Part shown: piece by piece, positions 1-64,000 of the stretch
Layout: each line of letters opens with the position of its first letter
Position numbering within the stretch: the stretch's first letter is position 1
Assembly (NCBI GenBank): GCA_005954745.1
Contig: CP040679.1
Span: forward strand, 186,001 to 250,000
Source of the DNA: Halostella pelagica
GTDB lineage: Archaea > Halobacteriota > Halobacteria > Halobacteriales > Natronoarchaeaceae
Length of the DNA stretch: 64,000 nt
Direction: 5' to 3'
Translations under genes and position numbers: made by a program
Notes under the pieces: model-generated
What the model was told of the DNA's origin: nothing
The model's database searches: none
The model's input: the letters and a program-made list of their open reading frames with translations, nothing else

Positions 1-480
1 ACCTTCCCGATCGGACGCCGGATGCGGGACGACGAACTGGCCGAGAAGATAATCGAGGAGTACGACGTTCGGACCTCAGGCACGGGAGCGCCCGCGAAGT
101 CGCTTTCCGGCGGAAATCAACAGAAGCTGCTCGTCGGCCGGGAGCTCGAGCGGGACCCGAAACTGGTCATCGCGAGTAACCCGACGCGGGGGCTCGACGT
201 CGGGAGCATCGAGTTCATTCACGAGCAACTGCTCTCCGTCAGACGCGACGACAGGGCCGTGCTGCTCATCTCCTCGAAACTGGACGAACTCCAGCAGCTC
301 TCGGACCGGATCGCAGTGATGTACGAAGGGGAGATCATCGACACGGTCGACCCCGAAACCGTGACCGAACGCGAACTGGGACTACTGATGGCTGGACAGG
401 AACTAACGGACGTTTCCCCGAACTCCGATCGCGGAGAGGGAACGTCACAGACAGCGGGTATCGACGGTGAGAGCGAATGA
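1..480 (+). CDS. ABC transporter ATP-binding protein, nucleoside/BMP type (3' part only)
   Basis: Open frame runs in from the left edge, so the 5' part of the gene is missing. The visible 159 residues are the end of a second ATPase domain: ABC signature LSGGNQQK, a Walker B-like stretch LVIASNPTRGLDVGS and an ISSKLDEL switch region. The LSGGNQQK/PTRGLDVG pattern is typical of the double-domain ATPases of sugar and nucleoside importers (RbsA/YufO type). It overlaps the next permease gene by four bases (ATGA), so the genes are translationally coupled. With the two permeases it should energise import of nucleosides at the cytoplasmic membrane. The substrate is inferred from the permease family and the nearby nucleoside hydrolase; the binding protein is not in the window. 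Confidence 0.9.
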   Translation, partial: TFPIGRRMRDDELAEKIIEEYDVRTSGTGAPAKSLSGGNQQKLLVGRELERDPKLVIASNPTRGLDVGSIEFIHEQLLSVRRDDRAVLLISSKLDELQQLSDRIAVMYEGEIIDTVDPETVTERELGLLMAGQELTDVSPNSDRGEGTSQTAGIDGESE

Positions 481-1691
481 GCGACGCCGGACCGAAACTC
501 CCCGACAGAGCGAAACGGATCCTCGGCCGTCTCGTCGACGCGTCGGCTAGAGAGCGAATCCTCATCAGCTTCGCCTCGCTCGCTCTGGCGCTCGTCGTCG
601 GTGCGATCTTACTGCTCGCGTCGGGTGCGTTCGCGACGTGTGGCTCGCCGTTTCTCGTGTTCGGCGGGATCGAGTTCTGTTACAACCCCATCGAGGTGTA
701 TCGGGTGATGTTGAACGGCGCGATCGGTTCGCCGTACAGCATCGGCTTGACGCTCCGGGAGACCACGCTGTTGATCCTGGCCGGCGTAGCGGTCGCCGTG
801 ACATTCCAGGCCGGCATCTTCAACATCGGGACGCAGGGCCAGTTCGTCGTCGGCGGCCTGGCGGGTGCGGCACTCGTGCAGTACACGGCCGATATACTTC
901 CGGCCAACGCCGTCGGCGGGATCCTGCTGTTCGTCCTCGGCCTCGCCGCCGCGGGAGTTGCCGGTGCGCTGTACGGTGCACTCCCCGGCGTCTTGCTTGC
1001 CTACTACGACGCCAACGAGGTCATCACGACGATCATGTTGAACTTCATCGCGACCGCAGTCGCGTTCACGACCGTCAGGTCGTTCCTTCGAGAGGGGGCT
1101 GCCGTCCAGACGGCACTGGTCCCGGACTACGCCGTCCCGCCCAGTATCGTCTTCCCGGAGGCGTCCTCGTTTTCGGTGCTCATCTTCATCCCGACGCTGC
1201 TTATCGCGTTCGGCGCGCACTATATGTTGAAAAACTCCCCGCTGGGATACAACATCCGTCTAAGCGGGGAACAGCCCGCTGCGGCGAAGTACAGCGGTGT
1301 CGACGCCAAACGCGTGATCGTCCGGACGTTCACGCTGTCAGGACTCATCGGCGGTCTTACGGGCGGCGTGTTCGTCTTCATGGTGCTCGGCTACTGGCAG
1401 CCGAGCGTTCCGCAGGTCGGGTTCGACGGCATCACCGTCTCGGTGCTGGCGGCGAACAACCCGCTCGGCGTCATTCCGGCGGCGGCGCTGTTCGGCGTCA
1501 TCAAAAGCGGCGCGATAGCGCTCGACCTGCAACTCGGCGTGCCGCGCCAGCTAGCCGGCGTCCTGCGAGGCATCATCATCCTGTTCGTGGCGATGCCCGA
1601 GTTCATGCGCATGATCGGGCGAAAGTTCGGACTCGGAGAGACCTCGGCGACTCCAGCGCAAGAGAGGGTAACGGAGGAAAACGATGATTGA
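477..1691 (+). CDS. ABC transporter permease, nucleoside/BMP type (YufP-like)
   Basis: A 404-residue membrane protein with a cytoplasmic N-terminus of about 35 residues and 8-10 hydrophobic segments. It belongs to the BPD_transp_2 permease family (RbsC/YufP type). The stretch FQAGIFNIGTQGQFVVGG and the later SGEQPAAAKYSGVD loop are characteristic of the family. The start overlaps the ATPase stop by ATGA and the end overlaps the second permease by eight bases, giving one operon of ATPase, permease and permease. It would form half of the transmembrane channel. In bacteria the YufOPQ-type system carries guanosine and other nucleosides, but specificity cannot be read from the permease. Confidence 0.9.
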   Translation: MSDAGPKLPDRAKRILGRLVDASARERILISFASLALALVVGAILLLASGAFATCGSPFLVFGGIEFCYNPIEVYRVMLNGAIGSPYSIGLTLRETTLLILAGVAVAVTFQAGIFNIGTQGQFVVGGLAGAALVQYTADILPANAVGGILLFVLGLAAAGVAGALYGALPGVLLAYYDANEVITTIMLNFIATAVAFTTVRSFLREGAAVQTALVPDYAVPPSIVFPEASSFSVLIFIPTLLIAFGAHYMLKNSPLGYNIRLSGEQPAAAKYSGVDAKRVIVRTFTLSGLIGGLTGGVFVFMVLGYWQPSVPQVGFDGITVSVLAANNPLGVIPAAALFGVIKSGAIALDLQLGVPRQLAGVLRGIIILFVAMPEFMRMIGRKFGLGETSATPAQERVTEENDD

Positions 1692-2736
1692 GAACACCCG
1701 ATTAACCCGTCGGCGCATCGGCCTGCTAGTGATCGCTGCAGTCGCGGTTCTGGGCGTGGTCGCGTCACCGTACAGGACCGATATTCGGAACCTCTTCACC
1801 GTCGGCTTCTTCAACACCGCGCTTACGCTTGCCGTCCCGATCACGCTCGCGGGGGTCGGCGGCCTCTACTCCGAGAAAAGCGGCGTCATCAACATCGGTA
1901 TCGAGGGGCTCTTGATCGCGGCCGCGTTCACGAGCGTTCTCGTCACTGGGACGACCGTGAGTACGGTCGGCGCGGACAACGCGGTGTGGCTCGGGTTGCT
2001 GGCCGCAGTCGTCGTGAGTACGCTCGGCGCGCTGCTGTTCGGCGTTATCTGCATCAGATACAAAGCCGACCAGATCATCGCGGGGCTGGCCATCTGGTTC
2101 GTGTTCCTCGGCCTCGCACCGTTCTTCAGCCGCGTCTACTGGGGTCAGATCAACAGTCCGACCGTGGCGACGTTCGACCAGATAGCGATCCCGGTCCTCT
2201 CGGAGATCCCCTGGCTCGGTACGTTGCTGTTCACCAACTATCCCACCACGTATCTGATGTTGATCATCGTCCCGGTCGCGTGGTACGTGCTGAAGTTTAC
2301 CTCGTTCGGGATGTGGGTCCGTGCGAGCGGCGAACACCCGGAGGCGCTCGACACCGCCGGCATCAGCGTAAACCGGGTCAGATACGCGAGCATCATGATC
2401 TCGGGAGCGCTCTCGGGTATCGGCGGTGCGGCCATGACGCTCTCGACCGTCGGCCAGTTCATCGGGCAGGGCCAGACCATTGTCAACGGTCGCGGCTTCA
2501 TCGGTATCGTCGCGTACCTCATGGGGAACTACAACCCGATCGGAACGTTCGGGGCGGCGGCGCTGTTCGCCGGACTCGACGCGCTGCAGGTCCGCCTCCA
2601 GCAGATCGGCTTCGACATCGCACCGGAACTGTTCGGAGCGATCCCCTACATGGCCGTCATCGTCGTGCTCGTCTTCTTCGGCTACACGCGGATCCCCGAC
2701 CGCGCCGGGGAGAACTACGAAAGCGGCGACGACTAG
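1684..2736 (+). CDS. ABC transporter permease, nucleoside/BMP type (YufQ-like)
   Basis: A 350-residue membrane protein of the same permease family as its upstream partner, with the signature YSEKSGVINIGIEGLLI near residue 65 and a RASGEHPEALDTAG loop near residue 215. The start lies inside the end of the preceding permease (eight-base overlap, different frame), which indicates coupling. It is the second half of the channel of the importer. About 240 bases of non-coding sequence follow before the convergent EamA gene. The membrane topology and loop motifs fit YufQ-type nucleoside permeases well; the substrate remains an inference. Confidence 0.9.
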   Translation: MIENTRLTRRRIGLLVIAAVAVLGVVASPYRTDIRNLFTVGFFNTALTLAVPITLAGVGGLYSEKSGVINIGIEGLLIAAAFTSVLVTGTTVSTVGADNAVWLGLLAAVVVSTLGALLFGVICIRYKADQIIAGLAIWFVFLGLAPFFSRVYWGQINSPTVATFDQIAIPVLSEIPWLGTLLFTNYPTTYLMLIIVPVAWYVLKFTSFGMWVRASGEHPEALDTAGISVNRVRYASIMISGALSGIGGAAMTLSTVGQFIGQGQTIVNGRGFIGIVAYLMGNYNPIGTFGAAALFAGLDALQVRLQQIGFDIAPELFGAIPYMAVIVVLVFFGYTRIPDRAGENYESGDD

Positions 2737-2977
2737 CGGACCTCGGCCCGCGTGCTGCCGTTTCGTCTTTCTCCGCCGAACTACCGCTTCCGTCTGCCTC
2801 TCGATCGAACGAACGACGGCGGCGCGACAAATCTGTCCTCCGCGGATCGAGATCCTCGTTTCGGTGCCCAATCGAGCGCGGAGCGAGCCGTCTCGGTCGA
2901 GAACGCCGACTCGTCGCCCTTGAGGCAAACGGAATAGTCTGTTACACCGCAACGCTTGAAACACGTTGACGCCGGCG

Positions 2978-3886
2978 CTATCCGGAGAGAGAGACGACTG
3001 TCGCACCGACGATGATCATTACGGTCGAGACGACGATGAGCGGGGTTACCTCCTCCAGTTTCGAGGAGAGAAAGACAGAGGAGAGCCCGACGACGATGAG
3101 CGGTGACGTCTGAATGAGTGGGACTGCGATGACGACTGGTGCCGTTTCGAGCGCCGAGAACGCGGCGACGAGGCCGAGCGTGGTCGCAACGCCGGCACCG
3201 AGATACCACTTGGCGTACGGTTCGCGGGCTATCGAGGGGGAGGGGAGCCCCGACGTGACGCCGGTGTACACCGCGAAGCCGGCAAAGGCTGTGGTGACGA
3301 CTATCGCGGATCCGGGAAGGATCGACCCGCCCTCTGCGAGGGCGATGGAGACGAAGATCGGTTCGATGCCGAGAAACACTGCCGCGAGGATCGGGAGCGT
3401 CATCAACAGTGCCAGGTCACGGCGTGAAACCTCGAGCGCCATGCTCTCCTCGGTCTGGTAGGAGATGACGGCGATCCCCGCGACGATCAGGACGACGCCG
3501 ACCAGGTGGAACGGTGTCAGCGATTCGCCAAGGACGAGAACGGCAAGGAGCGTCGCGAACAGCGCGTTCGCCGAGACGATGGGCGACGTTCGGTTCGCGC
3601 CGATGCGCTGGATGCTACTGAACGAGAAGATGCGAGCGAACAGCGATCCGCTCAACCCCGCAGCGGCGAACGCGGCTATCGCCTCGGTCGACATCGCCGA
3701 GATGTCGTACAAAAGCACCGCCGGCGGGATGAGCAAGACGACGTTGCTGAGCAGGGTCACGAAGACGACGTCCGTGACCGAACCCTTCTGCGTTCCCAGT
3801 CGAACGAACAGGTACTGGAACGCGAACATGAGCGATGCGACCGTCGCAAGGATGGTTCCGAGGAGGGCGTCGGAGAGTTGCAGCAT
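2978..3886 (-). CDS. EamA/DMT-family transporter
   Basis: A 302-residue protein with ten hydrophobic segments arranged as two similar halves, the layout of EamA (drug/metabolite transporter) proteins. The first half includes MFAFQYLFVRLGTQKG and the second ends with LEEVTPLIVVSTVMIIVGA. Members export small metabolites, often amino acids or bases, and substrate cannot be inferred from sequence. It sits about 90 bases downstream of the nucleoside hydrolase on the same strand, so the two may be co-transcribed, which would suit export or import of a purine-derived metabolite. That role is inference. Confidence 0.85.
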   Translation of the reverse strand: MLQLSDALLGTILATVASLMFAFQYLFVRLGTQKGSVTDVVFVTLLSNVVLLIPPAVLLYDISAMSTEAIAAFAAAGLSGSLFARIFSFSSIQRIGANRTSPIVSANALFATLLAVLVLGESLTPFHLVGVVLIVAGIAVISYQTEESMALEVSRRDLALLMTLPILAAVFLGIEPIFVSIALAEGGSILPGSAIVVTTAFAGFAVYTGVTSGLPSPSIAREPYAKWYLGAGVATTLGLVAAFSALETAPVVIAVPLIQTSPLIVVGLSSVFLSSKLEEVTPLIVVSTVMIIVGATVVSLSG

Positions 3887-3947
3887 CTAGTACATGATTT
3901 CGCTTTAGCAGGCACATAAGACCACGTTTTCCGGAGCCAACCGCCTG

Positions 3948-3979
3948 GTTCGGTGCCGGGGTTACAACAGACCCTATCA
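3948..3979 (-). repeat. Degenerate copy E of the ~85-bp palindromic element
   Basis: On the minus strand this reads TGATAGGGTCTGTTGTAAC and onwards, matching the conserved terminus of the better copies near 46.1, 47.4 and 55.7 kb. Its TGA is the stop codon of the nucleoside hydrolase. Only one end is recognisable, so this may be a decayed or partial copy. Confidence 0.5.
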
Positions 3980-4903
3980 GTATTTCGCGACCGAGTCGAG
4001 GAGGAGGTCGACGAACGCCTCGCGGTCGATGTCGACGCCGACGGACGCGTTCGGCTCGGCGTCGAGAACGCCGTACCGGTCGCAGACGGTACGGCCGAGT
4101 GTGTGTTCGCCGTCCGTCTCCACCGCGACGTGCATCGGCTCCGTTTCGATGACATCTCTGTCCATCACTTCTGCGACTGCACACGCGTCGTGGATGGGAA
4201 CGCCCTCCCAGCCGAACCGGTCCTCGTGGAACCGGAGGAAGAAGTCGAGCCACTCCGCGACGGTCTCACCGACATCGGAGCCGAGTTGCCGGAACCGGTC
4301 GAAGGTATCGGCGCGCACCCGCGCAGCGCGCGTCACGTCGAGGCCGATCATGGTGACGGGGACGTCAGACCGAAAGACGATGTCAGCGGCCTCCGGGTCG
4401 ACCAGGATGTTGTACTCTGCCGCCGGCGTGTAGTTCCCCGTTCCTACAGCTCCGCCCATCAACACTATCTCGTCGAGGTGTGATTCGACCTCAGGATGGC
4501 GTTTGAGCAGCATGCCGACGTTGGTGAGGGGGCCGGTCGGCACCAGCGTGACGCTCCCGGCCTGCTCGGCCGTCCTCGCGATGAGGTCGACGCCGTCCTC
4601 GTCGACTGTGTCGACCGTCGGTTCGGGGAGGTCGGGCCCGTCGAGGCCGGACTCGCCGTGGACGTCGTCCGCGACCATCAGGTCACGTACCATCGGTTCG
4701 GCCATGCCGCTCGCAACCGGAACGTCCGTGCGGTCCGCGAGTGTCAACACCTGTCTGGCGTTCTGCGTAGTCTTCGACAGCGTCTGGTTCCCCGCGACGG
4801 TCGTGATCGCGCGAACCGACAGTTCGGGCGCAGTCAGCGCGAGCAGCGTCGCGATCGCGTCATCGTGACCGGGATCGCAGTCCAGAATGATGTCCGTCGT
4901 CAT
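3977..4903 (-). CDS. Nucleoside hydrolase (inosine/uridine-preferring family)
   Basis: A 308-residue protein with the N-terminal calcium-binding motif DCDPGHDDAIA (residues 8-18) that defines nucleoside hydrolases. Further family features are VASGMAEPMVRDL, ETSVTLVPTGPLTNVG-like LVPTGPLTNVGMLL and the VLMGGAVGTGNYTPAAEYN block near residue 150, ending with HDACAVAEVMD, which supplies the late active-site histidine and aspartate. The enzyme cleaves the N-glycosidic bond of nucleosides to give a base and ribose. It fits with the nucleoside importer upstream and the purine-catabolic genes at the right end of the window. The stop codon coincides with the edge of a repeat element. Confidence 0.92.
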   Translation of the reverse strand: MTTDIILDCDPGHDDAIATLLALTAPELSVRAITTVAGNQTLSKTTQNARQVLTLADRTDVPVASGMAEPMVRDLMVADDVHGESGLDGPDLPEPTVDTVDEDGVDLIARTAEQAGSVTLVPTGPLTNVGMLLKRHPEVESHLDEIVLMGGAVGTGNYTPAAEYNILVDPEAADIVFRSDVPVTMIGLDVTRAARVRADTFDRFRQLGSDVGETVAEWLDFFLRFHEDRFGWEGVPIHDACAVAEVMDRDVIETEPMHVAVETDGEHTLGRTVCDRYGVLDAEPNASVGVDIDREAFVDLLLDSVAKY

Positions 4904-5376
4904 CTGTATAGTACTCGTCTTCCTGTTGACCGGAGAGAACTAATAGCATTGGGTAACTGAAGGTATCGCGTGTAGTTTCACGAACTCGACTAAACGATAG
5001 TTTGCGGGTGCGAGTCAGTCGCTTTCGGAGAACGAGACTACTGCTGTGCTAGTCGGGCAGATCTCGGATTTTACATCTGGAGCGACCGAAACCCGCTCCG
5101 CTCGCTATGTAAAACCATACAGGACCGCACCAGCTTGCACCGTACCATTACTGCCTAATATGAACGATAATATAGTATATTCTCTAACTATAAAAATACT
5201 GGTAGTTATTTATGGGTATTTATGACGAATCTATTACTTATAATTCAGCTCTATTCGCGACTGTAGAACCAGTATAAGGGATATCATAGTATGTGGAAGC
5301 AACACCACACGACGATACTGGAGAGCGAGCGGTTGCTACACGGTAGGACATATCGTGGAGTGTCGCGAGCGTATCG
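4904..5376. other. Non-coding spacer between nucleoside hydrolase and recombinase
   Basis: No convincing gene. It contains an inverted repeat (5069-5114) and a markedly AT-rich stretch from about 5150 to 5290, unlike the surrounding GC-rich DNA. The AT-rich part borders the recombinase gene, consistent with an integration-related or horizontally acquired segment. Confidence 0.6.
5069..5114. repeat. Inverted repeat with 8+5-bp arms
   Basis: Arms are TTTTACAT-ctg-GAGCG (5069-5084) and CGCTC-gct-ATGTAAAA (5099-5114) around a 14-base loop. The only break in the arms is a three-base mismatch. It lies 263 bases beyond the 3' end of the tyrosine recombinase gene. It could be a recombination site, an operator or a transcript hairpin; sequence alone does not decide. 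Confidence 0.6.
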
Positions 5377-6573
5377 CTACCCCTCGTCGCTGAACACGTC
5401 GGACCCGATATCGGAGAGTTCGCTCGCCTCGATGTGCGAGTACATCTCCGATGTCGTCGACGGGTCGGCGTGGCGAAGCGCCCGCTGGGCCGCCGAGTGT
5501 CCGGCTTCACGGTAGTACATCTCGCCCGCGCCGCGACGGCCGCCGTGCAGCGTCAGGTAGTCCTTCGGATCGTCGCTGGTGTCGACCCCCGCTGCGTCGC
5601 TCAGCCGCTTGAACAGGCGTCTGCCGCCCGACGTTGACAGTGCAGGGGGCGTGCAGTCGAACTCGCGTATCGCGGCGAGCGGGTCATCGAACGAGTCCAG
5701 ACGGTCGTCGATATCGTCTTCGCTATGGCCCCGATTCCGCAGTTCGTCCCGTGATTCGTTCCAGAGGCTCGGGCTGTGAAACGTCGGAAATAGCGGCCAG
5801 TCGTCGTCGGGGTCGAGAACCTCTCGCCACCGTCGGATCGCCGGAAGCGGCTTGTCGGTGAGCGGTGCTTGCTCGTCGTTTTGGCTCTTGCCGAGCACCT
5901 CGATGGTACCCGCTTCCAGGTTCAGATCCGCCCACGTCGCACCGTTACGCCCGTCGCGGTCGTCGTCGCTTTTCGACAGTACCTCGGCTCCTCGGACCCC
6001 GGAGTAACCGATCAGGTACGCGAGCGCGCGGTCTCGGACCGGCGCGAGCGCGTCGTGTCCGTCTGCGTCTATCGCCTCGTGTGCTCGCTCGTCAAGATGG
6101 CGGAGGAGCCTCTGTCGCTGTTCCGGACTCCAGAACTGCTGGTTCCCGGACGCCCGCGACGGCCGGTCGGGCATCGCGTCGATGACTCTCGGGCCGTCGG
6201 CGGGGTTTTCTTCGATCTCTCGCCACGTCTCACACCAGCCGAGGTACGTTCGGACGGTGTTGAAGTACGTCCACGCGGTCGCCCGAGTGATCCCCCCGTC
6301 TGAATCCCCGTCGTTCGCTTTGACGCGGCGTGAGAGATACTTCGTCCACCGTGCGAGGGTCTGTTCGTCTACGTCTTCCAGGTACCTGATGTCGCGTTCT
6401 TCCATCCAATCGATCCACGTGGGCAGGACCCGTTCGAGCTGGGCGGCGTACGAGCCGGACCGCGACCCGTCCTCGTGAATCGCGGTCGCTTTGTCGTCGA
6501 GAAAGTCTTCCAGCGGATTGGCGAGCGCGGTTTCACTGCGTTCCTTCGGCATCTCGGTCTGGCGTGGGTCCAT
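5377..6573 (-). CDS. Tyrosine recombinase / phage-type integrase
   Basis: A 398-residue protein with an N-terminal SAM-like core-binding domain (about residues 20-130) and a C-terminal catalytic domain. All catalytic positions are visible: Arg194 in GYSGVRGAEVL, Lys229 in VLGKS, His343 and Arg346 in LHGGRRGAGE, His368 in RHADPSTT, and the nucleophile Tyr378 in SEMYSHI. The protein is therefore probably active. It stands alone, with AT-rich DNA on both sides and no phage structural genes or tRNA next to it. It may be a remnant of an integrated plasmid or provirus, or a chromosomal orphan recombinase, which are common in haloarchaea. Confidence 0.88.
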   Translation of the reverse strand: MDPRQTEMPKERSETALANPLEDFLDDKATAIHEDGSRSGSYAAQLERVLPTWIDWMEERDIRYLEDVDEQTLARWTKYLSRRVKANDGDSDGGITRATAWTYFNTVRTYLGWCETWREIEENPADGPRVIDAMPDRPSRASGNQQFWSPEQRQRLLRHLDERAHEAIDADGHDALAPVRDRALAYLIGYSGVRGAEVLSKSDDDRDGRNGATWADLNLEAGTIEVLGKSQNDEQAPLTDKPLPAIRRWREVLDPDDDWPLFPTFHSPSLWNESRDELRNRGHSEDDIDDRLDSFDDPLAAIREFDCTPPALSTSGGRRLFKRLSDAAGVDTSDDPKDYLTLHGGRRGAGEMYYREAGHSAAQRALRHADPSTTSEMYSHIEASELSDIGSDVFSDEG

Positions 6574-6798
6574 CGTCTAGTACCTGTCAGCCTCACCGTA
6601 CTAGAATGTACTGCTGTTTTACTCCTAAACGTGAGTGGGAATAGTGTGATATCCGATAGCTCTTTTTGGGTTCTATGATAATTATCTATATATACTACGA
6701 ATAACGATATATGTGGCACAGAATGCAGAGTGACTGATGCAATTTATCTGGGACCGACGCGACCGGCGTATCCTATCCGGCTGAAATGACCCGGATGC

Positions 6799-7908
6799 TT
6801 AGAGCGGTTTCCAGGTCCGAGGCGAGTCGTTGAGGCGTTCACAGCCGTTCTCAGTCACCCTTACCAGGTCCTCGATCCGAACGCCGAACTCGTCGTTGAA
6901 GTAGATCCCCGGTTCGATGCTGAACACCATACCCGGTTCGAGTTCCCGGTTATTACCGGAGACGATGTACGGCGCTTCGTGGACATCTAGTCCGACGCCG
7001 TGGCCGGTACGATGTGTGAACCATTCCCCGTAGCCGGCTTCTTCGATGACGTTACGAACTGTTCTATCGACTTCAGCCGCAGTGATACCTGGTTCGACGG
7101 CGTCTACGCCCGCGTCGAGCGCCGCATGGACAGTGGCGTGAACGGTTTCGAACTCGTCCGGGGGCTCTCCGTCGAATACGATAGTTCTCGTCTGATCGCC
7201 GGGGTAGCGATCGACAGTCGTTCCGAAATCGAGTACGACCGGGTCACCGCTCTGAATCTCGCGGTCGCTGCTGCGATGATGCGGGCGTGCCCCGTTCGGG
7301 CCCGACCCGACGATGGTAGCAAAGGCCGGGCCGGTCCCTCCCTCTGTCAATCGCCGATTGATCTCTTCTACGAGTTCCGACTCGGTCATCCCGATAACCT
7401 CGTCTCCCAGGGAACGGATCTCCCTGCTCACCTCATCTGACGCGGATGCGGCAGAGCTCAACGAGTCCAGTTCGTCATCGTCCTTGATCATGCGCAGGTC
7501 GTCCAGCACGAGCGTGGCACGTTCGAATTCCGCTTCGGGGAGTTTAGACTGTAGGTCGAGCAGGAACTTCGCCCACAGCGATTCATTGACCAGCACGTCC
7601 CCCTCCTTAACGTTGTGACGGCTGAGAGTTGAGTCGATGATCGAATCCGGCCCTGTCGTATCGTCCCAGGTTCGGATATCCTCTACCCAGCTTGCGGTGT
7701 TTATCTGCTCGTAATACATTTCCGGAGCGATAAACGTCGGGTCGCCCTCGTCCGGAAGCACAAACAGGAGATGGCGCTCGCTCGGTTCGTCGTCGAACCC
7801 CGTTAAATAGTACATGTTCGAACCCGGTCCTATCACCAGCGCGTCTGCTTCCCGCCGGCGCAACTCCGCTTGGCAACGTGACGTTCGGCGTTCGAAAACT
7901 GATCCCAT
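6799..7908 (-). CDS. M24 family metallopeptidase (Xaa-Pro aminopeptidase/dipeptidase-like)
   Basis: A 369-residue protein with a creatinase-type N-terminal domain (residues 1-140) and a pita-bread catalytic domain. The five metal ligands are visible: Asp in VVLDFGTTV, Asp in YPGDQTRT, His in THRTGHGVGLD, Glu in FSIEPGIYF and Glu in VRIEDLVRV. The family cleaves the Xaa-Pro bond of peptides, releasing proline or hydroxyproline. It opens a stretch rich in proline-related genes and lies divergent to an IclR regulator, which suggests shared control. A TATA-like element on the minus strand (7931-7940) is centred 27 bases upstream of the ATG, supporting this start and a leaderless mRNA. Confidence 0.88.
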   Translation of the reverse strand: MGSVFERRTSRCQAELRRREADALVIGPGSNMYYLTGFDDEPSERHLLFVLPDEGDPTFIAPEMYYEQINTASWVEDIRTWDDTTGPDSIIDSTLSRHNVKEGDVLVNESLWAKFLLDLQSKLPEAEFERATLVLDDLRMIKDDDELDSLSSAASASDEVSREIRSLGDEVIGMTESELVEEINRRLTEGGTGPAFATIVGSGPNGARPHHRSSDREIQSGDPVVLDFGTTVDRYPGDQTRTIVFDGEPPDEFETVHATVHAALDAGVDAVEPGITAAEVDRTVRNVIEEAGYGEWFTHRTGHGVGLDVHEAPYIVSGNNRELEPGMVFSIEPGIYFNDEFGVRIEDLVRVTENGCERLNDSPRTWKPL

Positions 7909-7930
7909 ACCCCCTATTCAGTGGGCGGCC

Positions 7931-7940
7931 ATATTTAAGT
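7931..7940 (-). promoter_or_regulatory. TATA-like box for the M24 peptidase gene
   Basis: Reads ACTTAAATAT on the minus strand, centred about 27 bases before the ATG at 7908, the usual spacing for a leaderless haloarchaeal transcript. Confidence 0.55.
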
Positions 7941-8130
7941 CCCCATATTACGTCTGGGAATAACCCGTACTGAGTGTTCCTTTCTCGGGAACTCTCTTCG
8001 TTCATTGCCGCACTGCCATTCACTCGCGACTACCGTATCGGAGTGCGGGTTTCAAAACACAGTCCGACAGCAATAATCCCCTGTTCCATAACTATATTAC
8101 ACGATAGGAGCAAAGAGGTATCAAATCGCC

Positions 8131-8895
8131 ATGAGCAAAAAAGATCCAACTATCCTTGAAACCCCTGAAAACTCGTTTCAGATAGTCGAATCACTCAAGG
8201 AATTAGACGGTGCAAATCTAACTGAGATCGCGAGACATACCGGCTTAGCGAAAAGTACCGTCCACGACCACCTCTCTACCCTTCAGTATCACAACTACGT
8301 CGTGAAAGAAGACGACGAATACAACGTCGGGCTCGGGTTTTTCGAGATCGGTGAATACGCTCGACGACGTCTGAAAGTGTATCAGACCGCCCGTCCCGAG
8401 ATCAAAGAACTAGCGAAAGAGACGGGTGAACTGGCGAACCTCATGGTCGAAGAGCACGGCAGAGGCGTCTATCTCCACCGAGAACGCGGGGATAACGCTG
8501 TCACGTTGGACACGTACACTGGAAAGAGACGATACTTACACCGTACCGCTCTCGGGAAGGCTATTCTCGCACACCTCCCCGAGGATCGGGTTAACGAAAT
8601 ACTGGACCAGCACGGGCTCCCGCAAGCGACTGAGAACACTATCACCGACCGAGAGAAACTCTTCGACGAGTTAGAGAAGATACGAGATGAAGACATCGCA
8701 TACTGCCGCCAGGAGAGAGTGAACGGACTGAAGTGCGTTGCCGCCCCGTTTCTGAGTTCGAACAACGAGGTACTCGGTGCGATAAGCGTCGCAGCTCCGA
8801 CGACACGGATGAAAGGGGAGCGGTTCGAGGAGGAGATCCCGGAACTCGTTCTTCAGGCAGCGAACGTTATCGAGATAAACGTAACGTATTCCTGA
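8131..8895 (+). CDS. IclR family transcriptional regulator
   Basis: A 254-residue regulator with an N-terminal winged helix-turn-helix (LTEIARHTGLAKSTVHDHLSTL, residues about 30-51, shown here as its two halves LTEIARHTGL and AKSTVHDHLSTL) and a C-terminal IclR ligand-binding domain (residues 85-254) with the typical LHRTALGKAILAHLP segment. IclR proteins in haloarchaea control catabolic clusters. It is divergent from the M24 peptidase and precedes the aminotransferase, cupin and oxidase genes, so it is the best candidate regulator of the proline/hydroxyproline island. A TATA-like ACTATATTAC (8091-8100) and a purine-rich GAGGT (8115-8119) precede the ATG. Confidence 0.9.
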   Translation: MSKKDPTILETPENSFQIVESLKELDGANLTEIARHTGLAKSTVHDHLSTLQYHNYVVKEDDEYNVGLGFFEIGEYARRRLKVYQTARPEIKELAKETGELANLMVEEHGRGVYLHRERGDNAVTLDTYTGKRRYLHRTALGKAILAHLPEDRVNEILDQHGLPQATENTITDREKLFDELEKIRDEDIAYCRQERVNGLKCVAAPFLSSNNEVLGAISVAAPTTRMKGERFEEEIPELVLQAANVIEINVTYS

Positions 8896-9508
8896 TAACC
8901 CTCTACGCCCTCCCGTTATTCCGGTCACAGTTGAACTCTTCAGGTATTCTTTCAGCTGTTCTCTGAACAGTATTGTCTACCTCTCCCGGTCTCTGCGTAA
9001 CGTCCGGAAACGAGAGTAGCCCTTTCCACACGACGTGAGTTGAACCCGTTTACGTGCTTGCTCTGCTCCCGGTTCCGAATAACCGAACAGATCGTTACTT
9101 TGCGGTCTCGTTCACCACTTCCTTTACGGACATAGGTGTGTAATGCATATCGGCTTCCGCTTCGGGCCGTCCTTCCCTAAAGACTGATATCGCCGGTGTA
9201 GCGGGCCTTGGTTGGAAATCGCGAGTATTCTCTTCTCGGGAACCGCAGTTCGAGAACGTCCGTAACGTGGGCCGATTAACCGATAGCTCCCACGTACCGG
9301 AAGAATCCCGCTGATCCAGCTAACTGGCCTCCTGTACACATTCCCTCGAAAACCAACGCTTGCGCCAAAGCCGTCCCTGGTGGAACTACTGACAGTATTC
9401 CGCTCTACGGAAACCACGGCCGTACCCCGTGTTCAGATACAAAGAAACGAGCGCCTCTCCTGCCCACTGCACGTGATCGTGTACTGGTCTACTGACGTAT
9501 TGGGGTAA
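8896..9508. other. Spacer of about 610 bases without a gene
   Basis: No frame here has the acidic composition or codon pattern of the neighbours. I see no repeat, RNA gene or strong palindrome. The aminotransferase promoter begins at its right end. Confidence 0.5.
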
Positions 9509-9516
9509 TTTTATAC
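9509..9516 (+). promoter_or_regulatory. TATA-like box for the aminotransferase gene
   Basis: TTTTATAC, centred about 26 bases before the ATG at 9539. This spacing supports that ATG rather than the internal one at 9569. Confidence 0.6.
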
Positions 9517-9538
9517 ATGTGTAAAATGAGAGTCGACT

Positions 9539-10711
9539 ATGCTCGGTCAACAGACTGCAGCGGACAGAATGGACCATATCCCGTTTTCGGGCATCCGAGA
9601 GATCTTCGAAGAGTGTGACCGCCTCGAGGCTGCTGGTGAAGACGTTGTCCATCTCGAGATAGGCCGTCCCGATTTCGACACCCCGAAACCGATCAAGGAT
9701 GCGGCCGTTTCGGCGCTCGACTCGGGTCACGTCCACTACACGTCCAACTACGGGATCAGCGAACTTCGAGAGACGATCGCGGCGAAGTTCGACCGCGATA
9801 ACGACATCGCATACGACCCGGACCAGGAAGTGATCGTAACGACGGGGGCCACAGAAGCGATCCTCGTGAGCGTCTTCGCGTTCGTCGGCCAGGGGGACGA
9901 AGTACTCGTTCCGAACCCGAGTTGGACGTATGCGCCCAGTGTTCGGATGGCCGGTGGGACACCTGTTTCCTATAGCCTCGACCCCGAGACCGGGTTCCAG
10001 CCCGACCTAAGCGAACTCCGCGAAAACGTCTCTGACCGAACCGAGCTTCTCATCGTTAACAGTCCGCAGAATCCGACGGGTGGCGTCGTCGACGAGGACC
10101 GGATCGACGCCCTGGCTGAGTTCGCCGTCGAGAACGACCTCGTCGTCCTGTCCGACGAAATCTACGAGAAGATCCTCTACGACGATTCGGAACACCACAG
10201 CTTAGCCGCGCATCCCGAGCTATACGACAGAACGATCTCCGTTAACGGCGTTTCCAAAGCCTATTCGATGACCGGATGGCGACTCGGATACCTCGGAGCG
10301 CCGGAGGAGCTTATCGATCCCATCATTCGAGTCCGACAGTATACGACGACTTGCGCGCCATCGCTCTCGCAACACGCGGCCGTTCGCGCCATCGGGAGCG
10401 GCCTCCACGAACCGATGGTGGAGGCGTTTGCCGACCGCCGTGACCGTCTCCTCGAACGTCTGGACCGGATCCCCGGGATGGACTGTCCCGTCCCCAGCGG
10501 CGCGTTCTACGCGTTCCCGACGCTTCCTGAGGGGTACGAGGACGAGAACGAATTCGTCTGGTCGCTCCTCCGAGAGCAAAACGTGGCAATGGTGCCCGGT
10601 TCCGTGTTCGGATCGAACGGCAACGGACGGCTCCGTATCGCGTACTCGAACTCGGTCGAGCGGATCGACGAGGCGTTCGACCGCATTGAGGCGTGGTTGG
10701 CTGACGAGTAA
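9539..10711 (+). CDS. Class I/II pyridoxal-phosphate aminotransferase
   Basis: A 390-residue fold-type I aminotransferase. Visible features are VHLEIGRPDFDTP near the N-terminus, YTSNYGISELRE, the cofactor-binding NSPQNPTGG, LSDEIYEKILY, and the Schiff-base lysine in NGVSKAYSMTGWRLGY (near residue 240). The AspC/PatA-like group transfers amino groups between aspartate, aromatic or branched amino acids and 2-oxoglutarate; the exact donor is not readable. It follows the IclR gene on the same strand. A TATA box 26 bases upstream of the ATG supports a leaderless start. Confidence 0.9.
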   Translation: MLGQQTAADRMDHIPFSGIREIFEECDRLEAAGEDVVHLEIGRPDFDTPKPIKDAAVSALDSGHVHYTSNYGISELRETIAAKFDRDNDIAYDPDQEVIVTTGATEAILVSVFAFVGQGDEVLVPNPSWTYAPSVRMAGGTPVSYSLDPETGFQPDLSELRENVSDRTELLIVNSPQNPTGGVVDEDRIDALAEFAVENDLVVLSDEIYEKILYDDSEHHSLAAHPELYDRTISVNGVSKAYSMTGWRLGYLGAPEELIDPIIRVRQYTTTCAPSLSQHAAVRAIGSGLHEPMVEAFADRRDRLLERLDRIPGMDCPVPSGAFYAFPTLPEGYEDENEFVWSLLREQNVAMVPGSVFGSNGNGRLRIAYSNSVERIDEAFDRIEAWLADE

Positions 10712-10850
10712 ACGACTCGTTCCGGACTGCTCCGGTGCGGTTCAGAACAACCTGCCCGGGTCGATACTGTGTTCTGTTCCTCCGTTTCGATAGCTGGTTA
10801 CGGAGCGGTGGCACTGATGCACGTGAGTCCTCTACGCATGACCCAAAATA

Positions 10851-10858
10851 TTATATAA
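10851..10858 (+). promoter_or_regulatory. TATA-like box for the cupin gene
   Basis: TTATATAA within an AT-rich block, about 30 bases before the ATG at 10887. Confidence 0.55.
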
Positions 10859-10886
10859 CTAGTCGCCAATTCTACATACGCGACCA

Positions 10887-11237
10887 ATGAAGCCTGTTAA
10901 CTTCGACAACGCCGAAACGTATGAGCCCGATGATGGATGGCGGCGAGTTTCGCTTGCTGGTAGCGACCAGTTCACGTTTGAGTGGTTTGAGAAGCCACCG
11001 GGGCATTCCTCACCCATGCACGACCACGAAAACGAACAGGTCTGTCTCGTTCTAGAGGGTGAACTCACCATCTTCACCGAGAACGACGACGTTACGCTCT
11101 CACGGTTCGATTCTGTCCTTCTGGAATCGTGGGAACGTCATCGCGTCGAAAACACCGGGGATGAAACCGCCGTAGCGGTCGACGTCTTTGCTCCCGGGCG
11201 CGGATTCGACTTCTGGACCGATCGAGATGACGAGTAG
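10887..11237 (+). CDS. Small cupin-domain protein
   Basis: A 116-residue single-domain cupin. The two cupin motifs are visible: HSSPMHDHENEQVCLVLEGE (metal-binding histidines and glutamate) and a second block SWERHRVENTGDETAVAVDVF. Such proteins bind a metal ion and act as isomerases, dioxygenases, lyases or small sensors. It has its own TATA box and stands alone between the aminotransferase and the convergent FAD oxidase. Function is not assignable; its location suggests a role in the amino-acid catabolic island. Confidence 0.82.
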   Translation: MKPVNFDNAETYEPDDGWRRVSLAGSDQFTFEWFEKPPGHSSPMHDHENEQVCLVLEGELTIFTENDDVTLSRFDSVLLESWERHRVENTGDETAVAVDVFAPGRGFDFWTDRDDE

Positions 11238-11548
11238 TCGACGAGAGACGATCTGCGAATAGGTATCGAGACGAAAACTCGTCCGGCGGTGAATCACTCG
11301 ATTAGCCGCATGCCTGTTCATGCGATGGTTTTCACAGACCCACGGAGCCGGATAGTCAACGACCGTGCGATTCTACCGGGCGGGACCGTTCCCGGCCCGC
11401 CCAGTATCGCCGGCAGTTCGACGGTTCATTCTGTCCCACTGCCACTGAAAATCTAGATTAGATGATGGCTTCTGTCTGTCACCGCTCACACGAAGTAACT
11501 ACGCGACGGTTTCTCTGCAGGACCGTCCATTTCGTCTGTCCGTTACGT
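11238..11548. other. Convergent spacer of about 310 bases
   Basis: Lies between the ends of the cupin and FAD-oxidase genes. A GC-rich imperfect hairpin (around 11375-11405, CGGGCGGGACC and the matching GGCCCGCCC) might act in transcription termination. Nothing else stands out. Confidence 0.4.
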
Positions 11549-12700
11549 TCAATCTATGACCGTTCCTTCTTCGAGCGTCGATCCGTCATCGAACCGATCT
11601 AGCGTCAACATCGAGATGTCGACCGTCGACGGCTTTCCGTCGACTATGATTTCAGCTACTAGCTTTCCCGTCGCCGGTGCCTGCATGAACCCGTGTCCCG
11701 AAAAGCCGACGGCGTTTACGAACCCGGGTCGGATTTCCTCGATTATCGGATGGTGGTCCGGTGTCACAGCGTACAGCCCCGCCCAGGAATCTCGAATCTC
11801 CGACCTCGGTCCGAAATATCCCGCACACTCCGCCGCTTGTTCGATCACCTGTGCAGACCAGTCGAGCGAGACACGCTGTGAGAAGTCGTCCGGATCCATC
11901 TCGGGATCCGTCTCGTCGAAATGTCCGCCCGCGACGACGTTGCCGTTTCGCTCCGGCCGGAAGTGAACGCTCCTATCGGCGTCGATCGTAAACGGAACTG
12001 AATCCGGTACCGAAGTTTCCGGGTCGAGGATAACTAACTGCCGCCGACGGGGCGAAACGGGAAGTGAAACGTTTGCCATTTCCGCTATCCGGGCCGCCCA
12101 GGGGCCTGCCGCGTTGACTACGTAATCGGCCGTGATCGTCGTCTCCTCCGTCTTGACACCGGTGACTCTCCCGTTTTCCTGCAGGACGTCCGTTACCTCT
12201 TCTTTCGTTCGGATATCTACGCCCTCATCGCTCGCAGCGGTGGCGAACCCCTGTAGTCCCAGATGAGGGTCCGCGAACCCGTCCGTTGGCGAGTACGCCG
12301 CGCCCGCGAAGTCGTCAGCATCCAAAGCCGGACAGATTTCCGCCGCCTCGTCCGGGCTGATGAACTCGCTCTCCACGCCGACCTCGTTCTGCCGTTTCAC
12401 GTTTTCCCGGAACTGCTCCGCCGTCGCGTCTTCACGGGCGAGAAACAGATATCCGGGTCGCCGATATCTGATGTCGACGCCGAACTCATCTTCGAACGTT
12501 TCCCACACCTTGATACTCTCCTGTGAGAGCTTCGCGCTTACCGGAGACGAAAACTGCGCCCGTATCCCGCCGTTTGCTCTGTCCGTGCTTCCGGATCCAA
12601 GGTTTGACTTCTCTAGTATCGTTACGTCCGCTCCGCGCTTTGCAAGATAATAGCCGCACGAAACGCCGACTATTCCACCACCTATGATAACAGCATCCAT
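11549..12700 (-). CDS. FAD-dependent oxidoreductase of the DAO family (sarcosine oxidase/proline dehydrogenase beta-like)
   Basis: A 383-residue protein with an N-terminal FAD-binding Rossmann motif GGGIVGVSCGYYLAKRGADV (residues 7-26), the family block STDRANGGIRAQFS and a C-terminal GFSGHGFMQAPATGKLVAE that closes the FAD site. The DAO family includes sarcosine and glycine oxidases, D-hydroxyproline dehydrogenase and the beta subunit of archaeal proline dehydrogenases. Given the symporter, P5C-type dehydrogenase and hydroxyproline enzymes nearby, oxidation of proline or a related secondary amine is a reasonable inference. A TATA-like GTTATATAGA (12721-12730, minus strand) is centred 26 bases upstream of the ATG. 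Confidence 0.88.
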   Translation of the reverse strand: MDAVIIGGGIVGVSCGYYLAKRGADVTILEKSNLGSGSTDRANGGIRAQFSSPVSAKLSQESIKVWETFEDEFGVDIRYRRPGYLFLAREDATAEQFRENVKRQNEVGVESEFISPDEAAEICPALDADDFAGAAYSPTDGFADPHLGLQGFATAASDEGVDIRTKEEVTDVLQENGRVTGVKTEETTITADYVVNAAGPWAARIAEMANVSLPVSPRRRQLVILDPETSVPDSVPFTIDADRSVHFRPERNGNVVAGGHFDETDPEMDPDDFSQRVSLDWSAQVIEQAAECAGYFGPRSEIRDSWAGLYAVTPDHHPIIEEIRPGFVNAVGFSGHGFMQAPATGKLVAEIIVDGKPSTVDISMLTLDRFDDGSTLEEGTVID

Positions 12701-13266
12701 AGTGACGTATTACGAGTCGGTCTATATAACGCTACCTGTTACTTCGGTATGTTGCTTATATTATACTCGGAGCGAACTTTCACGGAAAGGGTGCTAGTTC
12801 TTCATATCACAAATATAGTTTTTACTCAGAGAGGAACGAGACCGAGATCAGCGTATATGGTTCTTCGACGGACTGAGCTACTTGTACACACTGACTACTA
12901 GGCTATCTAGCCTATTCTCCCAGGGTTCTTTCCTCCCTGCGGAATGTTTGTTCGGTTCGTTGCGATATCTTCCGAAAAAACAGCCGGATGACTCATTGAA
13001 CGGCACATATATTACACTAATAGTGCCGTAATATATGGGGTTCTACATCACTGTTCGGAAACTCACGGGACTGGGTTTTGATTCATCATCCACGGCTCAG
13101 TCCCTCAGCGTCCCGATTCTCCCAGTGGTTCCGGAGAGAGGAACAAAACCCGTCGCATTGGAAACCGAGATCCCCCGAATTTCTCTTCGAACAGTTCCGA
13201 GATTTTCTCGGTCTCCCATCCGTTTTCACTTCTGCGAGGATAGTCGAATTCCTTCTATAGAGACAC
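12701..13266. other. Spacer of about 565 bases with a nested palindrome
   Basis: No gene is supported. The first 30 bases hold the oxidase promoter. A compact set of nested inverted repeats lies at 13002-13036. The rest is featureless and slightly AT-rich. Confidence 0.5.
13002..13036. repeat. Nested inverted repeats
   Basis: GGCAC (13002-13006) pairs with GTGCC (13023-13027), ATATATTAC pairs with GTAATATAT (ending near 13036), and the centre CACTAATAGTG is itself palindromic. Only one of these pairings can form at a time. It may be a protein-binding site; it is about 300 bases upstream of the oxidase start. Confidence 0.5.
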
Positions 13267-14049
13267 TCAGAGGTCGGAAGAGCGGAGAGCCGACTCTACG
13301 CCGGCGTCGTCGTGGACTATATCTGCGACCGCAGTTGCCATCGCCCCGGGGGACGAGTGCTGGAAGACGGACCGACCCATCGAAACCCCTGCGGCACCTG
13401 CGTCCATCGCGCCGCGGACGTTGCTCAACATCTCCTCAGTCGACTGCGGGCTCCCACCGGCCATAATGACTGGCACTCCCACTGCCTCGGTGACGGATTC
13501 GTAGCTCTCGACGGATCCGCTGTAAGCCGTCTTAACGATATCCGCACCGACCTCTTCCCCGAGGCGAGCCGCGTGAGCCAGGTTCTCGGCGTCGTGTTCG
13601 TCGACATCCGGCCCCCGCGCGTAGGTCATGGCAAGCACTGGGAGACCGAACTCGTGTGCGTCCTTCGTCACCGTTGCGAGCTGTTCGATCTGTCTGGGCT
13701 CGTAATTGCTGCCGACATTGAGGTGGATCGAGACAGCGTCTGCGCCCGCGCGGACGGCCTCTTTGACGGTTCCTGTGACCCGTTTATCGTTCGGGTCCGG
13801 TCCTCGCGTTGTCGAGGCGTTGAGGTGGATGATGTACCCTTTACCGTTTTTGTTCGGATGAACTCGGGGGGCAAGCCCTTTCTGCGTGAGAACACTGTCA
13901 GCGCCACCGCGTGTGACCGCGTCGATCGTCTCTTCGATATTTGTAAGCCCGCGTGTCGCTCCGATCGTAATTCCGTGGTCCATCGGGATATTGACGTACT
14001 TTCCGTCCCGTCCGATGCGGTCGAGTCGTGCTTTGGTTCCTGTCTGCAT
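13267..14049 (-). CDS. Class I aldolase, FbaB/ADH-synthase (DeoC-like) family
   Basis: A 260-residue TIM-barrel aldolase. It has the PMDHG motif near residue 23 (catalytic Asp), the tyrosine-containing MTYARGPDVDEHD and the Schiff-base lysine in ADIVKTAYSGS near residue 176, followed by the phosphate-binding MAGGSPQS and GAAGVSMGRSVFQH. This arrangement matches archaeal fructose-bisphosphate aldolase and 2-amino-3,7-dideoxyheptulosonate synthase (AroA') relatives. As a second copy inside a catabolic island it may cleave or form a different phosphorylated sugar. It is followed, on the same strand, by the FAD oxidase after a 565-base gap, so it is probably a separate transcript. Confidence 0.85.
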   Translation of the reverse strand: MQTGTKARLDRIGRDGKYVNIPMDHGITIGATRGLTNIEETIDAVTRGGADSVLTQKGLAPRVHPNKNGKGYIIHLNASTTRGPDPNDKRVTGTVKEAVRAGADAVSIHLNVGSNYEPRQIEQLATVTKDAHEFGLPVLAMTYARGPDVDEHDAENLAHAARLGEEVGADIVKTAYSGSVESYESVTEAVGVPVIMAGGSPQSTEEMLSNVRGAMDAGAAGVSMGRSVFQHSSPGAMATAVADIVHDDAGVESALRSSDL

Positions 14050-14198
14050 GGTCCATATCAGTGTACTACGATGACTAATGCTTTCCGAATCTCGGATTTA
14101 TCCGGAATGATTAAAGCGTAATGAAGTTTGATACCCGCTCGATCGAATCCTCTCTCCATTCCCTGTCGGATCTGATCCGTCTGCTCCCGGACGATTTC

Positions 14199-14303
14199 TC
14201 AATCGGCACTGTGTGGCGGGGTGTAATCGCAGTTGCTGCATGTCAAAGAGCGGCCCTGTAGTTCTATACGATCCTCTTCGCACCTCGGGCAAACGAACGA
14301 CAT
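14199..14303 (-). CDS. Very small zinc-finger protein (CPxC...CxxC)
   Basis: A 34-residue frame starting MSFVCPRCEEDRIE and ending with CSNCDYTPPHSAD, giving two CxxC knuckles. Haloarchaea carry many such micro zinc-finger proteins. A TATA-like TTTAAC on the minus strand (around 14329-14335) is centred 29 bases before this ATG, which favours it over longer forms starting at 14354. Role unknown. It lies between the aldolase and the divergent Fe-S oxidoreductase. Confidence 0.55.
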   Translation of the reverse strand: MSFVCPRCEEDRIELQGRSLTCSNCDYTPPHSAD

Positions 14304-14451
14304 TGAACGCCAGTATCTCGCCTTCCTTGTTAAATCTATCTTTACTTGGGGCATGGTACCGTGTATCTTTTTCTGTCTATCAAACGACAGTATCGATGAC
14401 AGGCCCCGCGAAGTGATAAGATTTAAGCGCTCGGTCCTCCGGTGGTTGCAC

Positions 14452-16527
14452 ATGACTTACGTAGCCCAGGCGGAGGGTGCAGTTACACGCGAGACGTTCT
14501 GGACGATCAGCGAGGTCGGAGAAGTCCTGTTTTACTACCTCGCGGCGGTCGCGATTCTGGTGTTCCTGTACGGGGTGTACGAGCGGTTCGCCCGCTACGC
14601 CCGCGGCACCGACGACTGGTTCGACCGCTTGAACGACCTGCCTGGACGCGTTGTCTCCGCGACGACGATCGTCTTCTCTAACCAGAAGCAGTTCGACCGC
14701 GACCGCTACGCCGGGCTGATGCACGCGTTCATCTTCTGGGGGTTCCTGACGCTTTTGATCGGCACGACCATCCTCGGCATCGACATGGACCTCGCCCGAA
14801 AGATCGGCGACTCGTTCTGGACCGGCGACTTCTATCTGGCGTACTCGCTGACGATGGACGCGATGGGCCTGCTGTTCGTCGTCGGCATCGGCATGGCACT
14901 GTACCGGCGCTACTGGGTCCGCAACGAGCGCCTCTGGGGGAAACACACCAGTGCGGAGGACGACCTTTTCATCTGGTCGCTGTTCCTGCTCGGCGTCGGC
15001 GGCTACGTCGCCGAGGGGATCCGGATCGTCGGCACCGGCTTCCCCGAGTTCGAAACCGTCAGCTTCGTCGGCTGGTTCCTCGCCGACGTGTTCGTTATCG
15101 CCGGCATGACCGAGTCGCTGGCCGTCGACCTCTACTGGTGGGCGTGGTGGTCTCACGCCGTCCTCGCGCTGGCGTTCGTCGCATCGGTCCCGTACGCGAA
15201 ACCGTTCCACATGATCTCCTCGTACGCAAACGTCGTCACGCGCGACGAGAAGGCAGGCAAACGCCTGCCGGGTGTCCCCGAGGACGCCAGTCCCGACGAG
15301 ATCGGCTACAGCGACGTCGAGGACTTCTCCTGGAAAGACGTTCTCGACCAGGACGCCTGCACAAAATGCGGCCGGTGCTCGTCGGCTTGCCCGGCGAAAG
15401 CATCGGGGCGGCCACTCGACCCGCGCGACGTGATCCTTGACCTGAAGTCCTACCGCGAGTCGGTCGAGGCCGGCGAGACCGAGGAGAAGGCGATCATCGC
15501 CGATGGCGGGGCGAGCGTCATCGACAGTTCGACGATGGAGTCCTGCATGGCGTGTATGGCGTGTATGGACGCCTGTCCGGTCGAGATAGAGCATCTCAAG
15601 CAGTTCACGGGGATGAACCGGCGGCTGACCGAGTCGGGGCAGATGGACGAGAACGTCCAGGAGGCGATGATGAACGTGTTCCAGAACGGCAACACGTTCG
15701 GGGACCCCGACCGCAAGCGCCCGGACTGGGCCGAGGAGTTGGACTTCGAGGTGCCGGACGCCCGCGATGAGGCAGTCGAATACGTCTGGTATGTGGGCGA
15801 CTACCCGAGTTACGACGAGCGCAACAAGCGGATCGCGCGGGCGCTGGCGACCGTGTTCGAGCACGCGGGCGTCGACTACGGGATCCTCTACGAGGACGAA
15901 CAGACGGCGGGTAACGACGTACGCCGTGTGGGCGAGGAGGGACTGTACGAGATGCTCGTGGAGGACAACGCGGCGGCGATTCAGGACTGCGAGTTCGAGA
16001 AGATAGTGACGACGGACCCGCACGCGTTCAACACGTTCATGAACGAGTATCCGGAGTTCGACGCCTGCGAGTGGGAGGCCGAGGACGTGTTCCACTACAC
16101 GCAGGTGGTCGACGACCTGGCGAGTCGGGGCGCGCTGGATCTGGACGGGACGGACCTGGACTACACGGTTACGTATCACGACCCGTGTCACCTGGGGCGG
16201 TACAACGACGTGTTCGAGGCACCCCGTGACTTGGTCCGCGCGACAGGGGCTGATCTCTACGAGATGCCGCGGAACCGCTCGGACTCGTTCTGTTGTGGCG
16301 GCGGCGGTGGCGGGTTGTGGATGGACTTCGACGAGGAGCCAAAGCCGAGCGAGGAACGACTGCGGGAGGCCTTGGAAGACACGGAGGCGGGCGGCGCGGT
16401 CGAGAAGTTCGTCGTGGCCTGCCCGATGTGTGCGACGATGTACGAGGACGGGCGCAAGACCGGCGGGTTCGAGGACGAGATAGAGGTCGTCGGACTGACG
16501 GAACTGGTCGCGGAGGCGCTCGGCTAG
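14452..16527 (+). CDS. Membrane-bound Fe-S oxidoreductase, HdrD/GlpC-like with NarI-like membrane domain
   Basis: A 691-residue fusion. Residues 1-260 hold about six membrane segments with histidines in MHAFIFWGF and WWSHAVLALAF that could bind haem b. Then come two [4Fe-4S] motifs, CTKCGRCSSACPAK and CMACMACMDACPVE, and a CCG-type C-terminal part with CHLGRYNDVF, FCCGGGGGGLW and ACPMCATMY. Such proteins move electrons from a flavoenzyme to the membrane quinone pool. The first CCG module lacks its cysteines (DEQTAGNDVRRVGEEGLY). A TATA-like AAGATTTAAG about 30 bases upstream supports the ATG at 14452 over longer frames. It could accept electrons from the DAO-family oxidase nearby; that link is inference. 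Confidence 0.88.
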   Translation: MTYVAQAEGAVTRETFWTISEVGEVLFYYLAAVAILVFLYGVYERFARYARGTDDWFDRLNDLPGRVVSATTIVFSNQKQFDRDRYAGLMHAFIFWGFLTLLIGTTILGIDMDLARKIGDSFWTGDFYLAYSLTMDAMGLLFVVGIGMALYRRYWVRNERLWGKHTSAEDDLFIWSLFLLGVGGYVAEGIRIVGTGFPEFETVSFVGWFLADVFVIAGMTESLAVDLYWWAWWSHAVLALAFVASVPYAKPFHMISSYANVVTRDEKAGKRLPGVPEDASPDEIGYSDVEDFSWKDVLDQDACTKCGRCSSACPAKASGRPLDPRDVILDLKSYRESVEAGETEEKAIIADGGASVIDSSTMESCMACMACMDACPVEIEHLKQFTGMNRRLTESGQMDENVQEAMMNVFQNGNTFGDPDRKRPDWAEELDFEVPDARDEAVEYVWYVGDYPSYDERNKRIARALATVFEHAGVDYGILYEDEQTAGNDVRRVGEEGLYEMLVEDNAAAIQDCEFEKIVTTDPHAFNTFMNEYPEFDACEWEAEDVFHYTQVVDDLASRGALDLDGTDLDYTVTYHDPCHLGRYNDVFEAPRDLVRATGADLYEMPRNRSDSFCCGGGGGGLWMDFDEEPKPSEERLREALEDTEAGGAVEKFVVACPMCATMYEDGRKTGGFEDEIEVVGLTELVAEALG

Positions 16528-16823
16528 GAGGAGCGCGCCGCCGCGTTGTAGACAGCGGCAATATCCGAGACGTTAGCCTGCTCTGACCCGTAACCAAACG
16601 ACAAGACCTACCGACTGACCGGTACTGTACGTAGATACGTCACGCATACGCGACTGTCGACGTCGAGTGTCGTCGGAAAGCTATCGTAGCGCTCGCAAGT
16701 AATCACAGACCAGATCCCCGGACTACGTGCGATCTAAGTCTGTAGACAGTTGCAAATGCCTCTATAGGCCGATGATCAGTGAGTCGCTAGCTTCCCGTGG
16801 CTCTGGACAGACACAGACCAAAA
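16528..16823. other. Spacer of about 300 bases
   Basis: No gene or repeat recognised; it ends at the promoter of the aldehyde dehydrogenase. Confidence 0.4.
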
Positions 16824-16830
16824 CATATAA
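16824..16830 (+). promoter_or_regulatory. TATA-like box for the aldehyde dehydrogenase gene
   Basis: CATATAA, about 29 bases before the GTG at 16856; this spacing is the main support for the GTG start. Confidence 0.5.
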
Positions 16831-16855
16831 GACCTAGTAGACATCCCTTTCACCC

Positions 16856-18439
16856 GTGCAACCTGTAGAATACGATGACGAGCTGACGTACCATACACAT
16901 AAGCAAAATGGCAAAGAAGAGGACTTCCACGACACCTACGAAGAAGCGATAGAGTCCGTCAAGACCGAATTCGGCGAGTTCCATCCGCTCTGGATCGACG
17001 GGGACAGCGTCGAGACCGAGGACCGATTCAGCGTTACGAACCCCGGGAACCTCGATACGGAGATCGGCGAGTTCGCCGCAGGCGGCGAAGCGGAAGTCAA
17101 CACTGCTGTCAGTGCAGCCAAGGACGCGTCCACCGAATGGGAGCAGATGGACGTCGAATCGCGCGTCGAGATCTTCCAGAACGCCGCCGAGATCATGCGA
17201 GAGCGGAAGTACGAACTCGCAGCGACGCTCTCCCTCGAAAACGGGAAGAACCGGACCGAGGCGATGGCCGACGTCGACGAGTCTATCGACTTCCTGGAGT
17301 TCTACAGCCGCGAGTTCGAACGGTCGGACGGGTACGAGTTCGACACCGGCGAGCCGACGCCGGGACAGCACACCACGAACCTGCTGCGACCGTACGGCGT
17401 TTTCGCGGTTATTTCGCCGTTTAACTTCCCGATGGCGCTGCTCGTGGGGATGACAACGGGCGCACTGGTCACGGGCAACACCGTCGTCGCAAAGCCCGCC
17501 TCCACGACGCCGCTGACCGCACAAAAGTACACGAGTATCCTCTCCGAAGCGGGCATTCCGGATGGCGTGTTTAACCTGGTCATGGGTGGCGGTCGATCGG
17601 TCGGTCAGCCCCTCATCGAACACGAGGACGTTTCCGGCGTCGCATTCACTGGCTCCCGAGACGTGGGGTACAACATCCAGAAGACGTTCTTCGAGCAGGG
17701 CAAGCGGGGTCCGGTCATCGCCGAACTCGGCGGAAAGAACCCTGTGATCGTGAGCGACGAGGCGGACCTCGACGACGCGGTCGAAGGCGTCATGAAAGGC
17801 GCGTTCACGTTCAGTGGCCAGAAGTGTTCCGCGACATCCCGCGTGTACGTTCACGACGATGTCATCGACGAGTTCACGGACCAACTGGTCGCAGAGACCG
17901 AACAGTTGGGTATCGGTCCCGCAGAAGATCGCGATACCGTCATCTCTCCGCTGATCGACGACAGCGCCCTCGAACACTACCAGTCGATCACCGAGCAGGC
18001 CCGGGCTGACGGGACAGTTCGAACGGGCGGCTCCGCGATCGATGAGGGCGACCTCGCCGACGGGCGGTTCGTCGAACCGACCGTCGTCACGGATATCCCC
18101 CACGAACACGAACTCGCACGCGAGGAACACTTCGTTCCGTTCGTGACGATCCACCCGATATCGGACCTGGACGAAGGGATCGAAAAATCGAACGACAGCG
18201 AATACGGCCTCTGTGCGGGCCTCTTCTCGGAGGACGAGGCGGAGATCGACCAGTGGTTCGACGAGGTCGAATCCGGAATGTGTTACGTGAACAGATCACA
18301 GAGCGCAACCACGGGCGCACTGGTGCAGGCACAGCCGTTCGGCGGCTGGAAGTTCTCCGGTACGACGGGGAAGTTTGCCGGTGGGTACTGGTATCTCCAG
18401 CAGTTCATGCGCGAGCAGAGCCGAACGCGCGTCGAATAA
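16856..18439 (+). CDS. Aldehyde dehydrogenase, 1-pyrroline-5-carboxylate dehydrogenase type
   Basis: A 527-residue NAD(P)-dependent dehydrogenase with a GTG start. It has the Rossmann part (YGVFAVISPFNFPMALLVG), the general-base glutamate in IAELGGKNPVIV and the catalytic cysteine in TFSGQKCSATSRVYV. The extended N-terminus and the C-terminal QPFGGWKFSGTTGKFAGGYW block are those of P5C dehydrogenases rather than short-chain aldehyde dehydrogenases. It would oxidise glutamate-5-semialdehyde to glutamate, the last step of proline breakdown. The nearby sodium/proline symporter and hydroxyproline genes support this. A role on 2-oxoglutarate semialdehyde cannot be excluded. Confidence 0.87.
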   Translation: MQPVEYDDELTYHTHKQNGKEEDFHDTYEEAIESVKTEFGEFHPLWIDGDSVETEDRFSVTNPGNLDTEIGEFAAGGEAEVNTAVSAAKDASTEWEQMDVESRVEIFQNAAEIMRERKYELAATLSLENGKNRTEAMADVDESIDFLEFYSREFERSDGYEFDTGEPTPGQHTTNLLRPYGVFAVISPFNFPMALLVGMTTGALVTGNTVVAKPASTTPLTAQKYTSILSEAGIPDGVFNLVMGGGRSVGQPLIEHEDVSGVAFTGSRDVGYNIQKTFFEQGKRGPVIAELGGKNPVIVSDEADLDDAVEGVMKGAFTFSGQKCSATSRVYVHDDVIDEFTDQLVAETEQLGIGPAEDRDTVISPLIDDSALEHYQSITEQARADGTVRTGGSAIDEGDLADGRFVEPTVVTDIPHEHELAREEHFVPFVTIHPISDLDEGIEKSNDSEYGLCAGLFSEDEAEIDQWFDEVESGMCYVNRSQSATTGALVQAQPFGGWKFSGTTGKFAGGYWYLQQFMREQSRTRVE

Positions 18440-18700
18440 CCCGACTCGTCCCGTTTCCGCGAACTGTTTTCGTCACACGTTCGAACGACGACTCTCTGGA
18501 CGCCCGACCAGCGGTCTGTTTCACAGCGGGCCTGAGCTAACACCTCGTCACGACCGGCTCAACGAACGAGGGCGCGCGGTTTCGACCGTCATTCTGCGTT
18601 CTGGCCGTAGGGTTGTAACTGAGTGGTACGCGTCGACGGCCTATCGAAAAATGGGGGTTCTCCGTGGGCGGGGTCCGATTCCGGTCGTTGCCCGAGAAGC

Positions 18701-19492
18701 CTACAGGTTGGATTTGCCGTTACCGCCGTCGATCGGTATTGCGACTCCGTTGATGTAGCTGGAGTGGTCTGAGGACAGGAACGCGACGGTGTCACCGAGC
18801 TCTCGCGGTTCTCCTATCCGGCCGAGCGGGATCCCGTCACCGCGGGCCTCTAGTCCATCCTCGTAGGAGTCGTACTCGCCGCGTTCGACGCCCTGGTTGA
18901 TGAGGTCCTCGATCCGGCTGGTCTCGTGCGGACCGGGAAGGACGGCGTTCACGCGGACCTCCGGTGCCAGTTCCTTCGACAGCGTCTTTTCGAGTCCGAT
19001 CACACTCATCCGAACTGAGTTCGATAGGACCAGCGAATCGATAGCCTCCTTGACGCTTCGTGACGTGATGTTGACGACCGTTCCGCCGTCTCCAGCCTGC
19101 AAATGCTCGGCAGACTCGCGGACTAACCGAACGACGCTCATCACGAGGAGGTCGAACGCCTGATACCAGTCGTCGTCTTCCATCTCCATGAACGGACCGC
19201 TCGGCGGGCCACCCGCCGACGTGACGAGGTGGTCGATCGTTCCGAACTCGTCGACAGTCTGGCTGACCAGGGATTCGATGTCGGCTTTGTCGGTGAGATC
19301 TGCTGTTACCCCGATCACCTCTCCGGATCCGAGTTCGTCGACGCTTTCGACGGCCTCGTTTAGCTGTTCGGGGTCCCGTCCGTTCATGACGACGTGTGCG
19401 TTACCTTCGGCGAGCGATTCGGCGGAAGCGCGGCCGAGTCCGCTACTCGATGCAGTCACGAGGGCTACCTGACCATCAAAATCCAGTGACAT
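18701..19492 (-). CDS. SDR-family oxidoreductase
   Basis: A 263-residue short-chain dehydrogenase. It has the cofactor-binding TASSSGLGRASAESLA near residue 12, the HLVTSAGGPPSGPF (NAG-like) block and a C-terminal ELGDTVAFLSSDHSSYINGV. The usual YxxxK catalytic pair is not obvious: the segment after VVNITSRSVKEAIDSLVLSN reads SNSVRMSVIGLEK, so the tyrosine appears to be replaced. This may be a divergent SDR with altered chemistry. The ATG at 19492 is chosen because a TATA-like block (19515-19527) sits about 28 bases upstream on the minus strand. Substrate unknown. Confidence 0.83.
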   Translation of the reverse strand: MSLDFDGQVALVTASSSGLGRASAESLAEGNAHVVMNGRDPEQLNEAVESVDELGSGEVIGVTADLTDKADIESLVSQTVDEFGTIDHLVTSAGGPPSGPFMEMEDDDWYQAFDLLVMSVVRLVRESAEHLQAGDGGTVVNITSRSVKEAIDSLVLSNSVRMSVIGLEKTLSKELAPEVRVNAVLPGPHETSRIEDLINQGVERGEYDSYEDGLEARGDGIPLGRIGEPRELGDTVAFLSSDHSSYINGVAIPIDGGNGKSNL

Positions 19493-19514
19493 TGTACTGG
19501 ATAGTGGACTTCCC

Positions 19515-19527
19515 ATATTAATATATC
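19515..19527 (-). promoter_or_regulatory. TATA-like box for the SDR gene
   Basis: AT-only block ATATATTAATATG on the minus strand centred about 28 bases before the ATG at 19492. Confidence 0.55.
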
Positions 19528-19529
19528 TT

Positions 19530-20239
19530 TGGTCATCGGCGTTTTCGAGACTCACCGCTCCGAAAAGAGAGACAACGCACAGAGCCGTGGACTGCAATTC
19601 AGAACTGTCCCGCGTCGTAACTGGCGATGAACACTGACTGGGGTGGGAAGCGGGTGTCGTCTCTCTCATACACTGTTCCTCTTTCGGGAACTTCGCCTGG
19701 CCAGTCGGCCCCGAGACAGCCGGGGCTAACGGATGAACTCCCGGAATTTACGTCAATACCACTGTAAATTCTTGCAACGGCGCTCCGGCCCGATGCACCG
19801 TCCGTTTTCCGAAAACGCGAAAACCGTGCGGAGAACCGCTGAGATGTAATTCTGCTCTGATACTCGACTGTTCGCACGCTACAAACGCGGAACCGAAACG
19901 CCACGGGGTTATTCCTCAGAGGGGAACAGAACGGACCGTGATTCGGTCAATTTGACGGCGAATTCAACACTGTTACCGCGGCACGGATGCGGACGTGAGT
20001 GCCCGATTGAACTGTGCTCTTCCCGTGACAACGACTGGGATACATTTGTTTACAGAGCGTACTTCGGCGTCGGTGCCCGAGACTGCTCTCCGACCTGTCT
20101 ACCCGATTTCGCATCGCTGTCACCGGGTGCTTCGGGTTCTCCGATACCCCAGGTGGGCTTCGCGGCGGTGATCTGTTCCATACTTTGCCGTCAAGATGTA
20201 TTCCGGTATGCGGAACGACCCGTTTCGGACCGTACCGAA
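19530..20239. other. Spacer of about 710 bases without a gene
   Basis: Short open frames on both strands lack haloarchaeal amino-acid composition and recognisable domains. No repeat or RNA gene was seen. Its size suggests a decayed gene, but I cannot identify one. Confidence 0.45.
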
Positions 20240-21271
20240 TCACCTGAGGAAGAACCCGTTCTGAAACGGGTCGGCCGGATCGAGAACGAACTGGCTCTGT
20301 CCGGTGAGGTAGGCGTTTCCGGTGATATTGGGCAGAACCGCATCGTACCCTCCGTACGACTCGGTTTCCTCGTACGTCCCCGTGAATTCAGAGCCGACGA
20401 TGCTTTCGACGACCAGTTCCTCGGTCGGGGCGAGGCGACCGCGGTGAGACTGCAGTGCCACGCGACCGCTCACACCGGTGCCGGTCGGACACCGGTCGAC
20501 TTCCCCATCAGCGAAAATACACACGTTCCTCGTATCCGCACTGCTGTTCTCCGGTTCGCCGCGGATGATGGTTCCATAGAGGAAGCTGAGATCGTCTTCG
20601 AACGGGTGTTCGATGTCCCGGGACTCGCTCACCGCGGCTTTGATCGTGCGACCGGCATCGACAAGTTCCCCGACGGAGTCGGAGTCGAGGTCGACGCCGA
20701 GGTCAGCAGCGTCGCAGTAGGCGTAGAACGCACCGCCGAAAGCGAGGTCGTACTCGACGGACCCGAGTTCGGGAACCTCGACCGAGCAGTCCGTTTCGAC
20801 GACGAACGAGGGGACGTTTTCGAAGGTAACCGTCCCCGCGTTGCCTCGCTCGTCGACTTGCACTCTGGCAGTGACGAGGCCGGCAGGCGTGTCCATCGCG
20901 ACAGTCGTTACCGGTGTCTCGGCCTCGACGAACTCTGTTTCGACCGCTACCTTCGCCAATGCGATGACTCCGTGGCCACACATCGTGCTGTAGCCCTCGT
21001 TATGGAGGAACAGGACGCCGAAATCAGCGTCGTCCGTGACCGGCTCAGTCACCACTGCGCCGTACATATCCGCGTGACCGCGTGGCTCTAGAATTATCGC
21101 TTTGCGGAACTCGTCGAGGTTGTTCTCCATGTACCTGCGTTTTTCCAGCATCGTATCGCCCTCTACTGACGGAAGGCCGTCAGTCAGGATGCGTAGCGGT
21201 TCGCCTCCCGTGTGTGCGTCTATCGTGGAGATAGTCGTCCACTGCTCTGGTGGTGACCAGTTTACGTCCAT
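20240..21271 (-). CDS. Proline racemase superfamily: probable trans-3-hydroxy-L-proline dehydratase
   Basis: A 343-residue protein with N-terminal IDAHTGGEPLRI, the first catalytic motif MCGHG (Cys98) and the second motif DRCPTGTGVSGRVALQ, where the residue matching the second catalytic cysteine of racemases is Thr263. A Cys/Thr pair is the hallmark of trans-3-hydroxyproline dehydratase (as in human L3HYPDH), while proline racemase and 4-hydroxyproline epimerase have Cys/Cys. The product would be 1-pyrroline-2-carboxylate. It lies divergent to the sodium/proline symporter, with the candidate reductase of that product just beyond, so the three make a coherent pathway. Cytoplasmic; no signal peptide. 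Confidence 0.88.
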   Translation of the reverse strand: MDVNWSPPEQWTTISTIDAHTGGEPLRILTDGLPSVEGDTMLEKRRYMENNLDEFRKAIILEPRGHADMYGAVVTEPVTDDADFGVLFLHNEGYSTMCGHGVIALAKVAVETEFVEAETPVTTVAMDTPAGLVTARVQVDERGNAGTVTFENVPSFVVETDCSVEVPELGSVEYDLAFGGAFYAYCDAADLGVDLDSDSVGELVDAGRTIKAAVSESRDIEHPFEDDLSFLYGTIIRGEPENSSADTRNVCIFADGEVDRCPTGTGVSGRVALQSHRGRLAPTEELVVESIVGSEFTGTYEETESYGGYDAVLPNITGNAYLTGQSQFVLDPADPFQNGFFLR

Positions 21272-21591
21272 CGTCTGTCTCCCTTAGCCTACTCGCGGAT
21301 GCCAAAAAGTGTACTGGTCGGTACAGTTCAGGCTTGGGACATCCACGTTACGGGAGGATAGCGGACCGCTCGCCAGAGCGTGTACGAGGCTTCGACAGCG
21401 AGTACGTCCGATTCGCTGATCCGCATTCACTGTGGGATCGGTTCTGTCTTCGAGCGAGTTCGCTGGGGGTCTACATCTGATGCTGAGAGAGACGGGCACT
21501 CAACCGACTCGCACTTCCACAGTGGGTCCGAACGATCCACGTCCCCACCGGGAGCTGTATTTTTCAGCTCACCAATCATTGAGTTTCACGA

Positions 21592-21604
21592 TTAAATATA
21601 AATA
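21592..21604 (+). promoter_or_regulatory. TATA-like box for the symporter gene
   Basis: TTAAATATAAATA, about 40 bases before the ATG at 21640. A GAGG at 21627-21630 lies ten bases before the ATG, so this transcript probably has a short leader with a ribosome-binding site. Confidence 0.5.
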
Positions 21605-21639
21605 TGGGTGGGGTTTACAGATGAGTGAGGTACACAAAC

Positions 21640-23136
21640 ATGGTAAGCGCAGGCAGTAATACAGCCATAGGCTTAGTAGGCTATCTAGTGGTTGTGGCCG
21701 TGATCGGATACTGGGGTTCAAAGAAGATCAATACGGAAGCGGACTTCTTCATCGGGGGTGACCAACTGCCCGGATGGGCGTTGGCGCTCTCGGAACGAAG
21801 TTCCGACATGTCCGGGTGGCTCCTGTTAGGGATGCCCGGTCTCGCGTGGGCTGCTGGCTTGTCGTCAGTCTGGGCCATTGTCGGTGCCGCTGGCGGTGCA
21901 ATCTTCCAGTGGGTCGTCTACTCCCGTCCGTTCATGGAAGGTAGAAAAGAAACCGGAGCGATCACCCCGATAGGGCTCCTCGCGGAAAAACTCCCGACGG
22001 AGTCACCCGTACTTCGCATCCTGCCCGGCATCGTCGCATTCGTGTTCTACATGGGCTACGTCGGGTCCCAGTTCTTGGCCGGTGGAAAGATATTCGAGAG
22101 CGTCTTCGGCGTCAACGCGACGACCGGATTACTCGTCGTCGCAGTGCTGATCATCGCCTACGCGCTTGCGGGCGGCTTCCTGGCGGTCGTCTGGACTGAC
22201 ACGATGCAAGCGTTACTGATGGTTTTCACACTCGTGGTCCTCCCGGGCATCTTGCTCGTTCAGGTTCTGATGGACCCGTCGATGTCGATCATGGGAAGCC
22301 TCGAAGCGTCCGGCGGCGGACGGTCTTCGTGGTTAGGCGGTGCAACAGGTGGAGCCGCGTTCGTCCTCATCGGGGCGAACCTCAGCTGGTTCCTGGCCTG
22401 TCTCGGCGGCTATCCGCACCTCACGCAGCGGTTAATGGCCGTCCGAAACGAACAGGAGCGCCGAACCGCGATCATCGTTTCGACGGTCTGGGGCGTTCTG
22501 ACGGCCATCGGGACGGTTCTCCTCGGCCTCCTCGCCCGGACGATTCACGGCGCACCTGAAGCGATCCAGGCCGACCGCGAAATGGTCCTTCCGTACATGG
22601 TCCTGGAGCACACTCCGGGACTTCTCGGAGGTATTCTGCTTGCGGGCGCCCTCGCTGCGATGATGTCTACTGCAGACTCCCAGCTGGTCGTGGCGAGTTC
22701 GGCGGCAGCACACGACATCTACAACAAAGTGGTCAAGAAAGGCGAGGACTTCACGGAGAAAAAGCGGGTTCGGATCTCCCGCATCGGTACGCTGGCTGTC
22801 GGTGCGGTCGGTCTCGCTATCGCCGGTTTAGCTCAGAGCCTCGTGTACACGCTGGTTAGCTATTCCGCGACCGGGCTGTTCTCCGCGTTCGGTCCGGCGT
22901 TCACGCTCTTGTTCTTCTGGGGTGACCGGTTCTCGAAGGCAGGGCTCATTGCGGCGTTCCTCGCTGGACCGATCGTCACTGTGCTGTGGGTGACGATGGG
23001 GTATACTGACATCGTGACGGTCCGTCTCGTCGCGCCGCCGGTCGGATTCGCCGCTGCGATCATCGCATCGCTGATCTGGCCTCGCGGCAAAGAAGTCACG
23101 GAGAAGCCAAAGCCCGGGGCTACACCGCAGGATTAG
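21640..23136 (+). CDS. putP: Sodium/proline symporter (SSS family, PutP-like)
   Basis: A 498-residue transporter with about 13 hydrophobic segments. Diagnostic stretches are FFIGGDQLPGWALALSERSS, the PutP hallmark SSDMSGWLLLGMPGLAWAAG, MGYVGSQFLAGGKIFE and AAMMSTADSQLVVASSA near residue 345. The SSS family couples solute uptake to sodium, which suits a halophile. The ATG at 21640 is preceded by GAGG at a good distance. It sits between the hydroxyproline dehydratase (divergent) and the OCD-family reductase (convergent), which suggests uptake of proline or hydroxyproline. Confidence 0.92.
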   Translation: MVSAGSNTAIGLVGYLVVVAVIGYWGSKKINTEADFFIGGDQLPGWALALSERSSDMSGWLLLGMPGLAWAAGLSSVWAIVGAAGGAIFQWVVYSRPFMEGRKETGAITPIGLLAEKLPTESPVLRILPGIVAFVFYMGYVGSQFLAGGKIFESVFGVNATTGLLVVAVLIIAYALAGGFLAVVWTDTMQALLMVFTLVVLPGILLVQVLMDPSMSIMGSLEASGGGRSSWLGGATGGAAFVLIGANLSWFLACLGGYPHLTQRLMAVRNEQERRTAIIVSTVWGVLTAIGTVLLGLLARTIHGAPEAIQADREMVLPYMVLEHTPGLLGGILLAGALAAMMSTADSQLVVASSAAAHDIYNKVVKKGEDFTEKKRVRISRIGTLAVGAVGLAIAGLAQSLVYTLVSYSATGLFSAFGPAFTLLFFWGDRFSKAGLIAAFLAGPIVTVLWVTMGYTDIVTVRLVAPPVGFAAAIIASLIWPRGKEVTEKPKPGATPQD

Positions 23137-23177
23137 GCGAATTCGTCTTCCACGATTCTCACGCTCTCCGTGAGTGA

Positions 23178-23217
23178 CCGCCGACGTTCGAGTGATCATC
23201 CCCGCCGACGTTCGAGT
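23178..23217. repeat. Short direct repeat
   Basis: The 16-mer CCGCCGACGTTCGAGT occurs at 23178-23193 and again at 23202-23217, spaced by 24 bases, just after the symporter gene. Confidence 0.6.
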
Positions 23218-23263
23218 TACCTCCTCCCGGTGACGCTGCGAGCGATCCGTAGCTACGTGGGTG

Positions 23264-23296
23264 TGAAATACCGAACTGACGGACAACAGTCCCTAT
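23264..23296 (-). repeat. Partial copy A of the ~85-bp palindromic element
   Basis: On the minus strand it begins TGATAGGGACTGTTGTCC and continues through GTCAGTTCGGTATTT, matching copy D at nearly every position. The other half is absent. It lies in the gap between the convergent symporter and OCD-family genes. Confidence 0.7.
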
Positions 23297-23369
23297 CAAG
23301 GGAAAGCGGCGATTCGAACACACACCGCGTCTACCGTGCGACACCGTAGAGTTCATCGCCCGCACCGGA

Positions 23370-24341
23370 TCAGGTCGGCTGTGTGGTTCCGACTCCTTTC
23401 TCGCGGGCCGCTTCGTACACCTCTGTCGCCGCGGCGGCGTCGAGTACGGCAGTCCCCACGCTCTCGACTACGAGTATCTCGTCTCTCGATTCACGTCCTG
23501 TCGTCCCTTCGAACAGCGCCGCTATCGGGATGAGGTCGTCCGCCGCCAGATCGGTTGCGGCGAGATCGCCGATCGTCGTCACCTCCTCGGGGACGTCCGC
23601 GAACACTCGGGACGCGCGGTCGAAGACGGCTGGTTCGAGCTCCTGCATCTCTGCGTCGTACGCCCCGACTGCGATGACCACTGTCCCCGGTGAGAGCGCC
23701 GCGGCCGGGAAGACCGGCTCGGAACTGGTCGTCGCCGTGACGACGACGGACGCGTCGCGAACGGCCGCTGCGGGCGTGTCGACGGCGGTCGCCGAGATCC
23801 CGTGTTCGCGGAGGTCCGCGACGCAGTCGTGTTTCGAGTCGCTCGGCGAATAGACGGAGACGGACTCGATGTCAGTTAACGCGGCGATCGCCCGGGTCTG
23901 CCAGCGTGCCTGTGCGCCAGCGCCGATGACGCCGAGCGTAATGGGTTCGTTCGCGAGTTCGCGGGCGGCCAGCCCGCCGATACAGCCGGTCCGAGCGTTC
24001 GTGATTCGGGTACCGTCCATGAATGCGGCCGGCTGGCCCGTTCGCGCGTCTGAGAGAACGATCTGTGCGTGGAGCATCGGCAGCGAGCGCTTCTTGTTTC
24101 CGTCGTGGAGGCTGACCAGCTTCGTCGCAAAGTACTCCTCCGCGTGAATGTACGCCGGCATGACTAATCCGGTGCCGAGTGGTTCACTGGAGTCGAGGTC
24201 AGCGCCGATCGGGTAGTGCGGTCGCTCCGGGCGTTCGACCTCTCCCGAATGCTGTTTTTCGAGGGCGCGTTCGACGATCGGGGCGAGCGTCTCGATGTCG
24301 ATCAGTCGCTCGATCTCCGCGTCAGTGAGGAACAGACCCAT
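23370..24341 (-). CDS. Ornithine cyclodeaminase/mu-crystallin family reductase (probable 1-pyrroline-2-carboxylate reductase)
   Basis: A 323-residue protein beginning MGLFLTDAEIERLIDI, with the substrate segment ATKLVSLHDGNKKRSLP and a Rossmann motif LGVIGAGAQARWQTRAI near residue 130. The family holds ornithine cyclodeaminase, alanine dehydrogenase and ketimine reductases such as 1-pyrroline-2-carboxylate reductase (LhpI). Placed with a trans-3-hydroxyproline dehydratase and a proline symporter, the last activity is most likely: reduction of the dehydratase product to L-proline with NAD(P)H. The ATG at 24341 matches family N-termini; a longer form from 24383 is possible. Confidence 0.87.
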   Translation of the reverse strand: MGLFLTDAEIERLIDIETLAPIVERALEKQHSGEVERPERPHYPIGADLDSSEPLGTGLVMPAYIHAEEYFATKLVSLHDGNKKRSLPMLHAQIVLSDARTGQPAAFMDGTRITNARTGCIGGLAARELANEPITLGVIGAGAQARWQTRAIAALTDIESVSVYSPSDSKHDCVADLREHGISATAVDTPAAAVRDASVVVTATTSSEPVFPAAALSPGTVVIAVGAYDAEMQELEPAVFDRASRVFADVPEEVTTIGDLAATDLAADDLIPIAALFEGTTGRESRDEILVVESVGTAVLDAAAATEVYEAAREKGVGTTQPT

Positions 24342-25170
24342 GCGAGCACGTACGGGATCCGGGATGTTATGTGTTCCTGTCACGTTCCGGGAATACTCGG
24401 GAAATACGAAGACGGGATTCTGTGTTTCCTACGTGACTTCTAGCCGCAAACGCCCACCACGTCCACTCGTTTCACGATCCGATGTCGATATCGACGAGTG
24501 GGTGGTGACAGACGCAGATCGCGCCGAGGACATGTCGGCGACGTTCAACCGAACTGAGATGAAGGCGGTAGCTCTGGATTCGCACTGGTGATCGTCGACT
24601 GTTCAGCTCCGCATCAGAGAGTTCGGGTGTCCGGGGATACCGATGCAAAAATTGCTCTGTGGGGCCTAGCTATGGGAGGCTGCGCTGTACCCTTGTACTA
24701 CGTTCCAGCGGTTCGTTGGACTGTTCATGCAATGAGTTGCGACCCGTTACGTTTGGCGTATCCGTTTCTAGTGTTGATGTTGAAATCGTCTGGAACCATT
24801 CATAGCCCCAACCACGTTCGCCGTTGCCCGGATCAGATTGTACTTCTACAATCATTAACACGAAACTGGCACAACTACTGTCGACATCGCCACGGTTTTC
24901 GATCCGGCTCCATACTCGTCCGAGGACGCTTTGTGTTAGATAACCATATTGTAAAATCACCATTCGAACAAACCTGTTGGTATGATATATATTTGATGTG
25001 GAAGCACACCGCTCTTGGGCGTGCGAGCGAGAGAATATACTTGGGATCGCCTCTTTGTCTCAGACACCGCTCGCTGGACTCGGTTCGGGGAGTAAAAGCT
25101 GCCGTAGCGTTCGTTCAGAGCGTTCGAAAGCCGACCTTCCGGATCGAGACAACTGTTCCTGGCTCGCCCG
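24342..25170. other. Anomalous, AT-richer spacer of about 830 bases
   Basis: Base composition and the amino-acid content of all open frames (many Cys, Trp, Arg, His) differ from the acidic coding regions on both sides. I could not recognise a transposase or other fragment in six frames. A decayed mobile element or relic gene is possible. Confidence 0.45.
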
Positions 25171-25557
25171 TTAATCGGTGTCGATAGCAGCGGCGAGTCC
25201 GAGAATGTCCTCTACAGCAGAGTCTGCTATCCGGTAGTAGTTCCATCTTCCCTTTTTTCGGCTTTTCACTAGCCCGGCCTCTCTCAGTTTCCGAACGTGC
25301 GTCGCAACTGTTGACTGCGGGGCGTCGAGGATGATCATTAACTCGCAACCGCACAGTTCGCCGTGCCGGAGCGCTTCGAGCAGTTGGAGGCGATCTCTGT
25401 TCGCGAGCGCTCGAAACACGGTACGTTCACCTTCGAGAGTCTCGTCGTCAGACCGATAGCCTACTAATTCCGAGACCTGGTCGTCCGGGTTTTCGTCGTA
25501 TAGGCGCTCGAGTGTTTCTCTCCCCACGTCGCCCGGGATGTCAGATTCCGAATCCAT
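25171..25557 (-). CDS. ArsR family metalloregulator
   Basis: A 128-residue winged-helix regulator. The stretch FRALANRDRLQLLEALRHGE leads into ELCGCELMIILDAPQSTVATHVRKLREAGLV (written here as two parts, ELCGCELMIILDAP and QSTVATHVRKLREAGLV), the recognition helices. The CxC in ELCGCEL matches the alpha-3 metal/metalloid site of ArsR (ELCVCDL). It would repress its targets until arsenite, antimonite or a similar ion binds. No arsenic-resistance gene is adjacent, so its target is unclear. An AT-rich TTTTAGAA on the minus strand lies about 22-28 bases upstream of the ATG, and an inverted repeat lies about 100 bases further up. Confidence 0.88.
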   Translation of the reverse strand: MDSESDIPGDVGRETLERLYDENPDDQVSELVGYRSDDETLEGERTVFRALANRDRLQLLEALRHGELCGCELMIILDAPQSTVATHVRKLREAGLVKSRKKGRWNYYRIADSAVEDILGLAAAIDTD

Positions 25558-25656
25558 ATTTCAATTTCTCGATTCTAAAACCGCTTAAGCCTGCCGGATT
25601 CAGATCATCTGAGATCAGTTTTTCAGTCATACTCTCTGCCAGTAGACTCGGTAGAT

Positions 25657-25676
25657 ATATTGTCGAATAACAATAT
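25657..25676. promoter_or_regulatory. Candidate ArsR-type operator (inverted repeat)
   Basis: ATATTGT (25657-25663) and ACAATAT (25670-25676) flank six bases. AT-rich imperfect palindromes of this size are bound by ArsR/SmtB proteins. It lies about 100 bases upstream of the ArsR gene. Confidence 0.4.
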
Positions 25677-25878
25677 GGTGGCCCACTACAGTCCTACTGA
25701 GCGATAGTACCGAGATCGATGCCCTGTCTGTCAGGCCGTCCCCTCCTGTTCAACACGGCGTCACGGGAACTTGGCGGATCAACGTTTCCCGGTGTCTAAC
25801 TCGACGACTACGGTTCAGCGAGTGTATTCGGTACACGCGGGAAAACTCTGCTTCCCGCCAGTCGACCGAACGGGACGC

Positions 25879-27219
25879 TCAGACCAACTGAATGGTGTTC
25901 CCGTTCTCGGTGACGTGTAGATCGCGTCCGAGTTTGTAGCCCTCGTTCCCCGCGAGGTCGACGTAGCCGGAAAAGCCGCCCATGTCCTGATGTGCCGGGA
26001 TGACGTGCTGGGGTTGAAGCGCGTCGAGCATCTCGTAGTGGCCTTCCTGTCGAAGGTGGCCGGAGACGTGAACGTCGTCGTAGATACGCGCGCCCTGCAT
26101 CTTCAGTAGCCTCTCGGACTGGTACCGTTGGCCCTCGTTCGTCGGTTCGGGAATAACTCTCGCCGAGAAGATGACCTTGTCACCGTTGTCGATCTGGTAC
26201 GGTGTCTCGCCGCGTCCCATACGGGTGAGCATCGCTCGCGGTTCGCCCTGATGGCCTGTCACGACGGGGAGGAAGTTCTCTTTCCCTTCGTTCATGACTC
26301 GTTTGAACGCCCGGTCAACTGACTTGCGGTGGCCGAACATCCCGACGTCGTCCGGGAACGGAACGCCGATCTTGTCGGCTGTTCCGGAGTACTGCTCCAT
26401 CGAGCGTCCGAGTAACACCGGTTCGCGGCCGATCTCCTTGGCGAACTCAATGATACTTTTCACGCGAGCGATGTGGCTGGAGAACGTGGTTGCGACGATA
26501 CCGCCATCGAAGTCTTCGAGGCTTCGCATCACGTCTCGAAGTTGACTTCTGGCGACGGCCTCGCTCGGCGTCCGGCCTTTCTTGTTGGCGTTGGTACAGT
26601 CCTCGATGTAACAGAGGACGCCCTCGCCTTCGCGGCCGATCTCTCGGAACCGCTTCATGTCGATGGGGTCGCCGATGACCGGCGTGTGGTCCATCCGCTT
26701 GTCGAGGCCGTACACGATAGCGCCCTCGGGCGTGTGCAGAACCGGGTTGATCGCGTCGATGATCGAGTGAGTGACGTTGACAAATTCGAGTTCGTTCCGC
26801 TCACCGATAGACATCGTCTCGCCCGCTTCCATCTTCACGAGATCGTTGTCTACCTGGAACTTGCTCTCGTCCTGGATCTCCTCTTTGACGAGTTCGATCG
26901 TAAACGGGGACGCGACGATCGGTGCGTCGTACCGATGCCCCAACTTCGTGATCGCACCGATGTGGTCGAGGTGACCGTGGGTCGGCACGATGGCTTTCAC
27001 GTCGCCTTCGAGTTCGCTCATCACCCGGTCGTCGGGGATAGCGCCCATATCGATCAGGTCGAGCGAGTGCATCTGCTCGGTCCGGATGTTGTCGTGAATC
27101 AGTACCTGCGAGAGATTGAGTCCCATGTCGAAGATGACGATGTCCTCGCCCGCACGAACGGCCGTCATCTGGCGACCGACCTCCTCGTAACCGCCGATAG
27201 TTGCGATTTCGATTTCCAT
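25879..27219 (-). CDS. rnj: Ribonuclease J (archaeal, beta-CASP metallo-beta-lactamase)
   Basis: A 446-residue nuclease. The metallo-beta-lactamase core is marked by [18 protein letters not shown] (zinc ligands, near residue 78) and [11 protein letters not shown]. The beta-CASP part includes [29 protein letters not shown] and the terminal [20 protein letters not shown] and IPAHQ. Archaeal RNase J is a 5'-3' exoribonuclease in mRNA turnover and rRNA processing. The length matches archaeal family members, which lack the long C-terminal domain of bacterial RNase J. Housekeeping gene, single transcript. Confidence 0.93.
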
Positions 27220-27739
27220 ACTGTAGGTCCGATCAGAACGGTCCCAGAATCCGATGTAGAATCCGCCTGGTGAAGGAGAGCAGGTCGGGAGAACCGTTTG
27301 GGCGGCGATCGATTGGATATCGAGCCGTTCGGTTAATCAAATTCGGCGACCTGCCCGGGGACAGCACGTCTTTCGGTTATCCGCCTCTTTGTATTCGCTA
27401 TATAAATACCCGACGGAGTGTCGTTGGCGTTCGTACATTCCAACCATTTCCGACTGATTATAAATATGTTTTGTCGTCGTATGATCGCTGTAGAACCGTA
27501 TCTGTTTCCCCTCGACCGAGGCGTATCGGGTCCGTACTCTTCGGTACGAACGCCTTGCACCCACAGACGTCCGGCTGGCCGAAGTGCGCCTGATACTCTC
27601 TGACAGTCATCACGGGGAGTAATTATCAGTGGTCTCGTGGCCGACAGTCCGGAGAACACTGCGTCTGGGTGTCACTACATCTATATGTAGGTGTGGGCGT
27701 CTTTCCGGATGGTTGATTCCGGACGTGCGGCCGGTGACT
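27220..27739. other. Spacer of 520 bases without a gene
   Basis: Contains a TATA-like CTATATAAATACC near 27398-27410 on the plus strand, but the short frame that follows has no haloarchaeal character. A non-coding transcript is possible but unsupported. Confidence 0.4.
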
Positions 27740-28069
27740 CTACCGATTGCGAGTCGTGACAGCGGTGCCTGAGAGGTTGACCCACAGCATCCCTTCCGCC
27801 ATTTCCTCGTAATCGAATGTGGCCCCGACAACTGCGTCCGCGCCGAGGTCTTCCGCCTCGGCCCGAATGTCATTTATCGCTTCTGTGCGTCCCTTCTCGA
27901 TTTTCTTTTCGTACGAACCGCTCCGTCCCCCCACGACATCTCGGATCCCGGCGGCGATGTCACTGACGACGTTCGCACCGATGACCGCTTCCCCCGAGAC
28001 CACGCCGAGATACTCTGTGACCTCCTGACCGTCGAGACCGTCCGTCGTTGTGATGGTAAGGTCTTCCAT
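27740..28069 (-). CDS. YbjQ/UPF0145 family protein
   Basis: A 109-residue protein of the UPF0145 (YbjQ, heavy-metal-binding domain) family. Visible hallmarks are VTEYLGVVSGEAVIGANVV, the GRSGSYEKKIEKGRTEAI helix and GADAVVGATFDYE. Homologues form pentamers and have no settled function. A TATA-like ACTTATATTC on the minus strand is centred 27 bases before the ATG at 28069, which makes this internal ATG the likely start (leaderless) instead of one at 28081. Confidence 0.85.
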   Translation of the reverse strand: MEDLTITTTDGLDGQEVTEYLGVVSGEAVIGANVVSDIAAGIRDVVGGRSGSYEKKIEKGRTEAINDIRAEAEDLGADAVVGATFDYEEMAEGMLWVNLSGTAVTTRNR

Positions 28070-28081
28070 ACGGGCTCTCAT

Positions 28082-28415
28082 AAGCGGTGCAAGAATATAA
28101 GTTTAGACCTGTATATATAAAATCTATCCGGCAAGAAAACCACTGGAGAACTCTCCGCCGATCGGATCGTCTTTCCGTTCTCGTCGGAGGTCCACGCCAT
28201 TCGACTCACTATCGAGTCGAGCCGTTACCACTACTCTCGTGCTACGAGGGCCGATACGACGTTCCCCCTGGTGTGAGTGCAGACCCACCGAGTTGCCACG
28301 TCCTCGCCTCCGGGTCTGAAGCGACTGGGATCCGATGCGTCACGACGAAGTCAGTTCCATATGGCGGGGACGACTGATCGAAACGTACAGACCGAACCCA
28401 CTCATTGGTGAACGC
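28082..28415. other. Divergent spacer of about 330 bases
   Basis: Holds the YbjQ promoter (around 28092-28101, minus strand) and a second TATA-like TATATATAAAAT on the plus strand near 28111-28122 with no clear gene directly after it. Confidence 0.4.
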
Positions 28416-28694
28416 ATGTCACGCACTGTTTCGGAGTTACGGAACGAGATCCGTCAGGCCGTGGGGAGATACGAACGCGCCGAATCGACCGCCTTCACGA
28501 AGGAAGCCCTCGCCGCGATCTGTGACGACACGGGGTACGAGATCGATACGGATCGCCTCCCACCTAAATCCCGGATGCGAGTGGGGATCCTCGCGGCAAT
28601 CGATGCCGTAGATGAAACCGACCCGGACGGCGTCGAGCGTCCCTTCCGCAAGGCAGAACTCCGATCGATCGCGGAGGCAGTCCAAACAGAATAA
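28416..28694 (+). CDS. Small acidic hypothetical protein
   Basis: A 92-residue soluble protein, highly charged and mostly helical by composition, starting MSRTVSELRNEIRQAVGRYE and ending RKAELRSIAEAVQTE. Its composition fits a real haloarchaeal gene. I recognise no domain. The ATG at 28416 is preferred to a longer frame from 28335 because the extension lacks the acidic composition. It faces the convergent DUF2061 gene with a 35-base gap. Confidence 0.65.
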   Translation: MSRTVSELRNEIRQAVGRYERAESTAFTKEALAAICDDTGYEIDTDRLPPKSRMRVGILAAIDAVDETDPDGVERPFRKAELRSIAEAVQTE

Positions 28695-28729
28695 CCGCCG
28701 CTTCGAACGTCAGCACCGTCGGTTGCGGG

Positions 28730-28969
28730 TCAGTTCGTCGGCGAAAACCCCCAGGAGATCCGGTCCCAGAGGCGTTCGTACGTGTAGTACGTTCCCGTTT
28801 TGACGAGGTTGGTAACTAATCCGATGTTGAGGGCGTCACTCACGTCTCCGACGACGACCCACGCGACGGAGATAGTGATTATGACCATGAGGATGCGGTA
28901 ACAGAACGTTTTGGTGATCGCCCGTAACTGGCCTTGGTGGGGAGAGCGCGAAACGAACCTCCGGAGCAT
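28730..28969 (-). CDS. DUF2061 family small membrane protein
   Basis: A 79-residue protein starting MLRRFVSRSPHQGQLRAITK, with two hydrophobic segments (ILMVIITISVAWVVV and ALNIGLVTNLVKTGTYY) and a conserved end YYTYERLWDRISWG. These match the DUF2061 family, whose members are predicted inner-membrane proteins of unknown role, sometimes beside sulfate-assimilation or transport genes. Here no such partner is present. The upstream extension of the frame is rejected because it is basic and atypical. Confidence 0.75.
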   Translation of the reverse strand: MLRRFVSRSPHQGQLRAITKTFCYRILMVIITISVAWVVVGDVSDALNIGLVTNLVKTGTYYTYERLWDRISWGFSPTN

Positions 28970-29321
28970 AGCGGAACTCTCGGTCGTTCCGACTAAAAAG
29001 TAACCCCTAACAACATCGCATCTGGGGATTTGTAACCCAAAATAGTTTCGGAGGGGGTGAAAAGATAGGACGGTCCGACTGACATTCGTTCCAGGTACGA
29101 TCCCTCGGCGACACCCGGTCCTGCGATGATACCCGCTCCGCTCGGAGATCACGCAGTCGGCACTGACCGTGTCCAGCCAGCGAATTAGTACTCTTGGTCT
29201 CTCACTCCAACCTAACGCAGTGAACCCGGAACTCTCAATCCGTGAATCCGCGCTGACTGTCTCCGCGGACTTTCGGGGAGCGGACGCGGTTTCGGTCCTG
29301 CGAACGCGGAACGACCTCGGA
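28970..29321. other. Spacer of about 350 bases
   Basis: No gene or repeat recognised. It separates the DUF2061 gene from the 3' end of the copper ATPase gene. Confidence 0.4.
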
Positions 29322-31949
29322 TTACCGGCGGATGATCCCGAGGAGTTCGTAATCGTGGTCGGGGGTGTACCGGCGGAACAGGAGACTGTTCGATAGCACG
29401 GAGACGCTGGAGAACGCCATCGCTACCGCGGCCAACACGGGCTGGAGCAGTCCGAGCGACGCCAGCGGAATGAGCGTCGTGTTGTAGCCGAGCGCCCACA
29501 CGAGGTTCTGTTTGATCTTCTGAAGGGTGGCGTCGGAGATGCGAATCGCCTTCACGACGTCGTGCGGGTCGTCGCGCATCAGCGTCACGTCGGCGGCCTC
29601 TATCGCGACGTCCGTCCCGCTCCCGATAGCCGTCCCGACGTGCGCGACGGCGAGGGCAGGCGCGTCATTCACGCCGTCGCCGACCATCATCGCTTTTCGA
29701 CCCTGTTTCTGGATGGCCTCGACCGCGTCGGACTTGTCCTCTGGAAGGACCCCGGCCCGAACGTTTTCCGGGTCGATACCGACCTGTTCGGCGACGGCGC
29801 GTGCGGTCCGCTCGTTGTCGCCCGTGATCATCATCACGTCTATCCCGCGTTCCTGAAGCGCGGCAACGGCCCGCTTCGCGCTCTCCTTGACGGTGTCGGC
29901 GTCGGCGACGACGCCCAGAAGTTCGCCCTCGCTCGTGTCGGCTGGCCGGCGTGCGACGAGCATCGCCGTCTTCCCCTCGTTTTCCAGCCGTTCCATCGTT
30001 TCCGCGGCCGGCGACGGGTCGACGCCGTTGTCCCGGAGCAGCTTTCGGTTCCCGACCAAGACCTCCGCGCCGCCGACCGTCGCACGCACGCCGTGACCGG
30101 GTACGTTTTCGAACCCGGTGGCTTCGGACACCTCCAGCCCGCGTTCTTCGGCTCCCTCGACGATCGCCTGGGCAAGCGGGTGTTCGCTGCCGCTTTCGGC
30201 CGCGGCAGCGAGGCGGAGTACGTCGTCTTCAGTGAGTCGGTCCCGGTCGACCAGTCGGCCGCCGTCGGCCGCCGGCGCACTGCTGTCGGGGCCTGACCGG
30301 TCGTCCGGGTCGAAGACGACCACGTCGGTCAGTTCCATCGCGCCTTCGGTGAGTGTTCCCGTCTTGTCGAACACGACCGTATCGACGTCTTTCGCGCGTT
30401 CGAGGACGTCGCCGCCTTTGAACAGGACGCCGTTTTGCGCCCCTATCGTCGTGCCGACCATCGTCGCTGCCGGCGTCGCCAGCCCCAGCGCACAGGGACA
30501 GGCGATGAGGACGGAGGACGCGAAGACGATGACGGCGAACTCGAAGACGGAGACGGTTCCACCGGCCGGCGCTGGCCCGCCCGCGACCTGGCCCCACAGC
30601 GGGAGCCAGTCGACGAAGCCCGCGAGTACGTCCGGGAAGAGGAACCAGACGACGCCCCAGAACAGGGCGTTCGCGATGACAGCGGGCACGAAGTACGCCG
30701 AGATGCGGTCGGCGAGGTTCTGGATATTCGGCTGACGGGACTGTGCCTCCTTGACGGTCTGGACGATCTGCTGGAGCGCCGTGTCCTCGCCGACCTTCGT
30801 CGCCTCGACGACCAGCAGTCCGTTCTCGTTTATCGTCGACCCGACGACCTCGTCGCCGTTGCTCTTTTCTACGGGGACGGACTCGCCGGTGACCATGGAC
30901 TCGTCGACCGCTGACTGGCCGTCGACGACCACGCCGTCCGTGGGGATCTTTTCGCCGGGACGGACTTTCATCCGGTCGCCGACCTCGACGTCCTCTAGCG
31001 GTATTTCTCGTTCGTCCCCGTCCTCGCCGACGACAGTGGCCGTTTCGGCTTCCATCTCCAGTAGCCTCCGGAGCGCGTCGCTGGCCTGGCCTTTCGACCG
31101 GGCTTCGAGGTAGTTCCCGAGCGTGATGAATACTAGAATGAGCGCCGCGGTGTCGAAGTACATGCCCCCGGCGATGAGACCGAGTAGGACGACTACGCTG
31201 TAGATGTAGGCCGTCGAAGATCCGAGCGCGATGAGTACGTCCATGTTGGCCCGCTTGTTCTTGACGAGAGCGTTGTACGAGTTCCTGTAGAACTGCCAGC
31301 CCAGGACGGCCTGGACGGGCGTCGCGAGCAGGAACTCGACCCAGCCGAATTCGACGCCGAAGACCGTCTCCGGGAGCATCGCCCCGCCGAGAAGGTACTT
31401 CTCGACGATGAAAAACAGCAGCGGAACCGAGAGGATAGCCCCGAACAGTGTCAGCCGGAGCTGCGTCCGGATCTCTTCTTGCCGGGCGGCGTCGCGTCGC
31501 TCCTGGTCGGTCGTCTCGGCAGTGTCGTCGTCGCGGACTGGCGTGTAACCTGCGTCCTCGATGGCGTCGTAGAGCGTTTCCCGGGAAACGTCCGCGGGGT
31601 TGTACTCGACCTGCGCCTCGTCGGTCGCGTAGTTCCCCTCCGCGCTGATGACTCCGGCCACCGACTCCAGTGCGTCCGCGTTAGTCTCCGCGCAGTTCGC
31701 ACACGTCATATCGGAGATGCCGATGGTGACCGTCGCTGTCTCGGCGTGATATCCGGCGTCCTCGATAGCGTCGTATATCTCGCTGAGCGATACAGCTCCG
31801 GGATCGTACTCGACGGTACCCTCATCGGTGGCGAAGTTGATGTTCGCCTCCGAGACGCCGTCGAGATTCTCCAGGGATTCAGTGATCGTCTGCGAGCAGT
31901 TCGCGCAGCTCATGCCCTGGATTTCGAGGTGTGCAGTTTGCGAACTCAT
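29322..31949 (-). CDS. copA: Copper-exporting P1B-type ATPase
   Basis: An 875-residue P-type ATPase. Two N-terminal heavy-metal domains carry [10 protein letters not shown] (near residue 13) and [10 protein letters not shown] (near residue 80). The membrane metal site is [10 protein letters not shown], the phosphorylation site DKTGTLTEG, the ATP-binding part includes SEHPLAQAI and the hinge is [12 protein letters not shown]. The CPC motif and paired CxxC domains indicate monovalent copper (or silver) export. The gene for a TRASH-domain regulator is immediately upstream on the same strand. Between them lies a TATA-like element flanked by a direct repeat, a likely control site. It acts in the cytoplasmic membrane. 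Confidence 0.95.
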
Positions 31950-31993
31950 TAGTTTGTTATAGGGCGTCGCTTCTTACCTCCTTTTCCCATAGA

Positions 31994-32036
31994 AATCCGA
32001 AGTGTAAACCAGGATATAATTTGGAACCCAAAGTGT
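31994..32036 (-). promoter_or_regulatory. copA promoter with flanking direct repeat
   Basis: On the minus strand, ACACTTTGGGTT (32025-32036) and ACACTTCGGATT (31994-32005) agree at 10 of 12 positions and are 31 bases apart, three helical turns. They straddle a TATA-like ATTATATCC (32012-32020). The position just before copA and after its regulator suggests an operator for the copper regulator. Confidence 0.5.
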
Positions 32037-32627
32037 TCACGCACCCTCTTCGAGACGGTCGTACCGTTCCTCGAACCGTCGTTGACAGGAAGCACAGCAG
32101 AAGTGATACGCCTGACCGTCTATATTGGCGGTTTCACCCTCGCTGTCGACCGTGTTCCCGCACTCCGCACAGGTGAGCGCGAACTCGGTCCCGTCGAGCG
32201 AGGGCTTCCACTCGACTTCGTCCATCAGCGTCACTGTGTAGTCCACGTCGTCGCTGCTTTCGAGTAGACCGCCGAGCCACTGGCGGACGTTCTGACTTTG
32301 CGCGCGACCGTAAAACCAGATCTCGCCGTCGGCGGTCACGAACACGTGTTCGACTGCTTCGGCATCGCCGATCCGGACTTTCAGGTCGTCGACATCCCCG
32401 CTGGCGACTTCCACCTGAACGAATACCGGGACTCCGGCACGGAGTTGGGAGCGATCGACGTCGATCGTAAAGCGGTTGATAACACCCGCCTCTCGAAGAC
32501 GAGACACGCGGTCCGAGACAGCCGGCCCCGAGAGCCCGATCTCGTCGGCGATATCGCTAAACGGTCGTCGTCCGTCCTCTCCGAGGAGCGTCAGAATCTC
32601 CATGTCGGTTTCGTCGAGATCCCGCAT
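32037..32627 (-). CDS. Lrp/AsnC-type regulator with C-terminal TRASH metal-binding domain
   Basis: A 196-residue regulator. Residues 1-60 are an AsnC winged helix (FSDIADEIGLSGPAVSDRVS), residues 65-140 an Lrp-type effector domain, and residues 150-190 a TRASH domain with LTCAECGNTV and HFCCASCQRRFEERY. In Halobacterium a regulator of this make-up (VNG1179C) controls the copper ATPase gene. The position directly upstream of copA supports copper sensing. It probably binds the repeat next to the copA promoter; that is inference. Confidence 0.92.
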   Translation of the reverse strand: MRDLDETDMEILTLLGEDGRRPFSDIADEIGLSGPAVSDRVSRLREAGVINRFTIDVDRSQLRAGVPVFVQVEVASGDVDDLKVRIGDAEAVEHVFVTADGEIWFYGRAQSQNVRQWLGGLLESSDDVDYTVTLMDEVEWKPSLDGTEFALTCAECGNTVDSEGETANIDGQAYHFCCASCQRRFEERYDRLEEGA

Positions 32628-32789
32628 AGCTCAACTTCGATATCCGGAGTCAATACGCTGTCGATGTACTTTGATATCTAAGGTAGGATCGGTGAGATAC
32701 TTAGGATATATAGTGATATCTCGCTATCCCCGGTCTCTGGTCCGAGTGGATGCGTTCGATCCAGGGGTGGACTTGCAAACTCTCAGAGA

Positions 32790-32921
32790 ATGACCTGCAA
32801 GCGCTGCGAACAGACCACCGAAAACGTCGCGGCCGTTACGCCGGCGACGGCGGGCCAAGTGGAAGAGACGGTAACTGTGGCGGGTGACGCTGAGTTAGGG
32901 CACTACTGTGGCGGTCAATAG
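32790..32921 (+). CDS. Possible 43-residue CxxC protein
   Basis: A short frame starting MTCKRCEQTTENVAAVTPAT and ending GHYCGGQ, with one CxxC knuckle and a lone third cysteine. Composition is acidic and fits a haloarchaeal micro-protein or the start of a truncated zinc-ribbon gene, since the fourth cysteine expected in a complete finger is missing. It is divergent to the copper regulator. Function unknown. Confidence 0.4.
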   Translation: MTCKRCEQTTENVAAVTPATAGQVEETVTVAGDAELGHYCGGQ

Positions 32922-33375
32922 CTTGGCATTCGATACGATACCGGACCGGCAATTCCTGACATAATAATCAATATCCAATACTATCCTCGTAATTGATAGA
33001 AATCAATATACATCGATACATCTACTGCTTTTGACTTGAACGGGTTACAGCACCGACTGAGAGAACTCGTATCGCGTCTCGGCCGCCGAAACCGGGATCC
33101 GACTTCTCGATGACGATATCCTGTCTGATGACTTCAAGTTTTTTGCCCCGATACGAGCCCTGAACGGCTTTTAACCGGATGAATCTCCGGGTCCTGTTCA
33201 TGTAGTTCGCGTAGCAACGATGGGCCAAACTTCTGAACTCACCGAACACTCCCAAGAAATGATTAGATAGACTAATAGTAATATACCAACTATTAATCTG
33301 TACAAGTCGGATATTTTAGCAATACGGGTCGGCTATATCTGGTCGCAACTGCCGAGACAAACTACGCCGAGGGTA
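32922..33375. other. AT-rich spacer of about 450 bases
   Basis: Several AT-only runs (about 32965-33015 and 33260-33320). A 77-codon minus-strand frame at 33022-33255 is basic and unlike other proteins here, so it is not called. Confidence 0.45.
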
Positions 33376-34218
33376 TCACACATGGTTTGACGGTTCCGCA
33401 ACCCCCTGCGAGTCCGTTTTTTCGATATAGAGGTCCCGATTGATGATCAGGTCGGCGATCGTATTGCTGTCGATGATCTCGGTCGCGGTCTCGTCAGAGT
33501 CCGCTCCTTCGGGAAACCGTATTACCTCGAACGAGTCCAGCGCGTTACGGTTCTCCGTGACCGGTTCGATCACCTCGATCAGTTCGTCACCGGCTTCGTT
33601 CCGGAACGTGTACCCGGTTTCGAACCCGACCACGGGAACGTCTACAGGCCAGTCCCACTGGAAGTTCCGAACGTACTGGTCGAACTGCCAAACCAACTGC
33701 TCGGCGTCTATCTCTTCGTCGACGGCGGTTTCGGTTAACTGTTCGAGAGTGCGGTCCCAGTAGTCGATGACGCACGCTTTCAGATCGCCCTGAAGCTCGT
33801 CTTCGACGAGTTTCTCCTCGATCGGATAGCCGATCTCGATCGCGATGATCGCGTGCTGGTCGAGATGGTTGAGACACCGCTGGCATTCCATCTCGAAGAT
33901 AGAGATATCGATTGGGTTTTCGAGAGTTAGGTGAGCGAGTTCGTTCCCGCAGTTCGGACACCACAGGAACAGGACCCCGTTGTCCGCACGATACATCTCG
34001 TTGAGGACCGTGAGATCGTCGAAGGCCTTCTCCTCGGGCGGTCGAGGTTCGTCTTCTGCCTTCTGGCGTTCGGTGTCGACGCTTTTCCCGGCGAACTTGG
34101 CCAGCTCTCGATCCTTCAACAACGATTTGATCACAGAATCGTGTGACGAGTGGGATTCCTCCTCGAGGATCCGCTCGATCTGTTTTTTCGTCCAGTCTCG
34201 GACTCTGATCGTTGCCAT
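33376..34218 (-). CDS. Hypothetical protein with RHH-like N-terminus and zinc-binding CxxC pair
   Basis: A 280-residue acidic protein. The first 45 residues (MATIRVRDWTKKQIERILEE and following SSHDSVIKSLLKD) resemble a ribbon-helix-helix DNA-binding unit. Around residues 85-120 are WCPNCGNELAHL and MECQRCLNHLDQH, a likely zinc ribbon. The C-terminal 150 residues are unrecognised. It lies upstream, in transcription terms downstream, of the RdfA/SMC gene group on the same strand after a 270-base gap. It may be a DNA-binding regulator; nothing shows its target. Confidence 0.65.
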   Translation of the reverse strand: MATIRVRDWTKKQIERILEEESHSSHDSVIKSLLKDRELAKFAGKSVDTERQKAEDEPRPPEEKAFDDLTVLNEMYRADNGVLFLWCPNCGNELAHLTLENPIDISIFEMECQRCLNHLDQHAIIAIEIGYPIEEKLVEDELQGDLKACVIDYWDRTLEQLTETAVDEEIDAEQLVWQFDQYVRNFQWDWPVDVPVVGFETGYTFRNEAGDELIEVIEPVTENRNALDSFEVIRFPEGADSDETATEIIDSNTIADLIINRDLYIEKTDSQGVAEPSNHV

Positions 34219-34488
34219 TGCATAAGATCTCTTTATGTTGCATAATAACTTTTCCCATACTTAGGATGGTCGCCCTGCGGAAAAACCCCATGCGATACCG
34301 GAGAGGAAACGAACGATCGGCCGCGACTGGCGGAACTGTTCGGGCGTCAGGGGTGGTCTCGGGATCCAATCTGGTGGCTGGTCTGGCCCTGAAACGTGCC
34401 ATCGGAACAGGCCACAGCGGTGTTCGGAGAGTCCGACCGCGATACGCGCGTCTCTTCGCCAGCGGTCGTTGACCGGGCGCTGGAGTGT

Positions 34489-35577
34489 CTACTGCGAAAC
34501 GACCGAGGTACCGAGGTCTATCCGCCGCCGTACTTCCCGCGGAGTCACCGTGATCTGGTCGGCTCCGAGTCGCTGCGTGACGAGATCGATCAGCGCAGTT
34601 TCTTCGAGGAGGTGGCGGGCGTGGTCCCGGTCGACGCCCAGCGCCGTTTTCACCTCGTAGAACGTGTTCGCTTCGTTGACGATGGACGCGAGTTCGGAGA
34701 CGGTCAGATCCTTCGGAATCCCCAGTCCGTCCGCGATGACCGAGTCGTCACCGTCTCCGCTGTCCGTCGCCGCGATCAGTTCGGCGACCGACGTATCGTC
34801 GAGTTCGGAGGCGTCCGCCTCGTCGGTACCGGGTTCGGTACTTTCGTTGCCGGCTGCGGCGTCTGTCTCAACCGTTTTTGCGGTCGCCCGGGTCCCGGTC
34901 GCCGTCGGGGTCCGTTCCTCATCTTCAGTGGAGTTCTCTAACGGTCCGTCTCCGGACGTCTCGGGGCTGTCGCTCTCGGGTTTCTCCTCTGGAGTGACTT
35001 CGGACGATCTGGTTACGCCGTTTTCCGTCATCGAGTTCTCGTCCGAGGTATCTCCGCCCGTTCCGTCGGTGTCGGCGAATCCGTGTACCTGTGGTCCGGT
35101 TTCGTTAGGGTCGTGGATATCGTATTCGACCATGTACCGTCGGACCGTCTCCGAGGTGACATCGGCCCCAAGCGCCTCGGTCATCTCCGGGAAGGTGTCG
35201 TATTTCTCGTACACCGTCTGCAACGCGTCCGGGTCCTTGTACGCCGGAACGGATTTCGAATCAGTTCGACCCGTCGACGTGCCGACGCCGGACGCTACGG
35301 GGCTGCGGTTCTCCTGTGCCTGCTCCACCGACAGGGACACACAGAGATCTACGTCGACGCAACCGTCCCGGAGGTCGACGTTCTCCGCCCGGATCGAAAC
35401 ACTGTCGCGGACGTCGACGCCGTCTAACACGGGCACCCCAACGGTCAGGTTCGCGGTTATCTCGTCTTGCTCTCCCTCCAACTGCTCGCCTATTTCGACG
35501 TTTTTGACCTCGGCGTTGGACGCCTCTAAACACTCGAGTACCTCAGTTAGCTCTCCGAATGCGGCACTAACCACCAT
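34489..35577 (-). CDS. Acidic two-HTH-like protein next to SMC/RdfA genes
   Basis: A 362-residue protein with an N-terminal structured region (residues 1-95), a low-complexity Ser/Thr/Glu linker (residues 165-265) and two related helical segments, FPEMTEALGADVTSETVRRY near residue 133 and FYEVKTALGVDRDHARHLLE near residue 310. Both look like helix-turn-helix units that end with a similar spacing. It sits 100 bases downstream of the SMC-like gene on the same strand. In Haloferax volcanii rdfA and its SMC-like neighbour lie in a cell-shape locus with a third gene; this protein could play the third part, but I do not recognise it as a named family. Confidence 0.7.
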   Translation of the reverse strand: MVVSAAFGELTEVLECLEASNAEVKNVEIGEQLEGEQDEITANLTVGVPVLDGVDVRDSVSIRAENVDLRDGCVDVDLCVSLSVEQAQENRSPVASGVGTSTGRTDSKSVPAYKDPDALQTVYEKYDTFPEMTEALGADVTSETVRRYMVEYDIHDPNETGPQVHGFADTDGTGGDTSDENSMTENGVTRSSEVTPEEKPESDSPETSGDGPLENSTEDEERTPTATGTRATAKTVETDAAAGNESTEPGTDEADASELDDTSVAELIAATDSGDGDDSVIADGLGIPKDLTVSELASIVNEANTFYEVKTALGVDRDHARHLLEETALIDLVTQRLGADQITVTPREVRRRIDLGTSVVSQ

Positions 35578-35676
35578 ATGACAACCATTAACACTACGTT
35601 ACTATTACGTTCTCCAACCGGCAGTATTGTCCGCTAAAAACAGCGTCACGCAACGTGTGCGCGGGAGAACGATAGC

Positions 35677-37482
35677 TCAGTCGGCGCTGACCTGCTTGTT
35701 CGTCGCGACCGACCAGTTACTCGGGTCGATCTCTCGCCCTTCGAAGGCGGTGTACTCCGGATACGCGGTGAACACGAGGTACTCGGTCCGCTCGTGGAGA
35801 TAATCGATGAGTGTGTGTAGATTGTCGTCAGCAAGCCCGCCGACGCCGTCGACGAGCAGTAGCGGCACCGCCTCGTCAACATCGAACGATTCGTAGCCCG
35901 CAAGCGCCGCGACGAACCCTATCAATTCGAGCTCGCCCTCACTGAGGGCGTCCAGACTGGCCTCTCGACCGTCGCGCGCGACGACGAGGTCGAAGTCGGA
36001 GGTGAGCCGGGCGGTCTCGAAGCCGGTCCCGAACCGAGAGAGGATCTCGTCCATCGCTTCGTCGAACGCCTCTCTGGCCCGCCGTTTGATCCTGTCTTTT
36101 CGATTCCGAAGCTCTTCGATCTCGGTTCGGATCTCCTCGTTTTCGGCTTCCAGCGTCTCGACCTGGTCGGCCCGCGTTTCCAGCTGTGATAACTCGTCTC
36201 TGCTGTCTTTGAGTTCGGCTTCCCGATACTTGATCTCGCTTTCCACGTCGGAGATCGCTTCGACAGTCTCGTCGACAGCGTCCGAGAGCTCTTCGACCCG
36301 TTCCTGAGCGTTTTCGTATCGGTCCGTCGCGTCCTCCAGACTCTGGCGTCGGTCGGTAAGGGTATCTTCGAGTTCGGTTATCTCGGCTTCTAGGTCCCGT
36401 TTCCGGCGGTTCGCCTGGTCGATCTCTTCACGCCGCGCTTCGAGTTCCTCGACGTCGTCACGGTACGTCTCGATCTGCGTCCGCAGGTCCGTGATCTTGT
36501 CGCCGAGCTGGTCGAGCTGTTCCTCCATCTCTGCACGCTCTGCTTCGTTGCCGCAGGTCCAGCAGACGACGCTGTCCCCCGTGAGTTCCCGTTCGACTTC
36601 TGTAAGGAGGTCCAGTCGGTTCTCCTTCAGCACCATCTCGTTCGCCGAATACACCGACTGTAACACTTCGGAGTCCCGTTTGACTTGTTGCAGTCGGTCA
36701 CGGGCGGTGGCCAGTCTGTTCTCGATGTCGTCATCGTCCGGGATTTCGATCGACTTTAGCTCGGACCGACGCTGTTCGAGGCGTTCCTCGGTCCGCTCGA
36801 TGGTTCGCTCTAGCCTCTCGATCTGGTTTTCGGCCTGACTCCGTTCCGTCTGTACCGCGCTCAACTGCTGCTGTGGCGACGGGCTCTCCTCGTCTTCACC
36901 GGCCGCCTCACCAGCGTCGCTGGCCGCGATACCCTCGCGCTGTTGCTGTAGCTCCGCTATCTCGTTTTCGAGTTGCGTGACCTGCGCCTGTACCCCCGGC
37001 AGGCGCTTTTTCGCCTCCTTCGCCTGCGAGAGCTCCGACGTTATCTGCTCGCGCTCGCGTTTCAGGTCGGCGATCTGTTCGTCGATGTTCTGAAAGTCGA
37101 GCGGTCGCATGAGGACGTCTTCCAGGTTCTCGCCCCGTCGAACCGCGCTCCGGACTTCGTTCCGTTCGTCGAGACAGGCGAACAGCTCCGCTCGAATGAC
37201 ATCGTACTCGTTTTCGAGATACGGGGTCCCTTTCCGGTGGACGGTCCCGTTTTCACGGACGAGGTCTACCGCGATATCTCGTTCGGGCGTCTGTAGCCGC
37301 ACCTGACCGCTGTCCTTGCTCTCGGTGAGTTCCGTCGACGTTCCGAGTGCCGTCTTGATAGCCTCGATGAAACTCGATTTTCCCTGCCAGTTCGACCCTC
37401 TGACAGCGTTCAGTCCCGGCTCGATAGTCGTCTCTCCGTCCAGTATACCGGCGATGTTTTCGATGTCGATGGTCCAGGTCAT
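35677..37482 (-). CDS. Archaea-specific SMC-related ATPase (coiled coil with zinc hook)
   Basis: A 601-residue Rad50/SMC-like protein. Walker A is GSNWQGKSSFIEAI (residues 30-43). Long coiled coils from about 130 to 480 surround a zinc-hook CWTC near residue 295. The C-terminal lobe has the signature LSEGELELIGF and Walker B VPLLLVDGVGG. It is half the length of true SMC or Rad50 proteins, as in the archaeal SMC-related (Sph-like) group. Its start lies two bases after the rdfA stop, so both are one operon. In Haloferax the SMC-like neighbour of RdfA is implicated in cell shape. Here it may act on chromosome or envelope organisation. Confidence 0.88.
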   Translation of the reverse strand: MTWTIDIENIAGILDGETTIEPGLNAVRGSNWQGKSSFIEAIKTALGTSTELTESKDSGQVRLQTPERDIAVDLVRENGTVHRKGTPYLENEYDVIRAELFACLDERNEVRSAVRRGENLEDVLMRPLDFQNIDEQIADLKREREQITSELSQAKEAKKRLPGVQAQVTQLENEIAELQQQREGIAASDAGEAAGEDEESPSPQQQLSAVQTERSQAENQIERLERTIERTEERLEQRRSELKSIEIPDDDDIENRLATARDRLQQVKRDSEVLQSVYSANEMVLKENRLDLLTEVERELTGDSVVCWTCGNEAERAEMEEQLDQLGDKITDLRTQIETYRDDVEELEARREEIDQANRRKRDLEAEITELEDTLTDRRQSLEDATDRYENAQERVEELSDAVDETVEAISDVESEIKYREAELKDSRDELSQLETRADQVETLEAENEEIRTEIEELRNRKDRIKRRAREAFDEAMDEILSRFGTGFETARLTSDFDLVVARDGREASLDALSEGELELIGFVAALAGYESFDVDEAVPLLLVDGVGGLADDNLHTLIDYLHERTEYLVFTAYPEYTAFEGREIDPSNWSVATNKQVSAD

Positions 37483-37484
37483 TA

Positions 37485-38126
37485 TCAGTCAGAGGTGACG
37501 TGTGTTTGGTCGTGCTGTTCGCAGACGTAGCCCCGTTCGGCCGCGACCTCGAAGGGGACGCGCGTCGGACAGGACCCGCAACTGATCTGGATCTGTACCT
37601 CGACGGTCGAGGTTTCGACCCCGTCGATTCGCCCTTTCGTCTCTAAGGAGGAAAGCGCCCGTTCGGCTTTCTCCCTGGTCACCTCGCGCGCCATTTCGAG
37701 GCTCTCCCGTTCCCACTCGGTCTCGGCGGTCTGTGGGGGTTTCTCGCCGTCGAGACAGTCCTTCAGATGCGTTCGCATCGTCCCGTACGATACCATGTCT
37801 TCTCGGACACGTTCGCCGTCGATCCCGTCCGCCAGAAGGCTCTCGACCATCTCTTCGCTGACGAGGTCGTCGTCGCTGCGTAACGCTTCGTAATCGCTGT
37901 CGACGCGTGCGCCCAGTGCGTCGCGGCCGTGTTCGTCGTACACCTGCTTGAGGAGGCGCTTGTTGAACCACTCCGTGAGCGACCGATAGCCCATCTGCGT
38001 GCGGTCGTCGGTCCCTTTCCACCGAGCGAGTAGCCCGTCGTCGATCGACTCGTACGCCGGATCCGCCGACTCTAACCCGTACTGGTCCACTACCAGGTCT
38101 ACCTTGCAGCCGGGATCAGTTGGCAT
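37485..38126 (-). CDS. rdfA: Rod-determining factor RdfA homologue
   Basis: A 213-residue acidic protein with conserved RdfA-family blocks: KVDLVVDQYGLE near the start, YRSLTEWFNKRLLKQVYDEH near residue 55, MVSYGTMRTHLKDCL near residue 115 and a C-terminal cysteine region ISCGSCPTRVPFEV and YVCEQHDQTH that may bind zinc. RdfA is needed for the rod form of Haloferax volcanii cells. Linkage to the SMC-like gene is the same as in that species. The ATG at 38126 is supported by a TATA-like TTTATTA (38152-38158, minus strand) centred 29 bases upstream. Confidence 0.82.
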   Translation of the reverse strand: MPTDPGCKVDLVVDQYGLESADPAYESIDDGLLARWKGTDDRTQMGYRSLTEWFNKRLLKQVYDEHGRDALGARVDSDYEALRSDDDLVSEEMVESLLADGIDGERVREDMVSYGTMRTHLKDCLDGEKPPQTAETEWERESLEMAREVTREKAERALSSLETKGRIDGVETSTVEVQIQISCGSCPTRVPFEVAAERGYVCEQHDQTHVTSD

Positions 38127-38151
38127 TACGTGTTCGTACCTCTCTCGTCGG

Positions 38152-38158
38152 TAATAAA
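38152..38158 (-). promoter_or_regulatory. TATA-like box for rdfA
   Basis: TTTATTA on the minus strand, centred 29 bases before the ATG at 38126. Confidence 0.5.
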
Positions 38159-38280
38159 TCTTGACCAAGCGTTTACGTACTGCATCCCGATTCGGGTGGC
38201 CGGGGCAACGCGGACTCGGATTAACGAACTCAGCCTGTTAACTATGGGGCGAGGATGGCGCTATTGAGCGCATCAGTAGG

Positions 38281-38299
38281 TAACAGACTAAGTCTGTTA
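38281..38299. promoter_or_regulatory. 19-bp near-perfect palindrome upstream of rdfA
   Basis: TAACAGACT and AGTCTGTTA flank a single base. It lies 155 bases upstream of rdfA and 70 bases past the stop of the amidohydrolase gene, so it could be an operator or a transcript hairpin. A related half-site CCTGTTAAC occurs at about 38235-38243. Confidence 0.5.
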
Positions 38300-38369
38300 A
38301 AAGCCGAAAGTACACAGTGACTGATGGTGAACGGACAGTTTCGACCGAAGCGGCGGCGACACCGCTGGT

Positions 38370-39668
38370 TCAGAGCCTGTCCCAGAGTTCGGCGCTCGCC
38401 TCGCCGACGGCTTCCATGTCTGCACTGTCCACGCCACGTACACCCCGCTCCGGGCTATACACGGTGTCCCCGTCGATGACCGTCCGCGTCACGTCGGCCT
38501 TGCTTGCGGCGCTGACGACGTAATACGGCGCACTCTCGGGGAGAACCGGATTCGGCCCCATGTCGAGCGTGACGAAGTCGCCGCGCTTGCCGACTTCGAT
38601 GCTCCCGATCCGGTCGTCCATCCCGAGAACCTCCGCGCTTCCGATAGTCGCCCATTCCAGGGCTTTCGCCATGTCGAACCCGCTCGGGTTGTTCTTTTTC
38701 AGTTTGTGGATGCCGACGGCCGACCGCATCGTTTCGAACATATCGGGGTCCCAGCCGTCGTCCCCGATGCCGATCGTCATGTCGTGTTCTTCCATCGTTT
38801 CTACGTCTGCGATGCCGACGGCGTTGTTGATGTTAGAGTAGGGGTTGTGAGCGACTTTCACGTCGTTCTCGGCGAGGATCTCTATCTCGCGTTCCGTGGA
38901 GTGGACGCAGTGAGCGGCGATAACCTCCGCGTCGAAAAAGCCCATGGAGTCGAGGGCGGGAACGGGTCGCTCCCCGTACTCCTTGATCGACTCGTGGACG
39001 TCGACTAGACCCTCCTCCAGATGGATCTGGATCGGCCGGTCGTCTTGGACCGCGCGGTCGACGCATTCGTCGACGACTGTCTCCGTGTTCGTAAACAGGG
39101 TGTGGAGGCAGTAGTGACCGGTTACGTCGTCGTATTCGTCTTCGGCCTCCTGGATGTACCGCCGGTTCTCGTCGATCCCCTCGATGGCCTCCGACTCCGA
39201 GTTCCGCGCCGTGGTTTCGAACGTTATCATACCTCGGATCGGCGTCTGCGAGACGCCGTCCGCGACGGCGTCTAATGCCCCCGGGAGCGTGTTCGGTCCG
39301 GAGTAGTTGTCGCAAAACGCCGTGACGCCGCCCTGGACCATCTCCGCACACGACCCGAGCGCCGACAGGCGAGCGTCCCGCATCGTGAACGCTTCGTCGA
39401 CTTCCCACCAGATGTCGACTAGCGCTTCGTAGAAGCTCTCGGGCGACGCCGTCAGCGGTGCCCCGCGGATCGGGAGCGCGTACATGTGCGTGTGGCAGTT
39501 CACGAGACCCGGGATCACTACCTCGTCGCGGGCGTCGATCGTTTCCTCGCCGGTCTCGTACCCGTCCGCGATGTCGACGATTTCGCCGTCATCGACGACT
39601 ACGTGGACCTCTTCTCTGACCTCTCGCTCACCGTTCATCGTGATGAGCGTACCTGCGTTCAGTATCAC
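38370..39668 (-). CDS. Amidohydrolase of the ATZ/TRZ (SsnA/guanine deaminase-like) family
   Basis: A 432-residue metal-dependent deaminase. Metal ligands are visible in VNCHTHMYALP (near residue 58), QIHLEEG (near residue 220), IAAHCVHSTEREIE (near residue 250) and GIGDDGWDPDMFE (near residue 300). The IWWEVDEAFTMRD block resembles SsnA, an enzyme seen in purine-catabolic clusters of bacteria. Substrates in the family include guanine, 8-oxoguanine, hydroxyatrazine and S-adenosylhomocysteine. Divergent to an allantoinase-like gene with a shared palindrome between them, so a role in purine or nucleoside catabolism is the best guess. Confidence 0.85.
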   Translation of the reverse strand: MILNAGTLITMNGEREVREEVHVVVDDGEIVDIADGYETGEETIDARDEVVIPGLVNCHTHMYALPIRGAPLTASPESFYEALVDIWWEVDEAFTMRDARLSALGSCAEMVQGGVTAFCDNYSGPNTLPGALDAVADGVSQTPIRGMITFETTARNSESEAIEGIDENRRYIQEAEDEYDDVTGHYCLHTLFTNTETVVDECVDRAVQDDRPIQIHLEEGLVDVHESIKEYGERPVPALDSMGFFDAEVIAAHCVHSTEREIEILAENDVKVAHNPYSNINNAVGIADVETMEEHDMTIGIGDDGWDPDMFETMRSAVGIHKLKKNNPSGFDMAKALEWATIGSAEVLGMDDRIGSIEVGKRGDFVTLDMGPNPVLPESAPYYVVSAASKADVTRTVIDGDTVYSPERGVRGVDSADMEAVGEASAELWDRL

Positions 39669-39739
39669 ACCGTGTCAGATACTGTCGCAATACAAAAAAG
39701 TACCTCCCGGTTCGCCGTGTGGACGGTCGGGTCTGGGCC

Positions 39740-39771
39740 ACACACGGTTGCCACATTCGCTGACCGTGTGT
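39740..39771. promoter_or_regulatory. Palindrome between divergent amidohydrolase and allantoinase genes
   Basis: ACACACGGT (39740-39748) and ACCGTGTGT (39763-39771), perfect 9-bp arms around 14 bases. The spacer contains TTGCCACATT, also found in the palindromic region 52351-52387 upstream of the first hydroxylase operon. Candidate operator for a shared regulator. Confidence 0.55.
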
Positions 39772-39862
39772 CCGTGTCTACCGCCGGCGTCGCTTGCCGA
39801 CAACTATATGATATCCTACACTATCGCCAACTGTTTTGGTCGTCCGCGATACGAGTTCGTTC

Positions 39863-41200
39863 ATGACGGATCGCCTAATCGAGAACGCGCGTATCGTTAG
39901 CGCGACCGGCGTCCAAACGGGTGCCATCGCTATCGACGACGGCCGGATACGGGCAGTGGGACCGGATGTCGCCAGCGAGTACGGCGACGCGGCGGACGTT
40001 ATCGACGCTGACCGCATGGTCGCCATGCCCGGCGTCGTCGACGTTCACAACCACATGCACGACTCGGACCTGTTTCCGGACGGAATCGACTTCGCGTCGG
40101 AGACGGCGAGTGCCGCCGCCGGCGGGGTGACGACCGTCGTCGAACTGCCGACGCAGACGCCGATAACTTCGCCGGAAGCGTTCCGGGAGAAGCGAGAGGA
40201 GTGTGCCGACCTCGCTCACGTCGACTTCGGCCTGGTCGCCGGCAACGTCGAGGACTCCGACCTCGATGTCGACGGGATCATAGCCGAGGGGACGCGCGAT
40301 TTCAAGACGTTCACGGCAGACCCGTATCTCGCCTCCGACGAAACGATCGTCTCCCTGATGGAGAAGGTCGGTAACGCCGGAGGGAAAGTCCGCGTTCACT
40401 GCGAGACGCAGGGGATCTTAGACCACGCCCGTGCGTCGATCGACGAGAACACGCCGGACGTGTACATGGACTCCCGCCCGCTCGAAGCGGAACTCGACGC
40501 TATTGGCCGGATGGGGTGGTTTGCCGAATACGCAGACTGTCCGCTTCATGTCGTTCACGTCTCCAGCGGGAGCGGGGCCCGCGAAGGCGGGCGGTTCAAG
40601 TCTCGTGCGAACGTGCCGGTGACCCTGGAAACGTGTCCGCATTACCTCGCGTTTTCGAAAGAAGACGTCGAGGAGAAGGGGCCGTTCCTGAAGGTTAATC
40701 CCAGCCTGAAATCCCCCACCGAGGTCGAACGCCTCTGGGAAGCGGTCCGGGACGGGACGATCGATCTCATCGCCAGCGAGCATTTCCCCACCTATCGGGA
40801 GGACCGCGAGCGCGGGTGGGAGAATATCTGGGCACCGTACGCCGGGCTCCCCGGTATCGAAACGATGCTCGAATTCCTCGTCAGCGCCGGCGTTCACGAG
40901 GACCGACTCTCCTGGCCGCGGCTTCACGAACTCGTCTGTGCGCGACCGGCCAGGGAGGCGGGCGTGTACCCGCAGAAGGGATCGCTTCAGGAGGGGACCG
41001 ACGCGGACATCGTACTCGTCCGCAAAGAGGAGTTCGAGGTTTCGGCAGACGACCTCCGGTACGTCGGCGGCTGGACGCCGTACGAGGGTCAGGAGTGGAG
41101 CGCGCGAGTCGACACGGTCATCGCGGACGGCGACGTGATCGCCCGCGATCACGAACTCCGGGTCTCGCCCGGCCGGGGAGAGTTCCTCTCGCGGTCGTAG
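39863..41200 (+). CDS. Allantoinase/dihydroorotase-like cyclic amidohydrolase
   Basis: A 445-residue hydrolase of the allantoinase/dihydropyrimidinase/dihydroorotase group. The first metal site is VDVHNHMHDSD (near residue 58), the carboxylated-lysine position is RDFKTFTA (near residue 150), and further ligands lie in VHCETQG, HVVHVSSG and LIASEHFPTY. ETCPHYLAFSKED is typical of allantoinase and hydantoinase. It would open the allantoin ring to allantoate, or act on a hydantoin. The allantoate/N-carbamoyl amidohydrolase gene at 49.3 kb would take the product. Start at 39863 is chosen because residues before it are not conserved in the family. Confidence 0.86.
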   Translation: MTDRLIENARIVSATGVQTGAIAIDDGRIRAVGPDVASEYGDAADVIDADRMVAMPGVVDVHNHMHDSDLFPDGIDFASETASAAAGGVTTVVELPTQTPITSPEAFREKREECADLAHVDFGLVAGNVEDSDLDVDGIIAEGTRDFKTFTADPYLASDETIVSLMEKVGNAGGKVRVHCETQGILDHARASIDENTPDVYMDSRPLEAELDAIGRMGWFAEYADCPLHVVHVSSGSGAREGGRFKSRANVPVTLETCPHYLAFSKEDVEEKGPFLKVNPSLKSPTEVERLWEAVRDGTIDLIASEHFPTYREDRERGWENIWAPYAGLPGIETMLEFLVSAGVHEDRLSWPRLHELVCARPAREAGVYPQKGSLQEGTDADIVLVRKEEFEVSADDLRYVGGWTPYEGQEWSARVDTVIADGDVIARDHELRVSPGRGEFLSRS

Positions 41201-41264
41201 TTCAGGGGCGTAGTTATGAAAATCCGACACTCCGAAATCGCGACAGCAGTGCAGTCCGGGGGAG

Positions 41265-42992
41265 TCAGTCCGCGCTGCTTTGCTGCGTCGTCTGCAAGTC
41301 CTGCTCCCCGTCGAGGTGACGGAGAAGCGCCTCGTGGACCGGTCCGTTCGACCCGACCAGTTCGTTCCGCGTCTCGTGTGCGGCGATCGGGTCGTACGGG
41401 TCGCCGTCCGCGTTCGTGACCGTGGCTCCGGCCTCGCGTGCGATCACGATACCGGCGGCGACGTCCCAGGGATAGGTGTCGTACTCCCACAGGGCGTCGG
41501 CGCTCCCGCTCGCGAGGAAACAGAGGCTGAGCGCCGCCGAGCCGAGACTGCGAACGCCGCGAGTCTCCTGGTAGCAGTGCGAGAGGAACGCACCGTCCGG
41601 GTCGTATCCGGAGAGGAGCATGCACTCGTCCAGGGACGCCCGGTCCGTCGTCGAGATGGGCATGCCGTCCAGGGTCGCTCCGTCGCCCTCGATCCCGGCG
41701 AACATCTCGTCGGTCTCGGGCGCGTAAACGACTCCCATCACCGGGTTCTCGTCCTCCAAGAGCGCGATGGAGATGGAGTAGTTCGGGTTGCCGTGCGCGA
41801 AGTTCCCGGTCCCATCGAGCGGATCGACTAGCCAGGTGTACTCGCTCGACCCGACCCGTTCGTCGCTCTCTTCGGATCGGATCCCGTGGTCGGGGAACTC
41901 GTTCTCGATGACGGTCGTGATGATGTTGTCCGCCTTGTAGTCCGCCTCGGTGACGATGTCCGACTTGTCCGATTTGTACTCCACGGATTCCGTCTGCCCG
42001 TGGAGTTCCCTGAGCGCTTCGCCGGCGGCTTTCGCGGCATCCTCCGCGACCTGCTTGGCCTGCCGGACCACGTCGGTACCGGGGTCCGAGTCCGTCCCTC
42101 CGACGAGGTGGTCGTCGCCGCGGTCGTGTCTGTTCTCGCGGACGCTCCAGCCGAGTTTCTCGGATATCGAGGTGAAGAAGTCGTCGTCGTAGCTCGTGTT
42201 GACAACGAGCGCCGACGTGTCGGCCCCGCCGACGGTGACTACGTCCTCCGCTTCGAGTTGCGCGTGCGAGCGCCCCCCGTCGACGAGGAGGCTCGCGGGG
42301 CCGTTGGAGACGACCTCTATCGTGGTGTCGGCGTCGACGATGAGCGGCCGCACGCCCATCCGGTGGGTCTGGAGCGGAACGATCTGTAGCGACGCGTTGT
42401 TCACCGGGAAGTGAACGGGCCCCCCGGCGGAGAGCGAGACGCCGGTCGACCCAGTCGGCGTCGACACCGCGAGACCGCTCCCCTCGTACTCGCCGACGAA
42501 CTCGCCGTCGGCGAACACCTGCAAGCGGGTGATCTTCCTGTCAACGGGATTCTCCGGCGGTTCGTGTTCGATCATGACGTCGTTGATGCCGGTACAGTCG
42601 ACCCCGTCGGCCTCGACGTGTAACTGCTGGCGGCGGTCGACCGTGGCGCCCCCGCGGACGGTTTCGTCCAGGGCGTCCGTCAGTTCGCTCGGCGAGATGC
42701 TCGCGAGGAACGCGAGGGTCCCGGCGTTGACTCCGAGGATCGGGATCTGCTTCGGGCTGAACTGCCGGACGCCTTCGAGATACGTTCCGTCACCCCCCAG
42801 GGTCACGCCCAGGTACTCGCGTTCCGGGGTGTACACTGGATCGATGTCGTCTCCGACCTCGACGACGTGAACCGGTATCTCCTGTCCGTCCGCCCAGGAT
42901 TCGAGCGTCGATAGTTCCTGTTCGCTGTCCGGGCTGACGAGCGCGATTATCTCCTCGACCGTAGCTAAGCGTCTTCCGTACATGGTTATCAC
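41265..42992 (-). CDS. NAD kinase - inositol monophosphatase-type phosphatase fusion
   Basis: A 575-residue two-domain protein. Residues 1-285 are an ATP-NAD kinase with GVTLGGDGTYLEGVR (near residue 65) and STPTGSTGVSLSAGGP. Residues 300-560 are an IMPase-fold phosphatase with GIRSEESDE, the metal-binding DPLDGTGNFAHG and YPWDVAAGIVIAREAG. Methanocaldococcus MJ0917 joins the same activities but with the phosphatase first. Here the order is kinase then phosphatase. The protein could tune NADP levels by making and removing the 2'-phosphate, or the second domain could act on inositol phosphate or fructose bisphosphate. Confidence 0.9.
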   Translation of the reverse strand: MITMYGRRLATVEEIIALVSPDSEQELSTLESWADGQEIPVHVVEVGDDIDPVYTPEREYLGVTLGGDGTYLEGVRQFSPKQIPILGVNAGTLAFLASISPSELTDALDETVRGGATVDRRQQLHVEADGVDCTGINDVMIEHEPPENPVDRKITRLQVFADGEFVGEYEGSGLAVSTPTGSTGVSLSAGGPVHFPVNNASLQIVPLQTHRMGVRPLIVDADTTIEVVSNGPASLLVDGGRSHAQLEAEDVVTVGGADTSALVVNTSYDDDFFTSISEKLGWSVRENRHDRGDDHLVGGTDSDPGTDVVRQAKQVAEDAAKAAGEALRELHGQTESVEYKSDKSDIVTEADYKADNIITTVIENEFPDHGIRSEESDERVGSSEYTWLVDPLDGTGNFAHGNPNYSISIALLEDENPVMGVVYAPETDEMFAGIEGDGATLDGMPISTTDRASLDECMLLSGYDPDGAFLSHCYQETRGVRSLGSAALSLCFLASGSADALWEYDTYPWDVAAGIVIAREAGATVTNADGDPYDPIAAHETRNELVGSNGPVHEALLRHLDGEQDLQTTQQSSAD

Positions 42993-43128
42993 TCACTGCT
43001 AGCTATCCGAGCGCTGCCATCGGCGACCGCGCCGAAGGTACATGGGATATGCTAGCGTCCACCGTATCATCGAGGTAGTTCCGTATAAAAGCTCTGTCTC
43101 CACGTCCGGTGTGGCGCGGTTTGCCGTC

Positions 43129-43173
43129 TGTTTGGCTCTGTACTCGCCGAGGGGCGTTTCGGTTTGGCCCTGT
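43129..43173. repeat. Direct repeat upstream of the NAD kinase fusion gene
   Basis: TTTGGCTCTGT (from 43131) and TTTGGCCCTGT (from 43163) are 32 bases apart. A minus-strand TATA-like TTTTATAC lies at 43082-43089, downstream of the repeat with respect to the fusion gene. Possible activator-binding site. Confidence 0.35.
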
Positions 43174-43248
43174 CCGTCGAAGAGCGACCCGGGTCGTTCG
43201 ACGGTCGGTGCGGGACGCCGCGACGCGGGACTGACGGCCTAGGGGGCG

Positions 43249-44604
43249 TTACTCGACGAGCGGCGTTCCGTCGGCGCGAGGGCCGAGACGGGGGCCGATC
43301 CGGTCGGATTCGGGATCGACCCGCCGGCGCTGTTCGTAGTCCGACGACCGTTCGACCGGCGGCCGCCCGATAGCCGAGAGCATGTCACAGTACTCCTCGA
43401 ACGACCGGAACTCGCCGTAACTGCCGCCCGCGCGCTTGGTGATCTCCTCCGAGAGGATCGTCCCCATGAAGTCGTTCGCCCCGCAGTTGAGCATCTTCAG
43501 CCCCTGAGCGTCGCCGTATTTTACCCACGACGACTGGATGTTCTCGATGTTGTCGAGAAACAGGCGCGAAACGGCGATCATCAGTTCGTCCTCGTCGGTG
43601 CTTGCTCCCGACTCGACGACGCCGTGTTCGGCGAGCGGCGTCTGTTCGTGGACGAACGACAGCGGGACGAACTCGGTGATGTTGCCCGTCCTGTCCTGCA
43701 GGTCCCGAATCACGTCCAGATGCTGGACGCGATGCATCTCGTTTTCCACGTGCCCGTACATGATCGTGGCCGTCATCGGCAGCCCGACGTTGGCGGCCGC
43801 TTCCATCGACGCGACCCACTCGTCGGTGCCGATCTTCCCTGGGCAGATCACGTCCCGAACCTCGTCGACGAGGATCTCCGCTGCGGTCCCGGGAACCGAG
43901 TCCAGACCAGCGTCGCGCAGGCGACGGTACACCGTCTCGTACTCCCAGTCGGTGCCGCGCCGAGCGTGATAGGCCTCCTCCGGCGTCATCGAATGGACGT
44001 GGACGCCGTCGACGCTCATCGCTTCGATCTGCTCGCAGTAGGTTCCGGGATCCACGTCGTACGCGGCGGGGGACCTGTAGTTGAGATCGCTTCGATCGCT
44101 CGCTTCCAGTCGGTCCGCGTGGTCGTCGTCCAGTACGAGCCCCGGATGGAGGCCGCTCACGGAACAGACCTCGTAGATACCCCGCTCGATGGCATCTCGC
44201 ACTATCTCTCGCGACTCGGCCGGCGTTTTCGTGAACCCGCCGTGGTCCCCGGTGTGGGTCGATTCGAACTTCTCGGCAGTGTTTTTGAAGTTACAGAACT
44301 GGCACCCCGTGTTACACGCCGTCGTCACGTTGTTGTTGAGGTTGGCGACGAACGTCACTTCCTCGCCCACCGTCTCCGCACGCCGGCGATCGGCGATCCG
44401 GAGCACCTTCTCCTTGCGCTCGTAGTCGATCTCGGCGCTGCCCGTTCCGGTGGTGAGCAGTTCGACGCCGTCGTCGACGGTCAACCGCTCTCCGTTCCGG
44501 GCCTTTTCGAGCGCGTTCTCGAACGACTGCGTCGTTTGCGGGAGATGACTGTATTCCATTCGACCGGCAGGTCCGTCGACCGCCGACCGAAATGCGTCGG
44601 ACAT
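43249..44604 (-). CDS. cofH: CofH, FO synthase subunit 2 (coenzyme F420 biosynthesis)
   Basis: A 451-residue radical-SAM enzyme. The cluster motif is CNTGCQFCNF (Cys-x3-Cys-x2-Cys) near residue 95, followed by SVSGLHPGLVLDDD, VHVHSMTPEEAYHARR and PGTAAEILVDEVRDVICPGK, all typical of CofH. With CofG it joins a tyrosine-derived fragment to a uracil precursor to form the deazaflavin FO of F420. CofG is not in the window. Presence here agrees with the F420-dependent reductase and LLM oxidoreductase nearby. ATG at 44604 matches the conserved start MSDAF of haloarchaeal CofH. Confidence 0.92.
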   Translation of the reverse strand: MSDAFRSAVDGPAGRMEYSHLPQTTQSFENALEKARNGERLTVDDGVELLTTGTGSAEIDYERKEKVLRIADRRRAETVGEEVTFVANLNNNVTTACNTGCQFCNFKNTAEKFESTHTGDHGGFTKTPAESREIVRDAIERGIYEVCSVSGLHPGLVLDDDHADRLEASDRSDLNYRSPAAYDVDPGTYCEQIEAMSVDGVHVHSMTPEEAYHARRGTDWEYETVYRRLRDAGLDSVPGTAAEILVDEVRDVICPGKIGTDEWVASMEAAANVGLPMTATIMYGHVENEMHRVQHLDVIRDLQDRTGNITEFVPLSFVHEQTPLAEHGVVESGASTDEDELMIAVSRLFLDNIENIQSSWVKYGDAQGLKMLNCGANDFMGTILSEEITKRAGGSYGEFRSFEEYCDMLSAIGRPPVERSSDYEQRRRVDPESDRIGPRLGPRADGTPLVE

Positions 44605-44816
44605 GACCCGAAAACGGTCGGCCCAGAGGATAAGTGTGCCCCCGCCTGACCGTTCCACAGTCGCCACAGCCGTTTGGGACGCGTTTGGAGCGTGTGTCGC
44701 GTATCGGGTCGGTGATCGCTGCGTGCATGTCCTGCAAACGCCGGCTCACCGGCAGCGAACGGCGGAAGGGGATATTGTGCGGTGTTTTTTAGTAGTGGCC
44801 TTGCCTGATGTCCAGT

Positions 44817-46076
44817 ATGGCAATGGAGCATGTCACTACGTTAGAGTGCACTATTTGTGAGCGTGAGTACGACCCGGACCAGATCATCTACACGTGCCCC
44901 GAGCACGAGGGGGTGAAAGGCATCCTCGAAGTCAAATACGACTACGACGTCATCCACGACAACTTCGACGCAGAACTCGACGGGAAGATCCAGGGACAGT
45001 GGAAGTACGAGGCGTTCCTGCCGGTCGACGACGACGCGGAGGTCGTGACCCTCAACGAGGGAGGGACGGACCTGTTCGACGCGCCGAACCTGAGCGAGGC
45101 CCTCGGCGTCGAGACGCTCGTCAAGGACGACGGCCGTAACCCGACCGGCTGTTTCAAGGACCGCGCCAGTTCCGTCGCGGTGACGAAAGCGCGACACGCT
45201 GGCCGCGACATCATCACCTGCGCCTCGACTGGGAACGCGGCGGCCTCGCTCTCCGGCTACGCGGCCCGCGGCGGCCTCGACTGCCGTATCTTCGTCCCCG
45301 GCGCTGCGCCCGCGGGCAAACTCGCCCAGCCGCTCGTCTACGGCGCGGACGTGCTGGCGGTCAACGGCTCGTACGACGAGGCGTACGACTTGAGCGTCGA
45401 GGTCACTGACGAGTACGGCTGGTACAACCGCAACGCGGCGATCAACCCGTTCCAGGTAGAGGGGAAACGGACCGTCGGCCACGAACTCGCGGAGCAGTCG
45501 AAGGTCCGCGGGGAAGTCCCCGACTGGGTCGTCTTCTCGATGGGTGACGGCTGCACTATCGCCGGCGCGTGGAAGGGGTTCAAGGAGTTCTACGACCTCG
45601 ACTACGTCGACGACTACCCGAAGATGCTCGGCGTCCAGGCGGAGGGGGCCTCGGCCATCCACGACGCCTTCCAGGGTCACGACGACATCGACGACCTTGC
45701 CGACACGATCGCAGACAGCATCGCAGTCGGCCGGCCGCGTAACACGATCAAGGCTTGCCGCGCGCCACAGCAAAGCGGCGGGGACACCGTGCTCGTCTCC
45801 GACGAGGAGATCCTCGAAGCGGAGAAGCTTCTCGGCAGCACCGAGGGGATCTACTCCGAGCCCGCAGGCGCGACGCCAGTCGCCGGCGTTCGGGAGGCGC
45901 TGGAGCAGGGGATCATCGAGCAGGACGAGACTGTCGTCGTCGTCTCGACCGGGTTCGGCCTCAAAGACACCGAGAGCGCGAAGAAAGCCACCGGAGACGT
46001 AAACCGGATAGATCCCGAAATATCCGAGGTCGAGGCGCTGTTCGGCGACGCCGAGGCCGCGGCGGCCGACGACTGA
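44817..46076 (+). CDS. thrC: Threonine synthase
   Basis: A 419-residue fold-type II PLP enzyme. A short N-terminal zinc-ribbon-like part (LECTICEREYDPDQIIYTCP) precedes the PLP lysine in NPTGCFKDRASSVAV (near residue 115) and the phosphate loop CASTGNAAASLSGYAA. It converts O-phosphohomoserine to threonine. The ATG at 44817 is preferred since a TATA-like TTTTTTAG (44785-44792) is centred about 28 bases upstream; starts at 44808 and 44823 are alternatives in the same frame. The TGA stop is also the first three bases of repeat copy B. Confidence 0.92.
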   Translation: MAMEHVTTLECTICEREYDPDQIIYTCPEHEGVKGILEVKYDYDVIHDNFDAELDGKIQGQWKYEAFLPVDDDAEVVTLNEGGTDLFDAPNLSEALGVETLVKDDGRNPTGCFKDRASSVAVTKARHAGRDIITCASTGNAAASLSGYAARGGLDCRIFVPGAAPAGKLAQPLVYGADVLAVNGSYDEAYDLSVEVTDEYGWYNRNAAINPFQVEGKRTVGHELAEQSKVRGEVPDWVVFSMGDGCTIAGAWKGFKEFYDLDYVDDYPKMLGVQAEGASAIHDAFQGHDDIDDLADTIADSIAVGRPRNTIKACRAPQQSGGDTVLVSDEEILEAEKLLGSTEGIYSEPAGATPVAGVREALEQGIIEQDETVVVVSTGFGLKDTESAKKATGDVNRIDPEISEVEALFGDAEAAAADD

Positions 46077-46157
46077 TAGGGACTGCTGTCAGTCAGTTCG
46101 GTAGTTCGCCGACACGCGTGCCCGAACACCGTGACACAGTTACAGCGGTTCCTCTGA
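46074..46157 (+). repeat. Copy B of the ~85-bp palindromic element
   Basis: Begins TGATAGGGACTGCTGTC and ends with ACAGCGGTTCCTCTGA, so its two ends are imperfect inverted repeats. Its first TGA is the stop codon of the threonine synthase gene. Orientation is opposite to copy C, and the two flank the LLM oxidoreductase gene. Confidence 0.75.
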
Positions 46158-46242
46158 CGGCTGCGCCGACGAACCGACGCCGCCGGTTTTTCTCGTCCGA
46201 CCGGAGTTCGACCCGAAAAGTGAAACGGCGAACGGCGCGTCG

Positions 46243-47280
46243 CTACAGGTAGCCGTCGGCGAACTCGTCGATCATCAGCTGGCGGTCGTCGCCCAGCGGG
46301 TAGAGGATCGGGCACTGACAGCCGTTGTCGGCGTACTCGCGGACCTTCTCTCGGCACTGTTCGGGGGTGCCGCTGGCCGTGAGCTTGTGAACGACTTCGT
46401 CCGGGATGAGATGCATCCCCTCCTTGATGTCTTCCTCGTCGGCCGGCCAGCCACCGATCGCGTCGCCAACCTCGTCGATGAGGTCCTGACTGACGCCGCT
46501 GGCTTTCATGATGTGGGGCTGCTGGCCAAGGTACTGCGTGATGAGTTCGCGGGCGTTGTCGAGCGCCTGGTCTACGTCATGGTCCATCGAACAGACGACG
46601 AGTTGCGGCCGGTCGATGTCTTCGAGCGAGCGACCGCCTCGTTCTGCTCCGGTTTCGAGCGCGTCCAGCGCCTTCTCGTTGTACTCGGGACTGACGAGGT
46701 AGTTCAACAGGGCACCGTCGGCGAAGTGGCCCGTGAGTTCGAGCATCTTGAAGCCGGTACCGCCGACGTACACCGGAACCGTCCGCGGCCCCGAGTCGCC
46801 GTGAACGACGTCTAACTCCACGTCGCGCATCTGGACGAACTCGCCGTCGTAGGTGACGTTCTCCATGTCGAGCAGGTCCTGTGTCACCTCGACACATTCA
46901 CGCATGGCCCGGAGAGCGCCGCTCCGGTCGATACCCACCTTCTCGGCCAGCGGGTCCCACCACGCACCGATCCCACATTGGATGCGGTTCGGCCCGGCGA
47001 GTTCCTCAAGCGTGCTCATCGTCTGTGCGATGAGCGCGGTGTTTCGCGTCCAGTTGTTGATGACGCCGGTTCCGAGTTTGATCCTGTCCGTAACGGCGGC
47101 GTACGCACCGAGCGGTGTGACGCCGTCGCGTGCAAGCCGTGATTCGGCCTGCCATATCTCGTCTATCCCCTGATCCTCCGCGTACTGGACGAGTTCGAGG
47201 TTCTCCTGCAACGAGTGTTTGTCCTGTAGGTAGATGCCTACACGGTCGCCTCTGTCGAACACCTGTTTGCTATCGCTCAT
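46243..47280 (-). CDS. F420-dependent LLM-class oxidoreductase (methylene-H4MPT reductase-like)
   Basis: A 345-residue luciferase-like TIM-barrel protein. Family features are VGIYLQDKHSLQENLELV near the start, DEIWQAESRLARDGVTPLGA, RIKLGTGVINNWTRNTALIA and PVYVGGTGFKMLELTGHFADG. These match archaeal 5,10-methylenetetrahydromethanopterin reductase-like (Mer) proteins that use F420H2. Haloarchaea use a folate-type C1 pathway, so it may act on a folate or another hydride acceptor. TATA-like TTATTTATAA (47311-47320, minus strand) precedes the ATG. Repeat copies B and C bracket the gene in inverted orientation. Confidence 0.88.
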   Translation of the reverse strand: MSDSKQVFDRGDRVGIYLQDKHSLQENLELVQYAEDQGIDEIWQAESRLARDGVTPLGAYAAVTDRIKLGTGVINNWTRNTALIAQTMSTLEELAGPNRIQCGIGAWWDPLAEKVGIDRSGALRAMRECVEVTQDLLDMENVTYDGEFVQMRDVELDVVHGDSGPRTVPVYVGGTGFKMLELTGHFADGALLNYLVSPEYNEKALDALETGAERGGRSLEDIDRPQLVVCSMDHDVDQALDNARELITQYLGQQPHIMKASGVSQDLIDEVGDAIGGWPADEEDIKEGMHLIPDEVVHKLTASGTPEQCREKVREYADNGCQCPILYPLGDDRQLMIDEFADGYL

Positions 47281-47310
47281 TGGAAGTCCGTTGTGAACTA
47301 AACCGACACT

Positions 47311-47320
47311 TTATAAATAA
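47311..47320 (-). promoter_or_regulatory. TATA-like box for the LLM oxidoreductase gene
   Basis: TTATTTATAA on the minus strand, about 35 bases before the ATG at 47280; repeat copy C begins 16 bases further upstream. Confidence 0.5.
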
Positions 47321-47335
47321 GTATGGGTGGGATAC

Positions 47336-47420
47336 TCATAGGGGCTGCTGTAACTGTGTACCGGTATTCGCCGGCCGGAGGTTGCCGAACTACCGAACTG
47401 GCTGACAGCAGTCCCTATCA
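47336..47420 (-). repeat. Copy C of the ~85-bp palindromic element
   Basis: Best-preserved copy. The plus strand begins TCATAGGGGCTGCTGT and ends ACAGCAGTCCCTATCA, giving 16-bp terminal inverted repeats with two mismatches. On the minus strand the interior reads CAGTTCGGTAGTTCGG then CCGGCGAATACCGGTACAC. It sits directly upstream of the LLM gene promoter. Confidence 0.8.
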
Positions 47421-47529
47421 GACAGTGGCCGGTCGACTGGCGAACGGGTCAGTTCGGGCAGATCGGCCGGTGGGAACGAGGCCGCACGTCCGTGTGTCGG
47501 CAGTGTGCCACAGCGACAAACGCGTGTCG

Positions 47530-49170
47530 CTACTCTATGGTCGAACGGTCGAGCCACGGCCGCGAGTCTCCGCCCCACTCGTCGGTCGAGCGGAGGATCT
47601 CTCCGTTACGAGCGCCCGTCGTTTCGCCGTCCCTGACTGCGATCGCCCCGCCGACCAGGACGAACTCGAAGCCGTCGGTGAACTGGAACGGATCCTCGTA
47701 CGTTGCGTTCTCCGATACGGCGTCCAGGTCGAAGACGACGAGGTCAGCGACGTACCCCTCCTTCACGTAGCCCCGGTCGTCTAACCCGAGGATGTCGGCG
47801 GGGTGGCCGGCCGCCTTGTGCGCCATCAGCGACAGCGGCAGTACGTCTCGCTCCCGGACGTACCGTTCGAGGATGCGGCCGAACGTTCCGATTGCACGCG
47901 GATGTGGTTTCCCGCCGAAGATACCGTCCGTACAGAACGTCCCGCGCTCGTCCGCGAGGAACCGCTCGATGTCCTCCTCCGACATGACGAAGTCCGCCAT
48001 CGTCACGTCGAGGTCTTCATCGACGAGGAGTTCACACATCGCGTCGACCGGGTCGAGGTCCCGCTCGGATGCAATCTCCTCGACCGTCTCCCCCTGGTGG
48101 TCGCCGCTCGCGGTCCGGGTGATGAGGATGTTGTCCCACGTGCCCGCCGCGCGGGCCAGATTCTCCCAGTCGCCGGGAGAGGAGATGTCATCGGCGATGC
48201 GCTCTCTGACGTCCGCGCCTCGCAGCCGTTCGATGATGTCTTCGGTTTCGCCCTGTCGCGCCCACGGCGGCAACAGCGCGGTGAGCATCGTCGACCCCGC
48301 AGTGTAGGGGTACTGGTCGAACGAGACCCGCTGTCCCGCGTCGACGGCGTCGTCGAACAGGTCCAGCACGTCCGTCGAGTCGCCCCAGTTCTGTCGGCCG
48401 CCGACTTTCAGGTGCGAAACGTGCGCGTGACAGCCGCCGCGACGACAGATGTCGAGATAGCGGTCGATAGATTCGACGACGCGGTCGGTCTCGTTCCACA
48501 CGTGAGAGATCATAAAGGAGTCCCGGTCCGCGAGTGTTTCGGCGAGCGCCTCCAGTTCCGGGTCGCGGCCGTAGGAACTGGGCGGGTAGATCATCCCCTT
48601 GGACATCCCGAACGCGCCGCCGTCGATAGCCCGGTCGAGTCTGTCCCGGAGGTCGCCGACCTCCTCGTCCGTGAGCGCTCGGTCCTCGAAGCCGGCGATG
48701 TGCGACCGGAGATTCCCGTGCGGGGCGTAGTGGGCGGCGTTGACCGCCGGCACTGCCGCGTCGAGTTCGTCGAGATATTCGGCGACGGAGTTCCAGGGCC
48801 ACGTTCGGTCTATCGTTCCGTCGAGGGACTGGATGCGCTTTTCCCACTCCGACTTCAGGTCGTCCGGCACCGGGGCGACGCTGACGCCGTCCTGTCCGAG
48901 CACTTCGGTCGTGATACCCTGCGTGAGTTTCTCCTCGGCGGCCGGCTTGTTTATCAGCCGCAGCTCCGAGTGGGCGTGCATGTCCACGAACCCGGGAGCG
49001 AGATACGACTCGTCGAGGTCGACGGTTCGGTCGGCACCGGCCGGTTCGTCGCCGATGCGCTCGATGCGACCGTCGTCGACCAGTACGTGTGCGGTGTAGG
49101 CCGGACCGCCGGTTCCATCGAGGACCCGCGCGTTTCGAAACTCTATCGACTCCGTGCTAACAGACGGCAT
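47530..49170 (-). CDS. N-acyl-D-amino-acid deacylase / D-aminoacylase-like amidohydrolase
   Basis: A 546-residue amidohydrolase. The first metal site is APGFVDMHAHSELRL (near residue 60), then the family block LTQGITTEVLGQDGVSVAPV, HVSHLKVGGRQNWG with a bridging lysine/histidine, and a C-terminal GRILERYVRERDVLPL and HPADILGLDDRGYVKEGYVA. D-aminoacylases and related D-glutamate deacylases share these blocks. It would hydrolyse an N-acylated D-amino acid or a related cyclic amide. ATG at 49170 is chosen over a start 48 bases upstream that adds an unconserved segment. Divergent to the carbamoyl/allantoate amidohydrolase. Confidence 0.87.
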   Translation of the reverse strand: MPSVSTESIEFRNARVLDGTGGPAYTAHVLVDDGRIERIGDEPAGADRTVDLDESYLAPGFVDMHAHSELRLINKPAAEEKLTQGITTEVLGQDGVSVAPVPDDLKSEWEKRIQSLDGTIDRTWPWNSVAEYLDELDAAVPAVNAAHYAPHGNLRSHIAGFEDRALTDEEVGDLRDRLDRAIDGGAFGMSKGMIYPPSSYGRDPELEALAETLADRDSFMISHVWNETDRVVESIDRYLDICRRGGCHAHVSHLKVGGRQNWGDSTDVLDLFDDAVDAGQRVSFDQYPYTAGSTMLTALLPPWARQGETEDIIERLRGADVRERIADDISSPGDWENLARAAGTWDNILITRTASGDHQGETVEEIASERDLDPVDAMCELLVDEDLDVTMADFVMSEEDIERFLADERGTFCTDGIFGGKPHPRAIGTFGRILERYVRERDVLPLSLMAHKAAGHPADILGLDDRGYVKEGYVADLVVFDLDAVSENATYEDPFQFTDGFEFVLVGGAIAVRDGETTGARNGEILRSTDEWGGDSRPWLDRSTIE

Positions 49171-49289
49171 ATCTCGACTCTCGTGGATCGGCCGTTTGGT
49201 TCTTTCGGTGAACTGCATCCTCCATAGGCTCGCGGGTCGGCACTGATCCCTTCGGAATGTTAAAGTTCGCCCCTGTGGTGTGTTCTGTC

Positions 49290-50522
49290 ATGGCCGAAGT
49301 GACTATCGACGAGCAGCGATTCCGCCAGCGGTTCGACGAGTTCAGCGAGATCGGCGCGACCGAAAACGGCGGCGTGAACCGCCCCAGCCTGTCCGACGAG
49401 AACAAGAAGGCCCGAGACACCGTCGTCGAGTGGTTCCGCGACGCCGGTCTGGAGGTCCGCATCGACAAGATGGGCAACATCTTCGGCCGGCGAACCGGCG
49501 CAGATCCGGACGCCGACCCCGTCATGTGTGGCTCACACATCGACAGCCAATACAACGGCGGCCGGTACGACGGCGTGATCGGCGTCCTCGGCGGCCTCGA
49601 AGTCGTCGAAGCGCTCAACGACGGCGGCGTGACGACGGACCGACCGCTCGAAGTCGTCGCGTGGAGCAACGAGGAGGGCGTCCGGTTCCAGCCGGACATG
49701 CTCGGAAGCGGCGTGTTCTGCGACATTTTCGACCTCGATTACGCGTACGAGCGCGAGGACAAGGACGGCAACACGTTCGGCGATGAACTCGAACGCATCG
49801 GCTACAAGGGCGACGAACCGTGCGAACCCCACGATATCCACGCTTACTTCGAGATGCACGTCGAGCAGGGGCCGTTTCTCGAACAGGAGGGCCTCCCCGT
49901 TGCGGCCGTCGAAGGCGTGTTCGGGTTCTCGTGGATGAACGTCACGTTCGAGGGGCAGGCGAACCACGCCGGTCCGACGCCGATGAACATGCGCCACGAC
50001 GCGTTCGTCGCGACGGCCGACGTGACCGAGAGCGTTCGCCGGATCACGGCGACCGAGGGAACGGACCTCGTCGGCACCGTCGGAAGCGTCGACGTGTGGC
50101 CGAACGCGATAAACGTGATCCCGGAGACGGTCGAGTTCACCGTCGACCTCCGCTCGTACGACGACGCGGTCGTCGACGCGGCCGTCGAACAGGTCCGTCG
50201 CGAGATAGCTCACGCCGCCGAACGAGAGGGCCTCGAGTACGAGGTCGAAGAGATCATGCGCGTCGACGCCGACCCCTTCGACCAGAGCTGTATCGACACG
50301 GTCGTCGACGCCGCAGAAACCGTCGGCTGCGAGTACACCCGACTCGTCAGCGGTGCCGGTCACGACGCGAACTACCTCAACAAGATTGCGCCGTCGAGCA
50401 TGGTCTTCGTACCGAGCGTCGACGGCATCAGCCACCGCGAAAGCGAGTACACGGAGTGGGAAGACATCGTGACGGGGACCGGGGTGCTCCTCGAAGCTGT
50501 CCGGTCGAAGGCGTCAGCGTAG
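49290..50522 (+). CDS. M20-family allantoate/N-carbamoyl-L-amino-acid amidohydrolase
   Basis: A 410-residue dinuclear-metal amidohydrolase. Metal ligands are visible in VMCGSHIDSQYNGGRYDGVIG-type block (His and Asp, near residue 78), AWSNEEGVRFQPDMLGS (Glu-Glu), EMHVEQGPFLE and the terminal GAGHDANYLNKIAPSSM. The family splits into allantoate amidohydrolases, N-carbamoyl amino-acid hydrolases and ureidoglycolate-type enzymes. With the allantoinase-like gene and molybdenum hydroxylases in the window, allantoate breakdown with ammonia release is the leading inference. Cytoplasmic. The internal ATG at 49290 fits the family length. Confidence 0.9.
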   Translation: MAEVTIDEQRFRQRFDEFSEIGATENGGVNRPSLSDENKKARDTVVEWFRDAGLEVRIDKMGNIFGRRTGADPDADPVMCGSHIDSQYNGGRYDGVIGVLGGLEVVEALNDGGVTTDRPLEVVAWSNEEGVRFQPDMLGSGVFCDIFDLDYAYEREDKDGNTFGDELERIGYKGDEPCEPHDIHAYFEMHVEQGPFLEQEGLPVAAVEGVFGFSWMNVTFEGQANHAGPTPMNMRHDAFVATADVTESVRRITATEGTDLVGTVGSVDVWPNAINVIPETVEFTVDLRSYDDAVVDAAVEQVRREIAHAAEREGLEYEVEEIMRVDADPFDQSCIDTVVDAAETVGCEYTRLVSGAGHDANYLNKIAPSSMVFVPSVDGISHRESEYTEWEDIVTGTGVLLEAVRSKASA

Positions 50523-50608
50523 GCGGCGCTTAACTGCGGTCGGCCGCGACAGTTCCGTCCCCGATTCGGCTCGCGGTTCCAGCGTTCCGATGTGTCCGTC
50601 GGTCCCCC

Positions 50609-51471
50609 CTACACCATTTTGGCCCGGAGCCGCGACGCCAGCACGTCGCTCGTCACCACGAGCGCGAACACAGCGGCGATCGCCGTCACCAGTTTCGGAT
50701 ACTGCAGCCGCTGGATCGAGATGACGAGGGAGTAGCCGATCCCCCAGTGCCGACGAACCCGAGAATCGTCGCCGAGCGGATGGTACACTCCCACCTGTAG
50801 AGCGTGTACGACGCCACGGTCGCCGAGATCTGCGGAACCATTCCGTGACAGACGGCCTGAAACCGCGTCGCCCCGCTTGACGCGACCGCCTCGGTCGTCA
50901 TCGGGTCCGTGTCTTCGAGGAAGTCAGCGTACAGTTTGCCGAGTACGCCCGCGTTGTGGACACCGAGCGCAAGCACGCCGGCGACGGTCCAGCCCCACCG
51001 CGGTGACGAAGAGAACCCCCAGACGAGGCCGGGCACCGACCGGAGGAAACTCAGGACGAGTCTGGCGCTCCGGTGCAGGACGTATCCGACGGCGACTCGC
51101 GATGCGGACGAACCGGCGTATAGCGGCCCCTGACAGGTGACGGTCGAGGCGCTCGCGAGGACTACGGCGAGCGAGGTGCCGATAACGCTGATCGCAAGCG
51201 TTTCGACGATAGCCCAAAGCAGCCCGCCCCGGAGCGTTCGGCCGAACAGGTAGTCCCGGCTGAGGTCGGGCGGATAGCCCCCGGCGACGAACGTCCACAT
51301 CTGACCGCGCGCCTCCGACGACAGCAGTAGCAGCGGGTCGACGCCGACGACCCAGCCGGCAACCGCAAGGGTCACTGCCTCCGCGAGTACGCCTGCTATG
51401 GACCGTTTCGAGAGGAGCGTGTGAACACCGTGCGGATCGACTCCGGCGCGTCGTTTGGCGTCTTCGGTCAT
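50609..51471 (-). pseudogene. phnE: Frameshifted phosphonate-type ABC permease (phnE-like)
   Basis: The first part encodes about 240 residues with several membrane segments and the permease loop EAVASSGATRFQAVCHGMVPQ, ending RWECTIRSATILGFVGTGG. The expected continuation IGYSLVISIQRLQYPKLVTA and a final membrane segment lie in another frame. The shift falls in a run of five C (50741-50745, plus strand) where six would keep the frame, so one base is missing. No phnC or phnD gene is beside it. This is a decayed orphan, a phase-variable tract, or an assembly error. Start ATG at 51471. Confidence 0.82.
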
Positions 51472-51620
51472 GGATGTCGGACCAGGAGAGCGGCGATTCC
51501 GGGTCGGTAACGACTCCGTATGGTTCCCCATCCGTAATCGTACTTGCCCCCGGTTCCCTCGTCTATCACGCACGGGACCGTATCAATATTACTCCGTTTC
51601 GAGGGGTACGTCGGTACCCG

Positions 51621-52289
51621 TTACTGGAACCGAACGCCGAGGTCGTGCATGCCGTCGTTGTTCATCGCGAGGTTGATCAGCAGCGGCGTCACGCTCTCGA
51701 CGACGCCGGTGTTCGCGAGCGGCCCGCCGTCCAGTGCGCGGAGGCCGTCGATATCTTCAGCTAGCCCCTGGACCGTCCGCTTCGCCTCGCTGTCGTCGCC
51801 GGTGACGATGACGTCGGCTTCGAGGTCGTCGTCGAGGCTGCTGAGCGCGCCCGCAGCGAGGTTCTGGAACGCGCCGACGACCGGCACGTCGTCGGGAGCG
51901 GCCTCGTCGACGGTTTCCGCGACGGTCCCTTCTTCCGGCGGGTCGTAGTGGAAGCCGGCCGAGTCGCGCGACATCCGAACAGCCGGGCTGACGAGCACGT
52001 CGTCGTCGCCGAGTTCGGAAGCCACCGCTTCGACCGTACTCGGCGCGTACTCGGGCGGCACGCTGACGACGACGACCTCGGCGAGTTCGGCGGCCGTCTC
52101 GTTACTGTACCCGGCGATGTCGGGGGTTACGCCCGCCTCTTTAAGCAGCGAGTAGTACTCGTTCGCCTTCCGCTCGGCCTTGTCGGGGTCTCGCGACCCG
52201 ACGATGACCGAGTGGTCGGTGTCTCGGGCCCAGCGCAGTGCGAGCCCTTCGCCGATATCACCAGTGCCTCCGAGGAGTGCGATCTCCAT
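51621..52289 (-). CDS. npdG: F420H2:NADP+ oxidoreductase (NpdG/Fno)
   Basis: A 222-residue protein with an N-terminal NADP-binding ALLGGTGDIGEGLALRWA (near residue 4), the NADP-specific VGSRDPDKAERKANEY and VVSVPPEYAPSTVEAV. The C-terminal F420 site includes FQNLAAGALSSLDD and GGPLANTGVVESVTPLLINLA. It passes hydride between F420 and NADP. It is divergent to the first molybdenum hydroxylase operon. Together with cofH and the LLM gene it indicates a working F420 pool. Confidence 0.93.
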   Translation of the reverse strand: MEIALLGGTGDIGEGLALRWARDTDHSVIVGSRDPDKAERKANEYYSLLKEAGVTPDIAGYSNETAAELAEVVVVSVPPEYAPSTVEAVASELGDDDVLVSPAVRMSRDSAGFHYDPPEEGTVAETVDEAAPDDVPVVGAFQNLAAGALSSLDDDLEADVIVTGDDSEAKRTVQGLAEDIDGLRALDGGPLANTGVVESVTPLLINLAMNNDGMHDLGVRFQ

Positions 52290-52350
52290 GCCGGATACGA
52301 TGCGGAGAAGTGTTCAAAACTGTATCCGTCACAACCCGAATTGGCCGTAC

Positions 52351-52387
52351 CGGACACACGGCCGACAGTTGCCACATTTGTGTGCCG
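52351..52387. promoter_or_regulatory. Palindromic region upstream of the first hydroxylase operon
   Basis: CCGGACACACGG and TGTGTGCCGG are imperfect inverted arms around CCGACAGTTGCCACATT. The core GTTGCCACATT is shared exactly with the palindrome at 39740-39771. It is positioned between the divergent F420 reductase and hydroxylase genes. Confidence 0.5.
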
Positions 52388-52653
52388 GCAGCCGATCACT
52401 CGCCGCACGCGCCGTCTCGCCGTTTGCGGGAGCGCTGTTTTCGCGGTGCGACCGCTCCGGTTCCGTCCCGTATATCTTCTCCGTCCGGGGGCGTGGACAG
52501 TCCGAGGCATGAACTGGAACAGCGTATTTGTGCGGTGTGCGGGCCGTTCTATGGCTGTCGCCGGAGTCACCCATAATTATTAGTGTCGCTATCACCCATC
52601 CTCCACCACGACGTGCGTGTGCTAGACACACCTGCACCAATGGAGGAATTTCC

Positions 52654-53199
52654 GTGGAAATCAAACTAACTATCAACGACGAATCGAAGACCGTGGAGGT
52701 TGAACCGGACGACGACCTGGCTACGGTACTGCGACAGAACGGCTACACGGGCGTGAAGTGTGGCTGTGACAGCGGCGTCTGCGGCGCATCGAAGGTGTTC
52801 GTCGACGACGAGGTGAAGATGGCCTGCGGCGTGGACGCTCCGAACGCGGATGGGTCCGAGATCCGGACTATCGAGGCGCTCGGGACCCAGGACGACCTCC
52901 ACCCGATCCAGGAGGCGTTCGTCGACCACTTCGCCGTCCAGTGCGGGTTCTGCATTCCGGGCATGATAATCGAGGCCGAGTCGCTGCTCGCGGACACCCC
53001 CGACCCGAGCGAGGCCGAGGTGCGCGAAGCCATCGACGACAACCTCTGTCGGTGTACCGGCTACCAGAAACCCGTCGAGGCGATCCTCGACGCGGCCGAC
53101 CGAATGCGCGGCGAGCAGTCGGTCGCGGCCGACGGCGGGTCGCAGATCCGTCCGGACCAGGCCGACTGTACCGACCACGACGGTGATACCAATGAGTGA
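52654..53199 (+). CDS. Molybdenum hydroxylase, 2x[2Fe-2S] small subunit (copy 1)
   Basis: A 181-residue iron-sulfur subunit of the xanthine dehydrogenase family. The C-terminal [2Fe-2S] site is intact (QCGFC, residues 96-100, and CRC, residues 132-134). The N-terminal plant-type site reads KCGCDSGVCGASKV: Cys38, Cys43 and Cys58 are present but the third ligand position 46 is serine; an extra Cys36 lies nearby. Start is GTG at 52654, with GGAGG seven bases upstream. It overlaps the large-subunit gene by eight bases. A C-terminal extension of about 35 acidic residues follows the last cluster. Confidence 0.92.
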   Translation: MEIKLTINDESKTVEVEPDDDLATVLRQNGYTGVKCGCDSGVCGASKVFVDDEVKMACGVDAPNADGSEIRTIEALGTQDDLHPIQEAFVDHFAVQCGFCIPGMIIEAESLLADTPDPSEAEVREAIDDNLCRCTGYQKPVEAILDAADRMRGEQSVAADGGSQIRPDQADCTDHDGDTNE

Positions 53200-55639
53200 C
53201 GAACCGACCGACCCACAGACTGACGGCGGGACCGCGTCGAAGCCGACCTCCGAGGAGCCGACGGAGTTCGAGGAACACCCCCTCGAATGGGACGAACCGG
53301 AGAACAACAACAAAGCGCCGGGGGAGCGAGACAGCGTCTCCCAGCCGGCGGAGAAGTTCGACGACCGAAAGCTCGTCACCGGCCAGGCCAAATACACCGC
53401 CGACTACGAGGAGCGCTTCCCGGATCTCGCTCACGCCGCCGTCGTTCGCAGCGAGGTCCCGCACGGCCGCGTTACGGCCATCGACACAGACGAGGCAGCG
53501 GCGATGGACGGCGTCCACGCCGTCCTCACGCCCTCGTCCGACGCGGTCCCGGACGCGAAGTACACGAGCGCCGGCCAGTCGTATCCGGAGCCGAGCCCGT
53601 GGGACATGAACGTGCTCAACGAGCACGTCCGCTACGTCGGCGACCCCGTTGCGGCGGTCGCGGCTGAGGACGCGGACACCGCGGCGGAGGCGGTCGACGC
53701 CATCGATGTCGAGTACGAGGAGTACGACCACGTCGTCGACCCCGAGGCGGCGTTCGACGAGGACGCTCCGCAGTTGTTCGGCGAGGACGAGGTCGAAAAC
53801 GAGATCGTCGGTCACGATTACGACCGCAACCGGATGTCCAACATCGAGGGCGAGATCGGCGACGTCGACGGCTCGCTCGACCGCGACGACGTACACGTCC
53901 ACGAGACCGAGTGGGAGACGATCCGCCAGTCCCACGCCCAGGTCGAGAAGCACACGTCGCTCGCTTACACCGACGAGGACGACCGCCAGGTGCTCATCAC
54001 GAGTACGCAGGTGCCGAACCACACTCGCCGCCAGTTGGCGCACCTGTTCGACATTCCGATCCGCGACATCCGCGTGAAGAAACCCCGCGTCGGCGGCGGG
54101 TTCGGCGGGAAGCAGGCGATGGTCGTCGAACCGATCCCGCTCGCGCTGTCGCTCGCGGCCGACCGCCCCGTCATCTACGAGGCGTCCCGGGACGAGGAGT
54201 TCTACGCGATGCGCTCGCGTCACCCGATGCAGGTCCGGGCGCGGACCGCGGTCACCGACGACGGACGAATCGAAGCTATCGACCTCTACGCGCTCTCGAA
54301 CACCGGGGCGTACGGAAGCCACGGCATGACGGTCGCCGGTAACGTCGGCAGCAAGCCGATGCCGCTGTACTCGAAGGTGCCGAACGCCCGCTTCGAGGCC
54401 GACATCGTACACACGAACACGCCTCAGACCGGGGCGATGCGCGGCTACGGCGCGCCCCAGGGCACGCTCGCGCTCGAAGGGCATCTGGACGAGGTCGCGC
54501 GGGACCTCGATCTTGACCCCATCGAGTTCCGTCAGGACCACTACATGGAAGTCGGTGACTTGGACGAGATCGCCGGCATGATGGGCGGCGAAGGCGCGGA
54601 GCGTCGGATTCGCTCGTGCGGGCTCGACGAGTGCGTCGAGCGCGGGAAGGAGGCCATCGGCTGGGACGACCTCGAACAGCCGGACGAGGACCACCTGCAC
54701 CGGGGGATCGGCATGGCGCTTTCAGCACAGGGGACTGGCGTCGCCGGCGACGAACTCGGCGCGGCGCAGATCATGATGAACGAGGACGGCTCGTTCCACC
54801 TGCAGGTCGGCGGCGTCGACATCGGCACGGGCGCGGATACCGCGTTCATCCAGATCGCCGCGGAGGTGCTCGGTTGCGACGAAAACGACATCATCGTCAA
54901 GTCTTCGGACACCGACAACACGCCGTTTGACTACGGCGCGTACGCCTCCTCGACGACGTACATCAGCGGCATGGCCGTGAAGAAGGCCGCCGAGGACGCC
55001 AAGGAGCGAATCCTCGACTGGGCGTCGCGGATGCTCGACGAGTCCGTCGAGAACCTGGAGACGCGTGACGGCGAAGTAGTGAGCGAAGAGAGTGGCGACT
55101 CGGTCACGCTCGAAGACATCGGCTACGAGTCGGTGTACGGGCACGACGACCGCGAGCACATCCTCGGCAAGGGGACGCACTCCACGGAGGAAAGCCCGCC
55201 GCCGTTCGCCGCACAGTTCGTCGACGTCACCGTTGACGAGGAGACCGGGGAGTTCGAGGTCAACGAGTTAGTCGTCGCCGTCGACTGCGGCGTGGCGATA
55301 AACCCCGGCATGGCGGAGGGACAGGTCGAAGGAGCCAATCACATGAGCTACGAGATGGCCGTCAGCGAGGGGGTCACCGTCGACGAGCGGGGCCGCGCCG
55401 AGGTTTCCGACTTCGACGAGTACGGACTCCCGTCGGCGACGGAGACGCCGCCCATCGAGAGCATCCTCGTCGAGACGCACGAACCGACGGGTCCGTTCGG
55501 CGCGAAATCGGTCGCGGAGGTGCCGACGAACACGGTACCGCCGGCGCTTAGCAACGCGATCCGCGAGGCTGTCGGCGTGCGTATCAACGAGATGCCGGTC
55601 ACCGCTGAGAAGATCAAGGCGGCGCTCGACGGCAACTGA
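53192..55639 (+). CDS. Molybdenum hydroxylase large subunit (copy 1)
   Basis: An 815-residue molybdopterin subunit of the xanthine dehydrogenase/aldehyde oxidase family. After an acidic extension of about 60 residues comes the a/b hammerhead domain (KLVTGQAKYTADY). Cofactor motifs are VGGGFGGKQAM, GAMRGYGAPQG and VDIGTGADT, where the Gln of the usual GQG is Thr. The catalytic glutamate is in GPFGAKSVAEVP near the C-terminus. No FAD subunit gene is adjacent. Substrate could be a purine or another heterocycle or aldehyde. Its TGA stop is the edge of repeat copy D. Confidence 0.92.
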   Translation: MSDEPTDPQTDGGTASKPTSEEPTEFEEHPLEWDEPENNNKAPGERDSVSQPAEKFDDRKLVTGQAKYTADYEERFPDLAHAAVVRSEVPHGRVTAIDTDEAAAMDGVHAVLTPSSDAVPDAKYTSAGQSYPEPSPWDMNVLNEHVRYVGDPVAAVAAEDADTAAEAVDAIDVEYEEYDHVVDPEAAFDEDAPQLFGEDEVENEIVGHDYDRNRMSNIEGEIGDVDGSLDRDDVHVHETEWETIRQSHAQVEKHTSLAYTDEDDRQVLITSTQVPNHTRRQLAHLFDIPIRDIRVKKPRVGGGFGGKQAMVVEPIPLALSLAADRPVIYEASRDEEFYAMRSRHPMQVRARTAVTDDGRIEAIDLYALSNTGAYGSHGMTVAGNVGSKPMPLYSKVPNARFEADIVHTNTPQTGAMRGYGAPQGTLALEGHLDEVARDLDLDPIEFRQDHYMEVGDLDEIAGMMGGEGAERRIRSCGLDECVERGKEAIGWDDLEQPDEDHLHRGIGMALSAQGTGVAGDELGAAQIMMNEDGSFHLQVGGVDIGTGADTAFIQIAAEVLGCDENDIIVKSSDTDNTPFDYGAYASSTTYISGMAVKKAAEDAKERILDWASRMLDESVENLETRDGEVVSEESGDSVTLEDIGYESVYGHDDREHILGKGTHSTEESPPPFAAQFVDVTVDEETGEFEVNELVVAVDCGVAINPGMAEGQVEGANHMSYEMAVSEGVTVDERGRAEVSDFDEYGLPSATETPPIESILVETHEPTGPFGAKSVAEVPTNTVPPALSNAIREAVGVRINEMPVTAEKIKAALDGN

Positions 55640-55721
55640 TAGGGACTGTTGTCCGTCGGTTCGGTATTTCGTCGACCCCGCGTCGGCGAATACCGGTACA
55701 TAGGGACAACGGTCTCTCTGA
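55637..55721 (+). repeat. Copy D of the ~85-bp palindromic element
   Basis: Begins TGATAGGGACTGTTGTCC, its TGA being the stop codon of the large-subunit gene, and ends GACAACGGTCTCTCTGA. The interior TTCGGTATTTCGTCGAC and CGGCGAATACCGGTACA align with copies B and C. Confidence 0.75.
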
Positions 55722-56058
55722 GTCCCACGGTCGCGTGGGACGTTTGCCTGCTGCACGAACAATTTGGCTGCTGCGTGGGTCATTTGTCTCCCGCATGGAC
55801 GATTTGCCGGCGTTTGTCTGCCACGTCGGAGCTACTTTGACGCTGTCCTGTTCTGGTGCGTTTCGGTCGCCGAGAGCGGTCAGCGGGAGCGGTCGGCCGG
55901 TTCGAACAGAGAATTCAGTATCGCGTTCCTCCGAACCGCGCTGACAGCCCTTCACGTATTAAATTCCATACCGTTTTAGGGAAAAACCTCGACAGCTATT
56001 TAGGTTCTTAGGAGCCATAGTCGGACGAAGCGAGAGTCTATCTACCAAGGTGAGCCTC
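55722..56058. other. Spacer between the two hydroxylase operons
   Basis: After repeat copy D comes an imperfect tandem repeat (55733-55812). A TATA-like TATTTAGG lies near 55994-56001, and a GGTGA just before the ATG at 56059. The second operon therefore has its own promoter. Confidence 0.5.
55733..55812. repeat. Four imperfect 20-bp tandem repeats
   Basis: Units start at 55733, 55753, 55773 and 55793. Each opens GC(G/A)(T/C)G and carries a TTTG at positions 10-13, for example GCGTGGGACGTTTGCCTGCT. The period is close to two helical turns. Not coding. Confidence 0.6.
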
Positions 56059-56604
56059 ATGCAAATCGAACTTGAACTAAACGGTCATCAACGGACGTTC
56101 GATGTGTCGAAATCGGACGTTCTGCTGGACGTACTGCGGAGGAACGGATACACCGGCCCGAAGCGCGGTTGCGACACCGGCGCATGCGGGATGTGTACGG
56201 TACAGATCGACGGCGAACCGGCGATGTCCTGTGTCACGCCCGTGACGAAAGCCGCCGACGCGTCGGTCGAAACGATCGAAGGGCTGGGGAAACAGGACGA
56301 TCTCCACCCGATTCAGGAAGCCTTCGTGGACAACTCGGCGCTCCAGTGTGGCTTCTGCATTCCGGGGATGATCATGCGCTCGAAGGCGCTGTTAGAAGAG
56401 AACCCGGACCCGACCGAAACGGAGGTTCGAGAGGCGCTGGCCGACAACCTCTGTCGGTGCACCGGGTACAAGAAGATCGTCGAGGCGGTCCTCGACGCCG
56501 CTGACCGGATGGACGGCAACGCGGCGCTGGCGACTGACGGCGGGACGGACGTGCCGGACTGCGTCGGCTCTACGTGTTCCTGCGAGGAGGGGAACTCGCT
56601 ATGA
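56059..56604 (+). CDS. Molybdenum hydroxylase, 2x[2Fe-2S] small subunit (copy 2)
   Basis: A 181-residue subunit homologous to copy 1 over its whole length. Here the plant-type cluster is complete: Cys38, Cys43, Cys46 and Cys58 in RGCDTGACGMC and AMSC. The second cluster has QCGFC and CRC. The tail adds three cysteines (CVGSTCSCEEG). ATG at 56059 is preceded by GGTGA at six bases. The stop overlaps the large-subunit start as ATGA. It passes electrons from the molybdenum centre onwards; the acceptor is unknown since no FAD subunit is encoded nearby. Confidence 0.93.
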   Translation: MQIELELNGHQRTFDVSKSDVLLDVLRRNGYTGPKRGCDTGACGMCTVQIDGEPAMSCVTPVTKAADASVETIEGLGKQDDLHPIQEAFVDNSALQCGFCIPGMIMRSKALLEENPDPTETEVREALADNLCRCTGYKKIVEAVLDAADRMDGNAALATDGGTDVPDCVGSTCSCEEGNSL

Positions 56605-59054
56605 GCAACATGGAAGAAACTCAGGAGCAAAACGACAGACCCGACGGAATTCGGGCGGAGGAGGAGGCCGCGGAATCGGACGCGATTCCGGGGGAGAGTG
56701 AGGTGGCCGAGGACGACCGGAAACCCCGGGACGAACGCGATCAGGTGACCGAGGACGTGGAAAAGGACGACGCTCGGAAGATAGTCACCGGGGAGGCCCG
56801 CTACACTGCGGATTACCGCGACCGCTTCCCGGAACTCGCCGAAGGGAAAGTGATCCGGAGCGACATCGCGCACGGATACGTCCGCGACATCGATACGAGT
56901 GAGGCCGAAGCCATGGATGGTGTGTACGCTGTGATCACGCCGTGGGACGACGCCGTCCCGGACAAGGCGTATTCGAGTTCGGGCCAGTCGTACCCCGAAC
57001 CAAGCCCCTGGGACATGCGTGTTCTCCGGAAACACGTCCGGTACGTCGGCGACCCCGTCGCGGCGGTCGCCGCAGCGGACACGGAAACGGCCGACCGCGC
57101 CGCCCGGAAAGTCGATATCGAATACGAGGAGCGAGATCCCGTCCTCGACCCCGAGGCCGCGACGGAGCCGGACGCCCCGCAGTTGTTCGACTCGGACGAG
57201 GTCGAGAACGCACAGCACGGGGCCGACTACGAGCGGAACCTCGAATCCCATTTCGAGGGCGAGATCGGTGATGTCGAGCGGGCGTTCGACAGCGCTGACG
57301 ACGAACGGGTGATCGAGACGGAGTGGGAGACACCGTACCAGTCCCACTGCGTCCCCGAACCGCACACCACCATCGCACACACGGACGAGGACGACCGATA
57401 CAACTTCATCACCGCCACGCAGGTTCCGTTCCACACGCGCCGCCAGATCGCACACCTGTTCGACGTTCCGATCCGCGACGTCCGCGTGACGAAACCGCGA
57501 ATCGGGGCCGGCTTCGGTGCGAAACAGGAGATGGCGATCGAACCGATCGCGTTCGCGCTCCACCGTGCGGCGGACAAGCCCGTCAAACTGGAGATGACTC
57601 GTCGCGAGGAGTTCTTCGCGCTCCGGTTCCGCCATCCGATGCAGATGCGGATGCGGACGGCGGTGGACGACGACGGGACGATCGAGGCGATGGACCTGTA
57701 CACGCTGTCGAACTCCGGCGCGTACGGGACTCACGGTATGACCGTCGCCAACAACGTCGGGACGAAGCCGCTGCCGCTGTATCCGCGGGTTCCGAACGTC
57801 CGGTTCGAGGGCGACGTAGTCCACACGAACCTCCCGATGGGCGCGGCGATGCGCGGGTACGGCGCGCCGCAGGGTCACTTCGCGGTCGAGGCTCACATGG
57901 ACGAGGTGGCGCGCCGACTCGACCTGGACCCGGTCGAGTTCCGCGAGCGAAACGCCGTACGCGAGGGAGACGTCGACCGGAGCGTCGCCATCCTGAAAGA
58001 CGGCGACAGGTTCGCCAGGAAGATACGGTCGTGCGGGCTCCGGGAGTGCATCGAACGCGGCAAGGAGGCGATCGGCTACGACGACCTCGACCAGCCGTCG
58101 GAGGACCACCTGCACCGCGGCGTCGGCATGGCGCTCATCGCGCAGGGCAGCGGCGTCGCCGGGCGGGAACTCGGCGCGGCCCAGATCCAGATGAACGAGG
58201 ACGGCTCGTTCCACCTGCAGGTCGGCGGCGTCGACACCGGCACCGGCTCCGACACGATGTTCAGCCAGGTCGCCGCGGAGGTGCTGGGCTGTGACCCCGA
58301 GGATATCGTCGTCATCTCATCGGACACTGACCTGACGCCGTTCGACTACGGCGCGTACGCCTCCTCGACGACGTACATCAGCGGCCAGGCGGTCAAAGAG
58401 GCCGCCGAGGACGCCAGGGAACGGCTACTACACTGGGGGTCGAAGATGCTCGACGAACCAGTCGAGACGCTGGTGGCGCGCGACGGCGAGGTGTACAGTC
58501 AAGAAAGCGGCGAGCGCGTGTCGCTGAAGGAGATCGGGTACGAGGCGACGTACGGCCACGACGAGCGCGAGCACATCCTCGGCAAGGGCAGTCACTCGAC
58601 GGACGAGAGCCCGCCGCCGTACGGCGCGCAGTTCGTCGACGTCACCGTCGACGAGGAGACCGGCGAGTACGAGATCAACGAGATGGCCTTCGCCGCGGAC
58701 TGCGGCGTGGCGATAAACCCCGCACTCGTCGAGGGACAGATCGAAGGCGGCGAGCACATGAGTCTCGAATACGCGACCAGCGGCGGACTGGAGTTCGACG
58801 AGGAGGGCAACCCCGAGGTTCTCGGCTTCCGGCAGTACGGGATGCCGCGGACCACCGACCACCCGCCGATGGAGACGATAATCGTCGAAACCCACGAGCC
58901 GACCGGTCCGTTCGGCGCGAAATCGATCGCCGAACTCCCGACGAACGGCGTGCCGCCGGCGCTCAGCAACGCGATCCGCGACGCGGTCGGCGTCCGGGTT
59001 AACTCCCTCCCGATCACGGCCGAGAAGATACGGAAAGCGCTTGACGTGGAATGA
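56601..59054 (+). CDS. Molybdenum hydroxylase large subunit (copy 2)
   Basis: An 817-residue molybdopterin subunit closely related to copy 1. An acidic N-terminal extension (about 65 residues) precedes KIVTGEARYTADY. Cofactor motifs are IGAGFGAKQEMAIEP (where copy 1 has GGGFGGK), AAMRGYGAPQGHF and VDTGTGSDT, and the catalytic glutamate is in FGAKSIAELP. The differences in the first loop suggest a different substrate from copy 1. It is translationally coupled to its small subunit and is followed by CstA after 70 bases, so the transporter may be in the same operon. Confidence 0.93.
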   Translation: MSNMEETQEQNDRPDGIRAEEEAAESDAIPGESEVAEDDRKPRDERDQVTEDVEKDDARKIVTGEARYTADYRDRFPELAEGKVIRSDIAHGYVRDIDTSEAEAMDGVYAVITPWDDAVPDKAYSSSGQSYPEPSPWDMRVLRKHVRYVGDPVAAVAAADTETADRAARKVDIEYEERDPVLDPEAATEPDAPQLFDSDEVENAQHGADYERNLESHFEGEIGDVERAFDSADDERVIETEWETPYQSHCVPEPHTTIAHTDEDDRYNFITATQVPFHTRRQIAHLFDVPIRDVRVTKPRIGAGFGAKQEMAIEPIAFALHRAADKPVKLEMTRREEFFALRFRHPMQMRMRTAVDDDGTIEAMDLYTLSNSGAYGTHGMTVANNVGTKPLPLYPRVPNVRFEGDVVHTNLPMGAAMRGYGAPQGHFAVEAHMDEVARRLDLDPVEFRERNAVREGDVDRSVAILKDGDRFARKIRSCGLRECIERGKEAIGYDDLDQPSEDHLHRGVGMALIAQGSGVAGRELGAAQIQMNEDGSFHLQVGGVDTGTGSDTMFSQVAAEVLGCDPEDIVVISSDTDLTPFDYGAYASSTTYISGQAVKEAAEDARERLLHWGSKMLDEPVETLVARDGEVYSQESGERVSLKEIGYEATYGHDEREHILGKGSHSTDESPPPYGAQFVDVTVDEETGEYEINEMAFAADCGVAINPALVEGQIEGGEHMSLEYATSGGLEFDEEGNPEVLGFRQYGMPRTTDHPPMETIIVETHEPTGPFGAKSIAELPTNGVPPALSNAIRDAVGVRVNSLPITAEKIRKALDVE

Positions 59055-59124
59055 GGGGAGGACACCGGGACCGGCGGGCCGTGCCCTGCCAGCGTTCGGC
59101 GGGGAAGCGACGGGGGCTACGGTC

Positions 59125-60888
59125 GTGACGACGGTACTGAGCGTCCTCCTCGGGGCGGTAGCGGTCTTCGCGACGGCGTACGTGGCGTACGGGCGACTGC
59201 TCCGCGACCGGTTCGACCTGGACGACGAGCGGGAGACGCCGGCGCACGCCCGTCGGGACGGTACGGAGTTCGTCCCCGCGAGGAAGGCGGTGCTTTTCGG
59301 CCACCACTTCTCCAGCATCGCCGGCGGTGCCGTCATCATCGGCCCCGTCACGGCCGCGCTCGCGTGGGGGTGGGTGCCCGCAGTCGCGTGGATAGTCGTC
59401 GGTACCGTCGTCTTCGGCGGCCTCAACGACTTCGCGACGCTGGTCGCGAGCGTCCGCCACGGCGGTCGGTCGATCGGCCACCTGTTCGGGCGCTACGTCG
59501 ACCGGCGCGGGAAGCGCGTCCTGCTGTCGGTCGCCGTCGCGGCGAACCTGCTCGTCGTCGGCGTGCTCTCGCTGGTGACGGCGGTCATCTTCGATGCCTT
59601 CCCCAGCGCCGCTACCGCGAGCGTACTGTACGTTCTGCTGGCGGTGCTGTTCGGAGTCTACCGGAACCGGCTCTCGCTGCCGTTCGTCCCGGGGACCGTC
59701 GCCTTCGTCGCGGCCGTGTTCGGGTCGGTGCTGGTGGGCATCGAGCATCCGCTCGTGCTGGTGCCGGACGGCGGCACGGTGACGCTCCCGACGGTCGTGA
59801 ACCCGAACGTCTCGGCGTGGCTGGTCTGCGTCCTCCTCTACGCTCTCGTCGCGAGCGTCCTGCCGGTCGACGCCCTGCTCCAACCGAGGGACTACCTCTC
59901 GTCGTTCCTGCTTTACGCGGGGCTGTTCGGAGCGCTAGCGGGCATCGTCGTCGGGACGCTGTTCGGCACGGCGGCCGAGCCACTGACGGTGGGGATCGAG
60001 GCCTACACCGGGTTCACGAGCGATGCCTTCGGCGGGATGGGGCCGCTCGTCCCGATGCTGTTCCCGACCATCTTCTGCGGCGCGGTCTGCGGGCTTCACT
60101 CGATGGTCTGTTGCGGGACGACGCCGAAACAACTGGACAGCGAAACCGACGCCCACGCCGTCGGCTACGGCACCACGATAGCCGAGGGAGTGCTCGCGGT
60201 GCTCGCGGTCGGTCTGGTCGCCGTCGTCCCGGAGATACCCGCCGGCAGCGGCCTCGAACTCGCCCTCCCGACGTTCGCGACGGGCGGCGGCATCGTCCTC
60301 GGTGCGCTCGGAGTACCGCGGGGCGCGGGCGCGGCGTTCATGGCGCTGATGCTCTCTGCGTTCTCGCTCACCACCGTCGACACGTCGATCCGCCTCGGGC
60401 GCTACTTCGTCGGCGAGATAGTCGACGAGTCCGCCTCCGGGTCGCAGCGCGCCCTCTCGCGGCCGACTGTCAACGCCAGCCTGCAGGTCGGTGCCGCGTA
60501 CCTGCTGGTCGCGAGCGGTGGGTGGACGACGGTGTGGCCGCTGTTCGGCGGTGCCGTCCAGCTGTTCGCCGGCCTGACGATGCTCACGCTGTCGGCGTGG
60601 ATCGCCCGGTCCACCGGCTTCGACCACCGGTTGACGCTCGCCGGTGCCGGGGCCGTCCTCGCGGCGAGCGCGAGCGCACTCATCTATACGGCCGTGTCGA
60701 ACGTCCGAGCGAAACTGCTGAACGGCACATGGGTCGCGGACGCGGGCGCACTGGCCGTCGCGTCCGTCGGCGTACAGGTACTCGCCGTCGTTCTGCTCGT
60801 CGGTCTCGCGGCGGTCGTCGTCCTCTGGACCGTCCGGAGCCCCGATGGGGTGCGCGCTCGCGAGTCGCTCGACGCCGCGGACGACTGA
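59125..60888 (+). CDS. cstA: CstA family transporter
   Basis: A 587-residue membrane protein with about 15 hydrophobic segments. CstA hallmarks are KAVLFGHHFSSIAGGAVIIG, VFGGLNDFATLVASVRHGGR and GAVCGLHSMVCCGTTPKQLD. In bacteria CstA and its relatives take up peptides or pyruvate in starvation. A GTG at 59125 just before the first membrane segment is the chosen start; a TTG at 59041 inside the previous gene would add 28 unconserved residues. Position after the molybdenum hydroxylase suggests a shared transcript and possible uptake of a related compound, which is inference. Confidence 0.87.
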   Translation: MTTVLSVLLGAVAVFATAYVAYGRLLRDRFDLDDERETPAHARRDGTEFVPARKAVLFGHHFSSIAGGAVIIGPVTAALAWGWVPAVAWIVVGTVVFGGLNDFATLVASVRHGGRSIGHLFGRYVDRRGKRVLLSVAVAANLLVVGVLSLVTAVIFDAFPSAATASVLYVLLAVLFGVYRNRLSLPFVPGTVAFVAAVFGSVLVGIEHPLVLVPDGGTVTLPTVVNPNVSAWLVCVLLYALVASVLPVDALLQPRDYLSSFLLYAGLFGALAGIVVGTLFGTAAEPLTVGIEAYTGFTSDAFGGMGPLVPMLFPTIFCGAVCGLHSMVCCGTTPKQLDSETDAHAVGYGTTIAEGVLAVLAVGLVAVVPEIPAGSGLELALPTFATGGGIVLGALGVPRGAGAAFMALMLSAFSLTTVDTSIRLGRYFVGEIVDESASGSQRALSRPTVNASLQVGAAYLLVASGGWTTVWPLFGGAVQLFAGLTMLTLSAWIARSTGFDHRLTLAGAGAVLAASASALIYTAVSNVRAKLLNGTWVADAGALAVASVGVQVLAVVLLVGLAAVVVLWTVRSPDGVRARESLDAADD

Positions 60889-60911
60889 CCGGGAGGCCCC
60901 TCCCCGGCCCG

Positions 60912-61337
60912 CTATTGCTCGGTGACGGCCGCTTCCCGGTCGCAGTTCTCGTACGGAACGACGGGGCCGCCGGCGTCGCGCCACGCTTCGATGCCGCCCG
61001 CAAGGTTCGCAATGTCGTACCCCATCTCCCGGAGCCGGTCGGTCACGAACGTCGAGCGCAGGCCCACCACGCAGTAGCAGATGTACCGCTTGTCCGGGCA
61101 GAACGCTGGCGAGTGATAATCGGAGGTCGGGTCCGCCTCGAACTCGATCATGCTGCGCGAGGCGTGGACAGCGCCGGGAATGACGTCGTCTTCTCGGACC
61201 TCCGTCTCGTCGCGGACATCGAGAAACACCGGCCCGTCGGGGCCGTGTCGGTCCATGGCCTCCGCCGCGCTCACCTCGTCGATCCGCTCGCGCGCCTCGG
61301 CAAGAAACTCGTCTGCCGTGCGGTCGAGTTCGTTCAT
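60912..61337 (-). CDS. Rhodanese-like sulfurtransferase
   Basis: A 141-residue single-domain rhodanese. It has the N-terminal FLDVRDETEVREDDVIPGAV block and an active-site loop CYCVVGLRSTFV with the persulfide-forming cysteine, followed by NLAGGIEAWRDAGGPVVPY. Such proteins carry sulfane sulfur to acceptors. It is divergent to the DsrEFH and XdhC-fusion operon, 107 bases away, which suggests a joint sulfur-transfer role. The ATG at 61337 leaves a 25-residue lead before the domain. The longer frame adds a basic, unconserved stretch. Confidence 0.9.
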   Translation of the reverse strand: MNELDRTADEFLAEARERIDEVSAAEAMDRHGPDGPVFLDVRDETEVREDDVIPGAVHASRSMIEFEADPTSDYHSPAFCPDKRYICYCVVGLRSTFVTDRLREMGYDIANLAGGIEAWRDAGGPVVPYENCDREAAVTEQ

Positions 61338-61444
61338 GGGAACCGCTTTGCCGGCCGGAGGGAAATGAGTTCCGCGGACAAGGTGGCGGCAGTCGGTGAA
61401 TCCGAACGAACGCTTATTACCGGCGAAACGAATAGAGTCAACAT

Positions 61445-61816
61445 ATGGCACATCTGGGGTTTCTCCTCACCGGCGGCCCGTTCGACAGCGAGCGCTGGCG
61501 AACGGCGTACGAACTCGGGCGGGCGGCGCTAGACAAGGGCCACGAGGTGACGTTCTTTCACTACCTCGACGGGGCGCTCGTCCCGGTCGAAGACCAGACG
61601 TTTCCGGACTGCTCCGACACCGGACTCTACGACGAGATGCCGACGGAGAAGTTCCAGAAACTCGTCGCTGAGGGGGCCGAACTGATCTGTTGCGGCCTCT
61701 GCGTCGACGCCCGCGGCATAGACGCTTCCGACGACTACCCCGAGGGCGTCGAGGTGGGTCTCCTGCCGGATCTGGCGGACATCATCGGCGAGGCGGACCG
61801 GGTGATATCGCTATGA
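61445..61816 (+). CDS. DsrE family sulfur-relay protein
   Basis: A 123-residue protein of the DsrE/TusD family. It starts MAHLGFLLTGGPFDSERWRT and has the cysteine block ELICCGLCVDARGID, which fits the active-site CxxxAxxRG pattern. The family hands persulfide sulfur along a relay. The stop overlaps the start of the next gene as ATGA. First gene of a four-gene operon that ends in an XdhC-YqeB fusion. Confidence 0.88.
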   Translation: MAHLGFLLTGGPFDSERWRTAYELGRAALDKGHEVTFFHYLDGALVPVEDQTFPDCSDTGLYDEMPTEKFQKLVAEGAELICCGLCVDARGIDASDDYPEGVEVGLLPDLADIIGEADRVISL

Positions 61817-62166
61817 AGCGAGACGTGGTGGTACTGCTGACGAAAGCCCCGTACGGGCGCGTTCACGTCCCGGAGGGACTGCGGGCGGCACGGGGCGTCG
61901 CCGCGGGGTTCGACCAGCACGATGTCACCGTCGTGTTTACGGGAGACGGCGCGTACGCCGCGCGGGCGTCCGTGGACCGAGAGGCGCTGAACATGCCAGG
62001 ACACGTCGCCGATCTGCGGGAGCAGGGCGGAGAGATGGTTGTCGACGCCGCCGCGATGGCGGAGCGAGACGTCTCCCCCGGAGAGATCGCAGACGACGTG
62101 ACCGTCCGCTCCGGCGACGAAGTTTCGACGCTCGTTCGGGACGCCGACTGCACACTGGACTTCTAA
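61813..62166 (+). CDS. DsrE/DsrF-like family protein (second relay subunit)
   Basis: A 117-residue protein starting MKRDVVVLLTKAPYGRVHVP, of the DsrE/DsrF fold by length, N-terminal strand pattern and context. Residues GDGAYAARA sit where the family has a conserved loop. It has one cysteine near the C-terminus (DADCTLDF). Overlaps the previous gene by four bases and is followed after two bases by the DsrH-like gene, the order of dsrEFH and tusDCB. Confidence 0.85.
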   Translation: MKRDVVVLLTKAPYGRVHVPEGLRAARGVAAGFDQHDVTVVFTGDGAYAARASVDREALNMPGHVADLREQGGEMVVDAAAMAERDVSPGEIADDVTVRSGDEVSTLVRDADCTLDF

Positions 62167-62168
62167 CC

Positions 62169-62414
62169 ATGCTGTACCTGATAGACGAACCCATGGCCGA
62201 TATCGGACTTCGAACCGCAGCGGGCGACCCGGACGCACGCGTCGTCCTCATTCAGGACGGCGTGTTCCTCTCTCCCGATCTCGACGCGGAGGTCTACGCC
62301 GTCGAGAAGGACGTGGACGTGCGGGGCGTCGACCTTCCGGACGAGGTCGAGCGGATCTCGTACGACGCACTGGTCGACCTGATAGTGGAACAGGAGGTGA
62401 AAAACTTCGTATGA
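62169..62414 (+). CDS. DsrH-like (TusB) family protein
   Basis: An 81-residue protein starting MLYLIDEPMADIGLRTAAGD, with VVLIQDGVFLSPDLDAEVYA, the core of DsrH/TusB proteins. The usual catalytic cysteine of DsrH is not present; position near the end reads VEQEVKNFV. It may only be structural in the complex. Its last four bases overlap the XdhC-fusion start (ATGA). Confidence 0.83.
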   Translation: MLYLIDEPMADIGLRTAAGDPDARVVLIQDGVFLSPDLDAEVYAVEKDVDVRGVDLPDEVERISYDALVDLIVEQEVKNFV

Positions 62415-63991
62415 GCGTGTTCGAACGGGTCAACAAACTGGTCGACCGCGGCGAACCGGCCGCGATGCTGACGATAGTGGACAAGGACGGGAGCGCACCC
62501 AGAGACGTTGGCGACCGGATGGTCGTCACTGCGGACGGTGAGTACGGGACGATCGGCGGCGGATCGGTCGAACACCTCGCTATCCAGGACGCCCGAGCGG
62601 TGCTGGAAAACGAGGCCGACTCCGGCGTCCGGACGTACGAACTCGAACCCGGCGGCAACACGGGCATGGTCTGTGGCGGGTCGATGGACGTCTTCGTCGA
62701 ACGGATCCGCGGACGGGCGCGCCTCTACGTCGCCGGTGCGGGTCACATCAGCGTCGAACTCGCGCCGCTCGCGGAGCGGTTGGGCTACGACGTGACGGTG
62801 GTCGACGACCGCGAGGAGTACGCGGACCCGGACAACTTCCCGGACAGTACGGAGGTCATCCACGGGGACTACGGAGAAACGCTGTCCGAACTCCCAATGA
62901 CGTCCGAAACCTCGGTGGCGGTCGCAACGCGCAGCGGCACGTTCGACCAGCGCGCCGTCGCCGCGGCGCTCGACGGCGACGCGGGCTACGTCGGCCTCGT
63001 CGCCAGCGAGACGAAGTCGGAACACGTCATCGGTTCGCTCGCAGAAGAGGGGTACGGCCGGCGGGAACTCGCACGGGTCAGGGCACCTGTCGGACTGGAT
63101 CTCGGCGGAAGCGGTCCGGAGGACGTGGCCCTCGCCATCCTCTCGGAGGTGAACATGGACCGCTACGGCGACTCTGGCCAGCGCGCGACGCGGCTGAACC
63201 TCGACGACCTAGTCGTGGTCCGGGGCGGCGGCGACCTCGGGAGCGGCGTCGTCTACCGACTCCACCAGGCCGGCTATCCGGTCGTGGTGACCGACGTCCA
63301 GCGTCCGACGGTCGTTCGCCGAGCGGTGGCGTTCGCGTCCGCGATGTACGAGGGGGAAGTCTCGGTCGAAGGAGTCGTCGGCCGGCGAGCGGGAGACGTG
63401 GACGAGGCCATCGGGATACTCGAAGACGACGCGGTGCCGGTCCTCGCAGACCCGGACGTGTCCGTCGCGGCGGAACTCGATGCGGCCGTCGTCGTCGATG
63501 CGATCATGGCGAAAGGCCGGACCGACACCGGCACCCGCCGCGACGACGCGGACGTGGTCGTCGGTCTCGGCCCCGGGTTCGAGGCCGGTGAGACCGTCGA
63601 CGCCGTCGTCGAGACGGACCGCGGTCACGAACTGGGCCGGGCGATCTACGACGGGACGGCGAGTCCGTACGACGGCGAACCGGGCGAGCGGCGCGGCTAC
63701 ACGCACGAGCGAGTCCTCCGCGCGCCGGGCGAGGGCCCGTGGGAACCAGCGGTCGAGATCGGCGACCTCGTTTCGGCCGGCGAGACCGTTGGCCACGTCG
63801 CCAGCAACGCCGTACAAGCAGAGATAGACGGCCTCGTCCGCGGCCTTGTCCACGGCGGCCTCGACGTCAGCGAGGGGACGAAACTCGGCGATATCGATCC
63901 GCGCGGCGAGGAGGTCGACCCGACGAAGATATCGGACAAAGCGCTCTGTCTCGGCGGTGGCGTGTTAGAAGCCGTGTTGAAACTCCGCTGA
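62411..63991 (+). CDS. XdhC/CoxI - YqeB (EF2563-type) fusion, molybdenum hydroxylase maturation
   Basis: A 526-residue fusion. Residues 1-95 are the XdhC/CoxI domain (GEYGTIGGGSVEHLAIQDA, TGMVCGGSMDVFVE). Residues 96-245 are its Rossmann domain (LYVAGAGHISVELAPLAERL). Residues 262-526 match the EF2563/YqeB family of selenium-dependent hydroxylase systems (LVVVRGGGDLGSGVVYRLHQ, VVVGLGPGFEAGE, LVRGLVHGGLDVSEGTKLGD). XdhC binds molybdenum cofactor and aids insertion of its terminal sulfur. It should mature the two hydroxylases upstream. It is the last gene of the operon with DsrE, DsrF and DsrH homologues. Confidence 0.93.
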   Translation: MSVFERVNKLVDRGEPAAMLTIVDKDGSAPRDVGDRMVVTADGEYGTIGGGSVEHLAIQDARAVLENEADSGVRTYELEPGGNTGMVCGGSMDVFVERIRGRARLYVAGAGHISVELAPLAERLGYDVTVVDDREEYADPDNFPDSTEVIHGDYGETLSELPMTSETSVAVATRSGTFDQRAVAAALDGDAGYVGLVASETKSEHVIGSLAEEGYGRRELARVRAPVGLDLGGSGPEDVALAILSEVNMDRYGDSGQRATRLNLDDLVVVRGGGDLGSGVVYRLHQAGYPVVVTDVQRPTVVRRAVAFASAMYEGEVSVEGVVGRRAGDVDEAIGILEDDAVPVLADPDVSVAAELDAAVVVDAIMAKGRTDTGTRRDDADVVVGLGPGFEAGETVDAVVETDRGHELGRAIYDGTASPYDGEPGERRGYTHERVLRAPGEGPWEPAVEIGDLVSAGETVGHVASNAVQAEIDGLVRGLVHGGLDVSEGTKLGDIDPRGEEVDPTKISDKALCLGGGVLEAVLKLR

Positions 63992-64000
63992 CGGACGACT

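Follow-up and report, generated by a model that had tools for sequence, protein, structure and literature searches.

The analysed window is a stretch of 64,000 nucleotides from the haloarchaeon Halostella pelagica (genome G000, 3.94 Mb in four contigs; contig C2, positions 186001-250000). At 20240-24383 it carries three intact open reading frames encoding a protein of the proline racemase fold (20240-21271, minus strand), a PutP-type Na+/solute symporter of the SSF family (21625-23136, plus strand) and a protein of the OCD/mu-crystallin family (23370-24383, minus strand), a candidate 1-pyrroline-2-carboxylate (P2C) reductase. The Pfam E values (Pro_racemase, 1e-112; SSF, PF00474, 1.8e-64; OCD_Mu_crystall, 2e-57) are so low that these family assignments do not reflect chance matches. 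A first-pass annotation had already recognised these genes at 20240-24341, and all three frames are indeed unbroken. However, its end point is an internal ATG of the OCD frame, which at its longest starts from a GTG at 24383, and the interval it gives leaves out nine further genes of a conserved set at 6799-19669, so that the feature is only partly covered.

The motifs MCGHG and DRCPTGTG place Cys98 and Thr263 at the two catalytic positions of the racemase-fold protein, as had been read at first pass. According to the accessible part of a study on archaeal racemases, Cys-Cys pairs belong to racemases and epimerases and Cys-Thr pairs to trans-3-hydroxy-L-proline (T3LHyp) dehydratases, with OCC_00387 of Thermococcus litoralis reported as one of the latter (PMC4364671). 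Among solved relatives, T. litoralis 6r76 was the best match (434 bits), 124 bits ahead of the next, human L3HYPDH (7qpo, 310 bits); the best racemase, AsProR (7pb3), reached 294 bits and TlProR 242 bits. A Pfam search of 391 genomes of the haloarchaeal class gave 80 genomes over the cut-off and, after alignment, 86 proteins, which divide into 24 with Cys/Thr and 62 with Cys/Cys and show no other pair. Identity to the window dehydratase is 52-61% for the Cys/Thr proteins and 25-39% for the Cys/Cys proteins. C98 and T263 are invariant across the 22 aligned haloarchaeal rows (22/24 Cys/Thr proteins, with L081 and L108 left out), and all 80 of the named relatives kept, mostly bacterial, have Cys/Thr as well.

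A racemase or epimerase would share the fold, and the NCBIfam proline racemase model matches the protein with 358 bits. However, Thr263 stands in place of the second cysteine, and the dehydratase model NF045511 scores higher (416 bits, under an equivalog cut-off of 540 that is a naming threshold and not a mechanistic feature). Based on the scores of the solved relatives and the 24/62 split of the pair, we set this alternative aside as extremely improbable. The original assignment as T3LHyp dehydratase is borne out by the match to 6r76, the clean split in 391 genomes and the uniform pair of the named relatives, and the protein very probably has this activity. Two residues ahead of Thr263 lies a second cysteine, Cys261 (DRCPTG in place of DRSPTG), which is common to several haloarchaeal dehydratases and 7/80 named relatives. 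One genome (G371; L039, L068, L080, L081) holds five racemase-family proteins, with Cys/Thr and Cys/Cys mixed. In H. pelagica, the Cys/Thr protein is the sole full-length racemase-family protein, and a search of the genome thus yielded no Cys/Cys epimerase for the bacterial 4-hydroxyproline route.

For the OCD-family protein, sequence alone leaves the role undecided, since the T. litoralis P2C reductase 6t3e (140 bits) and an archaeal alanine dehydrogenase (123 bits) score similarly. It lies below its NCBIfam equivalog cut-off, as do the dehydratase, the symporter and the aldehyde dehydrogenase described below (four proteins in all). The ectoine enzyme EutC was set aside (129 bits against a cut-off of 472). 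In the congener G127, the OCD gene lies just before the dehydratase gene in a same-strand tandem, followed by a symporter, an IclR regulator, a proline dehydrogenase (ProDH) and a ProDH-linked P5C dehydrogenase (P5CDH), which by predicted function is a complete T3LHyp-to-glutamate set. The OCD subfamily is present in 23/23 genomes with a Cys/Thr protein compared to 210/391 overall (Fisher 3e-7, kinship ignored); it adjoins the dehydratase in only two of these 23, and an OCD gene lies inside the fetched flanks of 31/80 named dehydratase relatives.

As far as the accessible text of PMC4113996 goes, bacterial t3HypD and OCD-type P2C reductase pairs follow the same pathway logic, with peptidases and transporters nearby. 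The window OCD protein differs from them in its position in a tree built from matches of at least 60 bits (at least 100 for named relatives; short loci L034 and L035 left out), where it falls into a separate haloarchaeal clade, well removed from the OCDs linked to dehydratases among the named relatives, and joins haloarchaeal OCDs that adjoin FAD oxidases. The proposed role as P2C reductase is thus moderately supported and reasonably likely: the G127 tandem and the presence in all Cys/Thr genomes speak for it, the wide background and the frequent place beside an FAD oxidase against it. In haloarchaea that lack any dehydratase, members of this subfamily frequently accompany a DAO-type FAD oxidase (L153, L156, L162 and many more).

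Comparison of the window's neighbours with all Cys/Thr loci revealed a second, recurring gene set, consisting of an IclR regulator, an aminotransferase, a cupin, an FAD oxidase, an aldolase, a P5CDH-like aldehyde dehydrogenase (ALDH), an SDR oxidoreductase and a symporter, often with an Xaa-Pro peptidase. In the window, it begins with the M24 Xaa-Pro peptidase (6799-7908, minus strand), which is far nearer to Xaa-Pro peptidases (4rgz, 244 bits) than to ectoine hydrolase (91 bits), and ectoine degradation was set aside for this reason. The IclR-family regulator (8131-8895, plus strand) has BhcR as its best NCBIfam model (171 bits, below the cut-off of 350); as BhcR and BhcD models match weakly, the beta-hydroxyaspartate cycle was set aside. 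The class I/II aminotransferase (9539-10711, plus strand) resembles aspartate aminotransferases, with the archaeal enzyme 1gd9 as its best solved match (324 bits), and is followed by a small Cupin_2 protein (10887-11237, plus strand). Next come the DAO-family, archaeal ProDH-beta-like FAD oxidoreductase (11549-12700, minus strand), the DhnA/ADHS-type class I aldolase paralogue (13267-14049, minus strand), a membrane 4Fe-4S/CCG protein (14233-16527, start uncertain, plus strand), the ALDH (16856-18439, plus strand) and the SDR oxidoreductase (18701-19669, minus strand; homology sets in near 19490, the probable true start). The membrane protein, which has the same gene in G127 (L161), is a candidate electron acceptor. 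A phage-integrase-family recombinase (5377-6573) adjoins the peptidase end, so mobility is possible. A group at positions 1-4903, with ABC permease genes and a gene for an inosine-uridine hydrolase, seems to be a distinct cluster for nucleoside salvage.

Three of these enzymes bear most directly on the substrate. The oxidase is closest to 1y56_B (224 bits; next solved match 133), which we take to be from the P. horikoshii proline dehydrogenase. The ALDH is closest to P5C dehydrogenases (3qan, 362 bits; PutA, 341 bits), with at most 247 bits outside the P5CDH/PutA group (betaine-aldehyde dehydrogenase, 247), and misses the cut-offs of TIGR01237 (453 bits, cut-off 660) and of another NCBIfam model (470 bits, cut-off 648). 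In two genomes (G044 and G323; loci L109 and L112), a protein from the ProDH-linked P5CDH clade occupies its slot, and the step is therefore probably P5CDH-like. The aldolase has MJ0400 as its best solved match (217 bits) and exceeds the cut-off of the ADH synthase (ADHS) model TIGR01949 (345 versus 299 bits), so that its NCBIfam name would be ADHS. It is 66% identical to the genome's second ADHS-type copy and keeps the ADHS catalytic and phosphate-site motifs, read against what we assume to be the catalytic residues of MJ0400. Asn20, a position that we infer to lie in the aldolase barrel, marks the set aldolases (10/10 rows versus 0/28 housekeeping rows).

The set was called by its oxidase at a threshold of 560 bits, set once the drop in scores from 564 to 535 bits was known, and was found in 12/391 genomes; some carriers show fewer than all set genes in the fetched stretches. 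Nine carriers also encode the Cys/Thr dehydratase (G000, G127, G122, G044, G323, G207, G248, G240 and G060, the last with oxidase and dehydratase on different contigs), and three lack any racemase-family match (G047, G361, G091). The cluster of oxidase, P5CDH-type ALDH, aminotransferase and class I aldolase is seen in G000, G127, G044, G323, G361 and G091. Among the 62 Cys/Cys control loci, ProDH occurs in 31, ProDH-linked P5CDH in 24 and a symporter of the window type in one. At the thresholds used, none of these loci has the set ALDH, oxidase, SDR, cupin, aldolase, aminotransferase, OCD or IclR. The 80 named dehydratase relatives, most of them bacterial, have no aldolase or cupin of the set type nearby.

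A Natrononativus plasmid carries the set together with genes for a dipeptide ABC transporter, Xaa-Pro peptidases and a DPP IV-like protein; on plasmids of Halorubrum lacusprofundi and Halorussus limi, the set-type ALDH stands alone. On the latter plasmid (L274, 1175-15270), genes for malate synthase, an isocitrate-lyase-family protein, a TPP-requiring enzyme and a D-2-hydroxyacid dehydrogenase are found close to the lone ALDH, and an IS6 transposase lies in between.

The symporter of the window matches TIGR02121 (PutP sodium/proline symporter) with 294 bits, under the cut-off of 515.5, and likely carries a proline-type substrate. In the symporter tree, it groups with the symporters of the second set (SH-aLRT 99), one of them from a genome without the dehydratase, rather than with the symporter on the dehydratase side of G127, a genome that holds two symporters, one per branch. 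This placement suggests that the window symporter probably serves the second gene set and speaks against the earlier view of a private 3-hydroxyproline importer. The idea of a self-contained three-gene import-and-use module is unsupported for a further reason: the proline formed requires ProDH and P5C dehydrogenase for its breakdown, and these are encoded about 60 kb from the three genes in G000 (ProDH about 60 kb from the OCD gene).

Could the dehydratase, the OCD reductase and the symporter alone form the T3LHyp module, with the neighbouring set serving an unrelated amino acid and lying there by chance? The three carriers without a racemase-family protein would fit, as would the 14/23 dehydratase genomes that lack the set as judged by the oxidase; one of the 14, G017, nevertheless has the set's aldolase next to the dehydratase, along with two weaker oxidases, and the one more fully annotated locus without the set (L114) has neighbours that look unrelated. 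Against chance stand the co-occurrence, with the dehydratase in 9/12 set carriers versus 23/391 genomes overall (Fisher 3e-10, kinship ignored), the physical linkage repeated in 8 genomes of several families, and the symporter's grouping with the set. Taken together, we regard a chance neighbourhood as unlikely.

A second route for L-proline or proline peptides would have an archaeal-type ProDH as its oxidase and a P5CDH as its ALDH, with the aminotransferase leading to 2-oxoglutarate and the aldolase serving another purpose. Such a route would account for the nearest relatives of oxidase and ALDH, the exchange of the ALDH with P5CDH in two genomes and the Xaa-Pro peptidase in the set. However, all 12 carriers have a separate ProDH, so plain proline breakdown explains the set poorly. 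Moreover, proline needs no aldolase, yet the extra copy tracks the set: among 40 relatives, exactly four have a second ADHS-type aldolase, and all four are set carriers. We regard this reading as rather unlikely.

Oxidases of the DAO family frequently target alpha C-N bonds. If the set oxidase attacked the alpha carbon, it would give pyrroline-4-hydroxy-2-carboxylate, the open form of which the aldolase would cut to pyruvate and aminoacetaldehyde, with the ALDH leading on to glycine. Such a scheme would accommodate oxidase, aldolase and ALDH together, but the epimerase to make the D-substrate was not found in G000, and the exchange of the ALDH with P5CDH points to a substrate like glutamate semialdehyde. 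We consider this scheme improbable.

Our preferred reading is that the 6.8-24.4 kb region constitutes a two-branch hydroxyproline island, a proposal with somewhat less than an even chance of being right; all its substrates are predictions placed on observed genes, families, a catalytic pair and a recurrence. In the first branch, the Cys/Thr dehydratase would take water from trans-3-hydroxy-L-proline to yield pyrroline-2-carboxylate, the OCD-family enzyme would reduce this to L-proline, and ProDH and P5C dehydrogenase encoded elsewhere on the contig would turn L-proline into glutamate. In the second branch, the PutP-like symporter and the Xaa-Pro peptidase would provide another proline-like compound, for which trans-4-hydroxy-L-proline is the likeliest candidate. 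The FAD oxidase would convert it to 3-hydroxy-P5C, the P5CDH-like ALDH to 4-hydroxyglutamate and the aminotransferase to 4-hydroxy-2-oxoglutarate, which the aldolase would split into pyruvate and glyoxylate.

An oxidase, a P5CDH-like ALDH, an aspartate-type aminotransferase and a class I aldolase are, in this order, what the conversion of trans-4-hydroxyproline to pyruvate and glyoxylate needs. On chemical grounds, 3-hydroxyproline taken through the same order of steps would give no product that an aldolase can cleave. The retained aldolase motifs and the 66% identity to the ADHS copy, on the other hand, argue against an unphosphorylated substrate and count against the second branch as drawn. 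Also unfavourable to the island reading are the ALDH relatives that stand alone on plasmids and the lack of a set-type aldolase or cupin near the named relatives, and the scheme leaves the SDR and the cupin without a step. We regard 4-hydroxyproline as a plausible but tentative substrate of the second branch.

In the accessible part of PMC4364671, the T3LHyp cluster of T. litoralis comprises the dehydratase OCC_00387, the P2C reductase OCC_00362(7) and ProDH genes. It thereby resembles the island in that genes for a Cys/Thr dehydratase, an OCD-family reductase and ProDH stand close together in an archaeon, but that part makes no mention of a symporter, a P5CDH-like ALDH, an aminotransferase, an aldolase, an SDR or a cupin, and the cluster holds an extra Cys/Cys racemase/epimerase, for which G000 has no counterpart. 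The same portion of the study describes HjProR of Haloarcula japonica as a haloarchaeal Cys/Cys ProR beside ProDH. HjProR shares fold and organism class with the window protein, and ProDH likewise accompanies half of our Cys/Cys loci; proteins of this type differ in their Cys/Cys pair, their low identity to the window protein and the absence of second-set enzymes nearby. The bacterial 4-hydroxyproline route, as far as described there, has the same substrate as proposed for the second branch but needs a Cys/Cys epimerase. The step order of the second branch as proposed matches vertebrate hydroxyproline degradation, which ends in HOG aldolase. The vertebrate oxidase and aldolase belong to families other than those of the island.

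In the PMC literature, which leaves subscription journals largely outside, we found no title on haloarchaeal hydroxyproline breakdown beyond the archaeal racemase study (PMC4364671). Hydroxyproline is reported, in the accessible part of PMC5655121, as a compatible solute of halophilic bacteria, and a pathway consuming it in those brines would thus be ecologically sensible. As judged from sequence, a known pathway likely occurs here in a haloarchaeal variant, of which the second branch is the more novel part. The fullest version of the proposal, which we advance only as a speculative one, is a complete haloarchaeal oxidative trans-4-hydroxyproline pathway that would follow the animal step logic with another oxidase and another aldolase, the latter of DhnA type and recruited from the ADH-synthase family as a 4-hydroxy-2-oxoglutarate aldolase, and that would share one island with the 3-hydroxyproline branch and be fed by hydroxyproline from peptides or from the compatible solutes of halophilic bacteria. 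If the second branch proves true, it would represent a second route of animal type that yields pyruvate and glyoxylate while drawing in part on other enzyme families, and a recurring gene set would gain a substrate.

Follow-up and report, generated by a model that had tools for sequence, protein, structure and literature searches.

Transposons of the IS5 family of the IS1031 type recognise a TNA target and duplicate 3 bp on insertion. In Haloquadratum walsbyi, the small mobile repeats SMR-A and SMR-B are 80–110 bp long, carry inverted repeats unrelated to known transposons and encode no transposase, and the authors who described them called their mobilisation enigmatic; they are reported to insert without duplicating the target, and SMR-A targets IS605-type transposons, palindromes and PATEs (PMC3119063). 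In GTAG REPs, it is often the terminus that contributes the TAG stop codon of adjacent open reading frames (PMC3733652). A limited literature search found no haloarchaeal element that targets stop codons, an absence that is itself weak evidence.

The family reported here resembles each of these systems in part. Like the SMRs, it is haloarchaeal, of similar size and bounded by terminal repeats without known-transposon kin, and neither a transposase nor a parent or mobiliser was found in the sampled genomes; unlike the SMRs as published, it has stop codons as its target and makes a duplication of T(G/C)A. It shares with GTAG-class REPs and REPINs, the systems with TnpA-REP, the character of short palindromes near gene ends without a long parent (PMC3733652, PMC8266576, PMC3116915). 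However, the stop of the GTAG REPs comes with the element, whereas here it is a pre-existing host codon that is duplicated. Moreover, the present family differs from REPs and REPINs in having a symmetric target, a single 79-bp foldback and a 3-bp duplication. Its ends read TA(G/C)NG...; REPs and REPINs are marked by a GTAG or CGTC foot and an associated TnpA-REP gene. Prokaryotic MITEs are likewise short and non-coding, with terminal inverted repeats, a fixed-length duplication, empty sites and many dispersed copies, but the sampled genomes yielded no parent transposon whose ends match those of this family, and its commonest target is the stop codon. IS1031-type transposons share the T-N-A target with 3-bp duplication; their terminal repeats do not match and no such transposase with these ends was found, and they serve as a lead only.

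The window analysed is a stretch of 64,000 nucleotides at positions 186001-250000 of contig C2, within the 3.94-Mb genome of the haloarchaeon Halostella pelagica. It contains five copies or remnants of the element, three of them on stop codons, and the host genes concerned:

3964..3979, minus strand: degenerate remnant with a single terminal repeat, at the nucleoside hydrolase stop
3977..4903, minus strand: nucleoside hydrolase gene, 308 aa, IU nucleoside hydrolase (Pfam); its stop is the target triplet
23265..23298, minus strand: intergenic half copy that comprises just the left end; the 3' end of 23370-24383(-) is 72 bp away
44808..46076, plus strand: threonine synthase-like PLP enzyme gene, 422 aa, PALP fold (Pfam); its stop is the target triplet
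46074..46157, plus strand: full copy at the threonine synthase-like stop; duplicated TGA at 46074-46076 and 46155-46157
47336..47420, minus strand: full copy, intergenic and off-stop, the nearest 3' end lying about 110 bp away; TCA on both sides (plus strand)
53183..55639, plus strand: molybdopterin cofactor-binding hydroxylase large subunit gene, 818 aa (Pfam); its stop is the target triplet
55637..55721, plus strand: full copy at the stop of the molybdopterin hydroxylase large subunit; duplicated TGA at 55637-55639 (the host stop) and 55719-55721; hairpin fold with z −4.4
55640-55718, plus strand: core of the copy 55637..55721

When up to 3 mismatches were allowed, the window contained 6 matches to the terminal motif TGATAGGGACTGYTGT, where 0.32 would be expected. 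Over 34 bp, the half copy 23265-23298 was 97% identical to the copy at 55637. Nothing in the window scored above the Rfam gathering score. An earlier note on this DNA had placed a TGA serving as in-frame stop at 46074-46076, 55637-55639 and 3979-3977(-), the context being ACTGATAGGG in all three cases, and both the stops and this context were confirmed in the corresponding open reading frames. The same note had counted three of three gene-adjacent ends at stops. This holds for the sites that it named, but not as a rule for the window, where the copies 47336-47420 and 23265-23298 are intergenic.

The element consists of a core of about 79 bp, or 85 bp with both outer triplets, and a covariance model recovered 79 distinct copies in the genome. 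Intact copies read TGA-TAGGGACTGTTGTA...TACAACAGTCCCTA-TGA, or TCA...TCA when the element is reversed, with terminal inverted repeats of 15–16 bp (TAGGGACTGTTGTA in the Halostella pelagica genome). The interior is asymmetric: one end runs on as GTCAGTTCGG, whereas the other, read inwards, is ACTGTGTACCGG. Because the left and right interiors differ, the copies have an orientation, and at stops 28 copies lay one way and 20 the other way relative to the gene. In the predicted fold, an outer stem of 15–16 bp is separated by an asymmetric internal loop from an inner hairpin; z scores ranged from −4.4 to −12.4 in eight copies. Across 29 diverse copies, 93.6% of the cells in the arms were paired, with 81 double changes, far exceeding both shuffled and slid controls. 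The core is too short to encode a transposase. The family consists of non-autonomous, mobile fold-back elements (MITEs or 'small mobile repeats').

Several variants of this architecture were observed. A 28-bp deletion derivative, in which the two ends and the duplication are retained (TGAGAGGGACTGCTGTAAGTCACTATGA), lies at a gene stop at L181 ~2599 (G000:C1:1110098). In Halomicrobium mukohataei (G102), the loci L287, L302 and L292 contain head-to-tail arrays, in which the T(G/C)A duplication of one element is the target of the next, the triplets being shared. At G000:C1:2656027-2656109 and 2415953-2416036, the gene stop is TAG, the first element codon past the triplet (TCA-TAG and AGA-TAG). 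The element can itself supply a stop codon, as these two genes show.

The outer triplets of intact copies agree as TGA/TGA or TCA/TCA, which is a direct and not an inverted repeat. The triplets were concordant in 42 of the 45 copies in G171, a congener of Halomicrobium mukohataei, and the 3-bp duplication was found in 32 of 41 copies sampled from other genomes. In some copies the far triplet has decayed (to CGA or TAA), and the triplet on the gene side is still a stop. Furthermore, 24 orthologous gene ends in four congeneric species had the same stop codon, in a single copy, and none was occupied. The threonine synthase gene of a congener (L164, L159), for example, is empty and reads GACGAC-TGA-CCGCGGCGCCGACGAGCCGACG, which aligns with CGGCTGCGCCGACGAACCGACG past the second TGA here.

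The cleanest test of empty sites came from close relatives within a lineage of recent activity. The flanks of nine copies specific to G171 were joined around one TGA and searched in G102 and in the genome G062. Eight of the nine joined flanks matched G102 contiguously over 261–263 of 263 bases at 93–99% identity, with a single TGA at the junction in all eight, five of them at stops; the ninth (L353, at a stop) matched contiguously in G062. The family thus includes young insertions that are present or absent between close relatives. The TGA, which the earlier note had taken as the first three bases of the element, is not element sequence; it is the host's own codon, the target duplicated on insertion.

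Two other repeats were noticed in the flanks. The L353 flank in G171 (query bases 1169-1255) contains another palindromic repeat, about 86 bp long (CTATAGTAACAATTGAAA...TTTCAATGGCTACTATAG), and G102 and G062 each hold over 10 copies that resemble it closely; the L353 element, at its gene stop, lies inside it. In the L342 and L370 flanks of G171 and at L385 and L381 of G102, a short palindrome TACTGCCGGCAGT stands directly 3' of the TGA stop of unrelated genes and is possibly another stop-associated repeat.

Genome-wide, the copies did not lie at random distances from stop codons, since the duplicated triplet fell exactly on a called in-frame stop (offset 0) in 48 of the 79 copies in the Halostella pelagica genome. 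None of the 165 copies inspected was inside a gene. The null consisted of those T(G/C)A sites where insertion is survivable (stops and non-coding DNA), weighted by flanking preference, and gave an expected stop fraction of 8% without context, 10–13% with the neighbouring base and up to 19% with three bases. Against it the observed fraction had a p value of 1e-16 or lower, with a roughly 3–5-fold excess at stops. Convergent gene pairs were chosen as a setting in which promoters cannot interfere, and in such intergenic regions alone 18 of 23 copies were at stops, compared with 20% expected. In 28 further genomes, 24 of 41 sampled copies were at stops. Genes were called with a simple codon model for which the window served as training data; in a check against RefSeq on pHmuk01 (NC_013201.1), a GH2 gene ends at 4681(-), and the copy 4599-4683 has the stop codon of this gene, 4683-4681, as its outer triplet. 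The preference for stop codons is real and general. The earlier note had judged the association with stops unlikely by chance; this observation was right, yet understated, the genome-wide p value being ~1e-16 even against the most permissive null.

The excess is already present in fresh insertions. G102 and G171 each hold tens of copies with 77–79 of 79 identical bases, and of these youngest copies 12 of 22 in G102 and 12 of 25 in G171 were at stops, the two samples having some insertions in common. When the copies of the Halostella pelagica genome were ranked by preservation, the best 20 were at stops in 9 cases, compared with 31 of the next 40 (p 0.02).

The occupied sites define a symmetric target, [GC][AT]C-T(G/C)A-G[AT][GC], in which insertion at T(G/C)A duplicates 3 bp, and the non-stop copies alone gave the same symmetric motif. 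The base before TGA was C in 83% of occupied stops and in 53% of unoccupied ones (p 0.0005), and the base after it was G in 58% versus 26% (p 0.0002). However, the stop excess was larger than this motif predicts: a symmetric matrix built from non-stop copies raised the expected stop fraction only to 12–19%, and a longer target motif was therefore rejected as the full cause of the excess. The proposal of the earlier note that insertion targets stop codons is supported, with the correction that for about 40% of the copies this 3-bp target lies between genes.

The best explanation as a whole, which we consider very probable, is a mobile fold-back element with a symmetric, duplicated target, over-occupation of stops and an inferred DDE enzyme acting in trans. 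A dimeric DDE-type transposase would cut and join double-stranded DNA; this enzyme type is suggested by a target with two-fold symmetry, a duplication fixed at 3 bp and an orientation that is free. Where the target is a TGA stop, the first duplicate remains the stop codon and the protein is unchanged. Insertions into coding regions would be purged, while those at stop codons would be harmless. Part of the stop excess is attributed to the fit of typical haloarchaeal gene ends (GAC-TGA-G) to the target, which they match well because haloarchaeal genes often end in GAC-TGA. The rest would most likely reflect a preference for gene ends at the insertion step, because the excess is already seen in fresh copies. 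A further proposal, which we hold tentatively and regard as rather unlikely, is that a host-encoded or domesticated enzyme finds the gene ends themselves and moves an order-wide family of orphan foldback elements. Such an enzyme would respond to a cue present only at gene ends, for instance a paused or terminating RNA polymerase, or a terminating ribosome where transcription and translation are coupled.

Selection alone could also place elements at stops, if any TSA target were hit, insertions into genes, promoters and terminators were lost, and the stop were the least harmful site. This explanation is possible, although we doubt it. It accounts for the lack of copies within genes and for the lower share at stops among the 20 best-preserved copies of the Halostella pelagica genome than among its older ones. 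However, sites 10–30 bp beyond the stop should then be equally harmless, and the excess in convergent gaps (18/23 vs. 20% expected) occurs where no promoter is at risk. Moreover, since about half of the fresh copies are already on stops (12/22 and 12/25 of the near-identical ones), a preference at the insertion step is favoured over slow selection. Some selective retention may add to the excess, because the best-preserved 20 copies are less often at stops.

A mechanism of the REPIN kind, in which a domesticated Y1/HUH enzyme with cleavage on the 3' side of TGA moves a single-stranded hairpin, would make the second TGA the element's own. The foldback preserved by compensatory change and the distinct left and right subterminal sequences are compatible with it, as is the lack of a long element with the same ends, which also holds for REPs with their TnpA-REP; a 3-bp duplication and a cleavage motif cannot be told apart from empty sites alone. 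The target, however, has its centre of symmetry at T(G/C)A, where C at −1 and G at +1 show equal enrichment. Neither orientation is clearly the commoner, their use being about equal, and the element forms one long foldback and not two separate end hairpins. We therefore consider such a mechanism improbable.

The earlier note had offered, as its other reading, a conserved 3'-end signal (a terminator or mRNA-stability hairpin) beginning at the stop. The stable hairpins, the co-varying arms and the frequent position directly after stops would suit such a signal, but terminal repeats that fit their enzyme should co-vary just as well. A conserved signal should not be missing from all 24 orthologous gene ends, nor should its orientation be free (28:20), nor should about 40% of the copies lie off stops; the 3-bp duplication, the exact empty sites and the polymorphism of young insertions also speak against it. 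No significant terminator-like signal was detected, with 1 found against 0.7 expected. A 3'-end signal is thus contradicted as the origin of the element and very improbable, although later use as a 3' UTR hairpin may occur in single genes. Chance or a gene-calling artefact, for which the simple codon model speaks, can practically be dismissed in view of the p value of 1e-16 or lower, the replication in other genomes, the agreeing RefSeq annotation in one case and the orthologous genes that end at the same codon.

The mobile fold-back family is order-wide. A second model, built on diverse copies, found it in 43 of 117 sampled genomes, and the terminal repeats vary by lineage (TAGTGTTTATTGTAAG, TACGGTTTGCTGTAAG, TACCGTCGGTCGTA and others) while the arms within a copy stay complementary. 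A parent element was sought as pairs of terminal repeats 0.4–4 kb apart in fetched regions of the Halostella pelagica genome, in G102, G171, named genomes, viral contigs and individual loci. No longer element or transposase with the same ends was found in the sampled genomes, G171 and the viral contigs being covered in part. In G102, nearly all exact ends paired at 85 bp. The loci examined contained no long TSA-flanked inverted-repeat pair, the DDE_Tnp_1 loci of the genus lacked these terminal repeats, and inspection by eye of the open reading frames between adjacent copies in G171 and G102 revealed no transposase. One pair of terminal repeats 1.39 kb apart (L178) was considered as a parent and rejected, as it proved to be an ordinary copy interrupted by a different element whose ends are IS6-like. 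That 1.3-kb insertion (L178 429-1738; G000:C1:1484428-1485737) is bounded by GCCTCTGTTGAAA...GGTTTCAACAGAGCC with an 8-bp duplication, AAATGACT, and contains an open reading frame for a 142-aa HTH-like protein and a small membrane-like one, but no transposase.

The family raises two testable questions: what enzyme mobilises elements for which no longer relative shares the ends, and how a DNA-joining reaction comes to prefer stop codons. If an enzyme that finds gene ends does operate, the stop codon would be a safe harbour chosen at the insertion step, where the TGA is copied and the gene left untouched. An integrase that prefers stops would be a useful tool for tagging the 3' ends of genes in haloarchaea. 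Each copy of this kind adds a hairpin of 85 nt to a 3' UTR, and annotation should treat it as mobile DNA and not as a terminator. With hundreds of copies across a whole archaeal order, the family provides a clean example of a prokaryotic mobile element that uses stop codons as insertion sites and leaves the gene undamaged.
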